From Methanolobus vulcani (GTDB lineage: Archaea > Halobacteriota > Methanosarcinia > Methanosarcinales > Methanosarcinaceae): DNA of 64,000 bases. Below the pieces are notes generated by a model. It did no database searches, was not told where the DNA came from, and was given only the letters and a program-made list of their open reading frames with translations. Location: positions 1 to 64,000 of the forward strand of contig NZ_VIAQ01000008.1 of NCBI RefSeq assembly GCF_006546655.1, in the 5' to 3' direction. The position numbers and the translations under genes are program-made. The stretch's first letter is position 1, and every line of letters starts with the position of its first letter. This document shows positions 1-64,000 of the stretch, piece after piece.

Positions 1-26
1 CGAAGTTCTCTATAGTATTTATAGTA

Positions 27-1697
27 TCACATGGGCTGTGTTTTGTCCATCAGTTCTATATTGGATTTTAGTATCTGTGAGAATACTTCGTTCTTCTTCA
101 CATCACATTTTGCTTCTTCAAGGTTTCTTTTAAGCTCTGTAACCGATGACTCAAGACTCTGTATATAGATTGTCTGCTGCTCAAGCTTATTATTTAGCTT
201 CTTTATGTCAAGGTTCTGACGATGGATTGTGACATGATTGCCGATCTCATTATTTGTTTTCTCGATCATCTCGTCAAGTTCTTTTCTCTTATCTCCCATC
301 TCGGCCAGCATTTTTTCCATCTCAGCCTCGAACTTTGAATTCTCGTTTCTCTTCTGGTCCAGATTCTCGCTTTCAGCTTTGATATCAGCTTTCTTTGCTT
401 CAAGAGCTTTCATATCTTCCTGGAAAGCAAGTTCCTTTTCTTCGTGAGACCTCAGGTGCTCCTCATGCTTTAACTTGAGCTGTTCACGCTCAGCCTTGAA
501 CCCGTTTTTCATATCCTCAAAAGTCTTCTCGTAGGATTTGATCTTCTCTTCATGGTTCAGCTTGACCCTTTCATTTTCAGCCTCAAACTCAAGCTTTCTC
601 TTCTCAAAGTTCTCCTCGCAGGCCCTGATCTCCTCTTCATGCTTTAATCTGATTTCTTCACGCTCAGCCTTGAACTCTGATTTCTTCTCATCGAAAGCCT
701 TTATCTTCTCCTCAAAAGAAAGCTCCTTTTCCTGATGCTCTTTAAGCCTTTCTTCGTAGCTGGATACAGCACTCTCAAGTTCCTTTGCCTTGTTTCCAAT
801 ATCCGAAATATCAGTCTGGATATGCTCTCTCATCTTTTCAATGGAAGATTGTTTCTCAGCAAGAAGTGATTCATCATCTTCTAGTTGTGTTTTAGCTGTC
901 TGGATATCTGCCTTTTTTCTGTTGATCTCTTTTAGCTCTGAATAATATCCTGCCTTAATAACTTCAAGTGCTGCCTGGGAAGTTGCTTCACTGAACTCGA
1001 TGGATAGCTCTTCTCCTTTTGAAAGCTGCTCCTCAAGTATCCTGCATTGTTCGTCCAGCTCAGACCTCTTTGCTGTGTATTGTTCAAATTCGGTTTTATA
1101 AGAGGATCTTAGGGAATCAAGTTCATCCATTTTAGTCTGGTATTCAGCAAAATCCTTCTCATGTTTCTGTCTGGATACTTCAAACTCTTTGATACGGGAT
1201 TCAAGATTCTCGCGCTTCTTTTCAAACTCAGCGATCTCTTTTTCAAGATCATCTTTCTGATTCTGTGGAACAGCCTTCCTGGCTTTTTCTGTGGCTGATT
1301 TCAGGATTTCACACTTTTTTCGGAGTTGTTTTTCCTGCTGTGAATAATCGTTTTTTAGCTCATCGAGTTCTTTCTGTTTTTTCTCATACTCGCTAATATC
1401 TGCCTCATAGCGTTCTCTGATCCTAACAAGTTCTGCTTCCTTCTCAATAAGTCCCTCTATATTGAAATTGAAGCCTTCAGGGATATTGATTGTCTGAACT
1501 GTTTGAGTAGCATGATTGGTAAAAGTATCATCACTTCTTTCTGATGATGGCATATAATTCTGAGGACTTGAGGACGCAGTAGTATCTCCATTTTCATGTT
1601 CCTCTTTCATAACGGGTTTGCGGTAGATATTCGGGGTAAATCCCTTCGATGAATTTTCATTATCCTTATTCCTACCTGTTAAATTCAATGGATTCAT
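27..1697 (-). CDS. Long coiled-coil protein, partner of actin-like ATPase
   Basis: A 556-residue protein of unknown function. Residues 1-70 are polar and low in complexity (Asn, Ser, Thr), and residues about 80-545 are almost continuous heptad-like coiled coil rich in Glu, Lys, Leu and Gln. Three tandem 29-residue repeats occupy about 341-427, each with the pattern F-x-A-E-x-E-x-x-K-L-x-H-E-E. No signal peptide, membrane segment or enzymatic motif is seen. Its start overlaps the stop of the upstream actin-like gene by four bases (ATGA), so the two are probably co-transcribed and translationally coupled. I infer a structural or adaptor role with that ATPase. It could instead be an SMC-like rod without heads, but no Walker motifs are present. 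Confidence 0.75.
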   Translation of the reverse strand: MNPLNLTGRNKDNENSSKGFTPNIYRKPVMKEEHENGDTTASSSPQNYMPSSERSDDTFTNHATQTVQTINIPEGFNFNIEGLIEKEAELVRIRERYEADISEYEKKQKELDELKNDYSQQEKQLRKKCEILKSATEKARKAVPQNQKDDLEKEIAEFEKKRENLESRIKEFEVSRQKHEKDFAEYQTKMDELDSLRSSYKTEFEQYTAKRSELDEQCRILEEQLSKGEELSIEFSEATSQAALEVIKAGYYSELKEINRKKADIQTAKTQLEDDESLLAEKQSSIEKMREHIQTDISDIGNKAKELESAVSSYEERLKEHQEKELSFEEKIKAFDEKKSEFKAEREEIRLKHEEEIRACEENFEKRKLEFEAENERVKLNHEEKIKSYEKTFEDMKNGFKAEREQLKLKHEEHLRSHEEKELAFQEDMKALEAKKADIKAESENLDQKRNENSKFEAEMEKMLAEMGDKRKELDEMIEKTNNEIGNHVTIHRQNLDIKKLNNKLEQQTIYIQSLESSVTELKRNLEEAKCDVKKNEVFSQILKSNIELMDKTQPM

Positions 1698-2731
1698 ACT
1701 ATCATTTCCTTAGTTTTATTTTCAGCATTCAGCTGAGTCCAGAATTCCGGTGGCATATTCTTTGCAATTTCAAGAGCACCTTCTGAGATACCGTATACAG
1801 GATCTATGTCAGAAATGACTTTACCACCGCCAAGCACCCTCAGTTCGTTCTCGATGAAAGAATCAAGTCCCTCAAGGTCGCTGGTTCCTCCCAAAATATG
1901 GATGTTGTTCCTCAGTTTTTCACGCAGCTCCGGTTCAATATCAGATATCAGTTTAATAATTCCCGATACAATATCTGTCACAACGAACTCACACGCCAGT
2001 TGTAACTCTTCCATAATAGATTCCTGAACATTGCCACTTTCCAGAGGAACGTCAACAACACAGTTGTCTGAACCAGAACCCAGATGGCCGTGTTCTTCCT
2101 TCCATCCACTGGCAAGCTCCTCAGTTACCTTTGAATCTTCCCACCTTTCGCTGATAAGTTTCACGATCTCAGAATCAATGTCCTTTCCGGCACATGAGAG
2201 TCTCAGGCAATCATTTTCCCTGGGAACCTCACTGTCTATTATACAGATATCCGTTCTACTGTAGCCGATATCCACTATTATGGATTTGTCAGGAAGATTG
2301 TTCTTGTAGGATGCACAAAAGAGTTCATCAACAAGCATAGCACCTGAAAAAACCTCATTTGCAAGTTCAAGGAATTTGCGTTTGTATTCTTTGTTTGCAT
2401 CTGAAGGAGTTCCAAGTATTGCAAAAGTATCTCTACTTGCATCAATATCATGCTTTTCAAGAATCGATCTCAGGAATTTTCTGCAAGCATCTATGTCTTC
2501 TTCTGTCCCAAGCTCACCTTTGAAAAGTTCTATTATATTCCCATCTGCCAGATCAAGCGCATCCTTTCCTGATATTACTTTTTGTTCCTGGCTGTTGCTG
2601 TTCTCATTGGAAAAAACAACTGTACTGCGTTCTGTGAATTTTTTACCTTCACTGGTACACACAGATGTTTTGAACATTCCTGCATCTATACCAATATACA
2701 GGCTGTTATCACTGGTTGTCTGATCTTCCAT
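1694..2731 (-). CDS. Actin/MreB/ParM-superfamily ATPase
   Basis: A 345-residue protein with the three nucleotide-binding signatures of the actin-Hsp70 fold: phosphate-1 loop YIGIDAGMFKTSV near residue 12, phosphate-2 loop IIVDIGYSRTDICII near 150, and adenosine motif IHILGGTSDLEGLD near 288. The size fits bacterial and archaeal actins (ParM, MreB, Ta0583-like), and it lacks the substrate domain of Hsp70. It is the first gene of a two-gene operon with the coiled-coil protein at 27-1697. A TATA-like AT-rich box lies upstream at about 2827-2838. The function is unknown; a filament or scaffold role is inference. PilM-like or plasmid-segregation actins are alternatives, but no pilus or Par genes are adjacent. 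Confidence 0.75.
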   Translation of the reverse strand: MEDQTTSDNSLYIGIDAGMFKTSVCTSEGKKFTERSTVVFSNENSNSQEQKVISGKDALDLADGNIIELFKGELGTEEDIDACRKFLRSILEKHDIDASRDTFAILGTPSDANKEYKRKFLELANEVFSGAMLVDELFCASYKNNLPDKSIIVDIGYSRTDICIIDSEVPRENDCLRLSCAGKDIDSEIVKLISERWEDSKVTEELASGWKEEHGHLGSGSDNCVVDVPLESGNVQESIMEELQLACEFVVTDIVSGIIKLISDIEPELREKLRNNIHILGGTSDLEGLDSFIENELRVLGGGKVISDIDPVYGISEGALEIAKNMPPEFWTQLNAENKTKEMIV

Positions 2732-2826
2732 GTAATCAACTACTTGTTTTTAAGACCCACATGGAATTACAACAAAATACATGGGATCCATTTTCTTAAT
2801 AAAAGTTGATTCGATTAAATCAGTAT

Positions 2827-2838
2827 TTATATATTATG
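2827..2838 (-). promoter_or_regulatory. TATA-like box for the actin-like operon
   Basis: On the minus strand an AT-only stretch resembling an archaeal TATA box lies about 100 bases before the actin-like start codon. The 233-base gap 2732-2964 has no other recognisable element. The assignment rests on composition and position only. Confidence 0.35.
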
Positions 2839-2964
2839 AACATAGGATTTGCCATCTATGGCTATATTTTTGCCAAATAAATTTCTATGTAATTAGAAAA
2901 AGGTACCAGCAAGCCATATGTTTCAAAAACAAACCATGTTCAAAAAACAGGGGAATTATGGGCG

Positions 2965-3858
2965 TTATTTTATATATGTATTCATATGTTTTTTATACAG
3001 TACATGTACTATTCCGTCAGCAAGACCCAGTTTTGGTACATGCATGTATTCAATGTCACCCCATTTCATAATGGAGTAATATATCTTAGAAGCAGGAACT
3101 ATAACATCAGCCCTGTCAGGCTTTAAACCAAGTTTTATTATCCTTTGCTCCAGGGTAAATCCTTTCAGGTATTTTTTGAGCTGCTGAATGTCATCCCTTA
3201 AAAGGAGTGTACCGTCTTTTCTACCGGACATTCTGTAAAGTTTATTTATGTTGCCGCCACTTCCAATGGCATAATCAGGTGTGTGTTCATTGGTGACTTT
3301 CTTAACCCATTTCTTCATTTCATTCCAGTCATCCTTTGTCACAATACCTTCAAGCATTCGAATGGTTCCAATATTGAATGACCTGTATGCAAAGACCTCT
3401 TTTCCCTTAAACAGGATAAGTTCAGTACTTCCACCGCCAACATCCACATGCAGGTAAGTTGAATCGCTGCTTCCGATAATTTTCTCAATTCTGTTGGAAT
3501 AGATTATTTTTGCTTCCTTCCTGCCGCTTATCACTTTCAGGTCAATGCCGCTTTTTTCCTTTATTTTGTCTATGATCTCGTCACTGTTATCTGCTTCCCG
3601 CATGGCTGAGGTGGCGCATGCCATGTAATCCAGTGGTTCATAGGCATCCATCAGGTATTTGAATCCCATCATGGTTTTTATGAGGCGTGCTTCTTTTTCC
3701 GGTGAGATATTATTGTGGATGAAAGCATCTTCACCAAGCCTGATTGGCATGCGTATAAACGATATCTTTTCAAAAACAGGCTCTATACCCTCAGAACCAA
3801 CCTTTGACAGAAGAAGCCTGACAGCATTTGAACCAACATCTATGGCGGCAAATTTCAT
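2965..3858 (-). CDS. ppx: Exopolyphosphatase, Ppx/GppA family (short form)
   Basis: A 297-residue ASKHA-fold phosphatase expected to release phosphate from polyphosphate ends. The N-terminal phosphate loop AAIDVGSNAVRLLLSK and the second loop HVDVGGGSTELILFKGK near residue 140 are family signatures. The protein stops after the two ASKHA domains and lacks the C-terminal HD-type domain of the roughly 500-residue bacterial PPX. A domain of that type occurs in this window fused to a CYTH domain (15916-17169). Its start overlaps the ppk1 stop by four bases (ATGA), so synthesis and degradation enzymes form one operon. A role in pppGpp hydrolysis is a less likely alternative. Confidence 0.88.
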   Translation of the reverse strand: MKFAAIDVGSNAVRLLLSKVGSEGIEPVFEKISFIRMPIRLGEDAFIHNNISPEKEARLIKTMMGFKYLMDAYEPLDYMACATSAMREADNSDEIIDKIKEKSGIDLKVISGRKEAKIIYSNRIEKIIGSSDSTYLHVDVGGGSTELILFKGKEVFAYRSFNIGTIRMLEGIVTKDDWNEMKKWVKKVTNEHTPDYAIGSGGNINKLYRMSGRKDGTLLLRDDIQQLKKYLKGFTLEQRIIKLGLKPDRADVIVPASKIYYSIMKWGDIEYMHVPKLGLADGIVHVLYKKHMNTYIK

Positions 3859-5927
3859 GAACTCTCCTCACTTTTCAGTTGCTTTTCAAGGAAAGCATAT
3901 ATGTCTTCCTGGGCACGGCAGGGTTTATGTTCATTTCTAACGTACTTGTTATTCTGGGTTTCGTTGATCATCCTGGCCTTTATATTGTCAGCGAACTGGA
4001 TATTCATATGCTCTCTTAATTCATTTTTCAAAGAAACATCATATATTGGTGTTGCTACTTCTACACGCTTGTCAAGATTTCTTACCATCCAGTCAGCAGA
4101 TGAGATGAAATATTTCTCTTCTTCATTGTTGCAGAAAATAAATATTCTGGAGTGCTCAAGATATTTGTCAACTATACTGATTACATCAATATTCTCACTT
4201 AGTCCTTCAACACCCGGAACAAGTGAACATATGCCTCTAATAACAAGCTTTATTTTGACACCTGCTTTACTGGCTTCATATAACTTGTTAATCATGTCAC
4301 TGTCCACAAGGCTGTTCATCTTGGCATGGATGTATGCAGGTTTACCTTCTTTTGCGTTCTCAATTTCATTATCAATGAGTTTTTCAAATTTTTTACGCAT
4401 TTGAAGTGGTGCAACAACAAGGTGTTCATAATCATAAATCTTGTAGTTATGCTCAAAGAAATCAAAGATTTTTTCAACCTCATGTGTGATGTCCTTATTT
4501 CTGGTCATCAACATGTGGTCACAGTAGAGTTTAGCAGTTGATTCATTGAAATTTCCGGTGCCTATGCAGGAATAGTGAACAGTATCTTCTCCTTCATTCC
4601 TGCTTATGTGGCAGAGTTTAGAATGCACTTTCAGACCAGGCACACCATCAATGATTCTTGCACCGGCATTTTCCAGTTTCTGTGTCCAGTAAATATTGGA
4701 TTCTTCATCAAAACGTGCCTGAAGTTCAATAACAACAGTAACGGATTTCCCGTTTTTGATTGCGTTTATGAGTGCATTGACAACATTTGAATTGCGTGCA
4801 ACCCTGTAAAGCGTGACTTTTATGCTTGTGACATTCGGGTCAATTGCAGCTTCTCTTAACAAATCTATGAAATAATCAAAAGATTGGTATGGATAGTGAA
4901 GAAGAATATCCTTTTCCCTGATAGCAGTAAGCATACTCTTATGACTTCTCAGGTCTTTATGTGGCAAAGGGTGCTTCTTTTCGTAATAGAATGATTCCGG
5001 TCCAATCTCCGGGAAACCCATGAAATCTTTTGCATTGTGATATTTACCACCTGGAACAAGGTTCTCGAAGTCCAGGATGTCCAGTCTTTTCAGAGTGAAA
5101 TCAAGAAGATAATAAGGCATTTCCCTGTCATACACAAAACGCACTGGCTGGCCCTTTTTCCTTTCTTCAAGACTCTCTGATACCTTTTCAAAGAAACTCT
5201 TGGTTACATCATCATCAATATCAAGTTCAGCATCCCTTGTGAGTTTTATAGTGTATGCACCTATGGAATCATAATCAAAGGTTGAGAATATATCATCAAG
5301 TCCGAAACGGATGATATCATCAAGCATGATCACACATTTACGCCCGTCTGAATCCGGAAGATTGACAAAACGGGGAAGTACGTCTGCAGGAACTTCTATC
5401 AATGCAAATTTCGAGCTTTGAGGATCCCATTTCTTTCTGACATCGATAACCAGGTAAATTACCTGGTTTTTAAGGTAAGGGAAATCCGGAATATCCTTCA
5501 GCATTACAGGGATAAGACGTGGCCTGACCTTTTCCTGGAAATAGATTTTCAGGAATGTTTTCTGGTTATCATCAAGCTGGGTTTCATCAACGATAAAAAT
5601 ATTGTGAGTTTCAAGCTCCTTTGTCACGCTTGTGAAAGTTTTATCGAATTCATCTCTCAGTTCAAGTACGGTATTGTGCACCTCTTTCATAACTTTCTTC
5701 GGTGATACACCTACCATTGCTTTTGATTTTACACCTGCATCTATCATTCTTTGCAGGGTACCGACTCTCACACTGAAGAATTCATCAAGATTGGATGAGA
5801 ATATTCCAAGGAATTTCAGACGTTCAAGTAAGGGGACACCGGGGTCCTTTGCTTCCTGTAACACTCTTGCGTTGAAAGAAAGCCAGCTGATTTCCCTGTT
5901 GACATATTCATTTACTTCATTTGACAT
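3855..5927 (-). CDS. ppk1: Polyphosphate kinase 1
   Basis: Reversible transfer of the ATP gamma-phosphate to polyphosphate. The N-terminal region VNREISWLSFNARVLQEA, the first catalytic histidine in KVHSKLCHISR (residue 435 from the chosen start), the IGTGNFNESTAKLYCD segment and the second histidine motif YLEHSRIFIF are all present, so the enzyme looks active. The frame stays open to 6044, but I choose the start at 5927 because the family begins at about this point, giving 690 residues; the extra upstream residues have no family similarity and lie in an AT-rich promoter-like stretch. It overlaps ppx by four bases and follows the CHAD gene by about 155 bases. Confidence 0.93.
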   Translation of the reverse strand: MSNEVNEYVNREISWLSFNARVLQEAKDPGVPLLERLKFLGIFSSNLDEFFSVRVGTLQRMIDAGVKSKAMVGVSPKKVMKEVHNTVLELRDEFDKTFTSVTKELETHNIFIVDETQLDDNQKTFLKIYFQEKVRPRLIPVMLKDIPDFPYLKNQVIYLVIDVRKKWDPQSSKFALIEVPADVLPRFVNLPDSDGRKCVIMLDDIIRFGLDDIFSTFDYDSIGAYTIKLTRDAELDIDDDVTKSFFEKVSESLEERKKGQPVRFVYDREMPYYLLDFTLKRLDILDFENLVPGGKYHNAKDFMGFPEIGPESFYYEKKHPLPHKDLRSHKSMLTAIREKDILLHYPYQSFDYFIDLLREAAIDPNVTSIKVTLYRVARNSNVVNALINAIKNGKSVTVVIELQARFDEESNIYWTQKLENAGARIIDGVPGLKVHSKLCHISRNEGEDTVHYSCIGTGNFNESTAKLYCDHMLMTRNKDITHEVEKIFDFFEHNYKIYDYEHLVVAPLQMRKKFEKLIDNEIENAKEGKPAYIHAKMNSLVDSDMINKLYEASKAGVKIKLVIRGICSLVPGVEGLSENIDVISIVDKYLEHSRIFIFCNNEEEKYFISSADWMVRNLDKRVEVATPIYDVSLKNELREHMNIQFADNIKARMINETQNNKYVRNEHKPCRAQEDIYAFLEKQLKSEESS

Positions 5928-6083
5928 AAAATTCATGTTTTTCAGTTTTGAAAACGTTAGAAAGCTGTTGTGTTTTGATAAAACAACAGTGATTCTATTA
6001 TATAACACTTCATACAGTTTCATATATAGTAGTATATAGCACAATATAGCTTACATAATCAATACAATTCAAGTGGCAAGCGG

Positions 6084-8003
6084 TCAGGAGTTATAAATTC
6101 CTGCAATTGCCTGTGAAAACCTTACGCTGAAATCAGGGTCAATAACCTTAGACCATGCATCCGGGAATGAATCCAGCAAGGATACAAGTTCCTTTTTCCT
6201 GTATTCAATATATGCATCAACTCCGGGATAGTCCCTGATACTGACAGAGTCCTTCTTTCCGTGTGTCTCTCCCCACACGCCATATCTCTCAAAGTTCTCA
6301 AGCATTTCAAGTGCAACCACAGTATCATGCATGTCACCAAGATTATCCTGAAGGCCTTTGAGGTCTTTTATAAGGCTCTTTGATTCAGAACCAAGAACTT
6401 CCTTGAAGAACTCAATTGTATAACGCAGTATTTTCACATCTATTCTCAGCTGGTGGTACTTTTCAAGGTACGGATCAATTGTTGTGTCGTCAGTAAGTAT
6501 ATCACCATATGCTCTCACAGTTGCAAGCTGGGAATAAAGGAGCAAAGGCAGTACATCTGCAACTCTGGCTGGTATAGGTTCGCCATTTTTCTTTGCAGCT
6601 TTCATCTTCCATGCTTTCTTTTTCAGCAGATAATCTGCAAAGTTCTTTTTGAATTTATTATAACGTGATTCATCAAGGTACACAAGCATATTGCCACGAT
6701 GCTTTGCTCTTTCAATGAGAATGGAATCTGTAAGAGGTTCAATTTCCATCACTCTCTCAGGTGGCTGTGCCGCAAGATAGTGATCGATCTTCTCAAGGAA
6801 TACATCCATGTCACGTACTGTTCCCAGTGTCCTTCTTATGGATTTTACGTCCTTGTAATAGGAAGACATCTCTTTCATATTGAGATAGTCTTCAAGAACC
6901 TCTACAACAGAACGCATTCTCATTGCAGCAACTCTCATATCATGGAGTTCTTCAATATCCCTGCCAATCTTCGTACCTCTCTCATGTTCGATCATCTGGC
7001 CAAAGTTGTACATGAGGACTTTGCGTGCAGCTTCACGCATGGTATCGTCAGATTTGATATCTGTCTTTTTAAGTGACCTGAATTCTGCATAAGGAACAAT
7101 AAAATCCTGTACATCAGCTGTTTCATTTGAAGAAAGCTCTTTTTCAGGCGAATATTCTGTTTTTTCGTCCTCTTTATCTTGAGTTTCTTCAATATCTTCA
7201 ATCTCTTTTTCAATTTCAGGTTCAATAAGCTCAGCTATCTCGGGGAATTGTGTTGTTTCAAGATACGTAGTTTCTTCTTGTTCATCGTTGACATTACATA
7301 TTTTTATGTCTTCGTCGCCGAATGCATCTATTGCAGTTTTAATTTCAGTAATGGAAATGGATTTTTCCTCATTGGGTTCCATAAACAGGGACTCCGGATG
7401 TTTTTCTTCTGAAGTGGTATTAATAAGGTAAGTATTTTCATTATCACTGGTGCCCGTAAGAAAAGCAGGCTCGTAGGTGCCAGATGTGATATTTGTCATT
7501 AGAATTCCTGCAAAGGTTGTAAGGACAGAACAATCATTGTGTTGCTTTTCAATAGGTTTAACATCATCTTTTTGCGGAGTAAGTTCCTGTTGTCTGGAAT
7601 CTCCCAGTGCCTGCAGGAAATAATTTACAAAGATATTGATGAGCAGCAGGAAAATACCAATTGAATATGCTACTATTGCATAACTGACCTTTGGATAGAC
7701 CCAGTTATCAGGGAAAGATGTCATGAAAACAAATAGTCCGATTGCGGATAATAACAGACCTGCAAGGAAAGAATAGTTTCGTGAAAGCTTCTGGCGTATT
7801 CCTGCGACATTGATTCCTGAAAGGATTAGAACCACACCAGTAGCAAGTAACATGCACACAACCAGAATGGTTTCTGTACCTGAACCACGGTTGAGCCTGC
7901 TAACGATGGCAAAAAGCAGTCCTGTCATGCATGACACCAGGCCTGCAAGAAAACCCAGTGATGCCGCTAAGGAGTATTTCTTTACAAATACATCCGATGA
8001 CAT
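6084..8003 (-). CDS. Membrane-anchored CHAD-domain protein
   Basis: A 639-residue protein in three parts. Residues about 12-130 hold four hydrophobic helices; about 140-315 is a highly acidic, disordered linker rich in Glu; about 318-630 is a CHAD domain with its paired histidine/basic helices, HDMRVAAMRMRS and LRIDVKILRYTIEFF. CHAD domains are established polyphosphate-binding modules, so this protein is likely to bring polyphosphate granules or chains to the cytoplasmic membrane. It lies directly upstream of ppk1-ppx on the same strand and downstream of the ferredoxin gene. The four-helix anchor plus acidic linker is an unusual setting; CHAD is more often alone or fused to CYTH. The tethering function is inferred. 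Confidence 0.85.
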   Translation of the reverse strand: MSSDVFVKKYSLAASLGFLAGLVSCMTGLLFAIVSRLNRGSGTETILVVCMLLATGVVLILSGINVAGIRQKLSRNYSFLAGLLLSAIGLFVFMTSFPDNWVYPKVSYAIVAYSIGIFLLLINIFVNYFLQALGDSRQQELTPQKDDVKPIEKQHNDCSVLTTFAGILMTNITSGTYEPAFLTGTSDNENTYLINTTSEEKHPESLFMEPNEEKSISITEIKTAIDAFGDEDIKICNVNDEQEETTYLETTQFPEIAELIEPEIEKEIEDIEETQDKEDEKTEYSPEKELSSNETADVQDFIVPYAEFRSLKKTDIKSDDTMREAARKVLMYNFGQMIEHERGTKIGRDIEELHDMRVAAMRMRSVVEVLEDYLNMKEMSSYYKDVKSIRRTLGTVRDMDVFLEKIDHYLAAQPPERVMEIEPLTDSILIERAKHRGNMLVYLDESRYNKFKKNFADYLLKKKAWKMKAAKKNGEPIPARVADVLPLLLYSQLATVRAYGDILTDDTTIDPYLEKYHQLRIDVKILRYTIEFFKEVLGSESKSLIKDLKGLQDNLGDMHDTVVALEMLENFERYGVWGETHGKKDSVSIRDYPGVDAYIEYRKKELVSLLDSFPDAWSKVIDPDFSVRFSQAIAGIYNS

Positions 8004-8068
8004 TGTTCTCCCCTCAGCAAATATGATCTTCTCCTCATTATTCTGGTTATGTTTTCTATGATTGTAAA

Positions 8069-8413
8069 TTAAAGTTTAATTCGTTTCAGTTCTTTTATCG
8101 TTCCGCGAATAATCTCCTGTTCGCGTTTAAGTTGTCGCAGCTGACTCTTGATCAGACGCTTCTTTGCACGCTTATTTTTAGATTTTTCAAGTGAGTTTTT
8201 TGCGGATTTAAGATTTTCATAGATTTTGAATTTCACAACGTCTTTGTCTTTGAGTATTGCTTTGACAGGGCATATTTTGATGCATTTTCCACAATTAATG
8301 CATTTTCCTTCTTCGATCAAGGCTTTTCCTTTTGCCATGTAAATGGCATCCACAGGGCATTTTTTAATGCACTTTTTACATGACACACATTTAACTTTAT
8401 TAACCCATGGCAT
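8069..8413 (-). CDS. Ferredoxin with two [4Fe-4S] clusters and a basic tail
   Basis: A 114-residue protein with two CxxCxxCxxxCP cluster motifs (CVSCKKCIKKCP and CINCGKCIKICP) in the first 60 residues, the classic bacterial-type ferredoxin fold. The last 50 residues form a strongly basic helical tail (repeated Lys-Lys and Arg-Lys), uncommon in ferredoxins and suggestive of binding an anionic surface, RNA or polyphosphate (inference). A GAGG lies ten bases before the ATG. It is first in the minus-strand series leading to CHAD, ppk1 and ppx, 65 bases before the CHAD start, and it diverges from the MgtC-family gene. Its electron partner is not evident here. Confidence 0.85.
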   Translation of the reverse strand: MPWVNKVKCVSCKKCIKKCPVDAIYMAKGKALIEEGKCINCGKCIKICPVKAILKDKDVVKFKIYENLKSAKNSLEKSKNKRAKKRLIKSQLRQLKREQEIIRGTIKELKRIKL

Positions 8414-8445
8414 GATAGTTAAACCTCATTACTAATTTGTCAAGC

Positions 8446-8477
8446 AAATATAAAAATATGTAGTAATACATGTATTA
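8446..8477. promoter_or_regulatory. Divergent promoter with 14-bp perfect palindrome
   Basis: The gap between the ferredoxin/CHAD/ppk1/ppx series and the MgtC/PPK2 pair holds an AT-rich TATA-like stretch at 8446-8458 and the perfect palindrome TAATACATGTATTA at 8464-8477. Its position between the two divergent units suggests a shared operator for a dimeric regulator. No regulator gene is adjacent. Confidence 0.4.
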
Positions 8478-8523
8478 TAGTTAGTTATGCAGCCATCTGC
8501 ATGCTACTATAATTGAACCCGCT

Positions 8524-9840
8524 TTGAGCAGGCATCAGAATAACTTCTTCAGGAGGGATGATATTATAAGTATTCAACCGGGCATTGATCCGTTATATGC
8601 CACTATACTGGAAAAAATTGTACTTTCAATGATGATAGGCATACTTATCGGTCTTGAAAGGGAACACTGGCGTGCTGACAAGAAGATATTCGCTGGTGTC
8701 AGGACTTTTTCCATAACGTGTATTGCCGGTACTCTTGCAGCATTCCTGGTTGATTATATTGGCATGTGGATACTCATACTGACAACATTGCTGGTGGTAT
8801 TTGCCTCAGCTTCCCTGATTTACCTGGTCAATATCCTCAAGGGAAAATCAGGTCTTACAACAGCTATTGCGTTGTTCTGTACATACCTTTTGGGAATAAT
8901 CGTTGCCGAGGGTCTTTATCTAATAGCCATAGTTACAGGTTTGCTAATAACTTTCCTGCTTATTGAGAAAAAACCACTTCATTCATTTGCAGAACACCTC
9001 TCTGATGAAGATATTAGCAGTGCACTCAAATTCCTTGCAGTTGCTTTTGTATTGTATCCTATAATGCCTGAAGAACCGATCTTTGGAATAATAAATCTCA
9101 AGCAATCCATACTTATTGTTGTGCTTGTTTCTTTCATTAGTTTTGTCAGTTATGTCTCCCTGAAAAAAATGGGTCCCAAAGGAGGCATCCCCTACTCAGG
9201 TTTCTTTGGAGGTTTCATTAGCAGTGAAGCAACAGTTGCAGCCCTTGCAGGCCTGTCAAAAAAAGGTCCTTTGCTAAAAGATTCGGTTCACATCGGTTCT
9301 TTATTGTCGGTTGTATCCATGATTATCAGTAACACTATAATTGCACTGATAGCAGACCCAACAGCTCAGACAGCTATGATCATGGCTCCTCCTTTCATTA
9401 TAATGGGAATAGTGGCTCTTGCATTTGTGGCGATCAAATGGAAAAATACAATAAATCCTCAGGAGACGATCGAGATAGGGTCTCCTTTTGCTCTTGGTCC
9501 GGCATTTAAGTTCGGTGCTGTTTTTACAATTCTGCTCATTATTGCAAATTATGCAAATGTATATGGGGGAGCAGAAGGAACCTATATAACTGCACTGGGC
9601 GGTATAGTAAGTAGCTCTGCAGTTACTGCTTCCGTTGCAGCCCTTGCTTTTTCAGGTAATATCTCCATTCATACTGCCGGTATTACAGCTGTACTTGCAG
9701 GTCTTGTAAGCACTCTTAATAAGCCGCTATATATCAAAGTCAGCGGTTCACCGGAGTTTTTCAGGACAGCAATATTATCTTTCATAGTTATTGCACTGGC
9801 CGGAGCAGCCACCTTGCTTGTATGGAGTTTCTATATCTGA
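8524..9840 (+). CDS. MgtC/SapB-DUF4010 family membrane protein
   Basis: A polytopic protein of up to 438 residues. The N-terminal part (IGILIGLEREH, GVRTFSITCIAGTLAAFL) is the MgtC/SapB domain and the rest, about 12 hydrophobic segments in all, matches the DUF4010 extension. MgtC proteins are linked to Mg2+ and phosphate homeostasis, which suits a location beside polyphosphate genes, but transport activity is not established. The coordinates use a TTG start at 8524 without a Shine-Dalgarno. A strong AGGAGG at 8551-8556 lies inside that reading and points to an AUU at 8563 as the real start, which also gives the usual family length. The ATG at 8558 is out of frame and ends after three codons. 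Confidence 0.85.
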   Translation: MSRHQNNFFRRDDIISIQPGIDPLYATILEKIVLSMMIGILIGLEREHWRADKKIFAGVRTFSITCIAGTLAAFLVDYIGMWILILTTLLVVFASASLIYLVNILKGKSGLTTAIALFCTYLLGIIVAEGLYLIAIVTGLLITFLLIEKKPLHSFAEHLSDEDISSALKFLAVAFVLYPIMPEEPIFGIINLKQSILIVVLVSFISFVSYVSLKKMGPKGGIPYSGFFGGFISSEATVAALAGLSKKGPLLKDSVHIGSLLSVVSMIISNTIIALIADPTAQTAMIMAPPFIIMGIVALAFVAIKWKNTINPQETIEIGSPFALGPAFKFGAVFTILLIIANYANVYGGAEGTYITALGGIVSSSAVTASVAALAFSGNISIHTAGITAVLAGLVSTLNKPLYIKVSGSPEFFRTAILSFIVIALAGAATLLVWSFYI

Positions 9841-9912
9841 TATATATAAATGAAAATAATTTCTCTCAATATAACTATATATTCAAAGATAATTGATAAT
9901 GAAGATGATAAT

Positions 9913-11415
9913 ATGCTTGAAAATGTAGATCTTACCAAAACTCTTCCAAAGGATGAATATAAAATGCTAATGGAAGACCTGAAAATACGGATGGGGGAAC
10001 TACAGCGAAAAGCGTGGAAAATGGATATTCCAATTATTATTGTTTTTGAGGGATGGCATGCTTCAGGTATGTCTGAGATCATCAACAGGTTTCTTCTTAC
10101 ATTAAATCCAATGGGCTTTAACCTGCACACCACCGGAAGACCCTGTTACCAGGAAGAACAGAAGCCTCTGTTGTGGCGTTTCTGGACAAAGATTCCGGAA
10201 AAAGGCAGAATGGTAATTTTTGACAGAAGCTGGTATCGCAGAATTATCATTGAACATAACAAGAAGGGTAAAACCAATAAGAATATGCAAAAATGCCTTT
10301 CCAATCTTAACTATTTTGAAAGACAGCTCACAGACGGCGGTTACCTTGTGATAAAACTGTTCCTGCACATAAGCAAGGAAGAACAGGATAAAAGATATCA
10401 GGAAATGAAGGATATAGGAATCCCCCAGTTTATTATTGAAGAGGAAGAAAGAGATTACCTGGATGGATATGATAAATATCTGCCACTAATTGAGGGGATC
10501 CTTGAAAAAACAGATCGCTCTTTTGCACCCTGGACAATTGTAGAAGCAAATGACAGGGATTTTGCAACCGTCAAAGTACTGGCAAAGGTCATAGAATCCA
10601 TAGAATACAAGATACAGGATATTGAAAACAAGGCATTGGTGGAACAAAACCATAAGAATAACGATTGTATTATTCCCAATATCGACTCTTCCATTCTGGA
10701 AAAGATCGATCTTGATAAGAGTCTCACTTATGAGGAGTACAAGAAAGAAAAGAAAAAATGCCAGAAAAAACTGAAAACTCTACAGTATGACCTTTTTAGA
10801 AACAGGATATCACTTATTGTTGTATTTGAAGGCTGGGATGCCTCCGGTAAGGGCGGTAGTATCAGGCGACTTGTTAAGGAACTAAATCCAAGACTTTACC
10901 AGGTAACTCCTGTAGGTGTGCCCACTCCTGATGAACTTCGACGTCATTACCTGTGGAGATTCTACAACCAGATCCCTGAGGCTGGTCACATTGGAATATA
11001 TGACCGAAGCTGGTACGGAAGAGTGCTGGTTGAGAGAGTTGAAGATCTCTGTAATTTTGAGGAATGGAAGCGTGCCTACAGGGAGATCAATGAATTTGAA
11101 GAAACTCTTTCCAATTACGGTACTATAATTGTCAAATTTTGGATGCACATTGATAAGGATGAGCAGCTTAAAAGGTTTAAACAGCGTGAAGATACAGAAT
11201 ATAAGCAATGGAAGATAACTCCTGACGATTGGCGCAATCGTGAGAAATGGGATCTCTATCTTGATGCTGCCGATGAGATGCTGAAAAAAACCAGTACTAC
11301 ATGGGCGCCCTGGACTATTGTGGAGTCCAATGACAAGTACTATTCCCGAATCAAAATTATGAACACGGTCATTGACCGTATTGAAAATACGCTAAGGGAA
11401 CGCGGGCTTCAGTAA
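9913..11415 (+). CDS. Two-domain PPK2 / polyphosphate:AMP phosphotransferase
   Basis: Tandem PPK2 domains in 500 residues. The C-terminal domain has an intact Walker A (FEGWDASGKGGSIRRL) and the conserved DRSWYGRVLVERV. The N-terminal domain has a decayed Walker A (FEGWHASGMSEIINRF, catalytic Lys replaced by Met) but keeps DRSWYRR. That is the class II PPK2 layout, whose known members make ADP from AMP using polyphosphate. Nucleotide preference cannot be read from sequence. The frame is open from an ATG at 9850; I choose 9913 (MLENVDLTKTL) because the family starts there, although no strong ribosome site is seen at either. It follows the MgtC-family gene by under 80 bases. Confidence 0.88.
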   Translation: MLENVDLTKTLPKDEYKMLMEDLKIRMGELQRKAWKMDIPIIIVFEGWHASGMSEIINRFLLTLNPMGFNLHTTGRPCYQEEQKPLLWRFWTKIPEKGRMVIFDRSWYRRIIIEHNKKGKTNKNMQKCLSNLNYFERQLTDGGYLVIKLFLHISKEEQDKRYQEMKDIGIPQFIIEEEERDYLDGYDKYLPLIEGILEKTDRSFAPWTIVEANDRDFATVKVLAKVIESIEYKIQDIENKALVEQNHKNNDCIIPNIDSSILEKIDLDKSLTYEEYKKEKKKCQKKLKTLQYDLFRNRISLIVVFEGWDASGKGGSIRRLVKELNPRLYQVTPVGVPTPDELRRHYLWRFYNQIPEAGHIGIYDRSWYGRVLVERVEDLCNFEEWKRAYREINEFEETLSNYGTIIVKFWMHIDKDEQLKRFKQREDTEYKQWKITPDDWRNREKWDLYLDAADEMLKKTSTTWAPWTIVESNDKYYSRIKIMNTVIDRIENTLRERGLQ

Positions 11416-11416
11416 T
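11402..11416 (+). repeat. 15-bp direct repeat, left copy
   Basis: GCGGGCTTCAGTAAT at the extreme 3' end of the PPK2 gene, including its stop codon. The identical sequence in the same orientation lies at 15909-15923, just beyond the multi-PAS kinase. Confidence 0.7.
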
Positions 11417-11928
11417 TATTTTAAGATACTTCACGACAATCCGGTTGATTGAGAAGTAGCAGATTATTCTTTATCCGTCTTCTTATCTGAAGCGAACAAG
11501 AATGCTCTGATTTATTTTCTATTTTCTTTTATTTCCATGCAAGAAAAGATTGATAAAGGCATGCATATAACTACATACAACTATTAACGATACTAATCAG
11601 GTACAACCTTGTATTTGCAAAAAATATTTGCAAGTGCATTTGGATTTTATGGCCTGGAAACGGGTAATATTCACATTTTTGTATCTGGTCATGTATTTTA
11701 TATTAATCTGTGTATAAATTGCACTGGAAACAGGGGGGTACTTATGACCAATATAACCACTCAATATACAAAAATACTGATATAGACGGCAAATATATAA
11801 TATAAGGTGTATTAATATGTGTGTTTCTATTCAAAAGATGAACTCCATGATATAGTATAATATCTTACATTTCAAAACCCCGGTGAAACAAGAATAAGTG
11901 GTTCTAAACAGCAGCGAATGAGGGAAAA
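11416..11928. other. Non-coding gap of 513 bases before the multi-PAS kinase
   Basis: No open reading frame with coding character or RNA structure is evident. AT-rich TATA-like stretches occur near 11800 and 11850, suitable for the kinase promoter. The left edge carries one copy of a 15-bp direct repeat (11402-11416) whose second copy is at 15909-15923. Confidence 0.5.
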
Positions 11929-14900
11929 ATGAAAGATAAAACCAATTCCGAAGATTTCATATTTAATACAAAAACAGTTGGCACCCAGTTATTCAACAAT
12001 GATTATGCAGTTATGTTACTTGTTGATCCTGAAAATCTGCACATTATTGATGCCAACAATGCTGCTTCCACTTATTACGGCTGGTCATCTGAAGAACTTT
12101 TACAGAAGAAAATGAGTCAAATAGATATACTGTCTGAAGAAGAGCTTAAAGCTGAAATTTCTAAAGCAAAAAAAGGACTTAAAAATCATTTTACTTTCAG
12201 GCATCAACTGCGTAATCATGAGATTCACGATGTTGAGATTTGTGCAATTCCGATAAATACTGACGAAAAAACCTTGCTATGCTTTATAGTTCAGGATGTA
12301 ACTAAAACAAAACAGTTAGAAGAAGAACTTAACTTTGAGGAAGCCAGGTTAAGAAGCATCCATGAGATATTGGTATCAAAACACGACTCTATACAGGATT
12401 TCCTTGATTTTACTCTCAATGAAGCTATAAAACTAACGAATAGTAAAATTGGTTACATCTATTATTATAATGAAAAAAGAGAACAGTTCATTTTAAACAC
12501 ATGGTCTCAAGACGTTATGAAGAAATGTGAGATCACAGAACCTCAGACGATATATGATCTTAAGGAAACAGGTATTTGGGGCGAAGCGGTCAGGCAACGT
12601 AAAACGATAATTATAAATGATTTTCATGCTCCAAACCCTTTGAAAAAAGGCTATCCACAAGGCCATGTCAAACTTCATAAGTTCATGACTGTGCCAATTT
12701 TTAAGAACAACAAGATCGTTGCTGTGATCGGTGTTGCCAACAAAGAATCAAATTATAATGATAGCGATTCTCTGCAGCTTACTTTACTTATGGATTCCGT
12801 ATGGAACATCATAGGAAAGATAGGAGCTGAGAATGCACTAAAAGAAAGTGAAATGAAATTCAGAGGACTTTTTGAAAACGATATTAGTGGTGTGGGAATC
12901 CACAAAATGGTTTTTAATGATAATGGTGACCCAATTGATTATATCTTCCTTGATGCAAACGAAGCATTCGGAAAACATACCGGACTGAAAGTAACCGATA
13001 TCATAGAAAAACGTGTTACTGAAGTTCTTCCGGGTATTGAGGAAACTTCTTTGATAGAAACATATGGAAATGTCGTACTAACTGGAAAACCTGTTATTTT
13101 TGAAACATATTCACCACAATTGAATAAGCACTATAGTGTTAGTGCGCATAAAGTTGACAATGATTCTTTTGCTGCTGTATTCCAGGACATTACCGAGCGT
13201 AAACAAGCAGAAAATGCTATTATTGAGAGAGAGGAGCAATACAGGACTCTTTTCACAGAGGCGCCGATCTCAATAATAATACATGACAGGATAAGCGGAG
13301 AGATTATAGATGCCAATCCTAAAACCTGCGAAATGTATGGTTTTTCTTCACTTGAGGAGCTAAAAACAAATGATTTCTGGATCGAGCCACCATATTCTTT
13401 TGACGATGCACTGAGGTGGATACATAAAGCTGCAGATGAAGGAACTCAGGAATTTGAATGGTTCAACAGAAAGGTAACAGGAGAACCTTTTTGGGAGCAT
13501 GTTCGATTGAGCCCTGTGACTATCAATGGTGTGGAAAGGGTCATGGCGACAACAATAGATATAACTGAACGTAAAAATGCAGAGATCGCACTAAAGAATA
13601 GTGAGGGACAACTGCGTACTTTAATAGATTCTATTCCTGATCTTGTATGGCTAAAAGATGTTAATGGAGTCTATCTTTCGTGCAATTATAAATTTGAACG
13701 CTTCTTTGGAGCAAAGGAAGAAGAGATATTTGGAAAAACGGATTATGACTTTGTTGATAAAGAGCTTGCAGATTTCTTCAGACAAAAGGATATTGAAGCA
13801 TTAGAAGCTGGCCGACCTTCTGTTAATGAGGAATTGATCACCTATGCGGATGACGGTCACGAAGAAAATCTGGAAACCATTAAAAGCCCTATGTATGATT
13901 CCAGTGGAAAACTCATAGGGGTGCTTGGTGTTGGCAGGGACATTTCTGAAAGGAAAAAAGCTGAAAAGGATATTTCAGAAGAACGTAAACGTCTGTCTAA
14001 CATCATTGAAGGTACAAATGTCGGGACCTGGGAATGGAATATACAGACCGGTGAAACTTTATTCAATGACCGATGGGCCGAAATAATTGGTTATACTCTG
14101 GATGAACTGACTTCACTTGATATTCAAACATGGAGGAAACTAGTCCATCCTCTGGATATGAAAAGAGCAGATATCCTTCTTAACAAACATTTTGCAGGTG
14201 TTTTAGAATACTATGAACACGAAGCACGCATACGACACAAGAATGGGGATTGGATATGGGTACATGACCGTGGTAAGGTTATAGAGTGGGATGAAGATAA
14301 CAATCCGCTTCTCATGTATGGAACTCATTCAGACATTACAGAGAAAAAGAGAGCTGAAAAGAAAATCGAAGAAGAACGTACTAGAAGGAACATCTTCGTT
14401 GAACAATCAAATGATGGAATTGTTGTTGTTAATGACAAAGGTGAGGTTGTTGAGGCAAACCAGAAATATGCGAATATGCTGGGCTATTCTATGGATGAAG
14501 TTCTCCAATTACACGTATGGGACTGGGAATACATTTCATCACCTGAAGAAATTCTTGAGATAATAAACGATATTGATGAGTCCGGATTTACATTTGAGAC
14601 ATGCCACCGTCGTAAAAATGGGGCTTTGATCGATGTGGAAGTTAGTTCGAACGGAGCGATTATCGACGGTCAGAAACTGGCTTTTTGTGTTTGCAGGGAC
14701 ATTACTGACAGAAAGAGAGCGGAGGAAATGTTGAGGCAGGCTCAACAGAAGTACAGGCAGGCATATAAGTTATTGCAGGAAGTTATTGAAAGTCCAAGGG
14801 ATGTTGTCATATTCGCCCTTGATAAAAATTATCATTACATTACTTTTAATGAAAATCATCAACATATAATGGAACATATATGGGGGGCCAGAATAGAAAT

Positions 14901-15873
14901 TGGTTCCTGTATGCTGGATTACATCAAACATCCAGAAGACGTGGAAAAGGCAAAAGCTAACTTTGATAGAGTACTTGCAGGAGAAGCCTTCACAACTGTA
15001 GAAGACTATGGTGATTCCTTAGCCGAAAGAAAATGGTATGAGAATGTTTATAGTCCCCTTGAAGATGATGAAGGAAATATTATCGGGCTTACGTTGTTCA
15101 TAACTGACATAACTGAAAGAAAGCAGGCTGAAATGGCTCTTCTTCAAGCCAAAGCCCTTGCTGAAGAATCCAATAAAATAAAATCAGAATTCATTGCAAA
15201 TATGAGCCATGAACTCCGCACACCTCTTAATTCAGTTATTGGTTTCTCACAGGTACTAAATGATAAAATATTCGGGGAGTTGAATGACAAACAAACAGAG
15301 TATGTTGGCAATATAGTAAAAAGTGGAAATCATCTGTTAGAATTGATCAATGATATCCTTGATATTTCAAAAATAGAATCTGGCAGTATGGACTATGATC
15401 CCGAAACAATTGATCTTTATTTAGAGATATATGAGGTCATATCATTGATGGCTCCTCTTTTCAAAGAGAAAGAGCATGATTTTGAAGTCAATATTGAATA
15501 TGAGAAACTGGAAATCAATGCTGATAAGTTAAAGATCAAACAGATAATTTTTAATCTTCTTAGCAATGCTATCAAATTCACACCTGAAAAAGGTAAAGTG
15601 CAGCTCAAATCTAAAATATTGGATGGCAATGTTCAGATATCCATATGTGATAATGGCATAGGTATTCCTCCAGACAAGCAAAAAGTTATATTTGATCCAT
15701 TTAAACAGGTTAGTTCATTCATAAACCGCAGTCATGGTGGAACAGGGTTAGGGCTTGCAATTGTCAAACATTATATAGAGATGCATTCAGGAGAGATCCA
15801 TGTTGAAAGCAATGTTGGCGAGGGTAGTACTTTTACTATTACAATACCAATAAATCAGATTAATGATCTGTAA
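11929..15873 (+). CDS. Multi-PAS/GAF sensor histidine kinase, cytoplasmic
   Basis: A 1314-residue kinase without membrane segments or signal peptide. Order: PAS (about 20-125), GAF (about 150-295), six more PAS or PAS-PAC units ending near 421, 546, 672, 803, 925 and 1062 (each closed by a DITERK-type motif), HisKA with phospho-acceptor His1094 in [11 protein letters not shown], and an ATPase domain with [18 protein letters not shown] and GGTGLGLAI. There is no receiver domain, so it must signal to a separate partner; none is adjacent. Its GAF and last PAS closely resemble those of the hybrid kinase at 46054-49695. A GAGGGA lies just before the ATG. Ligands are unknown. It interrupts the polyphosphate neighbourhood and is flanked by a 15-bp direct repeat. 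Confidence 0.93.
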
Positions 15874-15908
15874 GGATATCAACTTCAAAATGAAAACGAA
15901 CGGGGGGA

Positions 15909-15923
15909 GCGGGCTTCAGTAAT
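15909..15923 (+). repeat. 15-bp direct repeat, right copy
   Basis: Identical to 11402-11416. It overlaps the last codons and stop of the minus-strand CYTH-HD gene. Confidence 0.7.
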
Positions 15924-17169
15924 CTTCCCTGAAATATATGTCCCTATCAAAAAGAAGGCGCCAGAGGTCCGCTTTTGTGTCTGCTCTGTCTGCATCAATG
16001 CTGGCTCCTTTTCCGGTTATTTTTACGATGATATCTTCCTTTGTGAGATCGATCTCAGCAATTGTACTTCCCATTCTGCTGTAATCCAAACCATCAGCCA
16101 TTCTTAGTATGGCTGCAAGTTTGAGCATATCATCCTGCATCTGTGAGGGAAGTGATAGGAATTCCTTTTTCATGGATAGTTTATCCAGTTTTCTCCGGTC
16201 TATTCTTTTCTTATGCAGGAATGTCATCCATGGAAGAAAAGCATAGAGTGGATATGGAAGTTCATCAGGGCATGTCTCTGAGAGAATATCCCTGCCAACC
16301 TTATGATGTTCCTTTGCATCGGTCATGACTCCGATATCGTGAACAATCGAGCTAATTCTTAGAGTATGCAGCAATTCATTGCGTAAATGATGTATGCTTT
16401 TCAGTTCATTAAAAAGCCTGTAGGAATTTTCTGCAACTCTCCTTGCATGTTCTCTCTCAATACCATATTCCTCTATCATTTCTTTGAGCGGAGAAATATT
16501 GACAGTTCTATTTTCACTGTCTATATTGTAGTTCAATATGTTTGCATTCTTCCTTACATTTTCCATAAAAAGTTCAAGGCCATTATCGAACTTTGAACTA
16601 CTTCCAGGAGTAAGTCCCTCATCATCCCTGAGATATTCAGCTATTCTGTTCAGTTCTGCTTCAGTGCCTTCACCTGTAAGTTCCACTTCCAGTTCAAGAT
16701 AACTTTTCTTGCTTTTCTCGCAGGTAAGAACCACATCGTCAAAGCTCATCTCTGCAATCTCTCTCTGGTCAATGCTCAGTGGGATATCTGTCCTTTTGTG
16801 CGTTACAGTAAACAAAGGAAACAGTTCTCCGGAGCTAATGATTGAAAGTACTCTTTTTTTGAGAATACAATTATCCCAATCTTTTACAGGCAGCTTCTCA
16901 GTAAGTGTGAACTCAACTTCTTCCCTCATATGTATAAGAGAAGTTGATGTTGAAAGTGATTTTAGTGTATAGGTTACTTTCTCCCCTTTCTCACGGCAGC
17001 GAAATGAAAAACCTGAAGCGTAAATAGCCATATCCATTGTATCAAGATAGGTATCAGTGAATTCTTTATCTACTGACTTGCCGGTGCTGAATCCTGCAAC
17101 AGATGTGATACCTTTGAGTTTTTCAAAGATATCTCGTTCAGATATGAGGAACTTAGCTTCAATTTCCAT
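15916..17169 (-). CDS. CYTH domain fused to PPX-type HD domain
   Basis: A 417-residue two-domain protein. Residues 1-195 are a CYTH (triphosphate tunnel) domain starting with the ExExK signature MEIEAKF and alternating acidic/basic strands. Residues about 215-417 resemble the C-terminal HD-type domain of Ppx/GppA enzymes: SSIVHDIGVMTDAKEHHKVG carries the HD pair, followed by KLAAILRMADGLDYSR. CYTH enzymes bind tripolyphosphate, polyphosphate or nucleoside triphosphates; the HD domain in PPX helps bind long chains. The PPX in this window lacks exactly this domain. It ends convergently with the multi-PAS kinase. A polyphosphate or triphosphate hydrolase or binding role is inferred; adenylate cyclase activity (CyaB-like) is less likely. 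Confidence 0.82.
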   Translation of the reverse strand: MEIEAKFLISERDIFEKLKGITSVAGFSTGKSVDKEFTDTYLDTMDMAIYASGFSFRCREKGEKVTYTLKSLSTSTSLIHMREEVEFTLTEKLPVKDWDNCILKKRVLSIISSGELFPLFTVTHKRTDIPLSIDQREIAEMSFDDVVLTCEKSKKSYLELEVELTGEGTEAELNRIAEYLRDDEGLTPGSSSKFDNGLELFMENVRKNANILNYNIDSENRTVNISPLKEMIEEYGIEREHARRVAENSYRLFNELKSIHHLRNELLHTLRISSIVHDIGVMTDAKEHHKVGRDILSETCPDELPYPLYAFLPWMTFLHKKRIDRRKLDKLSMKKEFLSLPSQMQDDMLKLAAILRMADGLDYSRMGSTIAEIDLTKEDIIVKITGKGASIDADRADTKADLWRLLFDRDIYFREDY

Positions 17170-17273
17170 ACTGAGAAATATGTGTCAAAACTAAAAAGGT
17201 TTACTTACATTAATGCAGAAAAATAGAAATGAATAACTGTAATTGGATTTGAATGAATAATTAGAGCATTTAA

Positions 17274-17618
17274 TCAGGTATTAGCTCCAGAAACCGGACA
17301 TGTTTTCATGAATATGTAGGAGCCATCTCCTCTGTTGACAAATCCCATCTTTTCCCAGAAACCAATTGCTGTAGGTCTTACTCTGTCAGCAACAATAGTG
17401 CCAAATTGTGATTTGAAAAAGTCAATTGTTCTTTTTCCGTAATGTTTGCCTTCAAATTCCGGGAAAATGGTGATGGAGTAGATTATAAGGACGTTACCTT
17501 CCACCTTGCCCCTGGTTTTTCCTACTCTTTTATCTCTTCTGTCTATATTCATCCACCTGCATTCTGAACCCTTTGTAGGTGGAAGCAGCGTGAATTTTAG
17601 TTCCTGGGGCATGTTCAT
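17274..17618 (-). CDS. Small GNAT-like acetyltransferase
   Basis: A 114-residue protein with the central GNAT pattern: a strand LIIYSITIFPEFEGKHYGKR matching the acetyl-CoA pyrophosphate loop (FxGxxYGK in place of Q/RxxGxG/A) and a C-terminal RPTAIGFWEKMGFVNRGDG, the usual FYEKxGF motif. It is shorter than typical GNATs (about 150) and lacks part of the N-terminal helices, so it may be a minimal or partial domain. It follows the CheR-like gene on the same strand by about 30 bases. The substrate is unknown. Confidence 0.65.
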   Translation of the reverse strand: MNMPQELKFTLLPPTKGSECRWMNIDRRDKRVGKTRGKVEGNVLIIYSITIFPEFEGKHYGKRTIDFFKSQFGTIVADRVRPTAIGFWEKMGFVNRGDGSYIFMKTCPVSGANT

Positions 17619-17647
17619 AACCTTTCTATCTGATGTGTAAAATATGA

Positions 17648-18247
17648 CTAGTTCAGTTTACGGTACAATTGTGCGTTTGCAACTACCGGTTCGAAGTACT
17701 CCTGGAGTTCAGCTGGCATTTTCTGGGTTTGTTCTGTTGCGAAATAGCCACTGTCAAGTGAATCATGGAACATCTGCATGACTTCTACTCTTTCGGCTTC
17801 TGTGAAGTGCAGAAGGACATTTTTGCAGAGAATTAGGTTTAGTCCTGACCTTATCGGTTTCATGTCAAGAAGGTTATGCTTTTTAAAATCCACACTTCTT
17901 CTGATCTCATCGGATATCTGGAAGTGGTCTGACTCATCTGCTGCTGAGAAATACTTGTCAAATATTGGCTTTGGTATTCTCTGAACCATTTCTCTTGGGT
18001 AGATTCCTTCTTTGATAATGTCACCAAAGAGGTTACTGTTATCAATATCAGTTGCGTGTATTTTCACATTCCTGAAGGTCATTCCCATATTCTCTCTTAA
18101 TACTATGGCCAATGAGTACGGTTCAGGGCCCATTGCACAACCTGCGTCCCATATATGTATATATCTCCGGCTTCTGAGCTCTGGAATTACGTAATCTCTG
18201 ATCATTTCCAGCGTTTGCATGTCCCTGAAGAAATAAGTAAATGCCAT
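17648..18247 (-). CDS. CheR-like methyltransferase without the N-terminal domain
   Basis: A 199-residue SAM-dependent methyltransferase of the CheR type. The opening FTYFFRD matches CheR's TxFFR segment, WDAGCAMGPEPYSLAIVL is the SAM-binding GCxxGEEPYS motif, and NLILCKNVLLHFT matches the D-x-I-x-C-R-N-V-L-x-Y-F motif. The roughly 70-residue N-terminal receptor-binding domain of canonical CheR is absent. A GGAGAGG precedes the ATG. It lies downstream of cheW and the receptors on the same strand but behind a terminator and its own AT-rich promoter. It may methylate the receptors at 18955-27053, but loss of the docking domain makes the target uncertain. Confidence 0.8.
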   Translation of the reverse strand: MAFTYFFRDMQTLEMIRDYVIPELRSRRYIHIWDAGCAMGPEPYSLAIVLRENMGMTFRNVKIHATDIDNSNLFGDIIKEGIYPREMVQRIPKPIFDKYFSAADESDHFQISDEIRRSVDFKKHNLLDMKPIRSGLNLILCKNVLLHFTEAERVEVMQMFHDSLDSGYFATEQTQKMPAELQEYFEPVVANAQLYRKLN

Positions 18248-18419
18248 AATTTTTCCTCTCCTATATTAAAAGAATTACGTGCTCATTTATATATTCTCGT
18301 TATTATATATACATAATGTTTCAAAGTCAATGAAGTATGATCATGCTTAATGATAATGGTAGGTAAATTAAGAGATTGAAAAACAAAGTAAAGAGTATTT
18401 TTGAGTAGATAAAAAAAGT

Positions 18420-18457
18420 CTAAAAAATAAAAAGAGAAAATCCTGCCTGATCAGGCA
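18420..18457 (-). terminator. Intrinsic-type terminator after cheW
   Basis: On the minus strand the palindrome TGCCTGATCAGGCA (18444-18457) overlaps the cheW stop and is followed by a long U-rich run down to about 18420. This should end the receptor-cheW transcript. Confidence 0.65.
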
Positions 18458-18942
18458 AGATTTGCTATCTCTGCAACTTCCTTCTTGTTCATGACCTTTG
18501 CAAGGTCAAGAAGGATCAGAAGGCGGTCATCAATCTTTCCAACACCGGTAATGTATTCGCGGCTGATGGTTGAAGTCACAAGTTCAGGTGCAGGATCAAC
18601 ACTTGATTTTGGAATTCTCAGGACCTCATTAACTGAATCGACTATCATTCCAACAACATTCTCGCCTATCTCAACGACAATGATGCGTGAATTAGAGTCA
18701 ATTTCCTTTGAAGTAAGGTTGAATCTTTTATCAAGGTTAATGACAACGATAATCCTGCCACGAAGGTTGATTACTCCCTCAACGAATTCAGGAGATTGTG
18801 GGATCTGAGTGATCTCCGGCATCCTGATTATTTCCTGCACTTTCATTATCTCTACGCCAAATTCTTCGCCACCCAACTGGAAAACTACCATTTGTAATAA
18901 TTCATCAGTCGGGCCATTTCCGGATATTGAAACATCTTCCAT
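18451..18942 (-). CDS. cheW: Chemotaxis coupling protein CheW
   Basis: A 163-residue CheW that would bridge chemoreceptors to CheA. LLQMVVFQLGGEEFGVEIMK, EIIRMPEITQIPQSP, FVEGVINLRGRIIVVINL and MIVDSVNEVLRIP are the standard CheW blocks in order, with normal length. It begins 12 bases after the stop of the receptor at 18955-22710, so the pair is an operon. CheA is not in this window. A second, decayed copy lies at 22920-23161. Confidence 0.94.
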   Translation of the reverse strand: MEDVSISGNGPTDELLQMVVFQLGGEEFGVEIMKVQEIIRMPEITQIPQSPEFVEGVINLRGRIIVVINLDKRFNLTSKEIDSNSRIIVVEIGENVVGMIVDSVNEVLRIPKSSVDPAPELVTSTISREYITGVGKIDDRLLILLDLAKVMNKKEVAEIANLA

Positions 18943-18954
18943 TTTTTCATCTCA

Positions 18955-21900
18955 TTATACGAGGATATGTTCCTCGGTCTCTATTTCTTCCCTTTTCTCT
19001 GGGCTGGCAGTATTCCCGCCTTTCATGGAAACGGATTCTAAAATAAATTTATCAACTACAGCTTTCATATCACCTGCAAGACTTGAAAGGTCTTCTGCTG
19101 ATCTGGAAAGTTCCTGCATTGTTGCGGTCTGCTGTTCGACAGCTGCGGATGCTTCTTGGGTTCCTGCAGCAGATTCTTCTGATATGGCACTTACTTCTTC
19201 AACAGAGGAAGTGACTTCTTCAATTGAAGCAGACTGCTCCTGAGCTGCTGCTGCAATATCCTGTACCATATGTGCGATGGTGTTTCCGGATTCGACTACA
19301 TTCTGGATAATGGCAGCAGCTTCTTGAAGGGCAGTTGCTCCGAGCTCAACTTCTTCTGAACCCTGCTGCATTGATGTAACCGCATTCTGTGTTCCTTCCT
19401 GGATCTCACCAATAAGGCCTGATATCTGTTTAGCTGCATTACCTGAATCTTCAGCAAGCTTCCTTACTTCATCTGCAACCACAGCGAATCCACGACCATG
19501 TTCTCCTGCACGTGCTGCTTCAATAGCTGCGTTCAGTGCAAGAAGGTTGGTCTGGTCTGCAATATTGGTAATAAGGCTCACGATTTCACCAATCTGTTTG
19601 GATTTACCGTCAAGCTGCATAATTACATTTGATGATTCACCAGTAGCTTCTTTGATAGAATCCATCTTCATAACAAGATCTTTAGTAGTTAGACCAAGGG
19701 TGTTAATCAGCTCATTTGAATCCTTTGCAGTCTCGGCTGCTTTCTGTGAGTTAGTTGCAACTTCCTGCACTGTCATGGTCATATCAACCATTGCACGTGA
19801 GACTTCTTCAGTCTTTGATGCCTGGCTCTGTGCTCCTTTTGATATTTCAGATACAGTGTCAGATATCTGATACGAGGCAGATGTCATCTCTTCAACTGAT
19901 GCTGACATCTCTTCGGATGTAGATGCAACATTTCTGGAGCTGTCAAGGACAATAGAAACAACATTATTCAATGACTTTCTTGCATTTTCGATACCATCTG
20001 TCAGCTTCTTGATGTCATTTTCAGCAACAATGGTAAGTGGTTTTGAGAGATCATTATTTGAAATTGCATCAAGAACGGCACTTGATTCTTCAATCAGACC
20101 CTGCAGCTTATCACCAAATGTATTAAGAGCATCAGCAAAGTTCTTGAAATCACCGTTAGCTTCTAATTCAAACCTTGCATTGAGAAGGCCCTGACTGTAT
20201 TCATCGACTATGCGCATTGCTTCATTTACAGGCGCTGCCAGTGCATCAAATGCCACATTCACAGTGCTGATCGCATCACTGAAACGTCCTTCAAAACGAG
20301 AATAATCTGCTCTGTAAGCCAGATCTCCAGCTTCTGCTGCATTACCGAGTTTTATGAACTCATCAACTATGCCTTCTATGTTGCTCATCATTGTGATATA
20401 ACATGGAATGAGTTCATCATTATCTGAGCGTTTTCCGATTTTCTTGAGATTCTCAAGGTCATTAAGATCACCCACTGCTATTTTCTTATTTATATCCATT
20501 ACGTGGGTGATTCTGTCAAGAATACCGTTTGTAGCTGATGCCACTTCTGCATAGATTCCCTGGTAATTTCCTTCAACTTTTCTTGTATGGTCATTGTTAA
20601 CCATGACCTGTAGGACTTCATTTGCTTCTACAAGACCGCCAAGACCATCAATACAATCATTGATATTATTCTTGAGCATATTGAAGTCTCCCTGATATTC
20701 CTCTGTGATCTTTTCAGGAATTTCTCCTCTGGATATCTGTGCAACATAATCTGCAGCTACGTTCAATGGATCAATGACTGCATCAAGTGTATCATTAACT
20801 CCCTGTACAATTATCTGGTAATCTCCCAGATGCTTGGACGCATCTGCTCTTGTATCCAGGCTTCCTTCTACTGCAGCGTTTGAAAGCATTTCCACGTCTT
20901 CAATCATTTCTCCGACTGCTGCCGTTACTTTCTGCAGGTTGTCATTAATCTGTACGAAGTTTGATCTTGACTCTACAGTGTTCTCATTACCAGTTTCTAC
21001 TGTAAGGTCAAGTGCAAGGTTTCCTTGTGCCAGTAAGTTGAGGTTTGCTGATAGGCGGTCTACTTCCACCTTAGTATATTCATTGTTCTGCAGTATGGCT
21101 GTGAGGTCAGTTACTGTCTCAACATAACCGATCGGTTCACCTTTTCTGTTCTTCAGGAAAGCAGTATCCTGTTTACATTTAAGATCATACCAGTCGAAAT
21201 AACTCTCTTTAACTCCTTTTTGTAACTTTTTAATACCACAGTTTTCTGTATTACAGATATTGGCACCTGCACTGCTACATGGCATTCCTTTTGCCTGGCA
21301 TCTTTCAGTGACAACTCCCTGATTAACCATCAGCTCTTCAAATGCCTTGTTCAGGAATACCCAGTTCATATCATTATCTATTACATGTATTGGGAATGGT
21401 ACTGCATCAATAATAGCTTCATACCAGTCAGTCTTATCAACAACAGTATCAAGGGTTCTGTTTATTCCATTTACAACAGTGCGGAAGTCTCCTTGATGTC
21501 TGGTTTCATCAGCACGTACATCAAGCTGATCATTGATGGCAGCCTGTGCCAGCATCTCAGTGTCTTCTATCAAAGCATTTACAGCATCAATGCACTGGTT
21601 GAGGTTGTTTTTGATCTCATTGAAGTCACCATTATATTCTTCTGTTATCTTTTCAGGAATATCTCCTTTTGAAATGCGGTCAATGTATTCTGCATTCACA
21701 TTAAGTGGGGCGACCAGGGCATCAAATGCATCGTTTACAGTAACAATAGCTTCCTGGAAAAGACCATCAAATTCCGAAGCATCCACTCTGTAATCCAGAG
21801 TTCCGGCTTCAGCAGCCTGCCCAAGTTCAATGAATTCATCTGCCATTCCTTTAACAGTTTCCATGAGCCTGATGGTGTATGGCAATAACTTGTCGTTCTC

Positions 21901-22710
21901 TGAACGCTTTCCAGCCTGTTTGTATCTTGGAAGGTCGCTGAAGTCACCTTTTGCCATATACTCAAATGTACGCTGGATATTCAGTAGTCTGTTGCGAACC
22001 TCATTGACTGCGTATGCGTTGTCTTTGAAAATTCCATCGTATTCTCCTTCAACTCCAGTTTCAAAGTCATTGCCAGCCATTTTGAGCAGAACATCTGTGC
22101 TTTCGTTCAATGGTTTTGCCATAGAGTCAAGAGTATTGTTCAGGTTCTCTATGATGGTCCTGAATTTTCCGCCATGTCTGGTGGCATCTGCACGGATATC
22201 AATGTTGCCTTCTGATCCGGCTTTTGCCAGCATGTCTGAATCTTCGATAAGAGCATTGATAGCATCTACGCAAAGGTTGAGATTGTCTTTAAGCTCGTTG
22301 TAACTGCCTTTGAATTCTTTTGTGATTTTAGGAGGAATATCTCCGTTAGAAAGGCGGGTTACATACTTTGATGCAGCCATAAATGGAGTTACAATTGCAT
22401 CGGTCATTTTGTTGATTCCTGCTGCAAGATCTCTGAATTCTCCTTCAAAGTCTTCAGGTTTTATTCTCACGTCAAGTTGACCTTCAACTGTTGCATTCAC
22501 CATCTGGTTTACTTGCTTTGATAGTTCCTGTTGCTGTTCAGCTTCATTTTTCCATCCTGCAGCTTTTTCCAGAAAAGCGTTCAATGCTTCTGTCATCTCT
22601 TTCTCGGTGCCTGTTGACTCAGCGCCCAGTCTAATGTCTGACCTGCCTTCTTCAAAAGAGTCCAGAACACCGATAATTTCACTATATAACTTGTTGTTTT
22701 TCCCTAACAT
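18955..22710 (-). CDS. Long soluble chemoreceptor with repeated HAMP-like modules
   Basis: A 1251-residue methyl-accepting chemotaxis protein without membrane segments, so a cytoplasmic sensor. The N-terminal two thirds is a chain of about 90-residue HAMP-like modules (motif [17 protein letters not shown], then [16 protein letters not shown], then LDxRAD), interrupted near residues 430-535 by a PAS domain with clustered cysteines ([14 protein letters not shown]). The signalling domain follows, with the conserved hairpin tip [20 protein letters not shown] near 1050. A GGGTGA precedes the ATG, and MLGKNNKL matches the proposed start of the other receptor. It forms an operon with cheW. The ligand is unknown; the Cys-PAS may bind metal or sense redox (inference). 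Confidence 0.92.
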
Positions 22711-22919
22711 GTTTTCACCCTATAAAAAGTCGAATTGCATGTGTTTAACTTTTACACATTCACTTCGTATTATGCCAACTACTAGTTCTGTATAATTATA
22801 ATTATGCAGATTTAAAGATGAATATAATTATATAAAAACATATCTTTAAAAACTATATTATTGCACAAATATATTCATTGGAATTTGCGGATAGTGTTTT
22901 TATTATTATAATACTTATT

Positions 22920-23161
22920 CTAAAATAAATCACGATATCCAGAATTTATAATACTCAATTGTTCATCTTTTCCTAATATCTTTCTGGAATCTATCAATAG
23001 AAGAAGACAATCGTCAAGTTTACCTACGCAGGCACATGGAGATTGTAGAATTCTGAACGGTTCAGGGATATGTATTATTTCCTTTACGTTCATAATGTCC
23101 ATTCCAAATTCTTCACCCTGTAAATTGAAAAACAACTACCAGAAGCGTATCTCTGGTAGTT
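22920..23161 (-). pseudogene. Decayed CheW remnant
   Basis: On the minus strand CheW's opening can be read as TLLVVVFQ in one frame, continuing only after a frameshift as LQGEEFGMDIMNVKEIIHIP in another; the second frame has a stop just upstream. After ILQSP the middle of CheW, including FVEGVINLRG and the following hundred-odd residues, is missing, and the text resumes at VGKLDDCLLLLIDSRKILG to the end. A frameshift plus an internal deletion make a pseudogene, though the 71-codon frame 22920-23135 remains open. It stands in the same place relative to the receptor at 23208-27053 as intact cheW does to the other receptor. Confidence 0.8.
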
Positions 23162-23207
23162 GTAGATATATTTGAAAACGTACCCTTCGATTCAAAAATC
23201 TTTCTTA

Positions 23208-26200
23208 TCAGACCAATGCGGCGTTCTTTAGGGAGGATTCATCGCTTTCTGTATTTTCAGACTCAGTATCGTTATCCATTCCGGATTCTGTACTAACTGT
23301 TTTGAACCGGTTGACCACTCTTTTCATGTCTTTTGCAATATCCGATAACTCATCAGCAGAGTTTGCAAGTTCATGCATTGAAGATGTTTGTTCCTGAACG
23401 GCAGCTGCTGTTTCTTCTGTTCCTGCTGCTGTTTCTTCTGAAATTGCTGCGACCTCTTCTACGGACGATGCCACCTGTTCAATGGCAGCAGACTGCTCTT
23501 CAGCAGCTGCAGCGATGTCCTCAACCATCCTGGTGATGTCATTCACAGCAGTGATCACCTGCTCGATTTCTTTAACACCCTCTCCTAATGATTCGGCACC
23601 CCTTGTAACTTCTGTGGTACCCATTTCCATAGAGGCAACTGCTTCAGAAGTACCATTCTGGATCTCATGAATAAGGTCTGCAATCTGTTTTGCAGCATTT
23701 CCTGAATCTTCTGCAAGTTTTCGGACCTCATCCGCCACAACAGCAAATCCACGACCATGTTCTCCTGCACGTGCTGCTTCAATAGCTGCATTCAGGGCAA
23801 GCAGGTTTGTCTGGTCAGCGATGTTTGTGATGAGATTGACGATCTCGCCGATACGGTTTGATTTTTCTTCCAGGTTATTGATTACAGTTGCAGAACCGGA
23901 TACTGCATCTTTAATGCCGTCCATCATTATGAGAAGTTCGTTGCTGGTCCTTCCAAGTTCGGTCATTCTCTGGTTGGATTCGCGGGCATGGCTTGCAACA
24001 TTCTGTGAATTAGATGCAACATCCTGAATACTCTGTGTCATGTGCTGCATGGTACGTGATACTTCTTCTGTTTTGACAGACTGGTCCTGTGATCCGCGTG
24101 ATATCTCTTCCACTGTTCCAGCAACTTCATTTGCTGATGAGTTTAGCTGTGTGGTCGCTGCTGACATATTTTCTGCAGTGGTCACAACTAGCTCTGCAAC
24201 GTTCATTACGTGTGAAACAACATCGTTGAGTGACATACGTGCACTTTCAATACCATCGGTAAGCTTTTCGAACTCTCCAACGGATTCTACAGAAATCCCT
24301 CTTGTAAGATTGTCCTTTGATATCTCCGACAAAACCTCACTGGTATCATTAATTAGTTTCTGGATGTTATCCCCAAATGAGTTCAGGGTATTTGCCAGTT
24401 CTTCAAAGTCACCGTTCATCTCCATTGTAATTCTGGCATCAAGATCGCCTTTTGTATATGAATCCAGCACATCACAACTTATGTTCAATGGAGTAATAAT
24501 GGCATCCAGTGTATTGTTAAAGCCGGCAACTATCCTGGCAAAATCGCCTCCATGCTTTGAATCATCAGCACGAACTGAAAGTTGTCCATTTACGCCCGCT
24601 TGTGCCAGTAATTGAGAATCCTTTACGAGGAGATTAATTGCATCAATGCAGGTATTGATATTGTTCTTAATCTCATTGAAGTCTCCATAATAAGTGTCAG
24701 TGATATAAGCAGGGATCTCACCTTTGGATATTCTGTCAATGTATTCAGCCGCAACATTCAGAGGACTGATGACAGCATCAAGGGTATTATTTACACCTTC
24801 AACAATGGCACGGAAATCTCCCTGATGCTTAGTTTCATCAGCACGGATATCGAGTCTACCTTCGACAGCGGCTTCCGCCAGCATATTCGCATCGCTGATC
24901 ATGGCATTGATGGCATCGATACATTGGTTAAGGTTGTCCTTGATTTCACAGAAATCACCATTACACTCATCAGTAATCTTTTCAGGAATATCTCCGTGAG
25001 CTATTCTGTCAACATATTCTGCAGCAACATTCAGTGGACCAATGACAGCATCAAGAGTATTATTTACACCTTCAACAATGGCACGGTAGTCACCACCGTG
25101 TCTGGATGCATTGGCGCGGGTATCGAGTCTACCTTCGATAGCGGCTTCTGCAAGCATGTTTGCATCGCAAACAAGTTCATTGACTGCATCAATACATTGG
25201 TTAAGGTTGTTCTTGATTTCATTGAAATCTCCATAGTATTCATCTGTGATCTTTTCAGGTATGTCGCCCTTTGAGATACGATCAATATACTCTGCTGCTA
25301 CATTTAATGGGCCAATAAAAGAGTCAAGAGTTTCGTTCACAGCATTGACAATGTCCCTTGGGTTGCCTTCAAACTGGTTTATGTCGGCACGTGCATCAAG
25401 TCTGCCGTTAACCGCTGCATCTGCAAGTTTTAGTACTTCCTTTGTGACATTGACTTCAGAGGTCATATCCATTACATATTCAAGACCACCGATGATCTCT
25501 CCCTCACTGTTTTTTAAAGGAGTTGCAGTATAGCGAATTGGTAAATCTCCTGATAGAAGATGTGCTACCGTATCTGCTGAAGAAACTGATCCATTATCCA
25601 TGGCTCTGGCAACACGACAGTTTTCTGTTTGGCAGTGTGGGGTGTTGAATAGTTCGTAACATTTCATTCCATTGCATTCAACAGCAGTTTTTCCTACTGC
25701 ATTGGCCCCGGCAGGATTCATAAATGTGACATTGAACTCTTTGTCCACTGCCATTACCGGAGCTGGAATCCTATTAAGAAGTTCTACTTTAGAACTGGAA
25801 TCTTCAAGAGCATTCTTAACTATTGTCTGGTCCATAAATATTTCAAGGGAACCTATGATCATTCCTTCTCTGTTCTTCAGTGGAACACCGCTGCAAGTAA
25901 TATGTACGTCTTTTCCAAGGTTTGCAACGGCTTCTCCATGTTCTGTTAAATCTGAGATCATAGAGCGTGTACATACGCAGTTGTCGGTCTTGCATACATT
26001 AGTATTATAATGGTCGTAGCATTTAGTGCCAACCATGGAGCCAGCTGTGAGGTTCACTGTTTCTGCTGCTTTTGTGTTGACATAATTAACGTTGTAATCA
26101 CGGTCAATAATCATGAATGGGACCGGGATACTATCTATATGGCCCACGAGTGTCCCTACAATATGGTTCATACCTTCTACAAGTCTGGCATATTCACCAT

Positions 26201-27053
26201 TGAATTTTGCACAATCCGCACGGGTTTCCAGCTTCCCTTCGATTGCAGCATCTGTAATGAGCTCAGCTTCTTCAAGTAATGAGTTGATAGAATCTATACA
26301 AAGGTTAAGGTTATTCTTTATCTCATTGAAGTCCCCGCTATAAGAATCTGTAATCTTCTGCGGAATATCTCCTTTTGATATGCGGTCAATATATTCTGCT
26401 GCAACATTCAGTGGACCAATAAATGCGTCCAGACAGCCGTTGACTCCTTCTACAACTTTGCGGAAATCTCCATTGTGCCTGCCAGCATCAGCGCGCATGT
26501 CAAGTTGTCCTTCAACTCCTGCCTGTGCCAGCATGATAGAATCTTCTACCAGTGCATTGACAGCGTCAATACACATATTGAGGTTGTTTTTTATCTCGTT
26601 GAAGTCACCTTTATATTCATCAGTAATTTTCTCAGGAATATCTCCTTTTGATATGCGGTCTATGTATTCTGCTGAAACATTGAGTGGTCCCATAACAGCA
26701 TCAAGAAGCTTGTTTACGCCTGTCAGTATATCTTTGCAATTGCCACTAAATCCAGATGTGTCTCCGCGAGCATCAAGCTTTCCCTCTACTATAGATTCAA
26801 TTAGATTCATTATCTGGTCAATAAGCATTTGATTATGGAAATCTTCAGCTTCTTTCAGTTCAATAATACTTCTTTTTTGCGCAACTTCATTTTTTAAGGC
26901 AAAGTAGTCATTCAAAAAAGAGTTTAGTGATTGTGCAACTTGATCATCCTGTTTTGAATTTTTAGGAGAGACTCTGGCTTCAGAATCACCGGAGTTTACC
27001 GCATCAAGTACATTGATAAGCTCTGTTTTTAATTTATCATTCATTCCTAGCAT
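23208..27053 (-). CDS. Long soluble chemoreceptor with two Cys-PAS domains
   Basis: A cytoplasmic chemoreceptor of 1281 residues from the chosen start. The frame extends to 27146, but I place the start at 27053: GGGTGAA precedes that ATG and MLGMNDKL matches the start of the receptor at 18955-22710. Five [13 protein letters not shown]-type HAMP-like modules occur, two before and three after a pair of PAS domains. Each PAS carries a near-identical cysteine cluster ([15 protein letters not shown] near 345; [15 protein letters not shown] near 460). The signalling hairpin tip is at about 1080-1110 and the C-terminus is acidic. The downstream cheW is decayed, so it must couple through another CheW, perhaps the one at 18451-18942. 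Confidence 0.92.
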
Positions 27054-27372
27054 AAAATTCACCCTTCCATTCACAATTAACTGCTTTTTGCGTATCTGTT
27101 TATGGGATTTTTGTTTGTGCTTCCCATTTGACAGGCATCTTTGCATTGCAAAAGAATATTATAACAATAATATATATAAATATATCTTGAATATAAAATT
27201 TATTAAGGACCATATTAGGTTATGAATGCAATTTCTGTGCACGATTTTTGAGTAAGTGATAAGTTAACAAATATCTAAGTGACAATAACAATCTATACGG
27301 TTGTGTATAATTCTAAATGATGAACTTTTACTCGTAATACTTATGAACCGGGGGCAATATACCATTATATAA
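27054..27372. promoter_or_regulatory. Divergent intergenic region, receptor / HTH-PAS regulator
   Basis: A very AT-rich gap of 319 bases between divergent genes. The long run of alternating A/T at about 27160-27185 can serve as the TATA element of the minus-strand receptor. No palindromic operator stands out. The AT-rich box at 27364-27372 abuts the plus-strand ATG and is too close to be its promoter. Confidence 0.4.
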
Positions 27373-28434
27373 ATGGACTTATACAAACACGAAACTACTA
27401 AGATAAAATCACTTCTAAAGGAAAATCCTCGTGGCATGAGTGTCACGGATATTTCCAGAAATATTGGAATTAACCGGAATACGGTTGCCAAATATCTGGA
27501 ACTTTTAAGGATTAGCGGACACATCGAAATGGAAAATATTGGTACTGCAAAAGTCTATTTTTTATCTCAGAGAATACCTGTTTCAACATTGCTTAATTTT
27601 TCATCAGATTATATTGTAGTTATCGATGATAGCAACAAGGTAGTTCAGGCAAATGACAGATTTATGGAACTGACACAAAATTCCAAAAGCAATATTCAGG
27701 GCAAAAAGTTATGTGATGTATTTCCTCCAATGATTTCCAACAAGACTTTGCTTGATAGTATAAAGGATGCCAGGAAAGGTGATGATCAGGTAGAAACCTT
27801 AGACCTGTTTGTTGACAATGAGTTGTGTTTTTTCAAGACCAAAATAATTCCTTCTACCTTCGATGACGGAGAAATTGGTGTCACTCTGATCATGGAAAAC
27901 ATTACAGAGGAAATAAATTCCAGAAACCTTCTCAGAATGCAACAGGAAGAACTTGAAATACTGGTCTCACGTAGGACATCTGAACTTGAAAAAGCTAATG
28001 AGATGCTTAAAAAGGAGATTGCTGATAGAATTAAGATGGAAGAAGTGCTGATGGAAAGTGAAAAGAAATATCGCCTTCTTGCTGAAAATACCTTTGACAG
28101 CATATGGCAATTGAATGAAGATCTCGTATTTATCTATGCAAATCCTGCCACAACAGACATAAATCATTTTGAGACTGAAGACTTTATCGGAACAAAACTT
28201 CAGGATCATTTTCCAGATAATGAAATGAAAAAGATAAGTGAGACCATGGGCAATAAATTAAAGGATGGTTCTGATAGGGAATATGCTAGGATTGAAACAG
28301 TGGCCTATGACAAAAACAAAAATCTTGTTCCCATAGAAATTTATGCAAAAATGCTTTTCGATGAAAATGGAAAGTTTTGCGGTTATCAGGGGACTACTAA
28401 GAAAAGAATAGTCTTAGATAAACCTGGTAAATAA
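27373..28434 (+). CDS. Winged-HTH protein with two PAS domains
   Basis: A 353-residue putative transcription regulator. Residues 1-65 are a winged helix-turn-helix (MSVTDISRNIGINRNTVAKY as recognition unit). A PAS domain covers about 72-180, a coiled-coil linker (EILVSRRTSELEKANEMLKK) about 190-225, and a second PAS about 235-350. No kinase or methyltransferase domain is present, so it probably senses a signal and acts directly on DNA. It diverges from the chemoreceptor at 23208-27053 and may control it (inference from position). N-terminal HTH plus PAS regulators are common in Methanosarcinales. Confidence 0.82.
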   Translation: MDLYKHETTKIKSLLKENPRGMSVTDISRNIGINRNTVAKYLELLRISGHIEMENIGTAKVYFLSQRIPVSTLLNFSSDYIVVIDDSNKVVQANDRFMELTQNSKSNIQGKKLCDVFPPMISNKTLLDSIKDARKGDDQVETLDLFVDNELCFFKTKIIPSTFDDGEIGVTLIMENITEEINSRNLLRMQQEELEILVSRRTSELEKANEMLKKEIADRIKMEEVLMESEKKYRLLAENTFDSIWQLNEDLVFIYANPATTDINHFETEDFIGTKLQDHFPDNEMKKISETMGNKLKDGSDREYARIETVAYDKNKNLVPIEIYAKMLFDENGKFCGYQGTTKKRIVLDKPGK

Positions 28435-28564
28435 GTTCATAATGAAACATTTTGTTCCTTTATGCTAACTACGTATAATCCTGATATCTCTTTTTCTTTC
28501 TTTATGAATCATGATTGTGTGCACCTGTTGATTTATAAATGCTCACCAGAAACTACATAAAAGA

Positions 28565-28652
28565 ACATGATATATAAGGTACAATTTCATCTGGAAATTA
28601 GATGATTCTCTATCATATTGACTATTATACTATTATAAATACTCCCGGAGGA
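28565..28652 (+). promoter_or_regulatory. Promoter and ribosome site of the pyruvate carboxylase operon
   Basis: TATA-like GATATATAAGG at about 28569-28579, a second AT box (TATTATAAATA) at about 28630, then GGAGGA shortly before the pycB ATG at 28658. No biotin-repressor-type palindrome is recognised by eye. Confidence 0.45.
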
Positions 28653-28657
28653 TTCCC

Positions 28658-30382
28658 ATGAAAGTAAAAATAACTGAAACTATTCTTCGAGATGCGCATC
28701 AATCCCTCATTGCCACAAGAATGCGCACCCGCAACATGCTCCCGATCGTGGATAAGCTCGACCAGGTCGGATACTATTCTTTAGAGATGTGGGGCGGAGC
28801 AACATTTGACAGTTCTATAAGGTATCTGAACGAAGATCCATGGGAGAGACTAAGAGAACTTAAAAAACATATGCAAGAAACTCCTGCACAGATGCTGCTC
28901 AGGGGGCAGAACCTTGTAGGTTACAGGCACTATTCCGATGATGTTGTTGAGAAGTTCGTAAAGAAAGCTTATGAGAATGGTATTGATATTTTCAGGGTAT
29001 TTGATGCTGTAAACGATATACGCAACATGGAAAAAGCTATCACTGTAGCTAAGAAGGAAGGGGCACACGTACAGGGCACAATTGCGTATACCATCAGTCC
29101 TGTTCATACTGTTGAGAAATATGTGGAGCTTGCAACGGGTCTTGCAGAGCTTGGATGTGATTCACTTTGTATCAAGGATATGGCAGGCCTTATTTCACCA
29201 CAGCAGGCATACGATCTTGTGAAGGCACTTAAGGCAGAGGTCAATCTCCCTGTTGATCTGCACGCTCACTGTACTTCAGGTATGGCTCCAATGAGCTATA
29301 TGGCTGCATGCAGAGCAGGTGTAGATATTCTTGACACTGCACTTTCTCCATTTGCGTGGGGAACATCACAGCCACCAACAGAGTCTATTGTAGCTTCACT
29401 TGCTGAGACGGGGCGTGCTACCGGGCTTGATCTTGAACTTATATCTGAGATTTCACAATATTTCAAGGATCTCAAGGAAGAATATCGTTGCATACTAAAT
29501 CCAATTTCTGAGCAGGTCGATACCAATGTCCTGCTTTACCAGATCCCGGGTGGAATGCTTTCAAACCTTGTATCCCAGCTTAAAGAACAGAATGCACTTG
29601 ATAAGTATGAGGATGTGCTCAAGGAAATGCCACTTGTCCGTGCAGAACTTGGTTATCCGCCACTTGTTACACCTACAAGCCAGATCGTAGGTACTCAGGC
29701 AGTTCTTAATGTACTCATGGGTGAAAGATATAAGGTAATTCCAAAAGAGGTTAAGGATTATGTTCGTGGTCTTTATGGAAGACCACCACAGAAGATCAGT
29801 GACGAGATAGTTGCCAAGATCATTGGTGACGAAGAGCCTATCACATGCAGGCCTGCTGACCTTATCGCTCCGGAATATGAGAAAGCTAAAAAGGAAGCAG
29901 AGGAAATGGGCATTGTCAAGAAGGAAGAAGATATCCTGACATACGCACTCTATCCTGCAATTGCTCCTGCTTTCCTCAAGGGTGAACTTGAGGAGGAGAA
30001 ACTTACACCTATCATGGAGAAAAATCCATGTGCTGCATCTGACATGACCGGCATACCAACAGACTATAAAGTTGAGATCGATGGTGAGGTCTTCAACGTA
30101 AAGGTCAATCCGGTTGGTGGTTCCGTACAGGTTGTTGAATCAGCTGATAAGCCAACCGCAGACTCTGTGCCGGGAGCTGTAACAAGCCACATGCAGGGAA
30201 TGGTACTCTCTGTTGAGGTAAACGTAGGAGATTCCATCAGCGAGGGTGACACTGTATGTGTTATTGAAGCTATGAAAATGGAGAATGCAATTCATGCACC
30301 ACATGGCGGAACCGTTAAGGCTATACTGATTTCAGAGGGTGATGCTGTGAAATCAGGTGATGTACTTTTGAGTATTGAGTAG
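28658..30382 (+). CDS. pycB: Pyruvate carboxylase subunit B
   Basis: A 574-residue carboxyltransferase plus biotin carrier. It transfers CO2 from carboxybiotin to pyruvate, giving oxaloacetate for the incomplete reductive TCA path. The N-terminal TIM-barrel shows ETILRDAHQSLIATRMRT, CIKDMAGL and VDLHAHCTSGMAPM (metal histidines). The C-terminal biotinyl domain has EAMKMEN with biotinyl Lys540. It is followed after 10 bases by pycA and then biotin ligase. Oxaloacetate decarboxylase alpha has the same domains, but the adjoining biotin carboxylase and the absence of membrane subunits favour pyruvate carboxylase. A strong GGAGGA ribosome site is present. Confidence 0.95.
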   Translation: MKVKITETILRDAHQSLIATRMRTRNMLPIVDKLDQVGYYSLEMWGGATFDSSIRYLNEDPWERLRELKKHMQETPAQMLLRGQNLVGYRHYSDDVVEKFVKKAYENGIDIFRVFDAVNDIRNMEKAITVAKKEGAHVQGTIAYTISPVHTVEKYVELATGLAELGCDSLCIKDMAGLISPQQAYDLVKALKAEVNLPVDLHAHCTSGMAPMSYMAACRAGVDILDTALSPFAWGTSQPPTESIVASLAETGRATGLDLELISEISQYFKDLKEEYRCILNPISEQVDTNVLLYQIPGGMLSNLVSQLKEQNALDKYEDVLKEMPLVRAELGYPPLVTPTSQIVGTQAVLNVLMGERYKVIPKEVKDYVRGLYGRPPQKISDEIVAKIIGDEEPITCRPADLIAPEYEKAKKEAEEMGIVKKEEDILTYALYPAIAPAFLKGELEEEKLTPIMEKNPCAASDMTGIPTDYKVEIDGEVFNVKVNPVGGSVQVVESADKPTADSVPGAVTSHMQGMVLSVEVNVGDSISEGDTVCVIEAMKMENAIHAPHGGTVKAILISEGDAVKSGDVLLSIE

Positions 30383-30392
30383 GTGAACAGAC

Positions 30393-31874
30393 ATGTTCAA
30401 GAAAGTACTTATCGCTAACAGGGGTGAGATAGCAATTCGTGCAATGCGTGCATGTCGTGAACTCGGTGTGCAGACCGTTGCAGTACACTCAGAAGCTGAC
30501 AAGAATGCTCTTTTTGCAAAGTATGCAGATGAAGCATATAATATCGGACCTGCACCATCCAGTCAGAGTTACCTCAATGGTGACAAAATAATAGAAGTTG
30601 CACTTGAATGCGGAGCAGAGGGAATTCATCCCGGATATGGTTTCCTTTCCGAGAATGCTAAATTTGCCCGCAAGTGCGAGGATGCAGGTATTACATTTAT
30701 TGGCCCTTCCAGCAAGGCTATTGAGCAGATGGGTAGTAAGATAGCTGCCAGAAATACTATGATAGAAGCTGGAGTACCTGTGGTTCCAGGAACCAACGAA
30801 GCAATCTCTGATCCGGAGGAAGCTGCAGATCTTGCAGATGATATTGGCTACCCTGTAATTATCAAGGCATCTGCAGGTGGCGGTGGAATTGGAATGAAAA
30901 TTGTCCATTCCAGGGATGATTTTAACACTGCACTTAGTTCAATCCAGTCCGTAGCAGAATCCGCTTTTGGTGATTCTACCGTATTTATAGAAAAATATGT
31001 TGAGGAACCAAGGCATATTGAGTTCCAGATTCTTGCCGATAAATATGGTGATGCTGTTTATGTCATGGAAAGGGAGTGTTCTATCCAGCGTAGGCATCAG
31101 AAGCTTATAGAAGAGGCTCCATCTCCGGTAATGACGCCGGAACTGCGTAAGAAGATGGGAGAAACTGCTGTAAAGGCTGCAAAAGCAATCGGTTATGAGA
31201 ATGCAGGTACAGTTGAGTTCCTTTACTCAAAGGGTGATTTCTACTTCCTCGAGGTTAACACAAGACTTCAGGTAGAACACACTATCAGTGAGATGATCAC
31301 AGGTATAGACCTTGCAAAACAACAGCTCCATATTGCATGCGGGAAACCATTGCCATTCAAGCAGGAAGATATCAGCATTCGTGGATGGGCTATTGAGTGT
31401 CGTATAAATGCCGAGGACCCACTGAATGATTTTGCTCCATCACCTGGAAAGATAAGAAGATACCGTTCTGCAGGAGGACCTGGCATAAGGGTCGACAGTG
31501 GTGTTCACATGGGTTATACTATTTCACCTTATTATGATTCAATGATCTCCAAGCTCTGTGCATGGGGAAGTGACAGGAACGAGGCAATTGACAGGATGCA
31601 GCGTGCTCTCTATGAGTATATTGTTGATGGGGTAACCACCAATATACCATTCCACAAGGCTGTTCTGAGACATCCTGCATTCAGGGACGGTAATCTCACC
31701 ACTCATTTCATAGAAGACTACAACATCATTGATGATGTCAGAAAGGTTGTTGAGGAAGATTCTGCCAAAGGGGCAACACTTGCATCAGCACTTTCTAATC
31801 AGGATCAAAAAGTTGCTGCGGTAACTGCTGCTGTAAGTTCATATGTGAATGCTGCCAAAAAACAGACAAGATAA
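30393..31874 (+). CDS. pycA: Pyruvate carboxylase subunit A (biotin carboxylase)
   Basis: A 493-residue ATP-grasp biotin carboxylase that carboxylates the biotin on PycB using ATP and bicarbonate. [19 protein letters not shown] starts the family; the glycine-rich ATP loop [47 protein letters not shown] and RINAEDP are intact. The length matches the archaeal stand-alone subunit. Ten bases after pycB, same operon. Acetyl-CoA carboxylase use is possible in principle but no such carboxyltransferase is here. Confidence 0.96.
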
Positions 31875-31924
31875 TAAACTTTGGCAGCGTATGTTTAATC
31901 CGGGAGTAAACATCATGTGGTGGA

Positions 31925-32902
31925 ATGCCTGTGAATGATAATAAGAAAGCAATTATCAGCATATTAAGGAAATCTGAAGGGACTCCGGTGTCCGGGCAGG
32001 AAATCGGGGAAAAGTTAGGCATTACCAGGGCTATGGTGTGGAAGTACATTAAAGCTCTCAGAAAAGAAGGTTATGATGTCCGTTCTTCTCCCAAGACCGG
32101 ATATATACTGGACTCCTGTCCTGATAAGATCGATCCTGAGATGCTGCAAAGCATTCTTAAGACCACTCTCATTGGTAGTGATGTACATTATTATTCCGAG
32201 CTGGAATCCACCAATAATACAGCACGTGAGATTGCACCTCAGGTTTCAGAGGGCACTGTCATAATTGCAGAGACTCAGAAAAGCGGAAGAGGTCGACTGG
32301 GTAAAGAATGGCAGTCTGTTTCAGGTGGATTATGGCTTTCTCTTATTCTTAAACCTTCAATTCCTCTTGAGAACCTATCAAGGGTAACTCTTGTTGCAGG
32401 TATTGCAGTTACCAATGCTCTTAGAAGTATGGGTGTGGATGCTCATATCAAATGGCCTAATGATGTACTTGTCAAAGGTAAGAAGATATGTGGAATACTC
32501 ACAGAGGTCAGTGCTGAAATTGGAAAAGTAGATTATGTTATTCTTGGTATCGGTATCAATGTAAATGTCAAGCTTTCTGAGCTAACAGATGATGTAAGAA
32601 GAAATTCGACCAGTGTTTCAAATGAAATGGGAAAACCACTTGACAGAACCTCTTTCCTTGCTTCTCTTCTTTATGAACTTGAACAGCAATATATAAGGTT
32701 CAAGACAAGGCAGTTTGCTGAGATTGTAGATGAGTGGATTAATCTTTCAGATACAATTGGAAGAAATGTAAGAGTAAAGACTCCTGCCATGCTCATTGAA
32801 GGAAAAGCAATTGGAATTACTGAAAAAGGTGCACTTGTAGTTCTTGATCAAAATGACAAAAAACACGAGATTATTGCCGGTAATTGTCGTTACAGTGATT
32901 AA
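31925..32902 (+). CDS. birA: Bifunctional biotin-protein ligase / repressor BirA
   Basis: A 325-residue protein with an N-terminal winged HTH (about 1-62, SGQEIGEKLGITRAMVWKYI) and a biotin ligase domain: STNNTAREI, the adenylate loop SGRGRLGKEWQS near 121, IKWPNDVLVKGKKICGILTE, and a C-terminal SH3-like piece. It attaches biotin to PycB Lys540 and, having the HTH, may repress the operon it belongs to. The gene sits 50 bases after pycA. The ATG at 31925 is used; a GTG four codons later is an alternative. Confidence 0.93.
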   Translation: MPVNDNKKAIISILRKSEGTPVSGQEIGEKLGITRAMVWKYIKALRKEGYDVRSSPKTGYILDSCPDKIDPEMLQSILKTTLIGSDVHYYSELESTNNTAREIAPQVSEGTVIIAETQKSGRGRLGKEWQSVSGGLWLSLILKPSIPLENLSRVTLVAGIAVTNALRSMGVDAHIKWPNDVLVKGKKICGILTEVSAEIGKVDYVILGIGINVNVKLSELTDDVRRNSTSVSNEMGKPLDRTSFLASLLYELEQQYIRFKTRQFAEIVDEWINLSDTIGRNVRVKTPAMLIEGKAIGITEKGALVVLDQNDKKHEIIAGNCRYSD

Positions 32903-32920
32903 TTGGTGAAGTGACCTTTT

Positions 32921-33499
32921 ATGATTTTTCTGAAAAGAACCTTTTATGTGTTCTTCATCTTGCTTTTTTTAAGTACAATGATAATAGTGGTTAATGCCGA
33001 ACCTTTACTTATCAATGAAGCTCTGGGAATGGATCTGGATGAAGATACTGTGTTGATCAATGGTACAGGAATATTTCTGACAACAGGCGATTCCTGGGAT
33101 TTTTATCAGGATTATTCATTGAATGTCATAAGCGTCAATCAGGATCAAAAGAAGGTGTGGGTGAAGCTTTTACATGATGATGAATTATTGCAGGATGATA
33201 TCCTGTCTGAAGGTGAATTTTTTGTATATTCCAAAAGTTCCGAAATCCTGAATATTACGGTAGATACCATCTATATAAGCCCCGGTGGGGAACTTATCAC
33301 TTTCAAACCAGTGTATCAATATCTGGATGATGATTATCCGGAACCGGAGATCGAAGAAACGACAGATGATCCTGTTCAGGAAGAAGGCCAGAATTCATCA
33401 ATTACTCCATCTTCTACCCGGGCTGACGGATTTACTATATTTCAGGCACTTGCATGTATATCTGCATTAGTATTGTGCAGGGTTGTAATTAATAAGTGA
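32921..33499 (+). CDS. Small S-layer-related surface protein
   Basis: A 192-residue exported protein: signal peptide at about 1-26, then a beta-rich domain whose WDFYQDYSLNVISVNQ and KVWVKLLHDDELLQDDILSE segments resemble the duplicated S-layer domain of Methanosarcina surface proteins. N-glycosylation sequons occur (NGT, NIT, NSS). A Glu/Asp/Thr/Ser-rich stalk at about 135-165 leads to a C-terminal hydrophobic helix. This is a single half-domain in a cell-surface layout. It starts 18 bases after birA, so it may be co-transcribed with biotin genes, which is functionally unexpected. The S-layer relation is by motif impression; confidence is moderate. Confidence 0.6.
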   Translation: MIFLKRTFYVFFILLFLSTMIIVVNAEPLLINEALGMDLDEDTVLINGTGIFLTTGDSWDFYQDYSLNVISVNQDQKKVWVKLLHDDELLQDDILSEGEFFVYSKSSEILNITVDTIYISPGGELITFKPVYQYLDDDYPEPEIEETTDDPVQEEGQNSSITPSSTRADGFTIFQALACISALVLCRVVINK

Positions 33500-33545
33500 A
33501 AAAAGTGCAAATATAGAGAAAAAATTAAAATAAAAAAGTCAGAAA
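33495..33545 (-). terminator. U-rich archaeal terminator of the MCM operon
   Basis: Directly after the stop of the minus-strand coiled-coil gene the transcript would run through several U tracts, the usual archaeal termination signal, in the convergent gap with the S-layer-like gene. Confidence 0.5.
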
Positions 33546-33553
33546 GGGAATGA

Positions 33554-34477
33554 TCAGAACTTCAGATTTCCCTTTTCCATAAGGACTTTAAGGTCTTCAA
33601 GGCTCAGGCGGCCGCTCTTTTCAAGTTTTTCTTTTGCAACTACAAGATGTTCTTCCTGTTTCTTGTCATCTTTTTCAACCTGAATATCATTGAGCTTGCT
33701 GAGATAGACATCGAGTTCCTCTCTGAGTACTGCTATCTTCTTTTTGAGAGGATCGATCTTCTCTCTGATAGGTGCGGTTACAGCATATTTCTCGGAAATT
33801 TGTGAGTGAGCAGTATCGGCTGCTTTTCTCAGTTCATCTGCCTGATTGTAGAATTCGATCATTGCAAGATGGTATTTCTGTGACTCTTCAGCAAGCTTGC
33901 CAATCTCACTACCGAAATCCTCTCTGGACTCAAACACTTCCTTTGATTCCGCATAGGTTTCCATCAGTTTCTCATGCATTGCATTAGCATCAAAAGCTGC
34001 TCCCAGACGCTCTTTCAGGTCATGTAGTCTTCCAAAAAGGTCTATTTCATGTTTCAGAGGGATGTCTGCGTTAAGGAATAGTTCAAGGTCGGCTGCATAA
34101 GCTTTGGATAATGTTTCAACACTTCCCTTGGACAGTTTGTTGAGTTCGTCTCTTTTTGTTTTGAACTCGCTAATATTATCAGAAAACATGCGGCTCTTTT
34201 CATTGACTACATTGCGTGATGCTTTAAGTGAAGAGATCTTTGCGTTAATCTCATCTCTTTTGGACTTTACATCACGTGCTTTTCCAACGAGTTCCCTGAC
34301 CTGGGCGTTCAGCTTGTCCCTTTTCTGCTTCAGATCATCAGTATTTGTGCGGTGAAGTTTTAGTTCGCGGAAAATACCTTTTAGTTCACGTTCATGGTGG
34401 CCTATCTGGGTACGAAGATCGTTCACCTTATTTTTGAGGTCTTTTTCATTCATTGATGAAACATCGATATCACTCAT
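33554..34477 (-). CDS. Archaeal coiled-coil protein (COG1340 type)
   Basis: A 307-residue protein that is coiled coil almost from end to end (KxRDELNAKI and LKxKRDxLNAQVRELVGKARDVK repeats), matching the conserved archaeal group COG1340. There is no membrane or catalytic motif. Members are soluble and of unknown function, sometimes annotated as phosphoserine-phosphatase-like without good reason. Its start overlaps the stop of the preceding coiled-coil gene by four bases (ATGA). It is last in an apparent operon with MCM and DUF424. Confidence 0.8.
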   Translation of the reverse strand: MSDIDVSSMNEKDLKNKVNDLRTQIGHHERELKGIFRELKLHRTNTDDLKQKRDKLNAQVRELVGKARDVKSKRDEINAKISSLKASRNVVNEKSRMFSDNISEFKTKRDELNKLSKGSVETLSKAYAADLELFLNADIPLKHEIDLFGRLHDLKERLGAAFDANAMHEKLMETYAESKEVFESREDFGSEIGKLAEESQKYHLAMIEFYNQADELRKAADTAHSQISEKYAVTAPIREKIDPLKKKIAVLREELDVYLSKLNDIQVEKDDKKQEEHLVVAKEKLEKSGRLSLEDLKVLMEKGNLKF

Positions 34478-35148
34478 GCTTCAACCTCCTGTTTGTCGCT
34501 GGTAAGTGGCTGCTTTTCCCAGTATCCCTGGGCTTCCTTATGACTGTTGATCCTGTTCTCTAGCCATTTGTAACGTGGTTCGATCTCTTTTATTCCTTCT
34601 TCATAGGATGACATGTTGCTGTTGAATTTTTCTTCAGAACTGTCTATTGAGCTCATTTCTATTTTGTATCCAAGAGCATCTTTTATTCTGTCTCTAATTG
34701 TTGAAAGGCGGTCATTGATACCTGTTGCCTTTGAGCCCAGTGCTGAAATATCCTGCAGGATGGACTCTACATGTTTTTGTTCCTCTTCAGGACTTAGTGA
34801 ACCTTTCACTTTGGCCAGTTTATCCATAACATGAGATTTTTCACGGGAAAAATCCTCGGTAGATATTGATTCAGCAAGTTCGTCCAGCAACTTTTCTGCC
34901 TGATGGTAGAATAACTGTCTCTTTTCAGCCAGTATTTCTATCTTCTCCATAACTTCAGTTCTGTTCTTATTAGAAGAATCGATGTTTTCCTGGAGTTCTT
35001 TCATTTTGCTTCCAAGCTCATTGAATTCAGTAGTATATTCATCAATGTACTTTTTGTGTTTCATCACAACAGCTTCAATAAGCTCTTTCCTGTCATAGGT
35101 ATGTGGCGCATTGTTCTCCGCACCCTGATCTGCCATGTCGTTATTCAT
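34474..35148 (-). CDS. Coiled-coil protein, partner of the COG1340-type protein
   Basis: From the chosen start, 224 residues, mostly coiled coil (about 15-205), and not recognised beyond that. GAGGT six bases before the ATG at 35148 decides the start; the frame is open six codons further upstream. It overlaps the next coiled-coil gene by four bases, so a heteromeric rod of the two is plausible. The gene follows DUF424 by about 18 bases and belongs to the MCM operon. Confidence 0.72.
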   Translation of the reverse strand: MNNDMADQGAENNAPHTYDRKELIEAVVMKHKKYIDEYTTEFNELGSKMKELQENIDSSNKNRTEVMEKIEILAEKRQLFYHQAEKLLDELAESISTEDFSREKSHVMDKLAKVKGSLSPEEEQKHVESILQDISALGSKATGINDRLSTIRDRIKDALGYKIEMSSIDSSEEKFNSNMSSYEEGIKEIEPRYKWLENRINSHKEAQGYWEKQPLTSDKQEVEA

Positions 35149-35166
35149 AACAAAACCTCGTAGCAA

Positions 35167-35457
35167 TTATATCCGAAATACCTGGGCATGTGCTACTTCA
35201 TTAATGATCTTTACATTATCCTTATCTACAACCCCACATTCAATGGCACAGGAAACCGCTTTATCCCCAAAGATGTTAACATTGCCGGCTTTTGAAAGAA
35301 CATCAACTGCCTCTTCTCTGGATATGAGTTCTCCTTTGTAGAATTCTTCAGTTATAGTAACCTTTATGTTACCTTCTTTAAGAGTCTTTCCAATCAGTTC
35401 TCTGTCACATAGGGCAACGATTGTGTTGTCGCCTGATTTATGGATTTTCAGATACAT
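35167..35457 (-). CDS. DUF424 family protein
   Basis: A 96-residue archaeal protein matching DUF424 in length and layout: MYLKIHKSGDNTIVALCDRE at the start, then FYKGELISREEAVDVL and a C-terminal NEVAHAQVF. The function is unestablished; genomic linkage with translation and replication genes is known for the family. It lies between MCM (19 bases upstream) and the coiled-coil genes, all on the minus strand. Confidence 0.8.
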   Translation of the reverse strand: MYLKIHKSGDNTIVALCDRELIGKTLKEGNIKVTITEEFYKGELISREEAVDVLSKAGNVNIFGDKAVSCAIECGVVDKDNVKIINEVAHAQVFRI

Positions 35458-35476
35458 GGGGTCACTTCACATTAGT

Positions 35477-37567
35477 CTAAACTACTTTTACATGTTCTTT
35501 GTCGGGCTTTATCAGGTCTCCGCCACGTCTCATACGTGCTATAAGATCCTCTACATGCTGCCGGTCTACTCCCTGATTCTGGGCTTCTGCATAGACCTCT
35601 TCAAGTGGGGCTTTTCCACCGGGATGTTTCTCACCGACTGATTTTATGATATCTTTGATTATCTTGATCCTGTCTCTCTGGCTCTTGCTTGTACCGGAGG
35701 CAATAACATCCACATCGAATGCCCCTGTATCCGGATCGACACCAACCTGCCTGAGGCATGAATATGTGATTCTTGTAGTTCTTTTTGCATCGTCAAGTGT
35801 TGCAACATTACTGAGTCTTAAACGTGCACTGGCTTCTGCAAGTCTTACAAGAGCTTCAAGCTGACGTGCTGTAACGGGAACAGGTGCGTCCTTTCCGTCT
35901 CCCATCCTTCGCAGGTCCATATAGAATTTCACCAGATGATCACGTGCGTCATCTTCCAGTACGGGAAAAATGTTTCTCCTTGAGTATGCAACGTATTTTC
36001 TTAGGAAATCAGGATCTATTACAGGTTTGATGACTTCCATATGGACATCTACCTGTTCCTGGGTTATATTACTTGAAGGCAGGTTCTTGCGCTGTTCGGA
36101 CAGTTCACCTGCATAGTGTGATTTGAGTATGTGCTTTGCGATCTTTGAATCCATGTCCTCATTTGGAGTATCCAGAAGGACAAATATCATATCAAACCTT
36201 GAAATGAGGGCTGGAGGCATGTTGATCTGCTGGGCAATACCTTCGTACCTGTCAAAACGACCATATTTCGGGTTAGCTGCACCAAGCAGGGCACAACGGG
36301 ATTTCAGTGTGGCAAGGATGCCGGCTTTTGCAACACTGATTGTCTGCTGTTCCATTGCTTCGTGGAGTGCACTTTTATCTTCAGTGCTCATCTTATCCAT
36401 TTCGTCCACTGCGGCAATTCCCATGTCCGCCATTACGAGTGCACCAGCTTCCAGTGTCCAGCGTCCGTCTCCAAGATCATCACGAACGGCTGCTGCGGTA
36501 AGACCACTTGATGATGCACTTTTACCGGATGCAAAAACACCACGTGGTGAGAGTTTTACCATATACCTGAGTAACTGACTTTTAGCTACGCCCGGGTCTC
36601 CCATAAAGAGCATGTGAATATCCCCACGCACCCTTGACCCGTCAGGGAGATGTTTTGCAACACCTGAGAATAACTGAAGTGAAAGGGCTTCTTTCACATC
36701 TTCATAACCGTAAATAGAAGGAGCAATGGACCCTATAACTTTCTGGTATATCTCAGGATCACGGCTAAGGGCAAGTATTTCTTCTTCTTCTTCTGGTGTA
36801 ATTTCAAGCTCATCGAACTCAAGATCAGTATATTCGATGGAGTTTGCATGCAATACAAGGTCATAAAAAGTAGATTTGCCTTCTTTAGTAGATCTTTGGT
36901 GCGACCGAAGAACTCCATTGATTATAACTCGGTCACCAGGTTTTACAATACCTGCGAGGTCGTCTTCGATATCAACATCAAGACTCTGTGGCTGTGCGCC
37001 GCCTTTCAGGTTCTCTGGAGATTCCTGTATCTGTAATTTCTGGGCATCAACGAAAACAGATTCCTGAATCATTATTTTAAACGGACCTTTTTTACCACAA
37101 GTTTCATTTTCACAAAATTCAGGTGCGTCGAATTTTGTTTCAGGTTGTGGTGCCATCATCACATGTTCACAGCGCATGCATTTCAAAGCAGCAACAACAA
37201 TTCTTGGACGGACTTCTGTAGCTTTTCGTACCATTCCTTCAATGGCAACAAATTGCAAAAGGTGCTTACTTCTCAAGTCCCTGTTTGGAATTTTGTTTGG
37301 TATTTTTACAAAACGTACCTTTGCATCAATGAGTTTCTTTTCTACTGGAAGGTCAATTTGCTGAAGTGCGTTGTTTGCACTTGGCAGTACCTCATCAGGA
37401 TTAAAAAGAAGCTCATTTGCTATTTCTCTGTCAAAAACATCAAGATCGTAGAAATCCACTTCCAGACTGCGCTGGTCAGGATAGTTGTTAGCCAGTTGAA
37501 GAATGCTATCCCAATAGTATTTTTTCAGGAAAACTACGAATTTTTCGTCCCACTTACCTTCAGTCAT
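35477..37567 (-). CDS. mcm: Replicative helicase MCM
   Basis: A 696-residue MCM that unwinds DNA ahead of the fork. The N-terminal domain contains a CxxC...CxxxxC zinc site (CMRCEHV, CENETC). The AAA+ core shows Walker A GDPGVAKSQLLRY, Walker B AAVDEMDKM, sensor AANPKYGRFD and arginine finger LISRFDMIF. A winged-helix-like C-terminus (GGKAPLEEVYAEAQNQGV) completes it. I start at ATG 37567 rather than the TTG two codons earlier. No ribosome site is evident; an AT-rich box just upstream suggests a short or absent leader. First gene of the operon with DUF424 and two coiled-coil genes. Confidence 0.96.
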   Translation of the reverse strand: MTEGKWDEKFVVFLKKYYWDSILQLANNYPDQRSLEVDFYDLDVFDREIANELLFNPDEVLPSANNALQQIDLPVEKKLIDAKVRFVKIPNKIPNRDLRSKHLLQFVAIEGMVRKATEVRPRIVVAALKCMRCEHVMMAPQPETKFDAPEFCENETCGKKGPFKIMIQESVFVDAQKLQIQESPENLKGGAQPQSLDVDIEDDLAGIVKPGDRVIINGVLRSHQRSTKEGKSTFYDLVLHANSIEYTDLEFDELEITPEEEEEILALSRDPEIYQKVIGSIAPSIYGYEDVKEALSLQLFSGVAKHLPDGSRVRGDIHMLFMGDPGVAKSQLLRYMVKLSPRGVFASGKSASSSGLTAAAVRDDLGDGRWTLEAGALVMADMGIAAVDEMDKMSTEDKSALHEAMEQQTISVAKAGILATLKSRCALLGAANPKYGRFDRYEGIAQQINMPPALISRFDMIFVLLDTPNEDMDSKIAKHILKSHYAGELSEQRKNLPSSNITQEQVDVHMEVIKPVIDPDFLRKYVAYSRRNIFPVLEDDARDHLVKFYMDLRRMGDGKDAPVPVTARQLEALVRLAEASARLRLSNVATLDDAKRTTRITYSCLRQVGVDPDTGAFDVDVIASGTSKSQRDRIKIIKDIIKSVGEKHPGGKAPLEEVYAEAQNQGVDRQHVEDLIARMRRGGDLIKPDKEHVKVV

Positions 37568-37660
37568 GTTCAATCAATAATTAATTAAAAATCATTTAGG
37601 GAATCCAACATGGGTTTCAAATGATATGAACATTTCGAAACACATCCCTTACTGTCAATT

Positions 37661-38386
37661 CTAATTCTCATAATCGGCATCATCATCTTCGCAATTATTA
37701 CCGGATTTTCTCTGTATTTTCCTGAGAATACCATGCAATGTGTGGACTTCCCTTGAGAGCAGGCAGGACCGTCCGAATATCCTTTTAAGCATGAGATTTG
37801 TTTTTTCCTTTTTGTGTTCAGGGTAGTCTATATCATCAAGGAGTTCTGCAAGGTGTTCATAGAGTATTCTCATATCCCTTGAGTCTGCCAGAGGTGCCTG
37901 TGCACTTTTGATGCTACTGAACTCATAGAGGACAACCGCAACGGCATGGGATAGATTCATGACAGGATAGATTTCCGATGTGGGAATTGTCATTATCATG
38001 TCGCATTTTTTAAGTTCTTCTCTGGTGAATCCGTTGTCTTCTCTTCCAAAAAGCACTGCAACTTTTCCACTGCGACCTGAGAGACGCTCTTTCATTTCTT
38101 TTGGGGAATAACCGGGTACTCTGAGGTGCAGGTCGAATCTCGAACCTGCAATTCCTGTAGTACCTATTATAATACTGCAATCCTCTATGGCCTCATCTAG
38201 AGTTGAAACTCTCTTTGCGTTTTCCAGCAGGTCCCTTGCATGGGATGACATTGCCCTTGCCTCTCCTTCAAGTTTGCAGGGATTTACAAGTACAAGGTCA
38301 GAGAATCCGAAATTCTTCATCGCTCTTGTAACTGAACCTACATTTCCCTGATATAGAGGTTCAACGAGCACTATTCTAAGGTCCAT
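37661..38386 (-). CDS. SPOUT RNA 2'-O-methyltransferase, TrmJ type
   Basis: A 241-residue SpoU/TrmJ-like enzyme, likely methylating ribose 2'-O at position 32 of tRNA. Motifs: RIVLVEPLYQGNVGSVTRAM, VLFGREDNGFTREEL (motif 2) and IPTSEIYPVMNLSHAVAVVL (motif 3 with the knot). The C-terminal helical part (KTNLMLKRIFGRSCLLSREV, LHGILRKIQ) matches TrmJ. A single gene, divergent from hdrE. Confidence 0.88.
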   Translation of the reverse strand: MDLRIVLVEPLYQGNVGSVTRAMKNFGFSDLVLVNPCKLEGEARAMSSHARDLLENAKRVSTLDEAIEDCSIIIGTTGIAGSRFDLHLRVPGYSPKEMKERLSGRSGKVAVLFGREDNGFTREELKKCDMIMTIPTSEIYPVMNLSHAVAVVLYEFSSIKSAQAPLADSRDMRILYEHLAELLDDIDYPEHKKEKTNLMLKRIFGRSCLLSREVHTLHGILRKIQRKSGNNCEDDDADYEN

Positions 38387-38505
38387 TTGTAAAGTCTACC
38401 TATTGCTTCATTTTTGCTTTTTGCCTAGTTAAGCAGGTGACGACATATAAGGTTAATTAATTATTTTCAATCAATTGTGTGGATATTAAGCACAACAAAA
38501 GGTCA

Positions 38506-38646
38506 GCCGATGTAGATTTTGATGATGAAAATCTTTAAATAATATCGGCACCACAATCATGCAAACCAAACTGGTTACTTTAGAGTAAAGAATAGTTTGT
38601 TTTTATAATAATTATATATTTATAATAACATCAGGAGAAGAAAAAT
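38506..38646 (+). promoter_or_regulatory. hdrED promoter and leader with nested hairpin
   Basis: Nested inverted repeats: outer GCCGAT/ATCGGC at 38506-38511 and 38544-38549, inner GATTTT/AAAATC at 38515-38520 and 38528-38533. TATA-like TTTAAATAAT lies inside the outer arm (38534-38543), so the structure would overlap the promoter. A second AT box at 38610-38624 is probably too close to the ATG. AGGAG precedes the hdrE ATG. Confidence 0.4.
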
Positions 38647-39438
38647 ATGGATTATTTTGCCGGTGTAACCGATGCACTAAGGGTTACTTTTGTGCAGATG
38701 ATGCTCATTTCCTTTATTGCCATGGGTATTTTTGTTGTAGGAATGTACATTAACTTAAAGAAATGGGGTATGGGCTCCACAGGATATGGCGCAGCTCCAT
38801 CTAAGAGTATAATGGCCTTCCCTAAAATGCTCATGTATCAGATGAGTGAGCATGCACACGTTCACAATCAGTCTGTTCTTGAAACATTTGTCCTTGACAT
38901 CCTTTTCCAGAGAAGGATCCTGAGAAGAAGCCCTCTCAGATGGTTTATGCACTTCACTATTTTCGTTGGCTGGATGGTTCTTTTTGCGATGTCCGGTGCG
39001 ATGTTCGCTGTTGAAATGATACACTTGATAGGTGAGAAGGTAGGATATGCTCATGATCTTCCATGGTTCATGATACCTGAAACATTCAGGGAACTGCTTT
39101 CAGTACCAAACGATGTATTCAGTTACATTTTACTCATTGGTATCATCATTGCTATCTACAGAAGGCTTTTTGTTGCAAAGGTAAGAGAAGCAACAATCGC
39201 ATACGATTCTATTCTTCTTATCGGACTTACTCTCATTACAATTTCAGGGTTTGTTGCAGATGGTATCAGGACCGGAAGGCTCTGGGGACTCGGAATTGAC
39301 TCCGAACTCGCACCACCAATGGCACTTTTCCACGTGGTAATTTCACTTCTGTTCTGTATCGCATACATCCCATTCAGTAAATATATCCATGTGATTGCGA
39401 TACCACTCGCACTCCTTGCAAACAAGGGAGGAGAATAA
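38647..39438 (+). CDS. hdrE: Heterodisulfide reductase subunit E (b-type cytochrome)
   Basis: A 263-residue integral membrane cytochrome with about five hydrophobic segments and histidines in membrane positions ([33 protein letters not shown]). HdrE takes electrons from methanophenazine and passes them to HdrD for reduction of CoM-S-S-CoB, the terminal step of energy conservation in Methanosarcinales. NarI-type domain and length fit. It ends one base before the hdrD ATG. Its presence excludes hydrogenotrophic methanogens with only HdrABC. Confidence 0.95.
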
Positions 39439-39439
39439 A

Positions 39440-40687
39440 ATGGCAAAACGTGAACCATCCATTACAACTGAAAACTTTACAGCAGTCCAGCTTATGGAAC
39501 TGGATTCATGCAGTCGCTGTGGCGAATGTGTGGAATGGTGTCCAACATACGATGCATCCGGACAGGATCCGGGACTTGCACCAAGGGACAAGATCCTCAG
39601 ATGGAGAGAATACATGAACCAGTCCTACGGACTTCGTGCAAAGCTCTTCGGTCCAAAGGAGATCTCTGAGGACGATATCGAACAGTTCAAGAACGATGTA
39701 TATGGCTGTACCACCTGCGGAATGTGTGCAACAGTCTGTGAATCAGGAATCAACACTGTAGAAATCTGGGAATCCATGCGTGCAAACCTTGTAAAGCGTG
39801 GTAACGGTCCTTTTGGTAAGCAGGGTGCTTTCCTTAAGCTCATCGGTGAGTACAAGAACCCTTACATGGCTGACAACAAGGACAGAACCAACTGGTTCCC
39901 TGAAGACATCAAGATCGAAGACAAGGCAGAGATTCTCTATTTCGGAGGATGTACTGCAGAACTCAGGCAGAGAAAACTTGCACTTGCAACTGCACGTGTA
40001 CTCAATAAGCTGGGAATCAAATTCACAATGCTTGGTGAAGATGAGATCTGCTGTGGTTCAGCACTTATCAGGACCGGGCAGTACTACATAAATGACATCG
40101 CAAAGGAAAATGCACAGAAGAATGTAGATAACATTGTAGCAAAGGGTTCAAAGATTGTACTCTATGCATGTGCAGGATGTTTCAGGGCTTCTAAAGTAGA
40201 CTGGCCAAGACTTACCGGAAAGGAACTTCCATTTAAGGTAATGCACATCACAGAGTACCTACAGGACCTTATTGAGAAAGGAGAAATCCAGTGGGAGAAA
40301 TCCGTTGACAAGAAGGTCACATACCACGACCCATGTCACCTTGGTCGCCACGTTGGTGTTTTTGAACCACCAAGAGCAGTACTCGAAGCAATTCCAGGCA
40401 TCGAGTTTGTTGAAATGGACAGGATCAAAGAGAACCAGCGCTGCTGTGGAGCAGGCGGTGGTGTAAAAGCAGGTATTCCTGACCTTGCACTCGGTGTTGC
40501 TTCAACCCGTGTTGAAGATGCACTTGCAACAAATGCAGATCTCCTTTCAAGCGCATGTCCATTCTGTAAGAGAAACCTCAGCGATGGAAGAGACGCAATA
40601 GGTGCAAAGGAACTTGAGGTTGAGGATGTCATTGTTCTGACTGCAGAAGCAATGGGAATTGACCTTAGTGACACACCAGATGAGTGA
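39440..40687 (+). CDS. hdrD: Heterodisulfide reductase subunit D (catalytic)
   Basis: A 415-residue cytoplasmic catalytic subunit. Two [4Fe-4S] motifs lie N-terminally ([12 protein letters not shown] and [12 protein letters not shown]), followed by two cysteine-rich CCG domains ([10 protein letters not shown]...CAGC and RCCGAGGG...CPFC) that bind the noncubane clusters reducing the CoM-CoB disulfide. The frame continues upstream into hdrE, but GGGAGGAG before the ATG at 39440 and the family start MAKREPS decide the start. The hdrED gene pair is typical of cytochrome-bearing methanogens. Confidence 0.96.
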
Positions 40688-40713
40688 TTTAATCACTCTA
40701 TCTTTTTATTTTT
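40682..40713 (+). terminator. Terminator after hdrD
   Basis: Stem GAGTGA (40682-40687, including the hdrD stop), loop of five, TCACTC (40693-40698), then a T-rich tract to 40713. Confidence 0.7.
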
Positions 40714-40755
40714 AGGGCAAACAGAATATACTTATTCGTACTATTTACCTTTCTC

Positions 40756-41397
40756 ATGCAAATCCCTTATGAATTACTTGGTAAAGTCTTTATTTTTGTA
40801 GCTTTAGCTGCTCTTTTAGTGCTATTAATAGCTTTATTACTGGGTGCTTACAGCTTTAAAAAGCATAAAATACTATTTCCCAATTTTGTCCTGTTCATTC
40901 TCTATCTCTTTTACGGACCAGCAAAATGGATATGCAGGGTATTTGGTATCAAGGACACATTAGTTGATGAAATTGTTGTAGAGGTGCGTAATGCCGTAAT
41001 GCTTGATCAGTTCAAAGAGATCAAAAGTGGAAGGGTTGTGTTCCTTCCTCAGTGTCTAAGACATCCTAACTGTAAGGCACGTTGTGATCCTTTAATGGGG
41101 TATGAATGTAAGATGTGTGGTCTTTGTGATATCGGAACTATATGTAAAGCTGCAAAAGAAAGGAACTTTGAGGTCTATGTTATTCCCGGTGGAAGTTTTG
41201 TGAAGAAAATTATCAAAGCGCGCCGTCCGGAAAGCTGTATCGGAGTAGCATGCTATCCTGAACTGGCAGAATCCATGCAGGGTGCATCTCCTTTTATGAT
41301 TGTACAGGGTGTTTCACTTTTGCAGGATGGATGCTACAATACACAAGTTGATGTTGCTGAGGTCATAAGGAAAATGGAGGAATGCGATGATGTATAG
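40756..41397 (+). CDS. DUF116 membrane protein, first copy
   Basis: A 213-residue DUF116 protein: one or two N-terminal hydrophobic helices, then a cysteine-rich soluble domain with PQCLRHPNCKARCDP, CKMCGLCDIGTICKA, and YVIPGGSFVKKII. The cysteines could hold an iron-sulfur cluster or zinc, which is unproven. The function of the family is unknown. It overlaps the second DUF116 gene by 11 bases and follows the hdrED terminator. Confidence 0.82.
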   Translation: MQIPYELLGKVFIFVALAALLVLLIALLLGAYSFKKHKILFPNFVLFILYLFYGPAKWICRVFGIKDTLVDEIVVEVRNAVMLDQFKEIKSGRVVFLPQCLRHPNCKARCDPLMGYECKMCGLCDIGTICKAAKERNFEVYVIPGGSFVKKIIKARRPESCIGVACYPELAESMQGASPFMIVQGVSLLQDGCYNTQVDVAEVIRKMEECDDV

Positions 41398-42010
41398 GGC
41401 AATTGGCATTATTGTCTTTCTCTTGATTGTTATATCAGTCCTGCTGGCAACAATAGCACTGCTGGTTAGTCGTATCAGCCTGAACAGACATGTATGGCTT
41501 GCGGGATTTTTTGCAGGCATACTGGATTTCTTCTATATGCCACTGAAATATTTCTTCTACAAGTTTTCAGATCCGCGTATTCTTGATAAATGGATGGTTT
41601 CTCTTAAAAATATCTCCAACAGGAATAGTTTTAAGAAAACCGATAGACGAATGATCATTGCTCCTCATTGTATGAGGCATATTGATTGTCCTGCATCGTC
41701 AAAGAGAACTGGTATTCAATGTATTTCATGTGGTAAATGTGTATTCACAAGGCTCAGGGAAGATGCACCAAAATATGGATATGACCTTTACATCGTAACC
41801 GGTTCCTCCTTTGTCAAACACATTATTAAAGAAAAGGACTATGATGCAGCTTTACTAATTGCCTGTGATTATGAACTGAACAAGGTCATGATGGGACTTA
41901 AGGGCAAGAAACTGATTACTTATGGAATCCCTATGCTAAATGACGGATGTTTCAACACAGAAGTTGAATACGAGAACGTGATCGAAACTCTTGAAATGCT
42001 CGTAAAGTAA
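41387..42010 (+). CDS. DUF116 membrane protein, second copy
   Basis: A 207-residue paralog of the preceding gene: the same N-terminal hydrophobic region (IIVFLLIVISVLLATIALL), the same APHCMRHIDCPASS, CISCGKCVF and YIVTGSSFVKHIIKEKD blocks. The cysteine spacing differs slightly (one fewer Cys in the first block). Overlap with the first copy suggests coupled translation and perhaps a heterodimer. Function unknown. Confidence 0.82.
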   Translation: MMYRAIGIIVFLLIVISVLLATIALLVSRISLNRHVWLAGFFAGILDFFYMPLKYFFYKFSDPRILDKWMVSLKNISNRNSFKKTDRRMIIAPHCMRHIDCPASSKRTGIQCISCGKCVFTRLREDAPKYGYDLYIVTGSSFVKHIIKEKDYDAALLIACDYELNKVMMGLKGKKLITYGIPMLNDGCFNTEVEYENVIETLEMLVK

Positions 42011-42045
42011 CCTGGTAAAACAGATCATAATTAACAGGTAGATTA

Positions 42046-42432
42046 TTGAGTGAGGAGAGTAAGCTCCCTTCTGTTGATGCAATACATTCATTCCGACCTG
42101 GCAGAATGATGCGCTCAAAAGAGCTGCATTGACGGCATTCGGCTACGCGTACATAAACTTCAGGAATGGTCTAAACAACCATTGCCCCTTACTACTGACT
42201 TGCACCCACGAGGATTCGCCGTTCCATCCGTGTTCCATGAGACCTCAGCTTTTCAGCATCATTGCATTGACATGGTACGGTATCGTTTCTGTGCCAGCAT
42301 GTGCGGAGCACATGAGTTGCAAAGCAACTGCCCGGGCTCTCGCCCGATGCCCTTTACAGGCATTCGTGTGTTTAGAAGGTGGGGAGACTTTCCTCAGGTC
42401 AAATGACCCGGCGGCCGTCCTTCCTCTCTCAA
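42046..42432 (-). ncRNA. rnpB: RNase P RNA
   Basis: Archaeal RNase P RNA of about 387 nt on the minus strand, the catalytic RNA of tRNA 5' maturation. Signs: near the 5' end GAGGAAAGUC, the universal CR-I segment; ACAGAAACGAUACC in the middle, a conserved core block; GGGAGCUUACUC near the 3' end; and terminal strands that pair as helix P1 (42422-42432 with 42046-42056, 10 of 11 positions). GC content is much higher than in the flanks, as expected for a structural RNA. Small open frames on the plus strand here are chance. Confidence 0.9.
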
Positions 42433-42619
42433 TGAATGAGATGAAATCAAATGATATATAGCTTATGATAATAGCATGGTAATTAGTAGTTTTCCTTTAT
42501 AATAGCGTTTTAATTTAATGCTCTTTTGAAATGTCATATATTGTTTAAATATAACCTGTCTTATAAAAATAGTTCATGACAATTCGCAACATATATATGT
42601 AATCCAATGAAACATTAAA

Positions 42620-42853
42620 ATGGTTGGTATGAAATACAATAAGTATCTCATAATAGGTATTACACTGTTGACGGTACTATTTCTATTCATATTCTCTGGA
42701 GCTGTTTCTGGAACAGATGCCGAGTTGTTTGGTATCGATGGATTCAATACTGCAGAACATGGGTTAGGAGTATTAATGCTGGGTATAGGGCTTCCCTTAT
42801 TGCTTGCAGCTATTTACGTTGCTTTCAGGGCAAAAAAGGATAATTCGCCTTAA
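42620..42853 (+). CDS. Small membrane protein, unknown
   Basis: A 77-residue protein with two hydrophobic helices (about 9-30 and 48-68) and a charged C-terminus (FRAKKDNSP). Between them lies a short segment, AELFGIDGFNTAEHG. No family recognised. An ATG at 42629 is an alternative start; neither has a clear ribosome site. It converges with the DUF1059 gene. Coding character is reasonable but support is limited. Confidence 0.55.
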   Translation: MVGMKYNKYLIIGITLLTVLFLFIFSGAVSGTDAELFGIDGFNTAEHGLGVLMLGIGLPLLLAAIYVAFRAKKDNSP

Positions 42854-42899
42854 ATTAAAGCAAAAAATATCAATTTTGATTAAAAATTGGAATAATGGC

Positions 42900-43118
42900 C
42901 TAGAGTTTAAGCACTCCACAGCCACAGCCACGCGTGAGCAGGAAATCCATTTTGGAAATAATCTCTTCCTGATGGAATTCTGATAGTGATTCAAACTCTT
43001 CCTTGTGCTCAGTCATGACATGCTCCTTCATTCTTTCCTTTGCTTTTTTTGGGTCATTGTCAATGACTATGAAATCATCATTAAAGCCAAGATCCTTACA
43101 CCTGAGTATATGTACTAT
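42900..43118 (-). CDS. DUF1059-like small protein with apparent AUA start
   Basis: A 72-codon frame that encodes a DUF1059-type protein: IVHILRCKDLGFNDDFIVID, then KKAKERMKEHVMTEHKEEFE, matching the family's RCxDxGxxCDF and EHxxxxH blocks. The C-terminus ends in RGCGCGVLKL, a cysteine-rich tail possibly binding metal. There is no ATG, GTG or TTG between the in-frame upstream stop and the domain. GGGAGG stands seven bases before AUA at 43118, which I take as the start. Alternatives are a point mutation of ATG or an unrecognised pseudogene. Function unknown. Confidence 0.65.
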   Translation of the reverse strand: MVHILRCKDLGFNDDFIVIDNDPKKAKERMKEHVMTEHKEEFESLSEFHQEEIISKMDFLLTRGCGCGVLKL

Positions 43119-43204
43119 TTTAAAACCTCCCTAATGAATGTTTAAACTTCTATCATATTAATTTTTGTTTTGACTGCAAAAAAGGAAGTAAAAATAACCG
43201 TACT

Positions 43205-43780
43205 TCAGAAGAAGAATGAAATACCGATTACAATAAAGAGTAAACCAGCTGCTCTGGAAATTGTGTTTTTATTAATCTTTTCCATAAGTATTTTGCCAAC
43301 GTATACTGCCATTGAAGAAAGCAGGAATAGTGCAAGGACAACACCTATGAATACCATCACTGGATTATATTGAGTTGCAAAAAGTGCAGACGCAAGTTGT
43401 GTTTTGTCACCCATTTCTGATATAAGGATAAGGCCAAATCCAGACATAAAAGGAGTTTTTAGTTCGTAGGAACCATCTTCATCATCTTCATCTTTGTTGA
43501 CCAGTGTCATCACGCCGAATATGATGAACATAACTCCGGCACCAATACGCACGTAATCCATCGGTATTCTGTTTGCAATAATATTTCCAAGAAGGATTGC
43601 CAGGCCATCTGTCAGAATAAAGGCCAGCATCACTCCGGCAAGTAAACGAGTGTAGTCTCTTGTTTTTGTGGACAAAACGAGTACGGCTAATTGCGTCTTA
43701 TCACCCAGTTCCGCCAGGCCAACAAGAAAGAATGGGATAAGGATATCCTGTATCATGCTGGCTAAAATGGTGTTTTTCAT
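43205..43780 (-). CDS. GDT1/TMEM165 (UPF0016) cation transporter
   Basis: A 191-residue membrane protein with six hydrophobic helices in two homologous halves, each with the family signature: AELGDKTQLAVLVLS and SEMGDKTQLASALFA. The family transports Mn2+ and/or Ca2+ (GDT1, MneA-type exporters). A charged loop with consecutive Asp/Glu lies between the halves. Probably a manganese exporter or Ca2+/H+ antiporter in the cell membrane; the substrate is inferred. No manganese riboswitch is visible upstream. Confidence 0.9.
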   Translation of the reverse strand: MKNTILASMIQDILIPFFLVGLAELGDKTQLAVLVLSTKTRDYTRLLAGVMLAFILTDGLAILLGNIIANRIPMDYVRIGAGVMFIIFGVMTLVNKDEDDEDGSYELKTPFMSGFGLILISEMGDKTQLASALFATQYNPVMVFIGVVLALFLLSSMAVYVGKILMEKINKNTISRAAGLLFIVIGISFFF

Positions 43781-43858
43781 ATAAATGTTTCTAACTTTCG
43801 CCTGAATGTAAAATAATTAAACTATAAAAGTACATTCAATATCATTTAATGGATAAAC

Positions 43859-43880
43859 AAAGTAAGCTTCATGCTTACTT
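43859..43880. terminator. Hairpin terminator between small genes
   Basis: Perfect 8-bp stem AAGTAAGC/GCTTACTT (43860-43867 and 43873-43880), five-base loop. On the minus strand U-rich sequence follows, so it most likely ends the zinc-ribbon gene transcript. Confidence 0.55.
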
Positions 43881-43923
43881 CCTTTTCCATTTTCCTTATA
43901 ATCTAATTTTACAAAAAGAATAA

Positions 43924-44130
43924 TTAGTCCTCAACTTCAAGAGCCTGGATGATGTCATGGACTGTAAATTCGCCTCTGGCAACCCTGAGAACCATCGGAT
44001 AAATGAAAGAACAATCATCAATCGCATTCCAGCGCTTCTCTCCTACGGTTCTTATTACCTCATCCATTATCTTTCCACACTCATCACAATACTTTGTATC
44101 ACTTTCAATGCCACAAACAATACAGTTCAT
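43924..44130 (-). CDS. Small zinc-ribbon protein
   Basis: A 68-residue protein with an N-terminal treble-clef or zinc-ribbon pair CIVCG...CDECG (residues 3-18) and a helical remainder with no family recognised. GGAGG lies seven bases before the ATG. It is flanked downstream by a hairpin terminator and upstream by the TnpB element, so it looks like a single-gene unit. A regulatory or adaptor role is possible; nothing more can be said. Confidence 0.65.
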   Translation of the reverse strand: MNCIVCGIESDTKYCDECGKIMDEVIRTVGEKRWNAIDDCSFIYPMVLRVARGEFTVHDIIQALEVED

Positions 44131-44228
44131 AAATTAACCTCCACATTTATGTTATTCATAGACTCGTGTCTGTATGAATCTATGGTTATTTTAAACGTGG
44201 GTGCTGATAGTATATAGGTTTTAAGCTG

Positions 44229-44310
44229 ACTGGATTTGCAGGCAAACTGTGAACTACTCCTCCCTGCCAGCCTTCGGTTGTCGAGGAAGGAGCTTCCTAC
44301 GAGTATAAGT
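44229..44310 (-). ncRNA. Candidate omega RNA (reRNA) with guide
   Basis: Immediately after the tnpB stop the minus strand folds into short hairpins (for example AGGAAG/CTTCCT arms at 44284-44289 and 44293-44298) and ends the element at GTAGTTCAC. By analogy with TnpB systems, the scaffold extends from the 3' part of tnpB to 44249 and the guide is host sequence 44248-44229 (AGTTTGCCTGCAAATCCAGT). Placement is by analogy. Confidence 0.5.
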
Positions 44311-45780
44311 CTCATTTCATAATCATTCTGTTGGGAATGATTCCGATCAACAAACCTGTTTGTCGTAGATTATCAATCATTGATTGATAGCTTGTCCACA
44401 AAGCATTATGTTTGAAATACCTTAAGAGAATATTCACGCTACTATTCATATCTCTGTCAAGAATGTTACCACAACAATCACATTCATATGTTCTGTAACC
44501 AAGTGGCATATCCTTGATAGTTCCGCAAACACAACATTTCTTAGAGGTATAAGATTCATCAATTCTTATTACTCTCTTACCCAAGCTTTCAGCTTTGTAG
44601 GTTAAGAATTGAGCAAATCTTCCTATATGTCCTGAATTATGAGTACCACGATTGGTACTCTTATCTTTTTTACTTGCTTTAGGCTTCTTTGAAGCCATTT
44701 GCTTAACATCAAGTTTACCAATAATGATGGTATTAGCATCCGTATTTTCAACTATATTTCTGGTAATTTTATGCTGGTTATCTTTCAACTGATTAGATGA
44801 TTTCCTTTTCATTCTGACTAAATTCTTATTCAGTCGTTTCCATTTCCTGCTTCTATTTTTACAATGATCTCTTCGAGATTGGATTGATTGGATCTTAGAC
44901 TCCCAATACTTGTCTGGTCTTCTATTCTTTAATTCCTTGAATTTACCATCGGAATCAACCATTGTTTGTTTTGAACTACCAATATCAATAGCAAGATAAC
45001 TATTATTATTACAATGTTTTACTGCAGGTACTTCATAAGTAATTGAAATATAGAATTCTTTGTCTTTCTGATAGATATTTACCTGATCAATATCAGTAGC
45101 TTTACTAAATATTTGTTTTTCAAGCAGAATAGCTGGAAGTTCAAATATCAAAGGTATTTTAGAAGGATGTTTGTGTGAGAAATCAATATAGATCTTGTCT
45201 TGTTCTGAATACTCAATTTCTGGTTTATGAATCCTGGTATCCATTGATTTACTTACAAGAACATTATCATTGGAATCAGTTATACTAAATCCTGATTGAT
45301 TGTAGATCATCGTAGTAAAATACTTCTTACCTTTGAATCCAGGAGGTCTTGCTTTGGTATCTTTATTCTTAATTAAGTTGAAAAAAGACTTATAATCATT
45401 ATCAAGACACTTCAAACATCCTTGTAGTACTTTGGAATATACTATTTTATAATCAGGATATTTTTGCTTAATTTCAGGTAACTTATTTTGCTGTTGAATA
45501 TAACCAATTTTAGTCTTATTTCGATATGCATCCTGACGTTCTTTCAAACCAAAATTATAAATTAGTCTACATTTTTCTGATAAATCCCATAGAACAGATT
45601 CCTGTTCTGGAGTAGACTGTATTTTAATTGATAATGTCAGTTGCATAGAAAATACCCGATTTATATTATGGTTTAAGATTATTTAATTGTTGGTAGTTGA
45701 TACTGTTTTTTGATTGGTTTATGACGCTTTCATCCCCCACCTGTCGCTACGCTCCGAGGAAGGGGACTTCTCGCTCTTGA
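44249..45780 (-). mobile_element. Solitary tnpB element (IS200/IS605, IS1341 type)
   Basis: Oriented on the minus strand. The left end has a subterminal hairpin with TCCCC/GGGGA arms (45733-45737 and 45762-45766). The right end is a structured GC-rich stretch closing with GTAGTTCAC at 44249-44257, as seen at the ends of IS605-family elements. No tnpA transposase is present, so it cannot move by itself. Exact ends are estimated by eye; flanking TTTTAA next to the left end may be the target motif. Confidence 0.65.
44312..45646 (-). CDS. tnpB: TnpB-type RNA-guided nuclease (OrfB)
   Basis: A full-length 444-residue TnpB. RuvC-I Asp in YLAIDIGSSKQTMVD, a zinc-ribbon CCVCG...CDCCGN and RuvC-III Asp in ILDRDMNSSVNILLR are present. 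At RuvC-II, where the usual motif is VVEDLN, this protein has IIIGKLDVKQM with Gly instead of Glu. A glutamate further on, in RIDESYTSKKC, is shared with the IGKN-type subgroup and may substitute, since rearranged TnpB active sites are known. So the protein may be active with an altered centre, or nuclease-dead and a DNA binder. No stop or frameshift interrupts it. Confidence 0.9.
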   Translation of the reverse strand: MQLTLSIKIQSTPEQESVLWDLSEKCRLIYNFGLKERQDAYRNKTKIGYIQQQNKLPEIKQKYPDYKIVYSKVLQGCLKCLDNDYKSFFNLIKNKDTKARPPGFKGKKYFTTMIYNQSGFSITDSNDNVLVSKSMDTRIHKPEIEYSEQDKIYIDFSHKHPSKIPLIFELPAILLEKQIFSKATDIDQVNIYQKDKEFYISITYEVPAVKHCNNNSYLAIDIGSSKQTMVDSDGKFKELKNRRPDKYWESKIQSIQSRRDHCKNRSRKWKRLNKNLVRMKRKSSNQLKDNQHKITRNIVENTDANTIIIGKLDVKQMASKKPKASKKDKSTNRGTHNSGHIGRFAQFLTYKAESLGKRVIRIDESYTSKKCCVCGTIKDMPLGYRTYECDCCGNILDRDMNSSVNILLRYFKHNALWTSYQSMIDNLRQTGLLIGIIPNRMIMK

Positions 45781-46053
45781 GTTAAAACAGCATCTATGTA
45801 GAAAAACGATTGGAATCATGGTCAGTAGCTATTAATTTAGTAGTGGTCGGGTTTTATAAATTTATTCATGATAGGCCAGTACTATTTTATACAGTTGCCT
45901 GAATATTATTTATTTCTTTTTGAAATGCACAATTCTACAATAATGTCTTTATATAATTACTAATATTAATAACCCATTCAACTAATATGAAATAATATTC
46001 TTTTTGTGCCATCTTTGCTCAAAAAAGTATAATGTTTCATAAGGAGAATGTTA

Positions 46054-49000
46054 ATGTCAGGTATATCTGTTAATGAGGGCTTTGAAGAAGAACAACTAAA
46101 CAACTTGGTGAAACTCCTGCAATATGGACATGATTCATTTGAGGATTTCGTTGATGATGCACTCTATGAGGCAATAGGGATAAGCCGGAGTAAGATGGCC
46201 TGTATTTACTATTACAATGAAGAGCAAAGGGAGTTCACACTGAGAACTTGGTCAAAAGACATCATGAGTGGCTGTACCATTTCTAATCCCGATACTTTCT
46301 GTAAACTGGAGGATACAGATATATGGGAAGATCTGGTACGGCAACGAAAAGCAATAACTGTAAATGATCCTGATGATGGTGATCCGTTGAAAAATGGATA
46401 TCCTGGAGGACACATTGAAATTTTCAGATATATGGCAGTTCCTGCCTTCACAAACAAGGGGCTTGTTGGCGTTCTTGTAGTTGCCAACAAGGAATCGGAT
46501 TACAATGAAATCGATCAACTTCAGCTTACCATGTTCACTGATCACATGTGGAGCATTGCAGAACGTAGAAAGGCTGAGGAGGCGCTGGAACAAAGCGCAG
46601 GGTACAGGCAGGCATACAATATAATGAATGGTGTCATTGAAGGTTCTAAAGATGTTGCTATATTCGCTATTGACCGGGAATACAGGTACATAACTTTCAA
46701 CACCAAGCACCAGACAATAATGAAGCGCAGATGGGGAGTCCGAATTAAGGTTGGAGATAATATCCTCGATTGTATCAGGAACTCTGAAGTTAGGGAGAAT
46801 ACAAAAGAGAACTTCGACCAGGCATTTACAGGCGAAGTGTTCACAGTGCCCGAAGAATATAAGGATCTGACACTCAACATGCAATGGTATGAGAACCGAT
46901 ACAGTCCCCTCAGGGATGCGGATAGAAATATCATAGGATTATCTGCGATTCTAACAAATGTAACCGAACGCAAGGAAGCAGAGAATAAGTTAAAGGAAAA
47001 TGAGGAAAAGCTCAGGTTGTTCATAGAGCATGCACCGGTTTCCTTAGCAATGTTCGATCATGACATGCAATATATAGCCGTTAGCCGCCGATGGATAAGA
47101 GATTATTCCCTTGATGACCAGAATATCATAGGAGAATCCCATTACGAACTATTTCCGGAAACTCCTGATGAATGGAAGGAGATACATTACAGGGCTCTGA
47201 AAGGAGAAGTAACACCCATCGAAGAAACGTGTGTTACGAGGACAGATGGAAAAGCACAGTGGATACGCGGGGAAGTCAGGCCATGGATGGCCTCAGACGG
47301 GACGGTTGGCGGTATCATACATTTCTCTGAAGAGATCACAGAACGTAAAGAAGCTGAAGAACGAATAAAACGCAGTGAAGAGAGATTCAGGTCCCTTTTT
47401 GAACATTCAAATGACGCTATAATAATTCATGATCTTAACGGACAGATCATAAATATGAACTGTAAGACACGTGAGATACTGGGCTACGACGAAGAACAAT
47501 TGAAATATAGATCGATCACAGATCTCGTCCTTCCAGAGGATAGGGATAACTTTATACAAAAGCTCGGCAGGATAGTTTCAGAAGGGACAGCACGTTCGGA
47601 ATCAAGACTGGTTGGAAGCGATGGCAGGACCATCCACATGGATATAAGCGGGTCATTGATCCTGACAAAGGATAAACTTATCCAGGCTGTAGCAAGAGAC
47701 ATAACAGACAGGGTCCAGGCGGAAAAAGCTGTGCTTGAGGCAAAGATAGAAGCCGAGGCCGCCAGCCGTACAAAGAGCGAGTTCTTGGCAAATATGTCCC
47801 ATGAGATACGCACCCCGATGAACGGCGTGATCGGGATGACTAATCTGCTTCTTGATACCGAACTGGACGAAGAGCAACGGCACTATGTGGAGACGGTCCA
47901 GAGAAGCGGGGAAGCACTGCTTGAACTTATAAATGACATATTGGATCTTTCAAAGATAGAAGCTGGAAAACTTGAGATCGAAGAGCTGGACATAAACCTT
48001 AATACTGTATTGGAAGATGTCGCACACTTGCTTTCGGTAAGAGCACAGGAGAATGGACTGGAACTGATCTGTATTGCCGACCCGGAAGTCCCGACTGATA
48101 TCATAGCAGACCCTGTCAGACTGAAACAGATACTTATAAACCTTGGTGGTAATGCGATAAAATTCACACATAAAGGAGAAGTAGCAATAAGGGTCACACT
48201 TGAAAAAGAAACCGAATCACATGCAACATTGCATTTCTCAGTAAAGGATACAGGCATTGGAATACCAGAATCTAAAATAGCGATCTTATTTGACAAATTC
48301 AGCCAGGTGGATGCTTCAACGACCCGTAAGTATGGGGGCACAGGACTGGGGCTTGCAATCTCCAGACAGCTTGTTGATATGATGAACGGTCAAATAGATG
48401 TGAATAGCCAGGAAGGTCTTGGTTCAGAGTTCTGGTTCAGTATCACATTTGAAAAGCATCCCGGCAAGGGGATCAAAAATAAATCCTATCCTATGCCGGA
48501 TGGACTTCGCGTTCTGGTCATTGATGATAACGCAACCAACCGGGAGATACTTGTAAAATTACTTCGTTCATGGAATGCAAATGTGGAAGAAGCTGAAGAT
48601 GGACCTACGGCACTATCTGCTTTTTATAAAGCTTCTGATAAAGGTGAGCCTTTCCAGATGGCTCTGGTCGATATGCAAATGCCTGGCATGGATGGTGAAT
48701 CACTGGCACGCGTCATTAAATCGGATAATAATCTCAAGGACATTTCATTGATAATGTTGAGTTCTATTGGAAGAGCCCCTGCTGACTGGTCAGGACCTCA
48801 GTCTAATTTTGCGGCATATCTTAACAAACCCGTCATAGCATCCGAACTCCACAATAAAATGACTGAAGTATTCAACAAAGAAGAAAATATGAACAAAACG
48901 AAGGTCAGCACTAAAAATCCTGAAACATACAATTTGTCTGGTATCAATGCTAAAATATTGCTTGTAGAGGACAACATTATCAATCAGAACGTTGCGCAGA

Positions 49001-49695
49001 GTATGCTGCATAAACTTGGTCTTGAAGCAGATGTGGCTGAAAATGGAAGGGAAGCAATAGAAGCGCTTGAAAAAGAAAAATATGACCTGGTTCTTATGGA
49101 TGTGCAGATGCCCGAAATGGACGGACTGGAAGCTACCCGCCTTATACGTGACAGGACATCATCAGTCCTTGATCATGAAGTACCTATAATTGCAATGACT
49201 GCACATGCAATGAAAGGCGACAGGGAACAATGCATTGAAGCAGGCATGAGTGACTACCTATCAAAACCTATAAAGATCCAGCCACTTGTTGAGACTCTCG
49301 GTAACTGGTTAACAAATATAACTGAAGATATGCCGGCAGACGCATCCCATGAAGTGACGATTGACCCACAGATATTTGACAGACAGTTATTAATGGAAAA
49401 TGTTATGGAGGATATAGATCTAGCAAGAAAGATCGTAGGGATCTTCCTGAAAAATGCACCTTCACAGATAGAAAACCTGAAGAGGGCCATTGAAGATGAG
49501 AACGCAGATCTTATTAGAAGTTGTGCGCACTCTGTAAAAGGTGCTTCTGCGAGTGTCGGGGGAATGACACTAAGTCGTTTAGCTGCTGAGATTGAAATGG
49601 CAGGAAAACTTGAAGAAATAGATGGTTTGCAGGAAAAAATACCAGAAATGGATAGGAAATATGAACTGCTTGTTGAGGAATTGGACAAAATGTAA
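46054..49695 (+). CDS. Hybrid histidine kinase GAF-PAS3-HK-REC2-Hpt
   Basis: About 1213 residues, soluble. Order: GAF (about 25-175), PAS (185-310), PAS (315-435), PAS (440-550), HisKA with His583 in [12 protein letters not shown], ATPase domain ([19 protein letters not shown]), receiver 1 (VIDDN about 820, [12 protein letters not shown]), receiver 2 (LLVEDN about 969, [11 protein letters not shown]) and Hpt with His in [15 protein letters not shown] complete phosphorelay in one chain, so the final target is probably a separate response regulator. AAGGAG seven bases before ATG 46054 decides the start over ATG 46048. The GAF and first PAS resemble those of the kinase at 11929-15873, suggesting exchange of sensor modules. 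Confidence 0.94.
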
Positions 49696-50073
49696 AATAG
49701 CTGCCTGCATAATTGCTGCTCCTGTGAAAATGAGATGTCGATGCCATGTTCATCCTTGAGGTGAACTTCGCACTCAGCGTGAGGTTGCAGATGTTACCGA
49801 TGTAACTGAAGTTACATACATAACAGGTACAAATAACGTGCAGAAAAACCGGGTATTAAGCTCATTGTCTATTAGCTATGTTCTACAAGAATAACCACAA
49901 GCCATAGCAACACATTGAATTTTGATTGATTTGCATTACTGTTTTATTTTAAAGATTTTCTACAAAACCAAAATAAGGCGCAATTTTAATAATAGAACCT
50001 ATCATTATTCAGCGACATAGAATCATATTCAAATCAATGTTTATAGATATTAAATTTACTTGAGGTAAAAAAA
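49696..50073. other. Non-coding gap of 378 bases
   Basis: A 45-codon open stretch at about 49765-49895 lacks a start codon and family similarity and may be a decayed gene piece. The right part is AT-rich and carries the promoter of the marker 9 gene, with TTGAGGT seven bases before its GTG. No RNA structure is evident. Confidence 0.45.
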
Positions 50074-51216
50074 GTGTCTGATGATCTTTTTGATATTAAA
50101 GTAGGAGATTTCTCTTTTAGAAATCCAATAGCTCTTGCACCCATGGGAGGAATAACAAACAGCACTTTTGCAAATGAGAATGCAAAAGATGCCGGACTTG
50201 TGATCCTTGGGGGATACAATCTTGACTCTGCAACCCAGAAAGCTGCTGCGGAAATAGTTTCCCGTGGAAGAAATGAGTTTGAGTCTCATGAACCTCTTAA
50301 GCTCGTAGAAGACGAGATAAAAGCTGTGAACGAAGGACCTGTTGTCGGGATCAATGTTAGAAGTTCAACTATCGAACCTCTCATCAAGGTAGCAGAGGTC
50401 GTAAGAGATGCCGGTGCCATACTCGAACTCGATGCACATTGCAGGCAGAAGGAATTAACAGATATTGGTGTAGGGCAGGCATTACTAAGTGACCTACCAA
50501 AGCTCAGCGAGTGGATCTCCAAAATAAAGGAAACAGGTGTGGTTCTCTCTGTAAAGATACGTGCTAATGTTGTGGATGATGTTGAACTTGTTAAAGCAAT
50601 AGAAGCTGCTGGTGCTGATATTCTTCATCTTGATGCCATGAAAGAAGGTGCCGGTGCAGACCTTAAACTCATAAAGGAAGTACGTGACTCTACCAGAATG
50701 TTCCTTATCTGCAACAACTCTGTCACAGATATTAAGACGGCAAAGGATATGTTCACAAGAGGGGCTGACATGGTTTCCGTTGCACGTGCTGTTCTTGAAG
50801 ACCCTGGCATAATAAGTCAGCTTGTTAACAGGATCTCAATACAGCAGGAAGACATGGGCTGGTATAACGCACCTAAACATGTCTGCCGCGGCGAAGGCGA
50901 CCTCAGGGGACTTGCATTCTGTTGCCTGCCTGTAAAACCATGTCCTGTTCATAACACTATTGCAAAGCTCGGTTACTCTGCACAGGAATTTGCAGATATA
51001 AAGAATGAGTTTGCAAAAGGTACAATGCTTGAATATGGTGATAGCACATGTTTTGGCAGTCTTGTCTGGTGCTGTAAAATATCAAAACCATGCTACCTGA
51101 GAGACGGTGTGCTGGAAACTCTTGGTCTTTCCGATTCAGAATACATGCGCCTTAAAAAGGAACTTGCAGATTACATTCTGGGCCATGCTAAAAAGCCAGT
51201 CAACAGTCAGGCATGA
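50074..51216 (+). CDS. Methanogenesis marker 9 protein
   Basis: A 380-residue protein. Residues 1-260 are a TIM-barrel like that of dihydroorotate dehydrogenase or dihydrouridine synthase (IALAPMGGITNSTF, VVGINVRSS, LHLDAMKEGAG, RGADMVSVARAVLED). Residues about 270-370 are the cysteine-rich methanogenesis marker 9 domain: CRGEG, FCCLPVKPCPVHNT, and CFGSLVWCCKISKPC. The family occurs in methanogens and its reaction is unknown. It starts with GTG, preceded by GAGGT. It leads a plus-strand run with CitG-like, DUF447 and DmrX genes. Flavin binding is expected from the fold. Confidence 0.88.
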   Translation: MSDDLFDIKVGDFSFRNPIALAPMGGITNSTFANENAKDAGLVILGGYNLDSATQKAAAEIVSRGRNEFESHEPLKLVEDEIKAVNEGPVVGINVRSSTIEPLIKVAEVVRDAGAILELDAHCRQKELTDIGVGQALLSDLPKLSEWISKIKETGVVLSVKIRANVVDDVELVKAIEAAGADILHLDAMKEGAGADLKLIKEVRDSTRMFLICNNSVTDIKTAKDMFTRGADMVSVARAVLEDPGIISQLVNRISIQQEDMGWYNAPKHVCRGEGDLRGLAFCCLPVKPCPVHNTIAKLGYSAQEFADIKNEFAKGTMLEYGDSTCFGSLVWCCKISKPCYLRDGVLETLGLSDSEYMRLKKELADYILGHAKKPVNSQA

Positions 51217-51257
51217 GTGGGAAAATCAAAATCATATTTTAATTAGAAAAGGTACAG

Positions 51258-52214
51258 ATGATCGATTCTCTCTACACAATTGACAGAGGAGCTTATCCTC
51301 TACCGGCACACATTGCACGGTGCGCACAGCTTGCCATGTGTCTTGAGGTTTCTTCTTCACCTAAACCCGGGAATATTGACAGGTTCAGTGATTACGAGGA
51401 CACGAGATATGAGCATTTCCTTGCATCTGCAAGTGCTGTTTATCCTGTCATACAGGAAGCAGTTTCCTGTGAGAGTGGTGTAGGGAGACTTCTCAAGAGT
51501 GCAGTTACTGAAAGCATGCGCTGGCAGAAAGGTGGCAATACACATTTTGGAGCTTTCCTGCTATTGATACCCTTTGCAATGGCTGCCGGAGAATTGTTTG
51601 AGGAAGATGAGACATTTACCATCCTTCAACTGACAGAGTCCGCTTACAGGATAGCTAAAAATACCACAACTGCGGACTCAGTGGATTTCTACAGTTGTTT
51701 TGATGATGCAGGTGTCAAGGTCAATTCCGTGGATGAGTTCGATCTTCAAAGTAGTAGTGCTATTGATGAACTCCATGAAAAGGACATGAGCTTGTACAAG
51801 CTTATGGATATTGCAAGGGGTTATGATATCATAGCCAATGAATGGGTTACTGGTTTTAAGAGATGTGCCCGTTGTGCGGAGCTTATAATTGATGGCATGA
51901 ATGGTCTGGAGTCCCCAAAACTGCAGGCTGATATTAATAACGTTACTGTTTATGCATTCCTGAAGATACTTTCTGAGAATGAAGATACATTCATAAGCAC
52001 CAAATATGATACGGATACGGCTCTTTATGTATCAGGGAGGGCAAAAGAGATACTTGAGGAAATGTATAATATCGGTGAAGACTTTAATAGTATATTATCA
52101 TTGATTAAGAAATTGGATCAGGAACTCCTTCAAAAGAAGATAAATCCTGGTTCTACAGCAGATATAGTCATCGCAGGTTTGTTCATAGCATTACTTGCCG
52201 GAGTTCGATTTTAA
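51258..52214 (+). CDS. CitG-like triphosphoribosyl-dephospho-CoA synthase family protein
   Basis: A 318-residue all-helical protein of the COG1767/CitG family: SSPKPGNIDRFSDYEDT (substrate loop) and KGGNTHFGAFLLLIPFAMAAG are its signatures. CitG makes the citrate lyase prosthetic group, but methanogens have no citrate lyase. Homologs in methylotrophic bacteria are required for tetrahydromethanopterin synthesis, as are DUF447 homologs. The direct neighbours here, DUF447 (sharing one base: TAATG) and DmrX, support that role. I infer transfer of a phosphoribosyl-type group onto a pterin precursor. Confidence 0.82.
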   Translation: MIDSLYTIDRGAYPLPAHIARCAQLAMCLEVSSSPKPGNIDRFSDYEDTRYEHFLASASAVYPVIQEAVSCESGVGRLLKSAVTESMRWQKGGNTHFGAFLLLIPFAMAAGELFEEDETFTILQLTESAYRIAKNTTTADSVDFYSCFDDAGVKVNSVDEFDLQSSSAIDELHEKDMSLYKLMDIARGYDIIANEWVTGFKRCARCAELIIDGMNGLESPKLQADINNVTVYAFLKILSENEDTFISTKYDTDTALYVSGRAKEILEEMYNIGEDFNSILSLIKKLDQELLQKKINPGSTADIVIAGLFIALLAGVRF

Positions 52215-52801
52215 TGCACATAAAATTGAATCTTGAGGATTACGGAATATACGAAGGCATTTCAGAAACCATTGTTACAACAAACAGGGGATGGTCTATG
52301 AATGCTGCACCCATGGGAATTATTCGCAGAAATGACAAACTGTTTGTGCGTCTTTTTAAAGGTTCCACAACCTATGACAATGTATTGTCAGAAAAAATCC
52401 TTGTTGCAAATACTACCTGGGATGCCATCACTTTTGTAAACTCCACATTTTCAGACCTGAAGGATTCTGAATTTGAATCCATCAATGTTAATGGAAGGAC
52501 TATTGTAGTTCTCAGGGAAGCACAGTGCTGGGTGGCTTTTGAATGCATTAATATTAAACTGACATCCGATGCTCTTGTTGCTGAACTTATTCCTTTGAGA
52601 ACACATGTCAATAAATGTCGTATAAGAGCTCCCAATCGCGGGCTTTTTGCTGTAATAGAGGCATGCATCCACGCAACCAGATACCAGCTTACAGGTGAGA
52701 ACAAATACCTCAAACTCATCAAAGCCTATGGTGATATTGTGGACAAATGTGGCGGAGAAAAAGAAAAGGAAGCCATGAAACTACTTTATGGTTACCTGTG
52801 A
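52214..52801 (+). CDS. DUF447 family protein, likely methanopterin biosynthesis
   Basis: A 195-residue DUF447 (COG2457) protein: YEGISETIVTTNRGWSMNAAPMG opens the family (split-barrel, flavin-binding-like), followed by LFKGSTTYDNV and a C-terminal helix bundle (NRGLFAVIEACIHATRY). Its start codon shares one base with the CitG-like stop, implying translational coupling. Homologs in methylotrophic bacteria act in tetrahydromethanopterin synthesis. The exact reaction is unknown. Confidence 0.82.
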   Translation: MHIKLNLEDYGIYEGISETIVTTNRGWSMNAAPMGIIRRNDKLFVRLFKGSTTYDNVLSEKILVANTTWDAITFVNSTFSDLKDSEFESINVNGRTIVVLREAQCWVAFECINIKLTSDALVAELIPLRTHVNKCRIRAPNRGLFAVIEACIHATRYQLTGENKYLKLIKAYGDIVDKCGGEKEKEAMKLLYGYL

Positions 52802-52866
52802 TCTTCCAGATTTAAAGTAAATCCGGTATATTAAAGTATATAATACAGAAGGACTATTTTCTTCCT

Positions 52867-53571
52867 ATGACAAAAACGATAGCATGGGGAATTACCGGAG
52901 CCGGTCATTTTCTGACATCAACTTTTGATATATTCAGACAGATGAAAAATGAATATGATATCAGAGTGAACACTTTCCTCTCCAGTGCCGCTGAAGAGGT
53001 TGTGAGGATGTACGGGCTTGAGCAGGAACTGGAAAAAATATCATGCGGAGAATACCTTGAGGAAGTCTTCCTTGAAACTCAACAGGGTAAGAGCTGGCCT
53101 AAAACAGGACGTTTCCTTCTTGACAAATATGATGCTCTTGTGGTCTCACCAGCTACATCAAATACCGTTTCCAAGATAGCGCACGGTACGGCAGATTCAC
53201 TTGTGAGCAACGCTGTTGCCCAAGCTGTAAAAGGTGGTGTGCCGGTCTATGTGGTTCCTGTTGATATTGCAGGTGTAGTGATATCAGAGTTACCTTATGG
53301 CATTGCCAGGGAAAAATGCCAGAAATGTGACCCATGTCCTCCAAGGGATAATTGTCCGAATAGTGCTATAACTGATCAGATTGACCTGCTCAAATGCAAC
53401 GGATGCGGTATATGCAAGGACCTCTGCAAGTTCAACGCGATAAAAGGCGGTCCTGTAGAATTGAAGGTAAGGGATATCGATGCACGGAATGTGGAGATTA
53501 TAAGGGGACTTGAAGGCATTACTATACTGGAAAAACCGGAATACATACCTTCTATCATGGATGAAATATAA
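52867..53571 (+). CDS. dmrX: Dihydromethanopterin reductase (acceptor), DmrX type
   Basis: A 234-residue archaeoflavoprotein that reduces dihydromethanopterin to tetrahydromethanopterin, or sarcinapterin, with ferredoxin-type electrons. N-terminal flavoprotein domain (WGITGAGHFLTSTFDIF; VVSPATSNTVSKIAHGTADS) to about 150, then two [4Fe-4S] sites: CQKCDPCPPRDNC and CNGCGICKDLC. This matches the Methanosarcina iron-sulfur flavoprotein, not the one-domain archaeoflavoprotein. It follows DUF447 by about 65 bases. Confidence 0.86.
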   Translation: MTKTIAWGITGAGHFLTSTFDIFRQMKNEYDIRVNTFLSSAAEEVVRMYGLEQELEKISCGEYLEEVFLETQQGKSWPKTGRFLLDKYDALVVSPATSNTVSKIAHGTADSLVSNAVAQAVKGGVPVYVVPVDIAGVVISELPYGIAREKCQKCDPCPPRDNCPNSAITDQIDLLKCNGCGICKDLCKFNAIKGGPVELKVRDIDARNVEIIRGLEGITILEKPEYIPSIMDEI

Positions 53572-53594
53572 GCTAAAATCACATCTGCTTATTT

Positions 53595-54266
53595 TTATCT
53601 CATTCCAAGGCGTCTTCCAAGTTTGTTGATGTGCCCTATGAACATTTGTTTTACAACAAATGACACCGGTGTTTTTCTACCACCTGATTTAGTTCTTCCT
53701 GCTCTGATAGCATCCAGCACTTCCTTAGCAGTTGTGGCATCAGTATTAATTTCAGTATATGATCGACCAACCATTTCCGCTTCGTGGGCATCACTTCCTC
53801 CAACCATAGGGAATTCAAGCTCTTCCGCAGCTTTCCGTGCCTTGTTGTTGGGTCCATCAGTTACACATCTTGAATTCAGGACTTCGATTGCATCTGCATC
53901 CAGTCCTTCAATGTAACCTATTCCGTGTGATGTCAGTTTGAAAGGATGTGGAATGATAACAACTGCACCCTGCTGACGTGCTTTTTTTATTGTTTCTTCG
54001 GGGCTGAGTCCTGATTCAATAGGTTCATGGACACCGAGCACAAGAATATGGCCTTTTGAAGAGCTAACTTCAACACCCGGAATCACAATAAGTTTTGAAT
54101 CAATTTCTTCTGCTCTTTTTGCGCAGGCAAACCCGCCTTCTATGCGGTCATGGTCGCATATTGCAAAACCATCAAGCCCATTTTCAGCAGCATGTTTTAG
54201 AATTTCATCCAGACTGGCGTTGCTGTCTTTAGAATAGCAGGAATGAACGTGAAGATCGAACTTCAT
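53595..54266 (-). CDS. PHP-domain metal-dependent phosphoesterase
   Basis: A 223-residue PHP protein: KFDLHVHSCYSKDS (first metal histidines), AICDHDRIEGG, GVEVSSSKGHILVLG, VIIPHPFKL, and GGSDAHEAEMVG, five of the family's metal-binding motifs in order. Related proteins hydrolyse phosphodiesters, nucleotides or act as RNases; the substrate is unknown. A TATAAAAA-like box lies upstream at about 54300. Single gene. Confidence 0.87.
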   Translation of the reverse strand: MKFDLHVHSCYSKDSNASLDEILKHAAENGLDGFAICDHDRIEGGFACAKRAEEIDSKLIVIPGVEVSSSKGHILVLGVHEPIESGLSPEETIKKARQQGAVVIIPHPFKLTSHGIGYIEGLDADAIEVLNSRCVTDGPNNKARKAAEELEFPMVGGSDAHEAEMVGRSYTEINTDATTAKEVLDAIRAGRTKSGGRKTPVSFVVKQMFIGHINKLGRRLGMR

Positions 54267-54362
54267 GTAAGCATCTTGGGTCTACAGGTTAATAAAGATT
54301 TTTTATACTCAAAGCTTAAAAATCAGATAGAATGAAGGTATATATTGAGTTTTAGAAAATAC

Positions 54363-54440
54363 TGCGAACGGGGATAGAATTTTGGTGGTTGGGTGGTTGG
54401 ATAGGATTGGTGGTACATTAGAGTGTTTCACCCGTTCGCA
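54363..54440. ncRNA. Stem-capped G-rich element, candidate small RNA
   Basis: A perfect 10-bp inverted repeat, TGCGAACGGG (54363-54372) and CCCGTTCGCA (54431-54440), closes a 58-base loop. On the plus strand the loop holds many spaced GG pairs (54384-54412), enough for a two-tier G-quadruplex; the minus strand is C-rich and unpaired. TATA-like boxes stand about 24 bases outside on both sides (54339-54346; 54463-54473). After the stem the minus strand reads into a T-rich stretch. It lies in the 254-base gap between the PHP and HflX genes; no family recognised. Confidence 0.45.
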
Positions 54441-54520
54441 TACATACTAACTACTTGATAGCATATATATATAACGCTGTGAATAATATCTTCCTTAAAA
54501 ATTACAGCTGTATATACATA

Positions 54521-55771
54521 TCATAATAGTTCATTCACTAAAGATATGGCTTTATTTATAACCTTATCCCTTGCTTCAAAATCAATTGAAATTACATCAG
54601 TGTAATTGATATCATGAACAAGCCCCTCATCATAAATCCATGCAACAAGTGACATGCCCTCTTCAGTTAGCGGTATTGTGAGTTTTACCCTTTTCCATTC
54701 AGGTAAGAGATTTCGGATCTGTTCTTTAAGTTCTTCAAATCCAAAACCGGTTTTTGCAGATACAGCAACAGAATTTGGAGCAAGGTATACAAGACTGTCC
54801 ATCTTTTCACGCAGTTCTTCATCTGTTATAAGGTCAATCTTGTTAAAAACAGTTACAATAGCTACCTCTTGCAACTGGTCCCACATTGTTTCATGGCATA
54901 CAAGCAGTTTTTTGCGTATAACTTCAAACGGCTCGGAAGAATCCACTACAAGAAGAACGACATCTGCAAGGAATATTTCATCAAGTGTTGACCTGAAAGC
55001 ATCAACCATCCAGTGTGGAAGATCCTCTATAAAACCTACAGTATCCGTGACAAGGATATCACGTCCCCGGACTTTAAGTGATCTGGTTGTGGGCAATAGA
55101 GTTGTGAACAACATATTCTTTGATTCGACAGTTTCATCCACAAGCGCATTAAAAAGAGTGCTTTTCCCGGCATTGGTATAACCGGCAAGTGCTGCAAGTG
55201 AGAAGCCCTTTGAATGACGGTGTGCCCGTAAAGATTCATTATCCTTCTGTATGCTATCAAGCTCATTTCGGATGCGGGTCATTCGGTTTTTGATATCCTG
55301 GGCATATGAATCCTCATAGCCACCAAGTCCCATAAACCCCGGTCTTTCATCCTTTTTCAGGATAGAGATCACTGCTCTGGCACGCGGGAGTTCATATTCC
55401 AGTCTTGCCAGTTCTACTTGCAATTTAGAACGATGGGTAGTTGCTCTGGTTGCAAATATCTCAAGGATAAGCTGAAATTTATCAATGGTTTCACAGCGGC
55501 ATGTTTCTGAAATATTGTATATCTGCATGGTGCTCAGAGGATTGTGGAATATTATCTTATCCGGTTTCAGGTCTGAGACTATCTGTGCAAGTTCCTCAAC
55601 CTTTCCTCTGCCAAGATGATATTTGCGGTCAGGATTACGTGTTTGTGTCATTTCGGAAATTACTTCGTAACCTGCAGCTCCGGCAAGCTCCCGAAGTTCA
55701 TTCATTTGAAGCTCATTCTTTTCATCTTCATACCGTGGCTCATTCCGCTTAACTAAAACAGCACGCATCAT
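54521..55771 (-). CDS. hflX: GTPase HflX
   Basis: A 416-residue HflX, a GTPase that binds the large ribosomal subunit. N-terminal HflX domain with DRKYHLGRGKVEELAQI and a coiled-coil part rich in Arg/Glu; GTPase motifs G1 GYTNAGKSTLFNAL near 200, G3 DTVGFIED, G4 FNKID and G5 SAKTG. In bacteria it splits stalled ribosomes; the archaeal role is assumed to be similar. It follows the DUF2209-like gene by 22 bases. Confidence 0.94.
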   Translation of the reverse strand: MMRAVLVKRNEPRYEDEKNELQMNELRELAGAAGYEVISEMTQTRNPDRKYHLGRGKVEELAQIVSDLKPDKIIFHNPLSTMQIYNISETCRCETIDKFQLILEIFATRATTHRSKLQVELARLEYELPRARAVISILKKDERPGFMGLGGYEDSYAQDIKNRMTRIRNELDSIQKDNESLRAHRHSKGFSLAALAGYTNAGKSTLFNALVDETVESKNMLFTTLLPTTRSLKVRGRDILVTDTVGFIEDLPHWMVDAFRSTLDEIFLADVVLLVVDSSEPFEVIRKKLLVCHETMWDQLQEVAIVTVFNKIDLITDEELREKMDSLVYLAPNSVAVSAKTGFGFEELKEQIRNLLPEWKRVKLTIPLTEEGMSLVAWIYDEGLVHDINYTDVISIDFEARDKVINKAISLVNELL

Positions 55772-55793
55772 GTGGATACCTGTTTGAGATAAT

Positions 55794-56186
55794 TCACTGG
55801 ATTCCCAGTTCTTTTAAAAGAAGCTTCCGTGAACTAAGAGATGCATGGTGAGCGATCTCAATACATCTTCTTTCACTGAGTGATTCCTGATATTTAATAT
55901 CCTGAGTGAACATACTGTTAATTAACCATTGGGGCTTATTATAGAAATCACCTGCTTCTGTGACAATAGTTCCGCCGAATTGCAGTTCAGAGACAGTAGT
56001 TTCTACCATTTTGACAACAAAAGGGACATCAGGTGCTGATTTGCTCCTGAAAGACCTCAGAACAATCTGGTTGACTTTCTCGATGTGGTCAGCAGTAACA
56101 GAAGCAGCAACTGCTGCACATACCATGAGATATTCATCATTTACTTTGTGTCTGCCGGAAATATCCACTGCAATAATATCAAACAT
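55794..56186 (-). CDS. DUF2209-like archaeal protein
   Basis: A 130-residue protein resembling DUF2209: MFDIIAVDISGRHKVNDEYL start with an acidic strand (DIIAVDISG) like an RNase H-fold beginning, then short helices and ERRCIEIAHHASLSSRKLLL. The catalytic function is unknown; a minimal RNase H-like fold is only a suspicion. Genes on the same strand are tRNA endonuclease upstream and HflX downstream, suggesting an RNA-related unit. Confidence 0.6.
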   Translation of the reverse strand: MFDIIAVDISGRHKVNDEYLMVCAAVAASVTADHIEKVNQIVLRSFRSKSAPDVPFVVKMVETTVSELQFGGTIVTEAGDFYNKPQWLINSMFTQDIKYQESLSERRCIEIAHHASLSSRKLLLKELGIQ

Positions 56187-56260
56187 CTTCTAAAGCAAAG
56201 ACGTGTATATTATATAAGTATGAGCAGTTTTAGATCATTCCCGGTTCATATATGCTATAA

Positions 56261-57319
56261 TCACATCTTTATTCTGCCAATATCGATGTACTCGATTTTT
56301 TCAGCAAATTCTACTGCATAGAGCATCTGTTTTCTGACACTGTTTGCAAGTCTGATGGCCCTTGACATAACAGGGAGTAAGAATTCATGATCATGAGGAA
56401 TTGCATGTATAAGGTAGTTTGAGTGAGGAAGTTTGTCAGTTGTATGCACTTCACTGTAAACCCTGAAATGCGTACCAAACTTAAAACCGGTTTTAGGGAC
56501 AAATCCTCTGCTGCGAAGGTCTACATAGGCACTGTACTTGCGTGTAAAATCAGGGTCAATAGAGGCTGCAATTTCGGAGAATTTAGAGATTTCAGGAATG
56601 TTTTCTCCATTGCTGTTCTTTATCTCTATAATACCGTTATCAAGCAGGTATGCAGATTCCACAAGCGATAACTGAAGGCGCTCATTATCAAGTGGTTTAC
56701 CGTAAAAGCCGTTTTCGTAAAGAAGTCTGGATGTTTCGCCGTCCCAGACAAGAACACGGTCTTCGAGCATTGTTACTGAGGCCGGCTGTTCCAGAGGGAG
56801 AGTTTGTTCCATTTCTCCTTTGATGTCCAGTCTTTTTACCTCGTAATATGTGATGTCACTTTCCTCGTCAACGATGGCAAGTATCATTTGCTTGCGAACG
56901 TTAAGTGCGGCATTATACTGGGTGAGCAGATCTTTCAGTAGCATTGGCACACGTTCTGACCTGACGTAAACGAACATCTTTGCCTGTGTCTTTCCAGGAT
57001 GTCCTCCTCTTGGATATACCCTGAAATCAGTTACACTGGGCTGGACATAATAACCTCTCTCACGGAGGTCTTTGTAAACAATGTATTTCAGCTCAAAGAA
57101 TTGCTGTCTTTTTGATGCTTCTGTAAAAAACTCTTCAAATCCAAGGTTCTTTTCATCCAGAGTTATCTCGAGCTTGTTCTTGTAAAGCAGATATGCAGCT
57201 TCAACGAGTGTGAGCTCAAGAACATCGCCCTTTGGACGACCATAGTATCCGGTATTGTAAAGCTCGTTGATAGCCTTTTTTCCGGATTTTACCTTTTCTT
57301 TGACAAGTTTTCCGATCAA
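56261..57319 (-). CDS. endA: tRNA-splicing endonuclease, two-repeat form
   Basis: A 352-residue fused-repeat tRNA intron endonuclease as in other Methanosarcinales. Both halves begin with similar segments (YNTGYYGRPKGDVLELTLVE and YENGFYGKPLDNERLQLSLV) and YVDLRxRG. In the C-terminal half the Tyr-His-Lys triad is plausible: FRVYSEVHTT, HSNYLIHAI and the C-terminal Lys in EFAEKIEYID; the first half is structural. It starts with TTG, preceded by AGGTGA at six bases. Removes introns from pre-tRNA at bulge-helix-bulge sites. Confidence 0.92.
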   Translation of the reverse strand: MIGKLVKEKVKSGKKAINELYNTGYYGRPKGDVLELTLVEAAYLLYKNKLEITLDEKNLGFEEFFTEASKRQQFFELKYIVYKDLRERGYYVQPSVTDFRVYPRGGHPGKTQAKMFVYVRSERVPMLLKDLLTQYNAALNVRKQMILAIVDEESDITYYEVKRLDIKGEMEQTLPLEQPASVTMLEDRVLVWDGETSRLLYENGFYGKPLDNERLQLSLVESAYLLDNGIIEIKNSNGENIPEISKFSEIAASIDPDFTRKYSAYVDLRSRGFVPKTGFKFGTHFRVYSEVHTTDKLPHSNYLIHAIPHDHEFLLPVMSRAIRLANSVRKQMLYAVEFAEKIEYIDIGRIKM

Positions 57320-57565
57320 ATATATTCACCTGAAATAAATAAGAATGCATTTAAGAGTGTATAGGGATTCAAATATTGTACTATATATTTAACCGTGGTG
57401 GACTGTAATCTGTGATTTAAGATGGGGTTAATTTATTAAGATGGTACACAAAATAACAAAATAAAGATATTAAAAGTCCTTCTAAGGTGGGGTTAGACGG
57501 AACTCAGTCATGGAATACTGGATAAACTTGAAGAGATAGGTGAAGTAGACGTAGTAATAGGCATC

Positions 57566-58693
57566 ATGACAAAGGACGTTGAACCTACAATACTTCACGT
57601 GATGAACGTTGTAAGGGAAGGAGTATTACAATATCTTTCACAGTACAGAACACTAATTGTCGTTGCAGATGGTTTTTCCACGGACAGGACAGCAGAACTT
57701 GCAGGAATGTTCGAAATAAGTCCCTTACAAAAATTGGTTGTTGAACAAATGGGTGTACCCGGAAAAGGAGATGGGATACACACCGTTATGGAAATAGCCC
57801 ACGAGACAAATTCAAAATCTGTTGCCTTTGTAGACGGGGACCTTTTATCCATCAAAAGAGAATGGATAGAAGAAATGGTAATGCCTGTGCTCTATGGAAG
57901 AACAGACCTTGTAGTTCCTTTTTATGTTCGGGATAAATTTGACGGAGTTATAACTAACAATCTTGCATATCCATTCACAAAAGCATACTATGGGAGCGAC
58001 ATTAGACAGCCCATTGGAGGGGAGTTCTGTATTTCCAGGAAGCTCATGGAAATTCTTCGTAATCACCCTCTTTTCCCGTCGGATTTTGGAATAGACATAT
58101 TCATCACAACGGTTGCTGCGGCTGAAAGAGTAAGGATAAGAGAAGCCATGCTGGGGCTCAAGCTCCATGAATCTACAACAAAGTACCTTGACCCGGAATC
58201 ATCCCTTATACCAATGTTCAGGCAGGTAGTCACAACCATGTTTGATCTGGCACTTTATTATTCATACAGGAACGGAATACCTGCAAAAACAGACATAATA
58301 GCATCAGACTACTACGGGCCTATACCTGTTCAGGTGGAAGTGAATAGGGAGAAAATGGTGGAAACAGTTGCAACACGCTATGATGAATATAGTGAGATAT
58401 TTGAAAAGATACTACCAGAAGAGGTACTGAAAATTATACAAAGATTCCCTGAAGGTAATGTAGCACTTGATGCAAAGAACTGGGCAAAATGTGTCTGGCA
58501 TCTGTTCTATAAATATTCAAAAACAAAGGATGCTACACTGATAGATGCACTTCGTGTACTATGGCTTGCCAGGTTTGTGGAATTCTACAACGAATGCAAG
58601 GATATGAATTTCATTGAAGCTGAAACAGCCATCCGTGAAAATGCAGGTATCTTTGAAGACCTTAAATGTGAAATATTGAATAAAAACTTATGA
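57566..58693 (+). CDS. GT-A fold glycosyltransferase, N-terminus shifted
   Basis: A 375-residue glycosyltransferase of GT2 type: VVADGFSTDRTAELAG (nucleotide-sugar loop), GVPGKGDGIHTVMEIA, DxD in SVAFVDGDLLSI, QPIGGEFCISRKLMEIL. Resembles mannosyl/glucosyl-glycerate type and archaeal cell-surface enzymes; substrate unknown. The first ATG (57566) falls within the opening beta strand: the same frame upstream reads LDKLEEIGEVDVVIGI from codon 57518, without an ATG, GTG or TTG after the stop at 57494-57496. One missing base after 57512 would join this to an ATG at 57510 (MEILDKLEE). The listed start is therefore probably too late. Confidence 0.78.
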   Translation: MTKDVEPTILHVMNVVREGVLQYLSQYRTLIVVADGFSTDRTAELAGMFEISPLQKLVVEQMGVPGKGDGIHTVMEIAHETNSKSVAFVDGDLLSIKREWIEEMVMPVLYGRTDLVVPFYVRDKFDGVITNNLAYPFTKAYYGSDIRQPIGGEFCISRKLMEILRNHPLFPSDFGIDIFITTVAAAERVRIREAMLGLKLHESTTKYLDPESSLIPMFRQVVTTMFDLALYYSYRNGIPAKTDIIASDYYGPIPVQVEVNREKMVETVATRYDEYSEIFEKILPEEVLKIIQRFPEGNVALDAKNWAKCVWHLFYKYSKTKDATLIDALRVLWLARFVEFYNECKDMNFIEAETAIRENAGIFEDLKCEILNKNL

Positions 58694-58719
58694 TGTAGGT
58701 GGCATACCTTTGCTATAGG

Positions 58720-58750
58720 AAAAAACGAAGCCTGCTTAAAGGTAGGCTTC
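58720..58750 (-). terminator. Terminator after glucan phosphorylase
   Basis: Stem GAAGCCT/AGGCTTC (58727-58733 and 58744-58750) with two further pairs; on the minus strand it is followed by GTTTTTTCC. The phosphorylase stop lies in the loop. It may serve both convergent genes. Confidence 0.65.
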
Positions 58751-60409
58751 AGTAACATAACGATGCATCATCCTGTGACTGTTGAAATAGTAGGCTATCA
58801 TCTCAATTGAATTGTTCATGAGGCACATCCATTCATCCTTTCTATGATAGTATTTAGGGATCATGATGTATTCCAGCTTATTGTACAGGTCATCTAGTTC
58901 TATCATTTCAATTTCTTCAGGTGATTTATTTACATGAGGCATAGGGCCGATAGCATAACCGGTAACACCTTCCACACACCCTTCCAGCCACCAGCCGTCA
59001 AGAACACTGAAATTCACGACACCATTATGGGCTGCTTTCATTCCGCTTGTACCTGAAGCTTCAAGAGGTGTTTTAGGATTGTTCAGCCAGATATCCACGC
59101 CAGGAACAATTTTCATTGCAAGGTCCATACCATAATTTTCAAGGTATGCAATTTCGATTTCACCTTTAAGTTCCTCTTTGTACTGGAAAATCCTTTCAAT
59201 AAATTGTTTCCCCTGTATGTCTCTTGGATGAGCTTTGCCTGCAAATATCAGTTGGATCTTTCCTGCTTCATTTACTTTTCTCAGTCGTTTAAGTTCAGAA
59301 AATATGAAAGTAGGTCTCTTGTACTCTGTAATGCGCCTTGCAAAACCAATTGTCAGAACATCAGGGTCCATGTTTGTTCCGCATTTACTATTAACATAAT
59401 CAAGAAGATCTTTTTTAGCAAGCTGGTGTGCATCCCATATCTCATTATCCGGAATGCTCCTGACCCTTACAAGAAGTTCAGGTTCATTGGCCCAGCCAGG
59501 AAGATACTTGTCGTAAAGTTCCCTGAAATAGGGGCAGACCCATGTATATGAATGTATGCCGTTGGTAATGGCATTGAACTTATAACCGGGAAACATTTTT
59601 TCAGAAATTTCCCTGTGTCTTTTTGCCACTCCGTTGATATGATTGGATAGATTTAATCCAAGAAGAGTCATGTTAAGCTCATGTTGCCCACCGTATTTTT
59701 TGAGTTTCTCAAGATCAACACAATCATTCATTAATTCAAGAACAATATCATATGGAAAAGTATCGTGACCGCTTTCAATTGGAGTGTGAGTGGTAAAAAC
59801 ACAATGATCTTTTACATATAAGGCATCCATGTTGTTCTGACGCAGCAGTTCAGTAGCAAGAAGGCTGGAATGACCCTCGTTCATATGATATTTATTGATC
59901 GAACAACCAAGGCTGTTCAGCATCCTTACACCACCGATTCCAAGTACTATTTCCTGTTTCAGGCGGTATTTTCTGTCTCCTCCGTAAAGGCTGTAAGTAA
60001 TTCGCCTGTCTTCCGGATTATTTTCTTCAATATCCGTATCCAGGAAGATAACAGGAACTTTTTTATCGGTTAGGCTGAAGTGATTGTATATCCATGCCTG
60101 TATCCTTACGTCCCTTCCCTGTATCTTAACTGTTACTTTATAGGGCAAAAGTTGCATATAATTAGAAGGTGTCCAGTCATGCTGATGCTCGGTTTGTCTG
60201 CCTGCATCATCCAGTTTTTGCATGAAATAGCCTTTTTTGTTAAGGAGGGTGACACCTATTAAAGGAAGACCCAGATCGGCACTTGCTTTTATTGTGTCTC
60301 CGGCCAGTATGCCCAGACCGCCACTGTAGGTCGGCATTTCATTTTTCAATCCAATTTCCATTGAAAAATAGGCAATCTTACTTCCGCTTACTCCAATAAC
60401 ATTATCCAT
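58736..60409 (-). CDS. glgP: Alpha-glucan (glycogen/maltodextrin) phosphorylase
   Basis: A GT35 enzyme of about 557 residues releasing glucose-1-phosphate from glucan ends. AYFSMEIGLKNEMPTYSGGL is the N-terminal signature of the short archaeal/thermophile class; NEGHSSLLATELLR, FARRITEYKRPTF and GTSGMKAAHNGV (PLP lysine) are present. AAAGGTG points to ATG 60409, four codons after a GTG. It follows GpgS on the same strand (101 bases), so it likely feeds glucose units into nucleotide-sugar supply for glucosylglycerate (inference). Confidence 0.92.
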   Translation of the reverse strand: MDNVIGVSGSKIAYFSMEIGLKNEMPTYSGGLGILAGDTIKASADLGLPLIGVTLLNKKGYFMQKLDDAGRQTEHQHDWTPSNYMQLLPYKVTVKIQGRDVRIQAWIYNHFSLTDKKVPVIFLDTDIEENNPEDRRITYSLYGGDRKYRLKQEIVLGIGGVRMLNSLGCSINKYHMNEGHSSLLATELLRQNNMDALYVKDHCVFTTHTPIESGHDTFPYDIVLELMNDCVDLEKLKKYGGQHELNMTLLGLNLSNHINGVAKRHREISEKMFPGYKFNAITNGIHSYTWVCPYFRELYDKYLPGWANEPELLVRVRSIPDNEIWDAHQLAKKDLLDYVNSKCGTNMDPDVLTIGFARRITEYKRPTFIFSELKRLRKVNEAGKIQLIFAGKAHPRDIQGKQFIERIFQYKEELKGEIEIAYLENYGMDLAMKIVPGVDIWLNNPKTPLEASGTSGMKAAHNGVVNFSVLDGWWLEGCVEGVTGYAIGPMPHVNKSPEEIEMIELDDLYNKLEYIMIPKYYHRKDEWMCLMNNSIEMIAYYFNSHRMMHRYVTEAYL

Positions 60410-60510
60410 GTTGTCTAACACCTTTGTTACATATACATTATTTAATAAGATTATATATGATATTCTTGAGAATTAAAAAGACTTTCTGGTAAGATTTTTG
60501 AATTTCAGTT

Positions 60511-61743
60511 TCATTTTGATTGCATGGAATCAAGGTCCTTCAAAGCAGCATCCCTTAATTGTTCTCTCAGGTCTGGTATCGCCGACAATGCCCGCTTCCA
60601 GTCCGGCATCTGAATACTATGGGGCGTTTCCAGATGGGAATATTCCTGATAGGAATTACCTGTATCCAGGATTATCCGGGAGAAGACCTCAACATACCTT
60701 TCTTCCACATGCCTGTCATATTTCAGATTATTACATATGGCATCAGCATGATGCTGTCTGATAAGATCCTGTGCAAAGCGTATGTACTTCACATACACAC
60801 TCTGAATGAAGGACTGGGAGATATGGACGCTTGTGGTCTCATTGGCAATACGGAGCAGGGTTAGTACAATATCATTCACCATCTTTGACAGACCTTCACT
60901 TACGTCCTCTCCGGCATCCTTGTGTTTGTGTTCATAGAACCCAAGATCAGTCTGACATGTTCTTTTCAGGGAACTGTTCCTATAAACTTCAGCAAGAAGA
61001 CCCACTTCAAGCCCCCAGTCGGCCGGAAACCTCAGGTGTAACGCAAGGTCAGATGAAAAAGCGAATTCTCCTGCCAGTGTATATCTGAAAGCCTGAAGAT
61101 AATCAAGTACATGGGATTCGTAGTTAACATCCTTCTGTAAAGCTACCAGGAACGGACGGACAAAGAGACGGAAGACCCTTCCATACATAATCCCTTGCTT
61201 TCTGTTTATGCGTGCATAGTATCCTTTGTTAAAAAGGAAGTTAAGGTCTGGATTCAATATAGGATATAATAGTTTAGCCGGGAAGTCCTTTGAATATGTA
61301 ACAACATCCGCATCGTGAAGTGCAATAGCAAATGAATTAAGACTTGCTACACCAATAGCAAGCCATACATCCTTGCCCTTGCCCCTAAACTGGGAGAAAT
61401 CAAGATCCTTTTCACTCATCTCATCAACGACTTTTGAGACATTCGGACCATTGCACCATACCACTATATGATTCAATTCAAGTTTCCGAAAGAAACGTAC
61501 TACATGTTCGTATTCTTCCCTGCTATCAGCAGCAAGCGAAATGACAACTTCATTAATGAACTCACATTTATTCAGTTCATCACGTATGTTTGCAAGGCAT
61601 GGACTTTTAATTTCCTTGTACAGCATTGGAATTATCAAAGCAGCAGGTCTTGATTTAGAAAGTTCCTGTAAATGCCTTACCATTACGCTATTATCTGTTG
61701 CAAAATCATGTATTGTAGTTATTTTCTCCTGATAAAAATCCAT
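60511..61743 (-). CDS. gpgS: Glucosyl-3-phosphoglycerate synthase
   Basis: A 410-residue GT81-type enzyme transferring glucose from an NDP-glucose to 3-phosphoglycerate, the first step in glucosylglycerate synthesis, known in Methanococcoides. Motifs: FRGKGKDVWLAIGVAS, FAIALHDADVVTYSKDF (DxD), FAFSSDLALHLRFPADWGLE and a C-terminal helical extension. GGGAGTGA precedes the ATG. It lies between the GH15 and phosphorylase genes; a phosphatase of the GpgP type begins upstream at the window's right edge. Confidence 0.86.
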   Translation of the reverse strand: MDFYQEKITTIHDFATDNSVMVRHLQELSKSRPAALIIPMLYKEIKSPCLANIRDELNKCEFINEVVISLAADSREEYEHVVRFFRKLELNHIVVWCNGPNVSKVVDEMSEKDLDFSQFRGKGKDVWLAIGVASLNSFAIALHDADVVTYSKDFPAKLLYPILNPDLNFLFNKGYYARINRKQGIMYGRVFRLFVRPFLVALQKDVNYESHVLDYLQAFRYTLAGEFAFSSDLALHLRFPADWGLEVGLLAEVYRNSSLKRTCQTDLGFYEHKHKDAGEDVSEGLSKMVNDIVLTLLRIANETTSVHISQSFIQSVYVKYIRFAQDLIRQHHADAICNNLKYDRHVEERYVEVFSRIILDTGNSYQEYSHLETPHSIQMPDWKRALSAIPDLREQLRDAALKDLDSMQSK

Positions 61744-61822
61744 TAGTACTCACTCCCTTTATTACCCCTTTTAATATTGAATTATGGAAATATGTATAAT
61801 TTGATCATCTGCTAAAGAGCAG

Positions 61823-63064
61823 CTATTTGAAAGAGTATTCATTATCAAATTTACTGGTATAATTCCTGTAAGCTCTGATATATTCTGCATGCGGCCATAT
61901 CAGAGGTATTGTTACATACGCAAGGCCGTCCCCCCATTTAGGATGTGAACGGACGTTTTCTATCATGGTCATTTTACTGTCCCTGAGTATCTTGGCATTG
62001 GTATAGTCCTCCAGCCAGAGTTCAAACCTGTCTATTGTTGAGATATGTTCAGGCAACATGCAGTTGTGAGCCATATCAACCACCCAGCCAAGGTACATTT
62101 CGGCCATATCCATGTTATCGGTTTCAACATAATGGTTGGCAAGCTGGCATGTAAAATGACACCATGGCCCGTATCCGCCGTTATTCCTACCCCAGTATTC
62201 AGGATACCTGTTAAGTCCCCCTATTTCCTGGTCCCAGAGTTTTTCATGTATTCTTTTTACAGTGGACCTGATCTTCACATCATGGTCACTCAGAAGTCCG
62301 AAATATGCAGGTGAATACTCCACCACATCCACATCTATTACAGTGGAAGCAAATGCATCATAACCAATTGGTTTGCTGTTGCGGTCTTTTATTCTTATGC
62401 ATTTGATGAAAGACCTTCTTCTCGGACTGTAAAGACGAGTCAGAATTGAATCCTTTACTTTTTGTGCTTCTGACTTCCACTCAGAAACATCTTTACCAAT
62501 TGCCTCTCCCATTTTTACGGCTGCAAGTACTCCGGCACAGCAGGCACAGTTAGCATATATCTCAAATCCATGCTCATATGCCGGATACTCATGAATGCTA
62601 TTGATGGTATGAATTAGGTCAACCTCTTCATTCTTGTTCATGAGAATGAAGTCCACAGCTTTTGTGACCTGTTCCCAATACTTTTCAACAAACCCACGGT
62701 CTGCCATTTCATCAAAAAAGGAAGCACCTGTGGCTTCAAAGTATTTTCCCATTGCAAACAGGACAAGACCATTACCGTCTATCTGCAGATCCTTGTAACT
62801 TGCATCGTTTCCATCAACATCATATCTCTGGGAGAACTCCCCTAGAGGTTTTTGGGCATTCAGGACAAATTCAAGTCCTTTCTTTGCCTCATCCAGCATG
62901 CCCGCGGCAACCGCACCGAGAATATCTACTGAATGGTCTCTTGGATATATGAATGGGTAACGGGTGCCCGGTGGACTTGCATAGAAACCTCCATTCTCAT
63001 GCTGATTTTCTTTCAGAATCCTGACACTATTCTCGTATATTTTAGCAGCCTGTGGGAAATTCAA
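61823..63064 (-). CDS. Glycoside hydrolase family 15-like glucan hydrolase
   Basis: A 413-residue (alpha/alpha)6-barrel enzyme: NGGFYASPPGTRYPFIYPRD, LQIDGNGLVLFAMGKYF, GGLNRYPEYWGRNNGGYGPW and DYTNAKILRD. No signal peptide, so cytoplasmic. GH15 members hydrolyse glucoamylase-type bonds or trehalose; short archaeal ones without starch-binding domains act on malto-oligosaccharides. Probable general acid/base glutamates are in EYPAYEHG and ELWLEDY, not certain. It starts 21 bases after the upstream unknown gene's stop: same operon. Confidence 0.78.
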   Translation of the reverse strand: MNFPQAAKIYENSVRILKENQHENGGFYASPPGTRYPFIYPRDHSVDILGAVAAGMLDEAKKGLEFVLNAQKPLGEFSQRYDVDGNDASYKDLQIDGNGLVLFAMGKYFEATGASFFDEMADRGFVEKYWEQVTKAVDFILMNKNEEVDLIHTINSIHEYPAYEHGFEIYANCACCAGVLAAVKMGEAIGKDVSEWKSEAQKVKDSILTRLYSPRRRSFIKCIRIKDRNSKPIGYDAFASTVIDVDVVEYSPAYFGLLSDHDVKIRSTVKRIHEKLWDQEIGGLNRYPEYWGRNNGGYGPWCHFTCQLANHYVETDNMDMAEMYLGWVVDMAHNCMLPEHISTIDRFELWLEDYTNAKILRDSKMTMIENVRSHPKWGDGLAYVTIPLIWPHAEYIRAYRNYTSKFDNEYSFK

Positions 63065-63085
63065 AAAATCACTCCTTTTTAGGTC

Positions 63086-63616
63086 TTACTTATCAAGGTA
63101 TTCTACTTTATTTACACAAAAAGCACGGTCGAGTATTTTATTTACCTGTTCCTTTGTCATCCTGGCTTTTTCTATTGCTTCTTCATTGTAAACTTTGATG
63201 TTCTTAATTACCGATTTACTACCCACATTGTAGATTCTTGCTCCTGCAAGTTCAGCCCGGCGCTTGACATAACTAGTCTGAAATATGTCAAGAACACTTA
63301 TTATAGCAGGATAATTCCAGGGTTCATCTGATTCTTCTTTTAGTTTGTTCACGTAGTTTGTAAGCTCAGTAAACTGGTGCGGAGTCTCCCCACCATAAAT
63401 ATGAATGAAATCTATCAACTCGTTTCCAAAAGGATAGATTGGAAGATAGTTTATGTCATCCTCCCACGCACCTTCAAATCCAGGACCTTCTATGTCAGCC
63501 AGTTTGGTGCCAAGGGTATCGATCCATTCATAAGTCTTCTCAACCCCTGAGATATCCACCATTTCAACTATCCCAATTAAAAATGCTTTTGGAAGTATGT
63601 TCTTTAACCGTATCAT
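63086..63616 (-). CDS. Unknown protein in the glucosylglycerate cluster
   Basis: A 176-residue soluble protein, not recognised. It is acidic in the middle (GAWEDDINYLPIYPFGNELI), with a helical C-terminus (ARMTKEQVNKILDRAFCVNK). No metal-binding cluster, membrane segment or nucleotide motif is obvious. GGGAGA lies before the ATG. It is upstream of the GH15-like gene by 21 bases, and downstream of the partial GpgP-type phosphatase, all on the same strand, so a role in glucan or glucosylglycerate metabolism or its control is inferred from context. Confidence 0.6.
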   Translation of the reverse strand: MIRLKNILPKAFLIGIVEMVDISGVEKTYEWIDTLGTKLADIEGPGFEGAWEDDINYLPIYPFGNELIDFIHIYGGETPHQFTELTNYVNKLKEESDEPWNYPAIISVLDIFQTSYVKRRAELAGARIYNVGSKSVIKNIKVYNEEAIEKARMTKEQVNKILDRAFCVNKVEYLDK

Positions 63617-63820
63617 CTTGAGTCTCCCTCTCCTTGATTATTATAATACAATGTATCCTTATGCAAATCATGCGGTATGATTGCTATAAAATATCGGATG
63701 TTATCTACGTCTCCCTTGCATATAGTTTGTATTAAGGGTATAAATAATTTAAAGCTAGCAAGTCTGTAGAAATATTCAAATTATTATCGGAAAAGGAAAA
63801 AGAAGGAATAATAGAGCTTT

Positions 63821-64000
63821 TTACATCAACAACTCTGATATTGCCATGTTCCATCCAACAGGACCTATGCCTTCAACTTTGTTGACTTTTGCATCCATTA
63901 TTTTAGGGTCATGCTTGCCGTTATGTTTTTGAACTAAATACGGAATATCAACGACTTTCAGCATTGGATAATCATTAAGACTATCCCCAAGACCTACTGT
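63821..64000 (-). CDS. Glucosyl/mannosyl-3-phosphoglycerate phosphatase (C-terminal part)
   Basis: Incomplete: the 5' part lies beyond the window. The last 59 residues include GLGDSLNDYPMLKVVDIPYL, the HAD motif IV of the MPGP/GPGP family, and a C-terminal VEGIGPVGWNMAISELL. These phosphatases remove phosphate from the product of GpgS, giving glucosylglycerate. With GpgS at 60511-61743 on the same strand it completes the pathway. The 204-base gap 63617-63820 shows AT-rich promoter-like boxes for the next gene and nothing else. Confidence 0.8.
   Translation of the reverse strand, partial: TVGLGDSLNDYPMLKVVDIPYLVQKHNGKHDPKIMDAKVNKVEGIGPVGWNMAISELLM

Follow-up and report, generated by a model that had tools for sequence, protein, structure and literature searches.

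The polyphosphate (polyP) gene cluster of Methanolobus vulcani encodes a protein in which an N-terminal CYTH domain is followed by an HD domain of the type found in exopolyphosphatase (PPX), while the PPX of the same cluster ends without one. This arrangement raises the question of whether the HD domain was moved from PPX onto the CYTH protein, as the first-pass annotation proposed, or whether it has a history and a function of its own. We address this question in the window, the 64,000-nucleotide stretch of contig NZ_VIAQ01000008.1 that was analysed, and across related archaeal genomes.

Domain organization of the CYTH-HD protein

A single open reading frame holds both modules, in agreement with the proposed joining of a PPX III-IV-like module to CYTH: Pfam places CYTH at residues 2-193 (51.3 bits, cut-off 23.2) and Ppx-GppA_III (PF21447) at residues 229-371 (43.7 bits, cut-off 27.3). 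Pfam returns no match in this protein to PF02541, which covers ASKHA domains I-II and the Ppx-GppA active site, and the protein is not a whole PPX/GppA phosphatase. There is likewise no Pfam match to CHAD (PF05235), and a separate CHAD protein is encoded at 6084-8003. Across the whole genome, the Pfam profile finds its sole Ppx-GppA_III domain here, and the CYTH-HD protein is one of two CYTH proteins, the other being 173 residues long and encoded elsewhere. Of 25 genomes of the same genus, 21 encode full-length CYTH-HD, at 50-87% identity and without internal stops; a second genus (g24) adds two full-length copies and a third that is cut by a contig end. Because the fusion is kept at full length in both genera, we reject an assembly or frameshift artefact.

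Table 1 Features of the polyphosphate cluster in the window
Feature	Position	Strand	Basis
Short two-domain exopolyphosphatase (PPX), 297 aa, HD absent	2965..3858	minus	Pfam PF02541, clade, 7epq match
Polyphosphate kinase 1 (PPK1)	3855..6044	minus	Pfam
Protein with CHAD domain and predicted membrane N terminus	6084..8003	minus	Pfam CHAD 1.6e-50; membrane part inferred from sequence
MgtC/DUF4010 membrane protein of polyP cluster	8524..9840	plus	Pfam; conserved neighbour
Double-domain PPK2	9850..11415	plus	Pfam; synteny; convergent with CYTH-HD in most relatives
CYTH-HD protein, 417 aa	15916..17169	minus	ATG-start ORF; Pfam; full-length orthologues; AlphaFold
CYTH/triphosphate tunnel domain, residues 1-193	16591..17169	minus	Pfam, conserved columns, YgiF alignment, Foldseek
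Ppx-GppA_III-type HD domain, residues 229-371	16057..16485	minus	Pfam, motif table, Foldseek to PPX domain III
Domain IV-like beta/alpha tail, residues 369-415	15925..16065	minus	DSSP of models, Foldseek, conserved columns

The AlphaFold model of the full protein, built with 20 orthologues, has a mean pLDDT of 92.4 and a pTM of 0.88, and the C-terminal 212 residues modelled alone reach a pLDDT of 92.3 and a pTM of 0.91. YgiF is the top Foldseek match of the whole model, followed by PPX from Y. pestis and other organisms and many CYTH/TTM structures; the CYTH part matches YgiF (5a60), SaTTM and ThTPase. With the C-terminal 212 residues as query, all 24 matches at E<=1e-3 are PPX/GppA proteins, aligned over about 190-200 columns that cover both domain III and domain IV, including 198 columns of the Y. 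pestis PPX fragment 3rf0. These best 24 matches uphold the earlier assignment of the C terminus to the fold of PPX domains III-IV. An unrelated HD phosphohydrolase was sought among the Foldseek matches as a counter-example, and such proteins start only at E values of at least 0.028; the weaker matches are to tRNA-processing, HD-superfamily and HD-GYP proteins.

The predicted metal ligands of the HD domain are H241, H277-D278, H288, H289, H319 and D359, and H241, H277-D278 and D359 correspond to the canonical H...HD...D set of metal-dependent HD phosphohydrolases. In the domain IV-like tail, K399 and D401 are invariant.

The CYTH domain begins at its ExExK motif and carries E2xE4xK6, D39xY41, S55xR57xR59, K70, R126, D144, E159/E161/E163 and K193 within residues 1-193. 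Published motif rules assign CYTH proteins to substrate classes (PMC8233210), and the features listed for inorganic triphosphatases are all found here: ExExK, DxY, the small residue S55 before RxR, the first Arg and ExE, with the HF motif absent. The motifs point to a triphosphatase rather than an adenylyl cyclase or ThTPase, both of which we reject by the same rules. They also favour the tripolyphosphatase half of an earlier proposal of a tripolyphosphatase or sensor. The S55 position is Tyr or Phe, a ThTPase-like state by the SaTTM rules, in one g24 orthologue and in the CYTH-HD-CHAD proteins of Methanosarcina, so the substrate may differ in these proteins. Tripolyphosphate is a poor substrate for E. 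coli PPX (PMC3440374), and a dedicated enzyme beside PPX therefore makes sense.

The HD domain forms a lineage apart from PPX

We compared 94 HD domains in a motif table that includes 58 intact non-PPX domains (solo, CYTH-HD, CHAD-linked and phosphoesterase-linked) and 23 from archaeal PPX. H241, H277-D278, H288, H319, D359 and K399 are kept in 58 of 58 intact non-PPX domains, and H289 has one exception among them. The archaeal PPX domains carry Glu at 359 in 23 of 23 cases and Lys at 399 in none of the 23. E. coli PPX has Q at 241, HE at 277-278 and V at 359, and has lost most metal ligands, whereas the HD domain of CYTH-HD keeps all of them.

In the HD tree, PPX domains lie on one side of a branch and all other HD domains on the opposite side (92/77, recovered in 89% of bootstraps); the support for this branch is moderate and some solo HD domains are long branches. 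The domains of CYTH-HD proteins and the solo HD domains of Methanosarcina form one clade (99/99), with those of CYTH-HD-CHAD proteins as its sister (100/98). Relocation would group the CYTH-HD domains with those of the long PPXs of the Methanosarcinaceae, and constraining the tree in this way costs 147 log units (p-AU 6e-55). From these alignments we infer that the HD domain of CYTH-HD is a lineage apart from the PPX domains; its relocation from PPX is rejected by the tree, by diagnostic residues 359 and 399 and by the AU test.

Methanosarcina-like genera (g17, g21 and g12) hold three HD domains, in a stand-alone protein, a CYTH-HD-CHAD protein and a full-length PPX. The stand-alone protein (about 215-250 residues) is 42-48% identical to the HD domain of CYTH-HD and keeps all ligands; unlike that domain it is unfused, and polyP genes are not adjacent to it at the locus examined. 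The CYTH-HD-CHAD protein (about 870-935 residues), whose gene lies beside long PPX and PPK1, resembles CYTH-HD in its CYTH (33% identity) and HD (about 25%) domains, but it has a fused CHAD domain and a linker of about 100 residues after CYTH, and its HD domain has lost most metal ligands (L070:3896-6571, L071:3199-5784, L072:4452-7064, L080:4755-7406 and others). When archaeal class IV-like CYTHs were included, the CYTH tree showed long-branch joins; rebuilt without those sequences, it places a single origin of the fusion before the split of Methanolobus and g24 in 32% of bootstraps. The CHAD tree used for tracing the CYTH-HD-CHAD split is noisy at depth.

A solo HD gene of a Methanosarcina-like genome (G082:C1:3218615-3219238, minus strand; locus L148, G082:C1:3217600-3220200) contains an in-frame TAG, reading GRMP*ELQ against MPEDLQ in relatives, which may be a nonsense mutation or possibly a pyrrolysine codon.

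Across the phylum, 108 of 393 genomes match an HD profile. Twenty loci were chosen by the HD match alone, and in 19 of these the HD gene is fused or lies beside PPK1, CHAD or PPX. The arrangements include PPK1-CHAD-HD-PPX operons and fusions of CHAD-HD (L143, L144), CHAD-phosphoesterase-HD (L131-L133) and phosphoesterase-HD (L127-L130 and L081), where the calcineurin-type phosphoesterase of L127-L133 is assigned by sequence likeness to L081 and Pfam was run on L081 and L082. These proteins share the HD family and ligand set of CYTH-HD and differ from it in their fusion partners, with HD identity of about 17-32% where measured. Among the control genomes, M. jannaschii has a Ppx-GppA_III domain and no Ppx-GppA match, and several organisms show the reverse, so either domain often occurs without the other.

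The short PPX and its gene neighbourhood

The only Ppx-GppA phosphatase found by Pfam in the genome is the 297-residue protein at 2965-3858. It matches PF02541 and lacks Ppx-GppA_III, a two-domain form as first described, and can be aligned over its full length with the two-domain structure 7epq. It is 48-95% identical across g1, g24, g18 and g20 and about 30% identical to long PPXs, and none of the genomes searched holds both a short and a long PPX. By sequence, short PPXs from four genera make up a separate clade, and the short form is not a trimmed long PPX. Two-domain PPXs are known from A. aeolicus and, as Ppx2, from lactobacilli (PMC12248826), and V. cholerae GppA still functions after loss of domains III-IV (PMC7552824). 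All 34 short PPX genes in the four genera are intact and near constant in length, and about 230 bases separate the gene in the window from the next one downstream, on which grounds we reject a truncated pseudogene.

Nine genomes of three genera have a short PPX and no intact HD domain: four of g18, G072 of g24 and four incomplete genomes of g20. The four g18 genomes are 99% complete and encode PPK1 but no HD, and therefore the short PPX does not need one; PPK2 and CHAD also lie beside the short PPX at the two g18 loci that were read. CYTH-HD is thus not essential to a module of PPK1, PPX, PPK2 and CHAD. Within the Methanolobus sample, CYTH-HD and the short PPX are co-present or co-absent, and the four genomes without CYTH-HD lack PPX and PPK1 as well; this co-loss includes PPK1 and therefore points to a whole polyP module gained or lost together. 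In many other archaea, the same HD family occurs alongside full-length PPX. The suggestion that CYTH-HD complements the short PPX in trans is accordingly unlikely as a general rule. These distributions argue against obligate complementation, and CYTH-HD may interact with the short PPX facultatively.

At the 20 loci read, CYTH-HD neighbours PPK2 (or an inserted kinase) as well as PPK1/CHAD/PPX. Some Methanolobus species have a 1314-residue multi-PAS histidine kinase (window 11929-15873) between PPK2 and CYTH-HD, and in others these two genes are convergent, their ends overlapping by a few bases. Directly downstream of the short PPX lies an MreB/actin-like protein (window 1694-2731; Pfam MreB 2.9e-15) together with a coiled-coil protein (27-1697). 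The two are kept beside ppx in most Methanolobus loci, which suggests that the polyP module has a cytoskeletal partner. Between CHAD and MgtC, a ferredoxin-like protein with a basic tail (8069-8413) is conserved. Two chemoreceptor-like proteins of 1251 and 1312 residues with many repeated segments lie beside CheW and CheR (18955-27146).

Proposed function and alternatives

With moderate confidence, we favour the view that, in the polyP module of Methanolobus, CYTH-HD hydrolyses short-chain polyphosphate, possibly with two active sites. Homology and synteny suggest as the simplest reading a YgiF-like short-chain polyphosphatase with a PPX III-IV-type module in the place of CHAD. YgiF, the CYTH-CHAD inorganic triphosphatase of E. 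coli, likewise starts with a CYTH tunnel that carries the same catalytic residues and continues into a largely helical C-terminal module, but that of CYTH-HD is the PPX III-IV/HD type, and CHAD is a separate protein in the Methanolobus cluster. The module shares its fold over about 198 residues with PPX III-IV (E. coli 1u6z/2flo, Y. pestis 3rf0); unlike PPX, CYTH-HD has no ASKHA domains, carries the full HD ligand set and falls in a separate clade with D359 and K399.

The CYTH tunnel would likely cleave tripolyphosphate and the short chains left by exopolyphosphatase. It is plausible, at slightly better than even odds, that the HD/domain-IV module would grip polyP and feed the tunnel, acting as CHAD does in YgiF, whose activity CHAD enhances (PMC6537752). 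In E. coli PPX, the C-terminal domain binds polyP but has no enzymatic activity, and an E. coli PPX-based specific polyP probe is in use (PMC2096623); polyP binding by the HD domain of CYTH-HD, which is about 16% identical to that of E. coli PPX, would be an analogy from that protein. The chances are about even that the HD module also has a metal-dependent phosphohydrolase activity of its own, unlike the E. coli PPX HD, the retention of all HD metal ligands being what makes such activity probable. In the literature searched, we found no biochemistry on the CYTH-HD protein or the stand-alone HD family.

The HD domain might instead be a scaffold for polyP binding and dimerisation, its metal site kept for stability, with CYTH alone catalytic. 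The inactive polyP-binding domain of E. coli PPX fits such a role, as do the dimer formation thought to be mediated by PPX domain III (PMC7552824) and the ligand-poor HD that Methanosarcina CYTH-HD-CHAD retains next to CYTH. We consider this possible but doubtful, as a pure scaffold would not usually keep its ligands strictly conserved in 58 HD domains, whether solo or linked to CYTH, CHAD or a phosphoesterase.

The HD substrate could also lie outside polyP metabolism, as the Methanosarcina solo HD gene examined lies away from polyP genes. The HD domain might then be a nucleotide phosphohydrolase of the dNTPase, Ap4A or pppGpp type, with CYTH removing its polyphosphate product. Such an intact HD motif is what an active enzyme would have, and HD triphosphohydrolases release tripolyphosphate, a CYTH substrate. 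The dGTP reaction of such an enzyme is cited in PMC3440374. This is an unlikely reading: Foldseek gives PPX III-IV, not SAMHD1/Dgt or YqeK, and it is polyP proteins that the family is fused to or shares operons with across the phylum.

That PPX lost its C-terminal HD to a CYTH protein, the two together restoring a full PPX in trans, draws on the shared PPX III-IV fold and on co-occurrence within Methanolobus, but is highly improbable given the split HD tree and rejected constraint, E359 and the missing K399 of PPX domains, the g18 short PPX without any HD, the HD family's coexistence with long PPX, the known class of two-domain PPXs and a co-loss that takes in the whole module.

Implications for archaeal polyphosphate turnover

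Among these readings we retain CYTH-HD as a probable short-chain polyphosphate hydrolase. PMC8233210, citing earlier work, lists fusions that join CYTH to HD hydrolase and to exopolyphosphatase domains, and Methanosarcina CYTH-HD-CHAD also exists, so the combination is more familiar than the first-pass annotation held. In the part of the literature that was searched, we found neither a stand-alone HD family of archaeal polyP operons nor its exchange of partners described; CYTH-HD fusions are already known, and the identity of the HD family and its partner swapping appear to be new.

Discussions of exopolyphosphatase usually treat its HD-like domain III as structural or polyP-binding. We tentatively suggest, as a less than even prospect, that archaeal polyP operons encode a catalytically active, uncharacterised family of HD hydrolases with the PPX III-IV fold that are not PPX, would act on polyP or its short products and are joined variously to CHAD, a calcineurin-type phosphoesterase or CYTH. 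If so, PPX domain III would be related to a working enzyme but inactivated, and the protein of Methanolobus would be a two-site polyphosphatase. Archaeal Ppx-GppA_III matches should be read with caution, as they often do not mark PPX. Across methanogens, a related HD family that retains every metal ligand is conserved next to PPK1, CHAD and PPX and is joined to polyP proteins of three kinds. This pattern suggests that archaeal polyphosphate turnover includes an enzymatic step that has been overlooked, and a small protein would allow a direct test.
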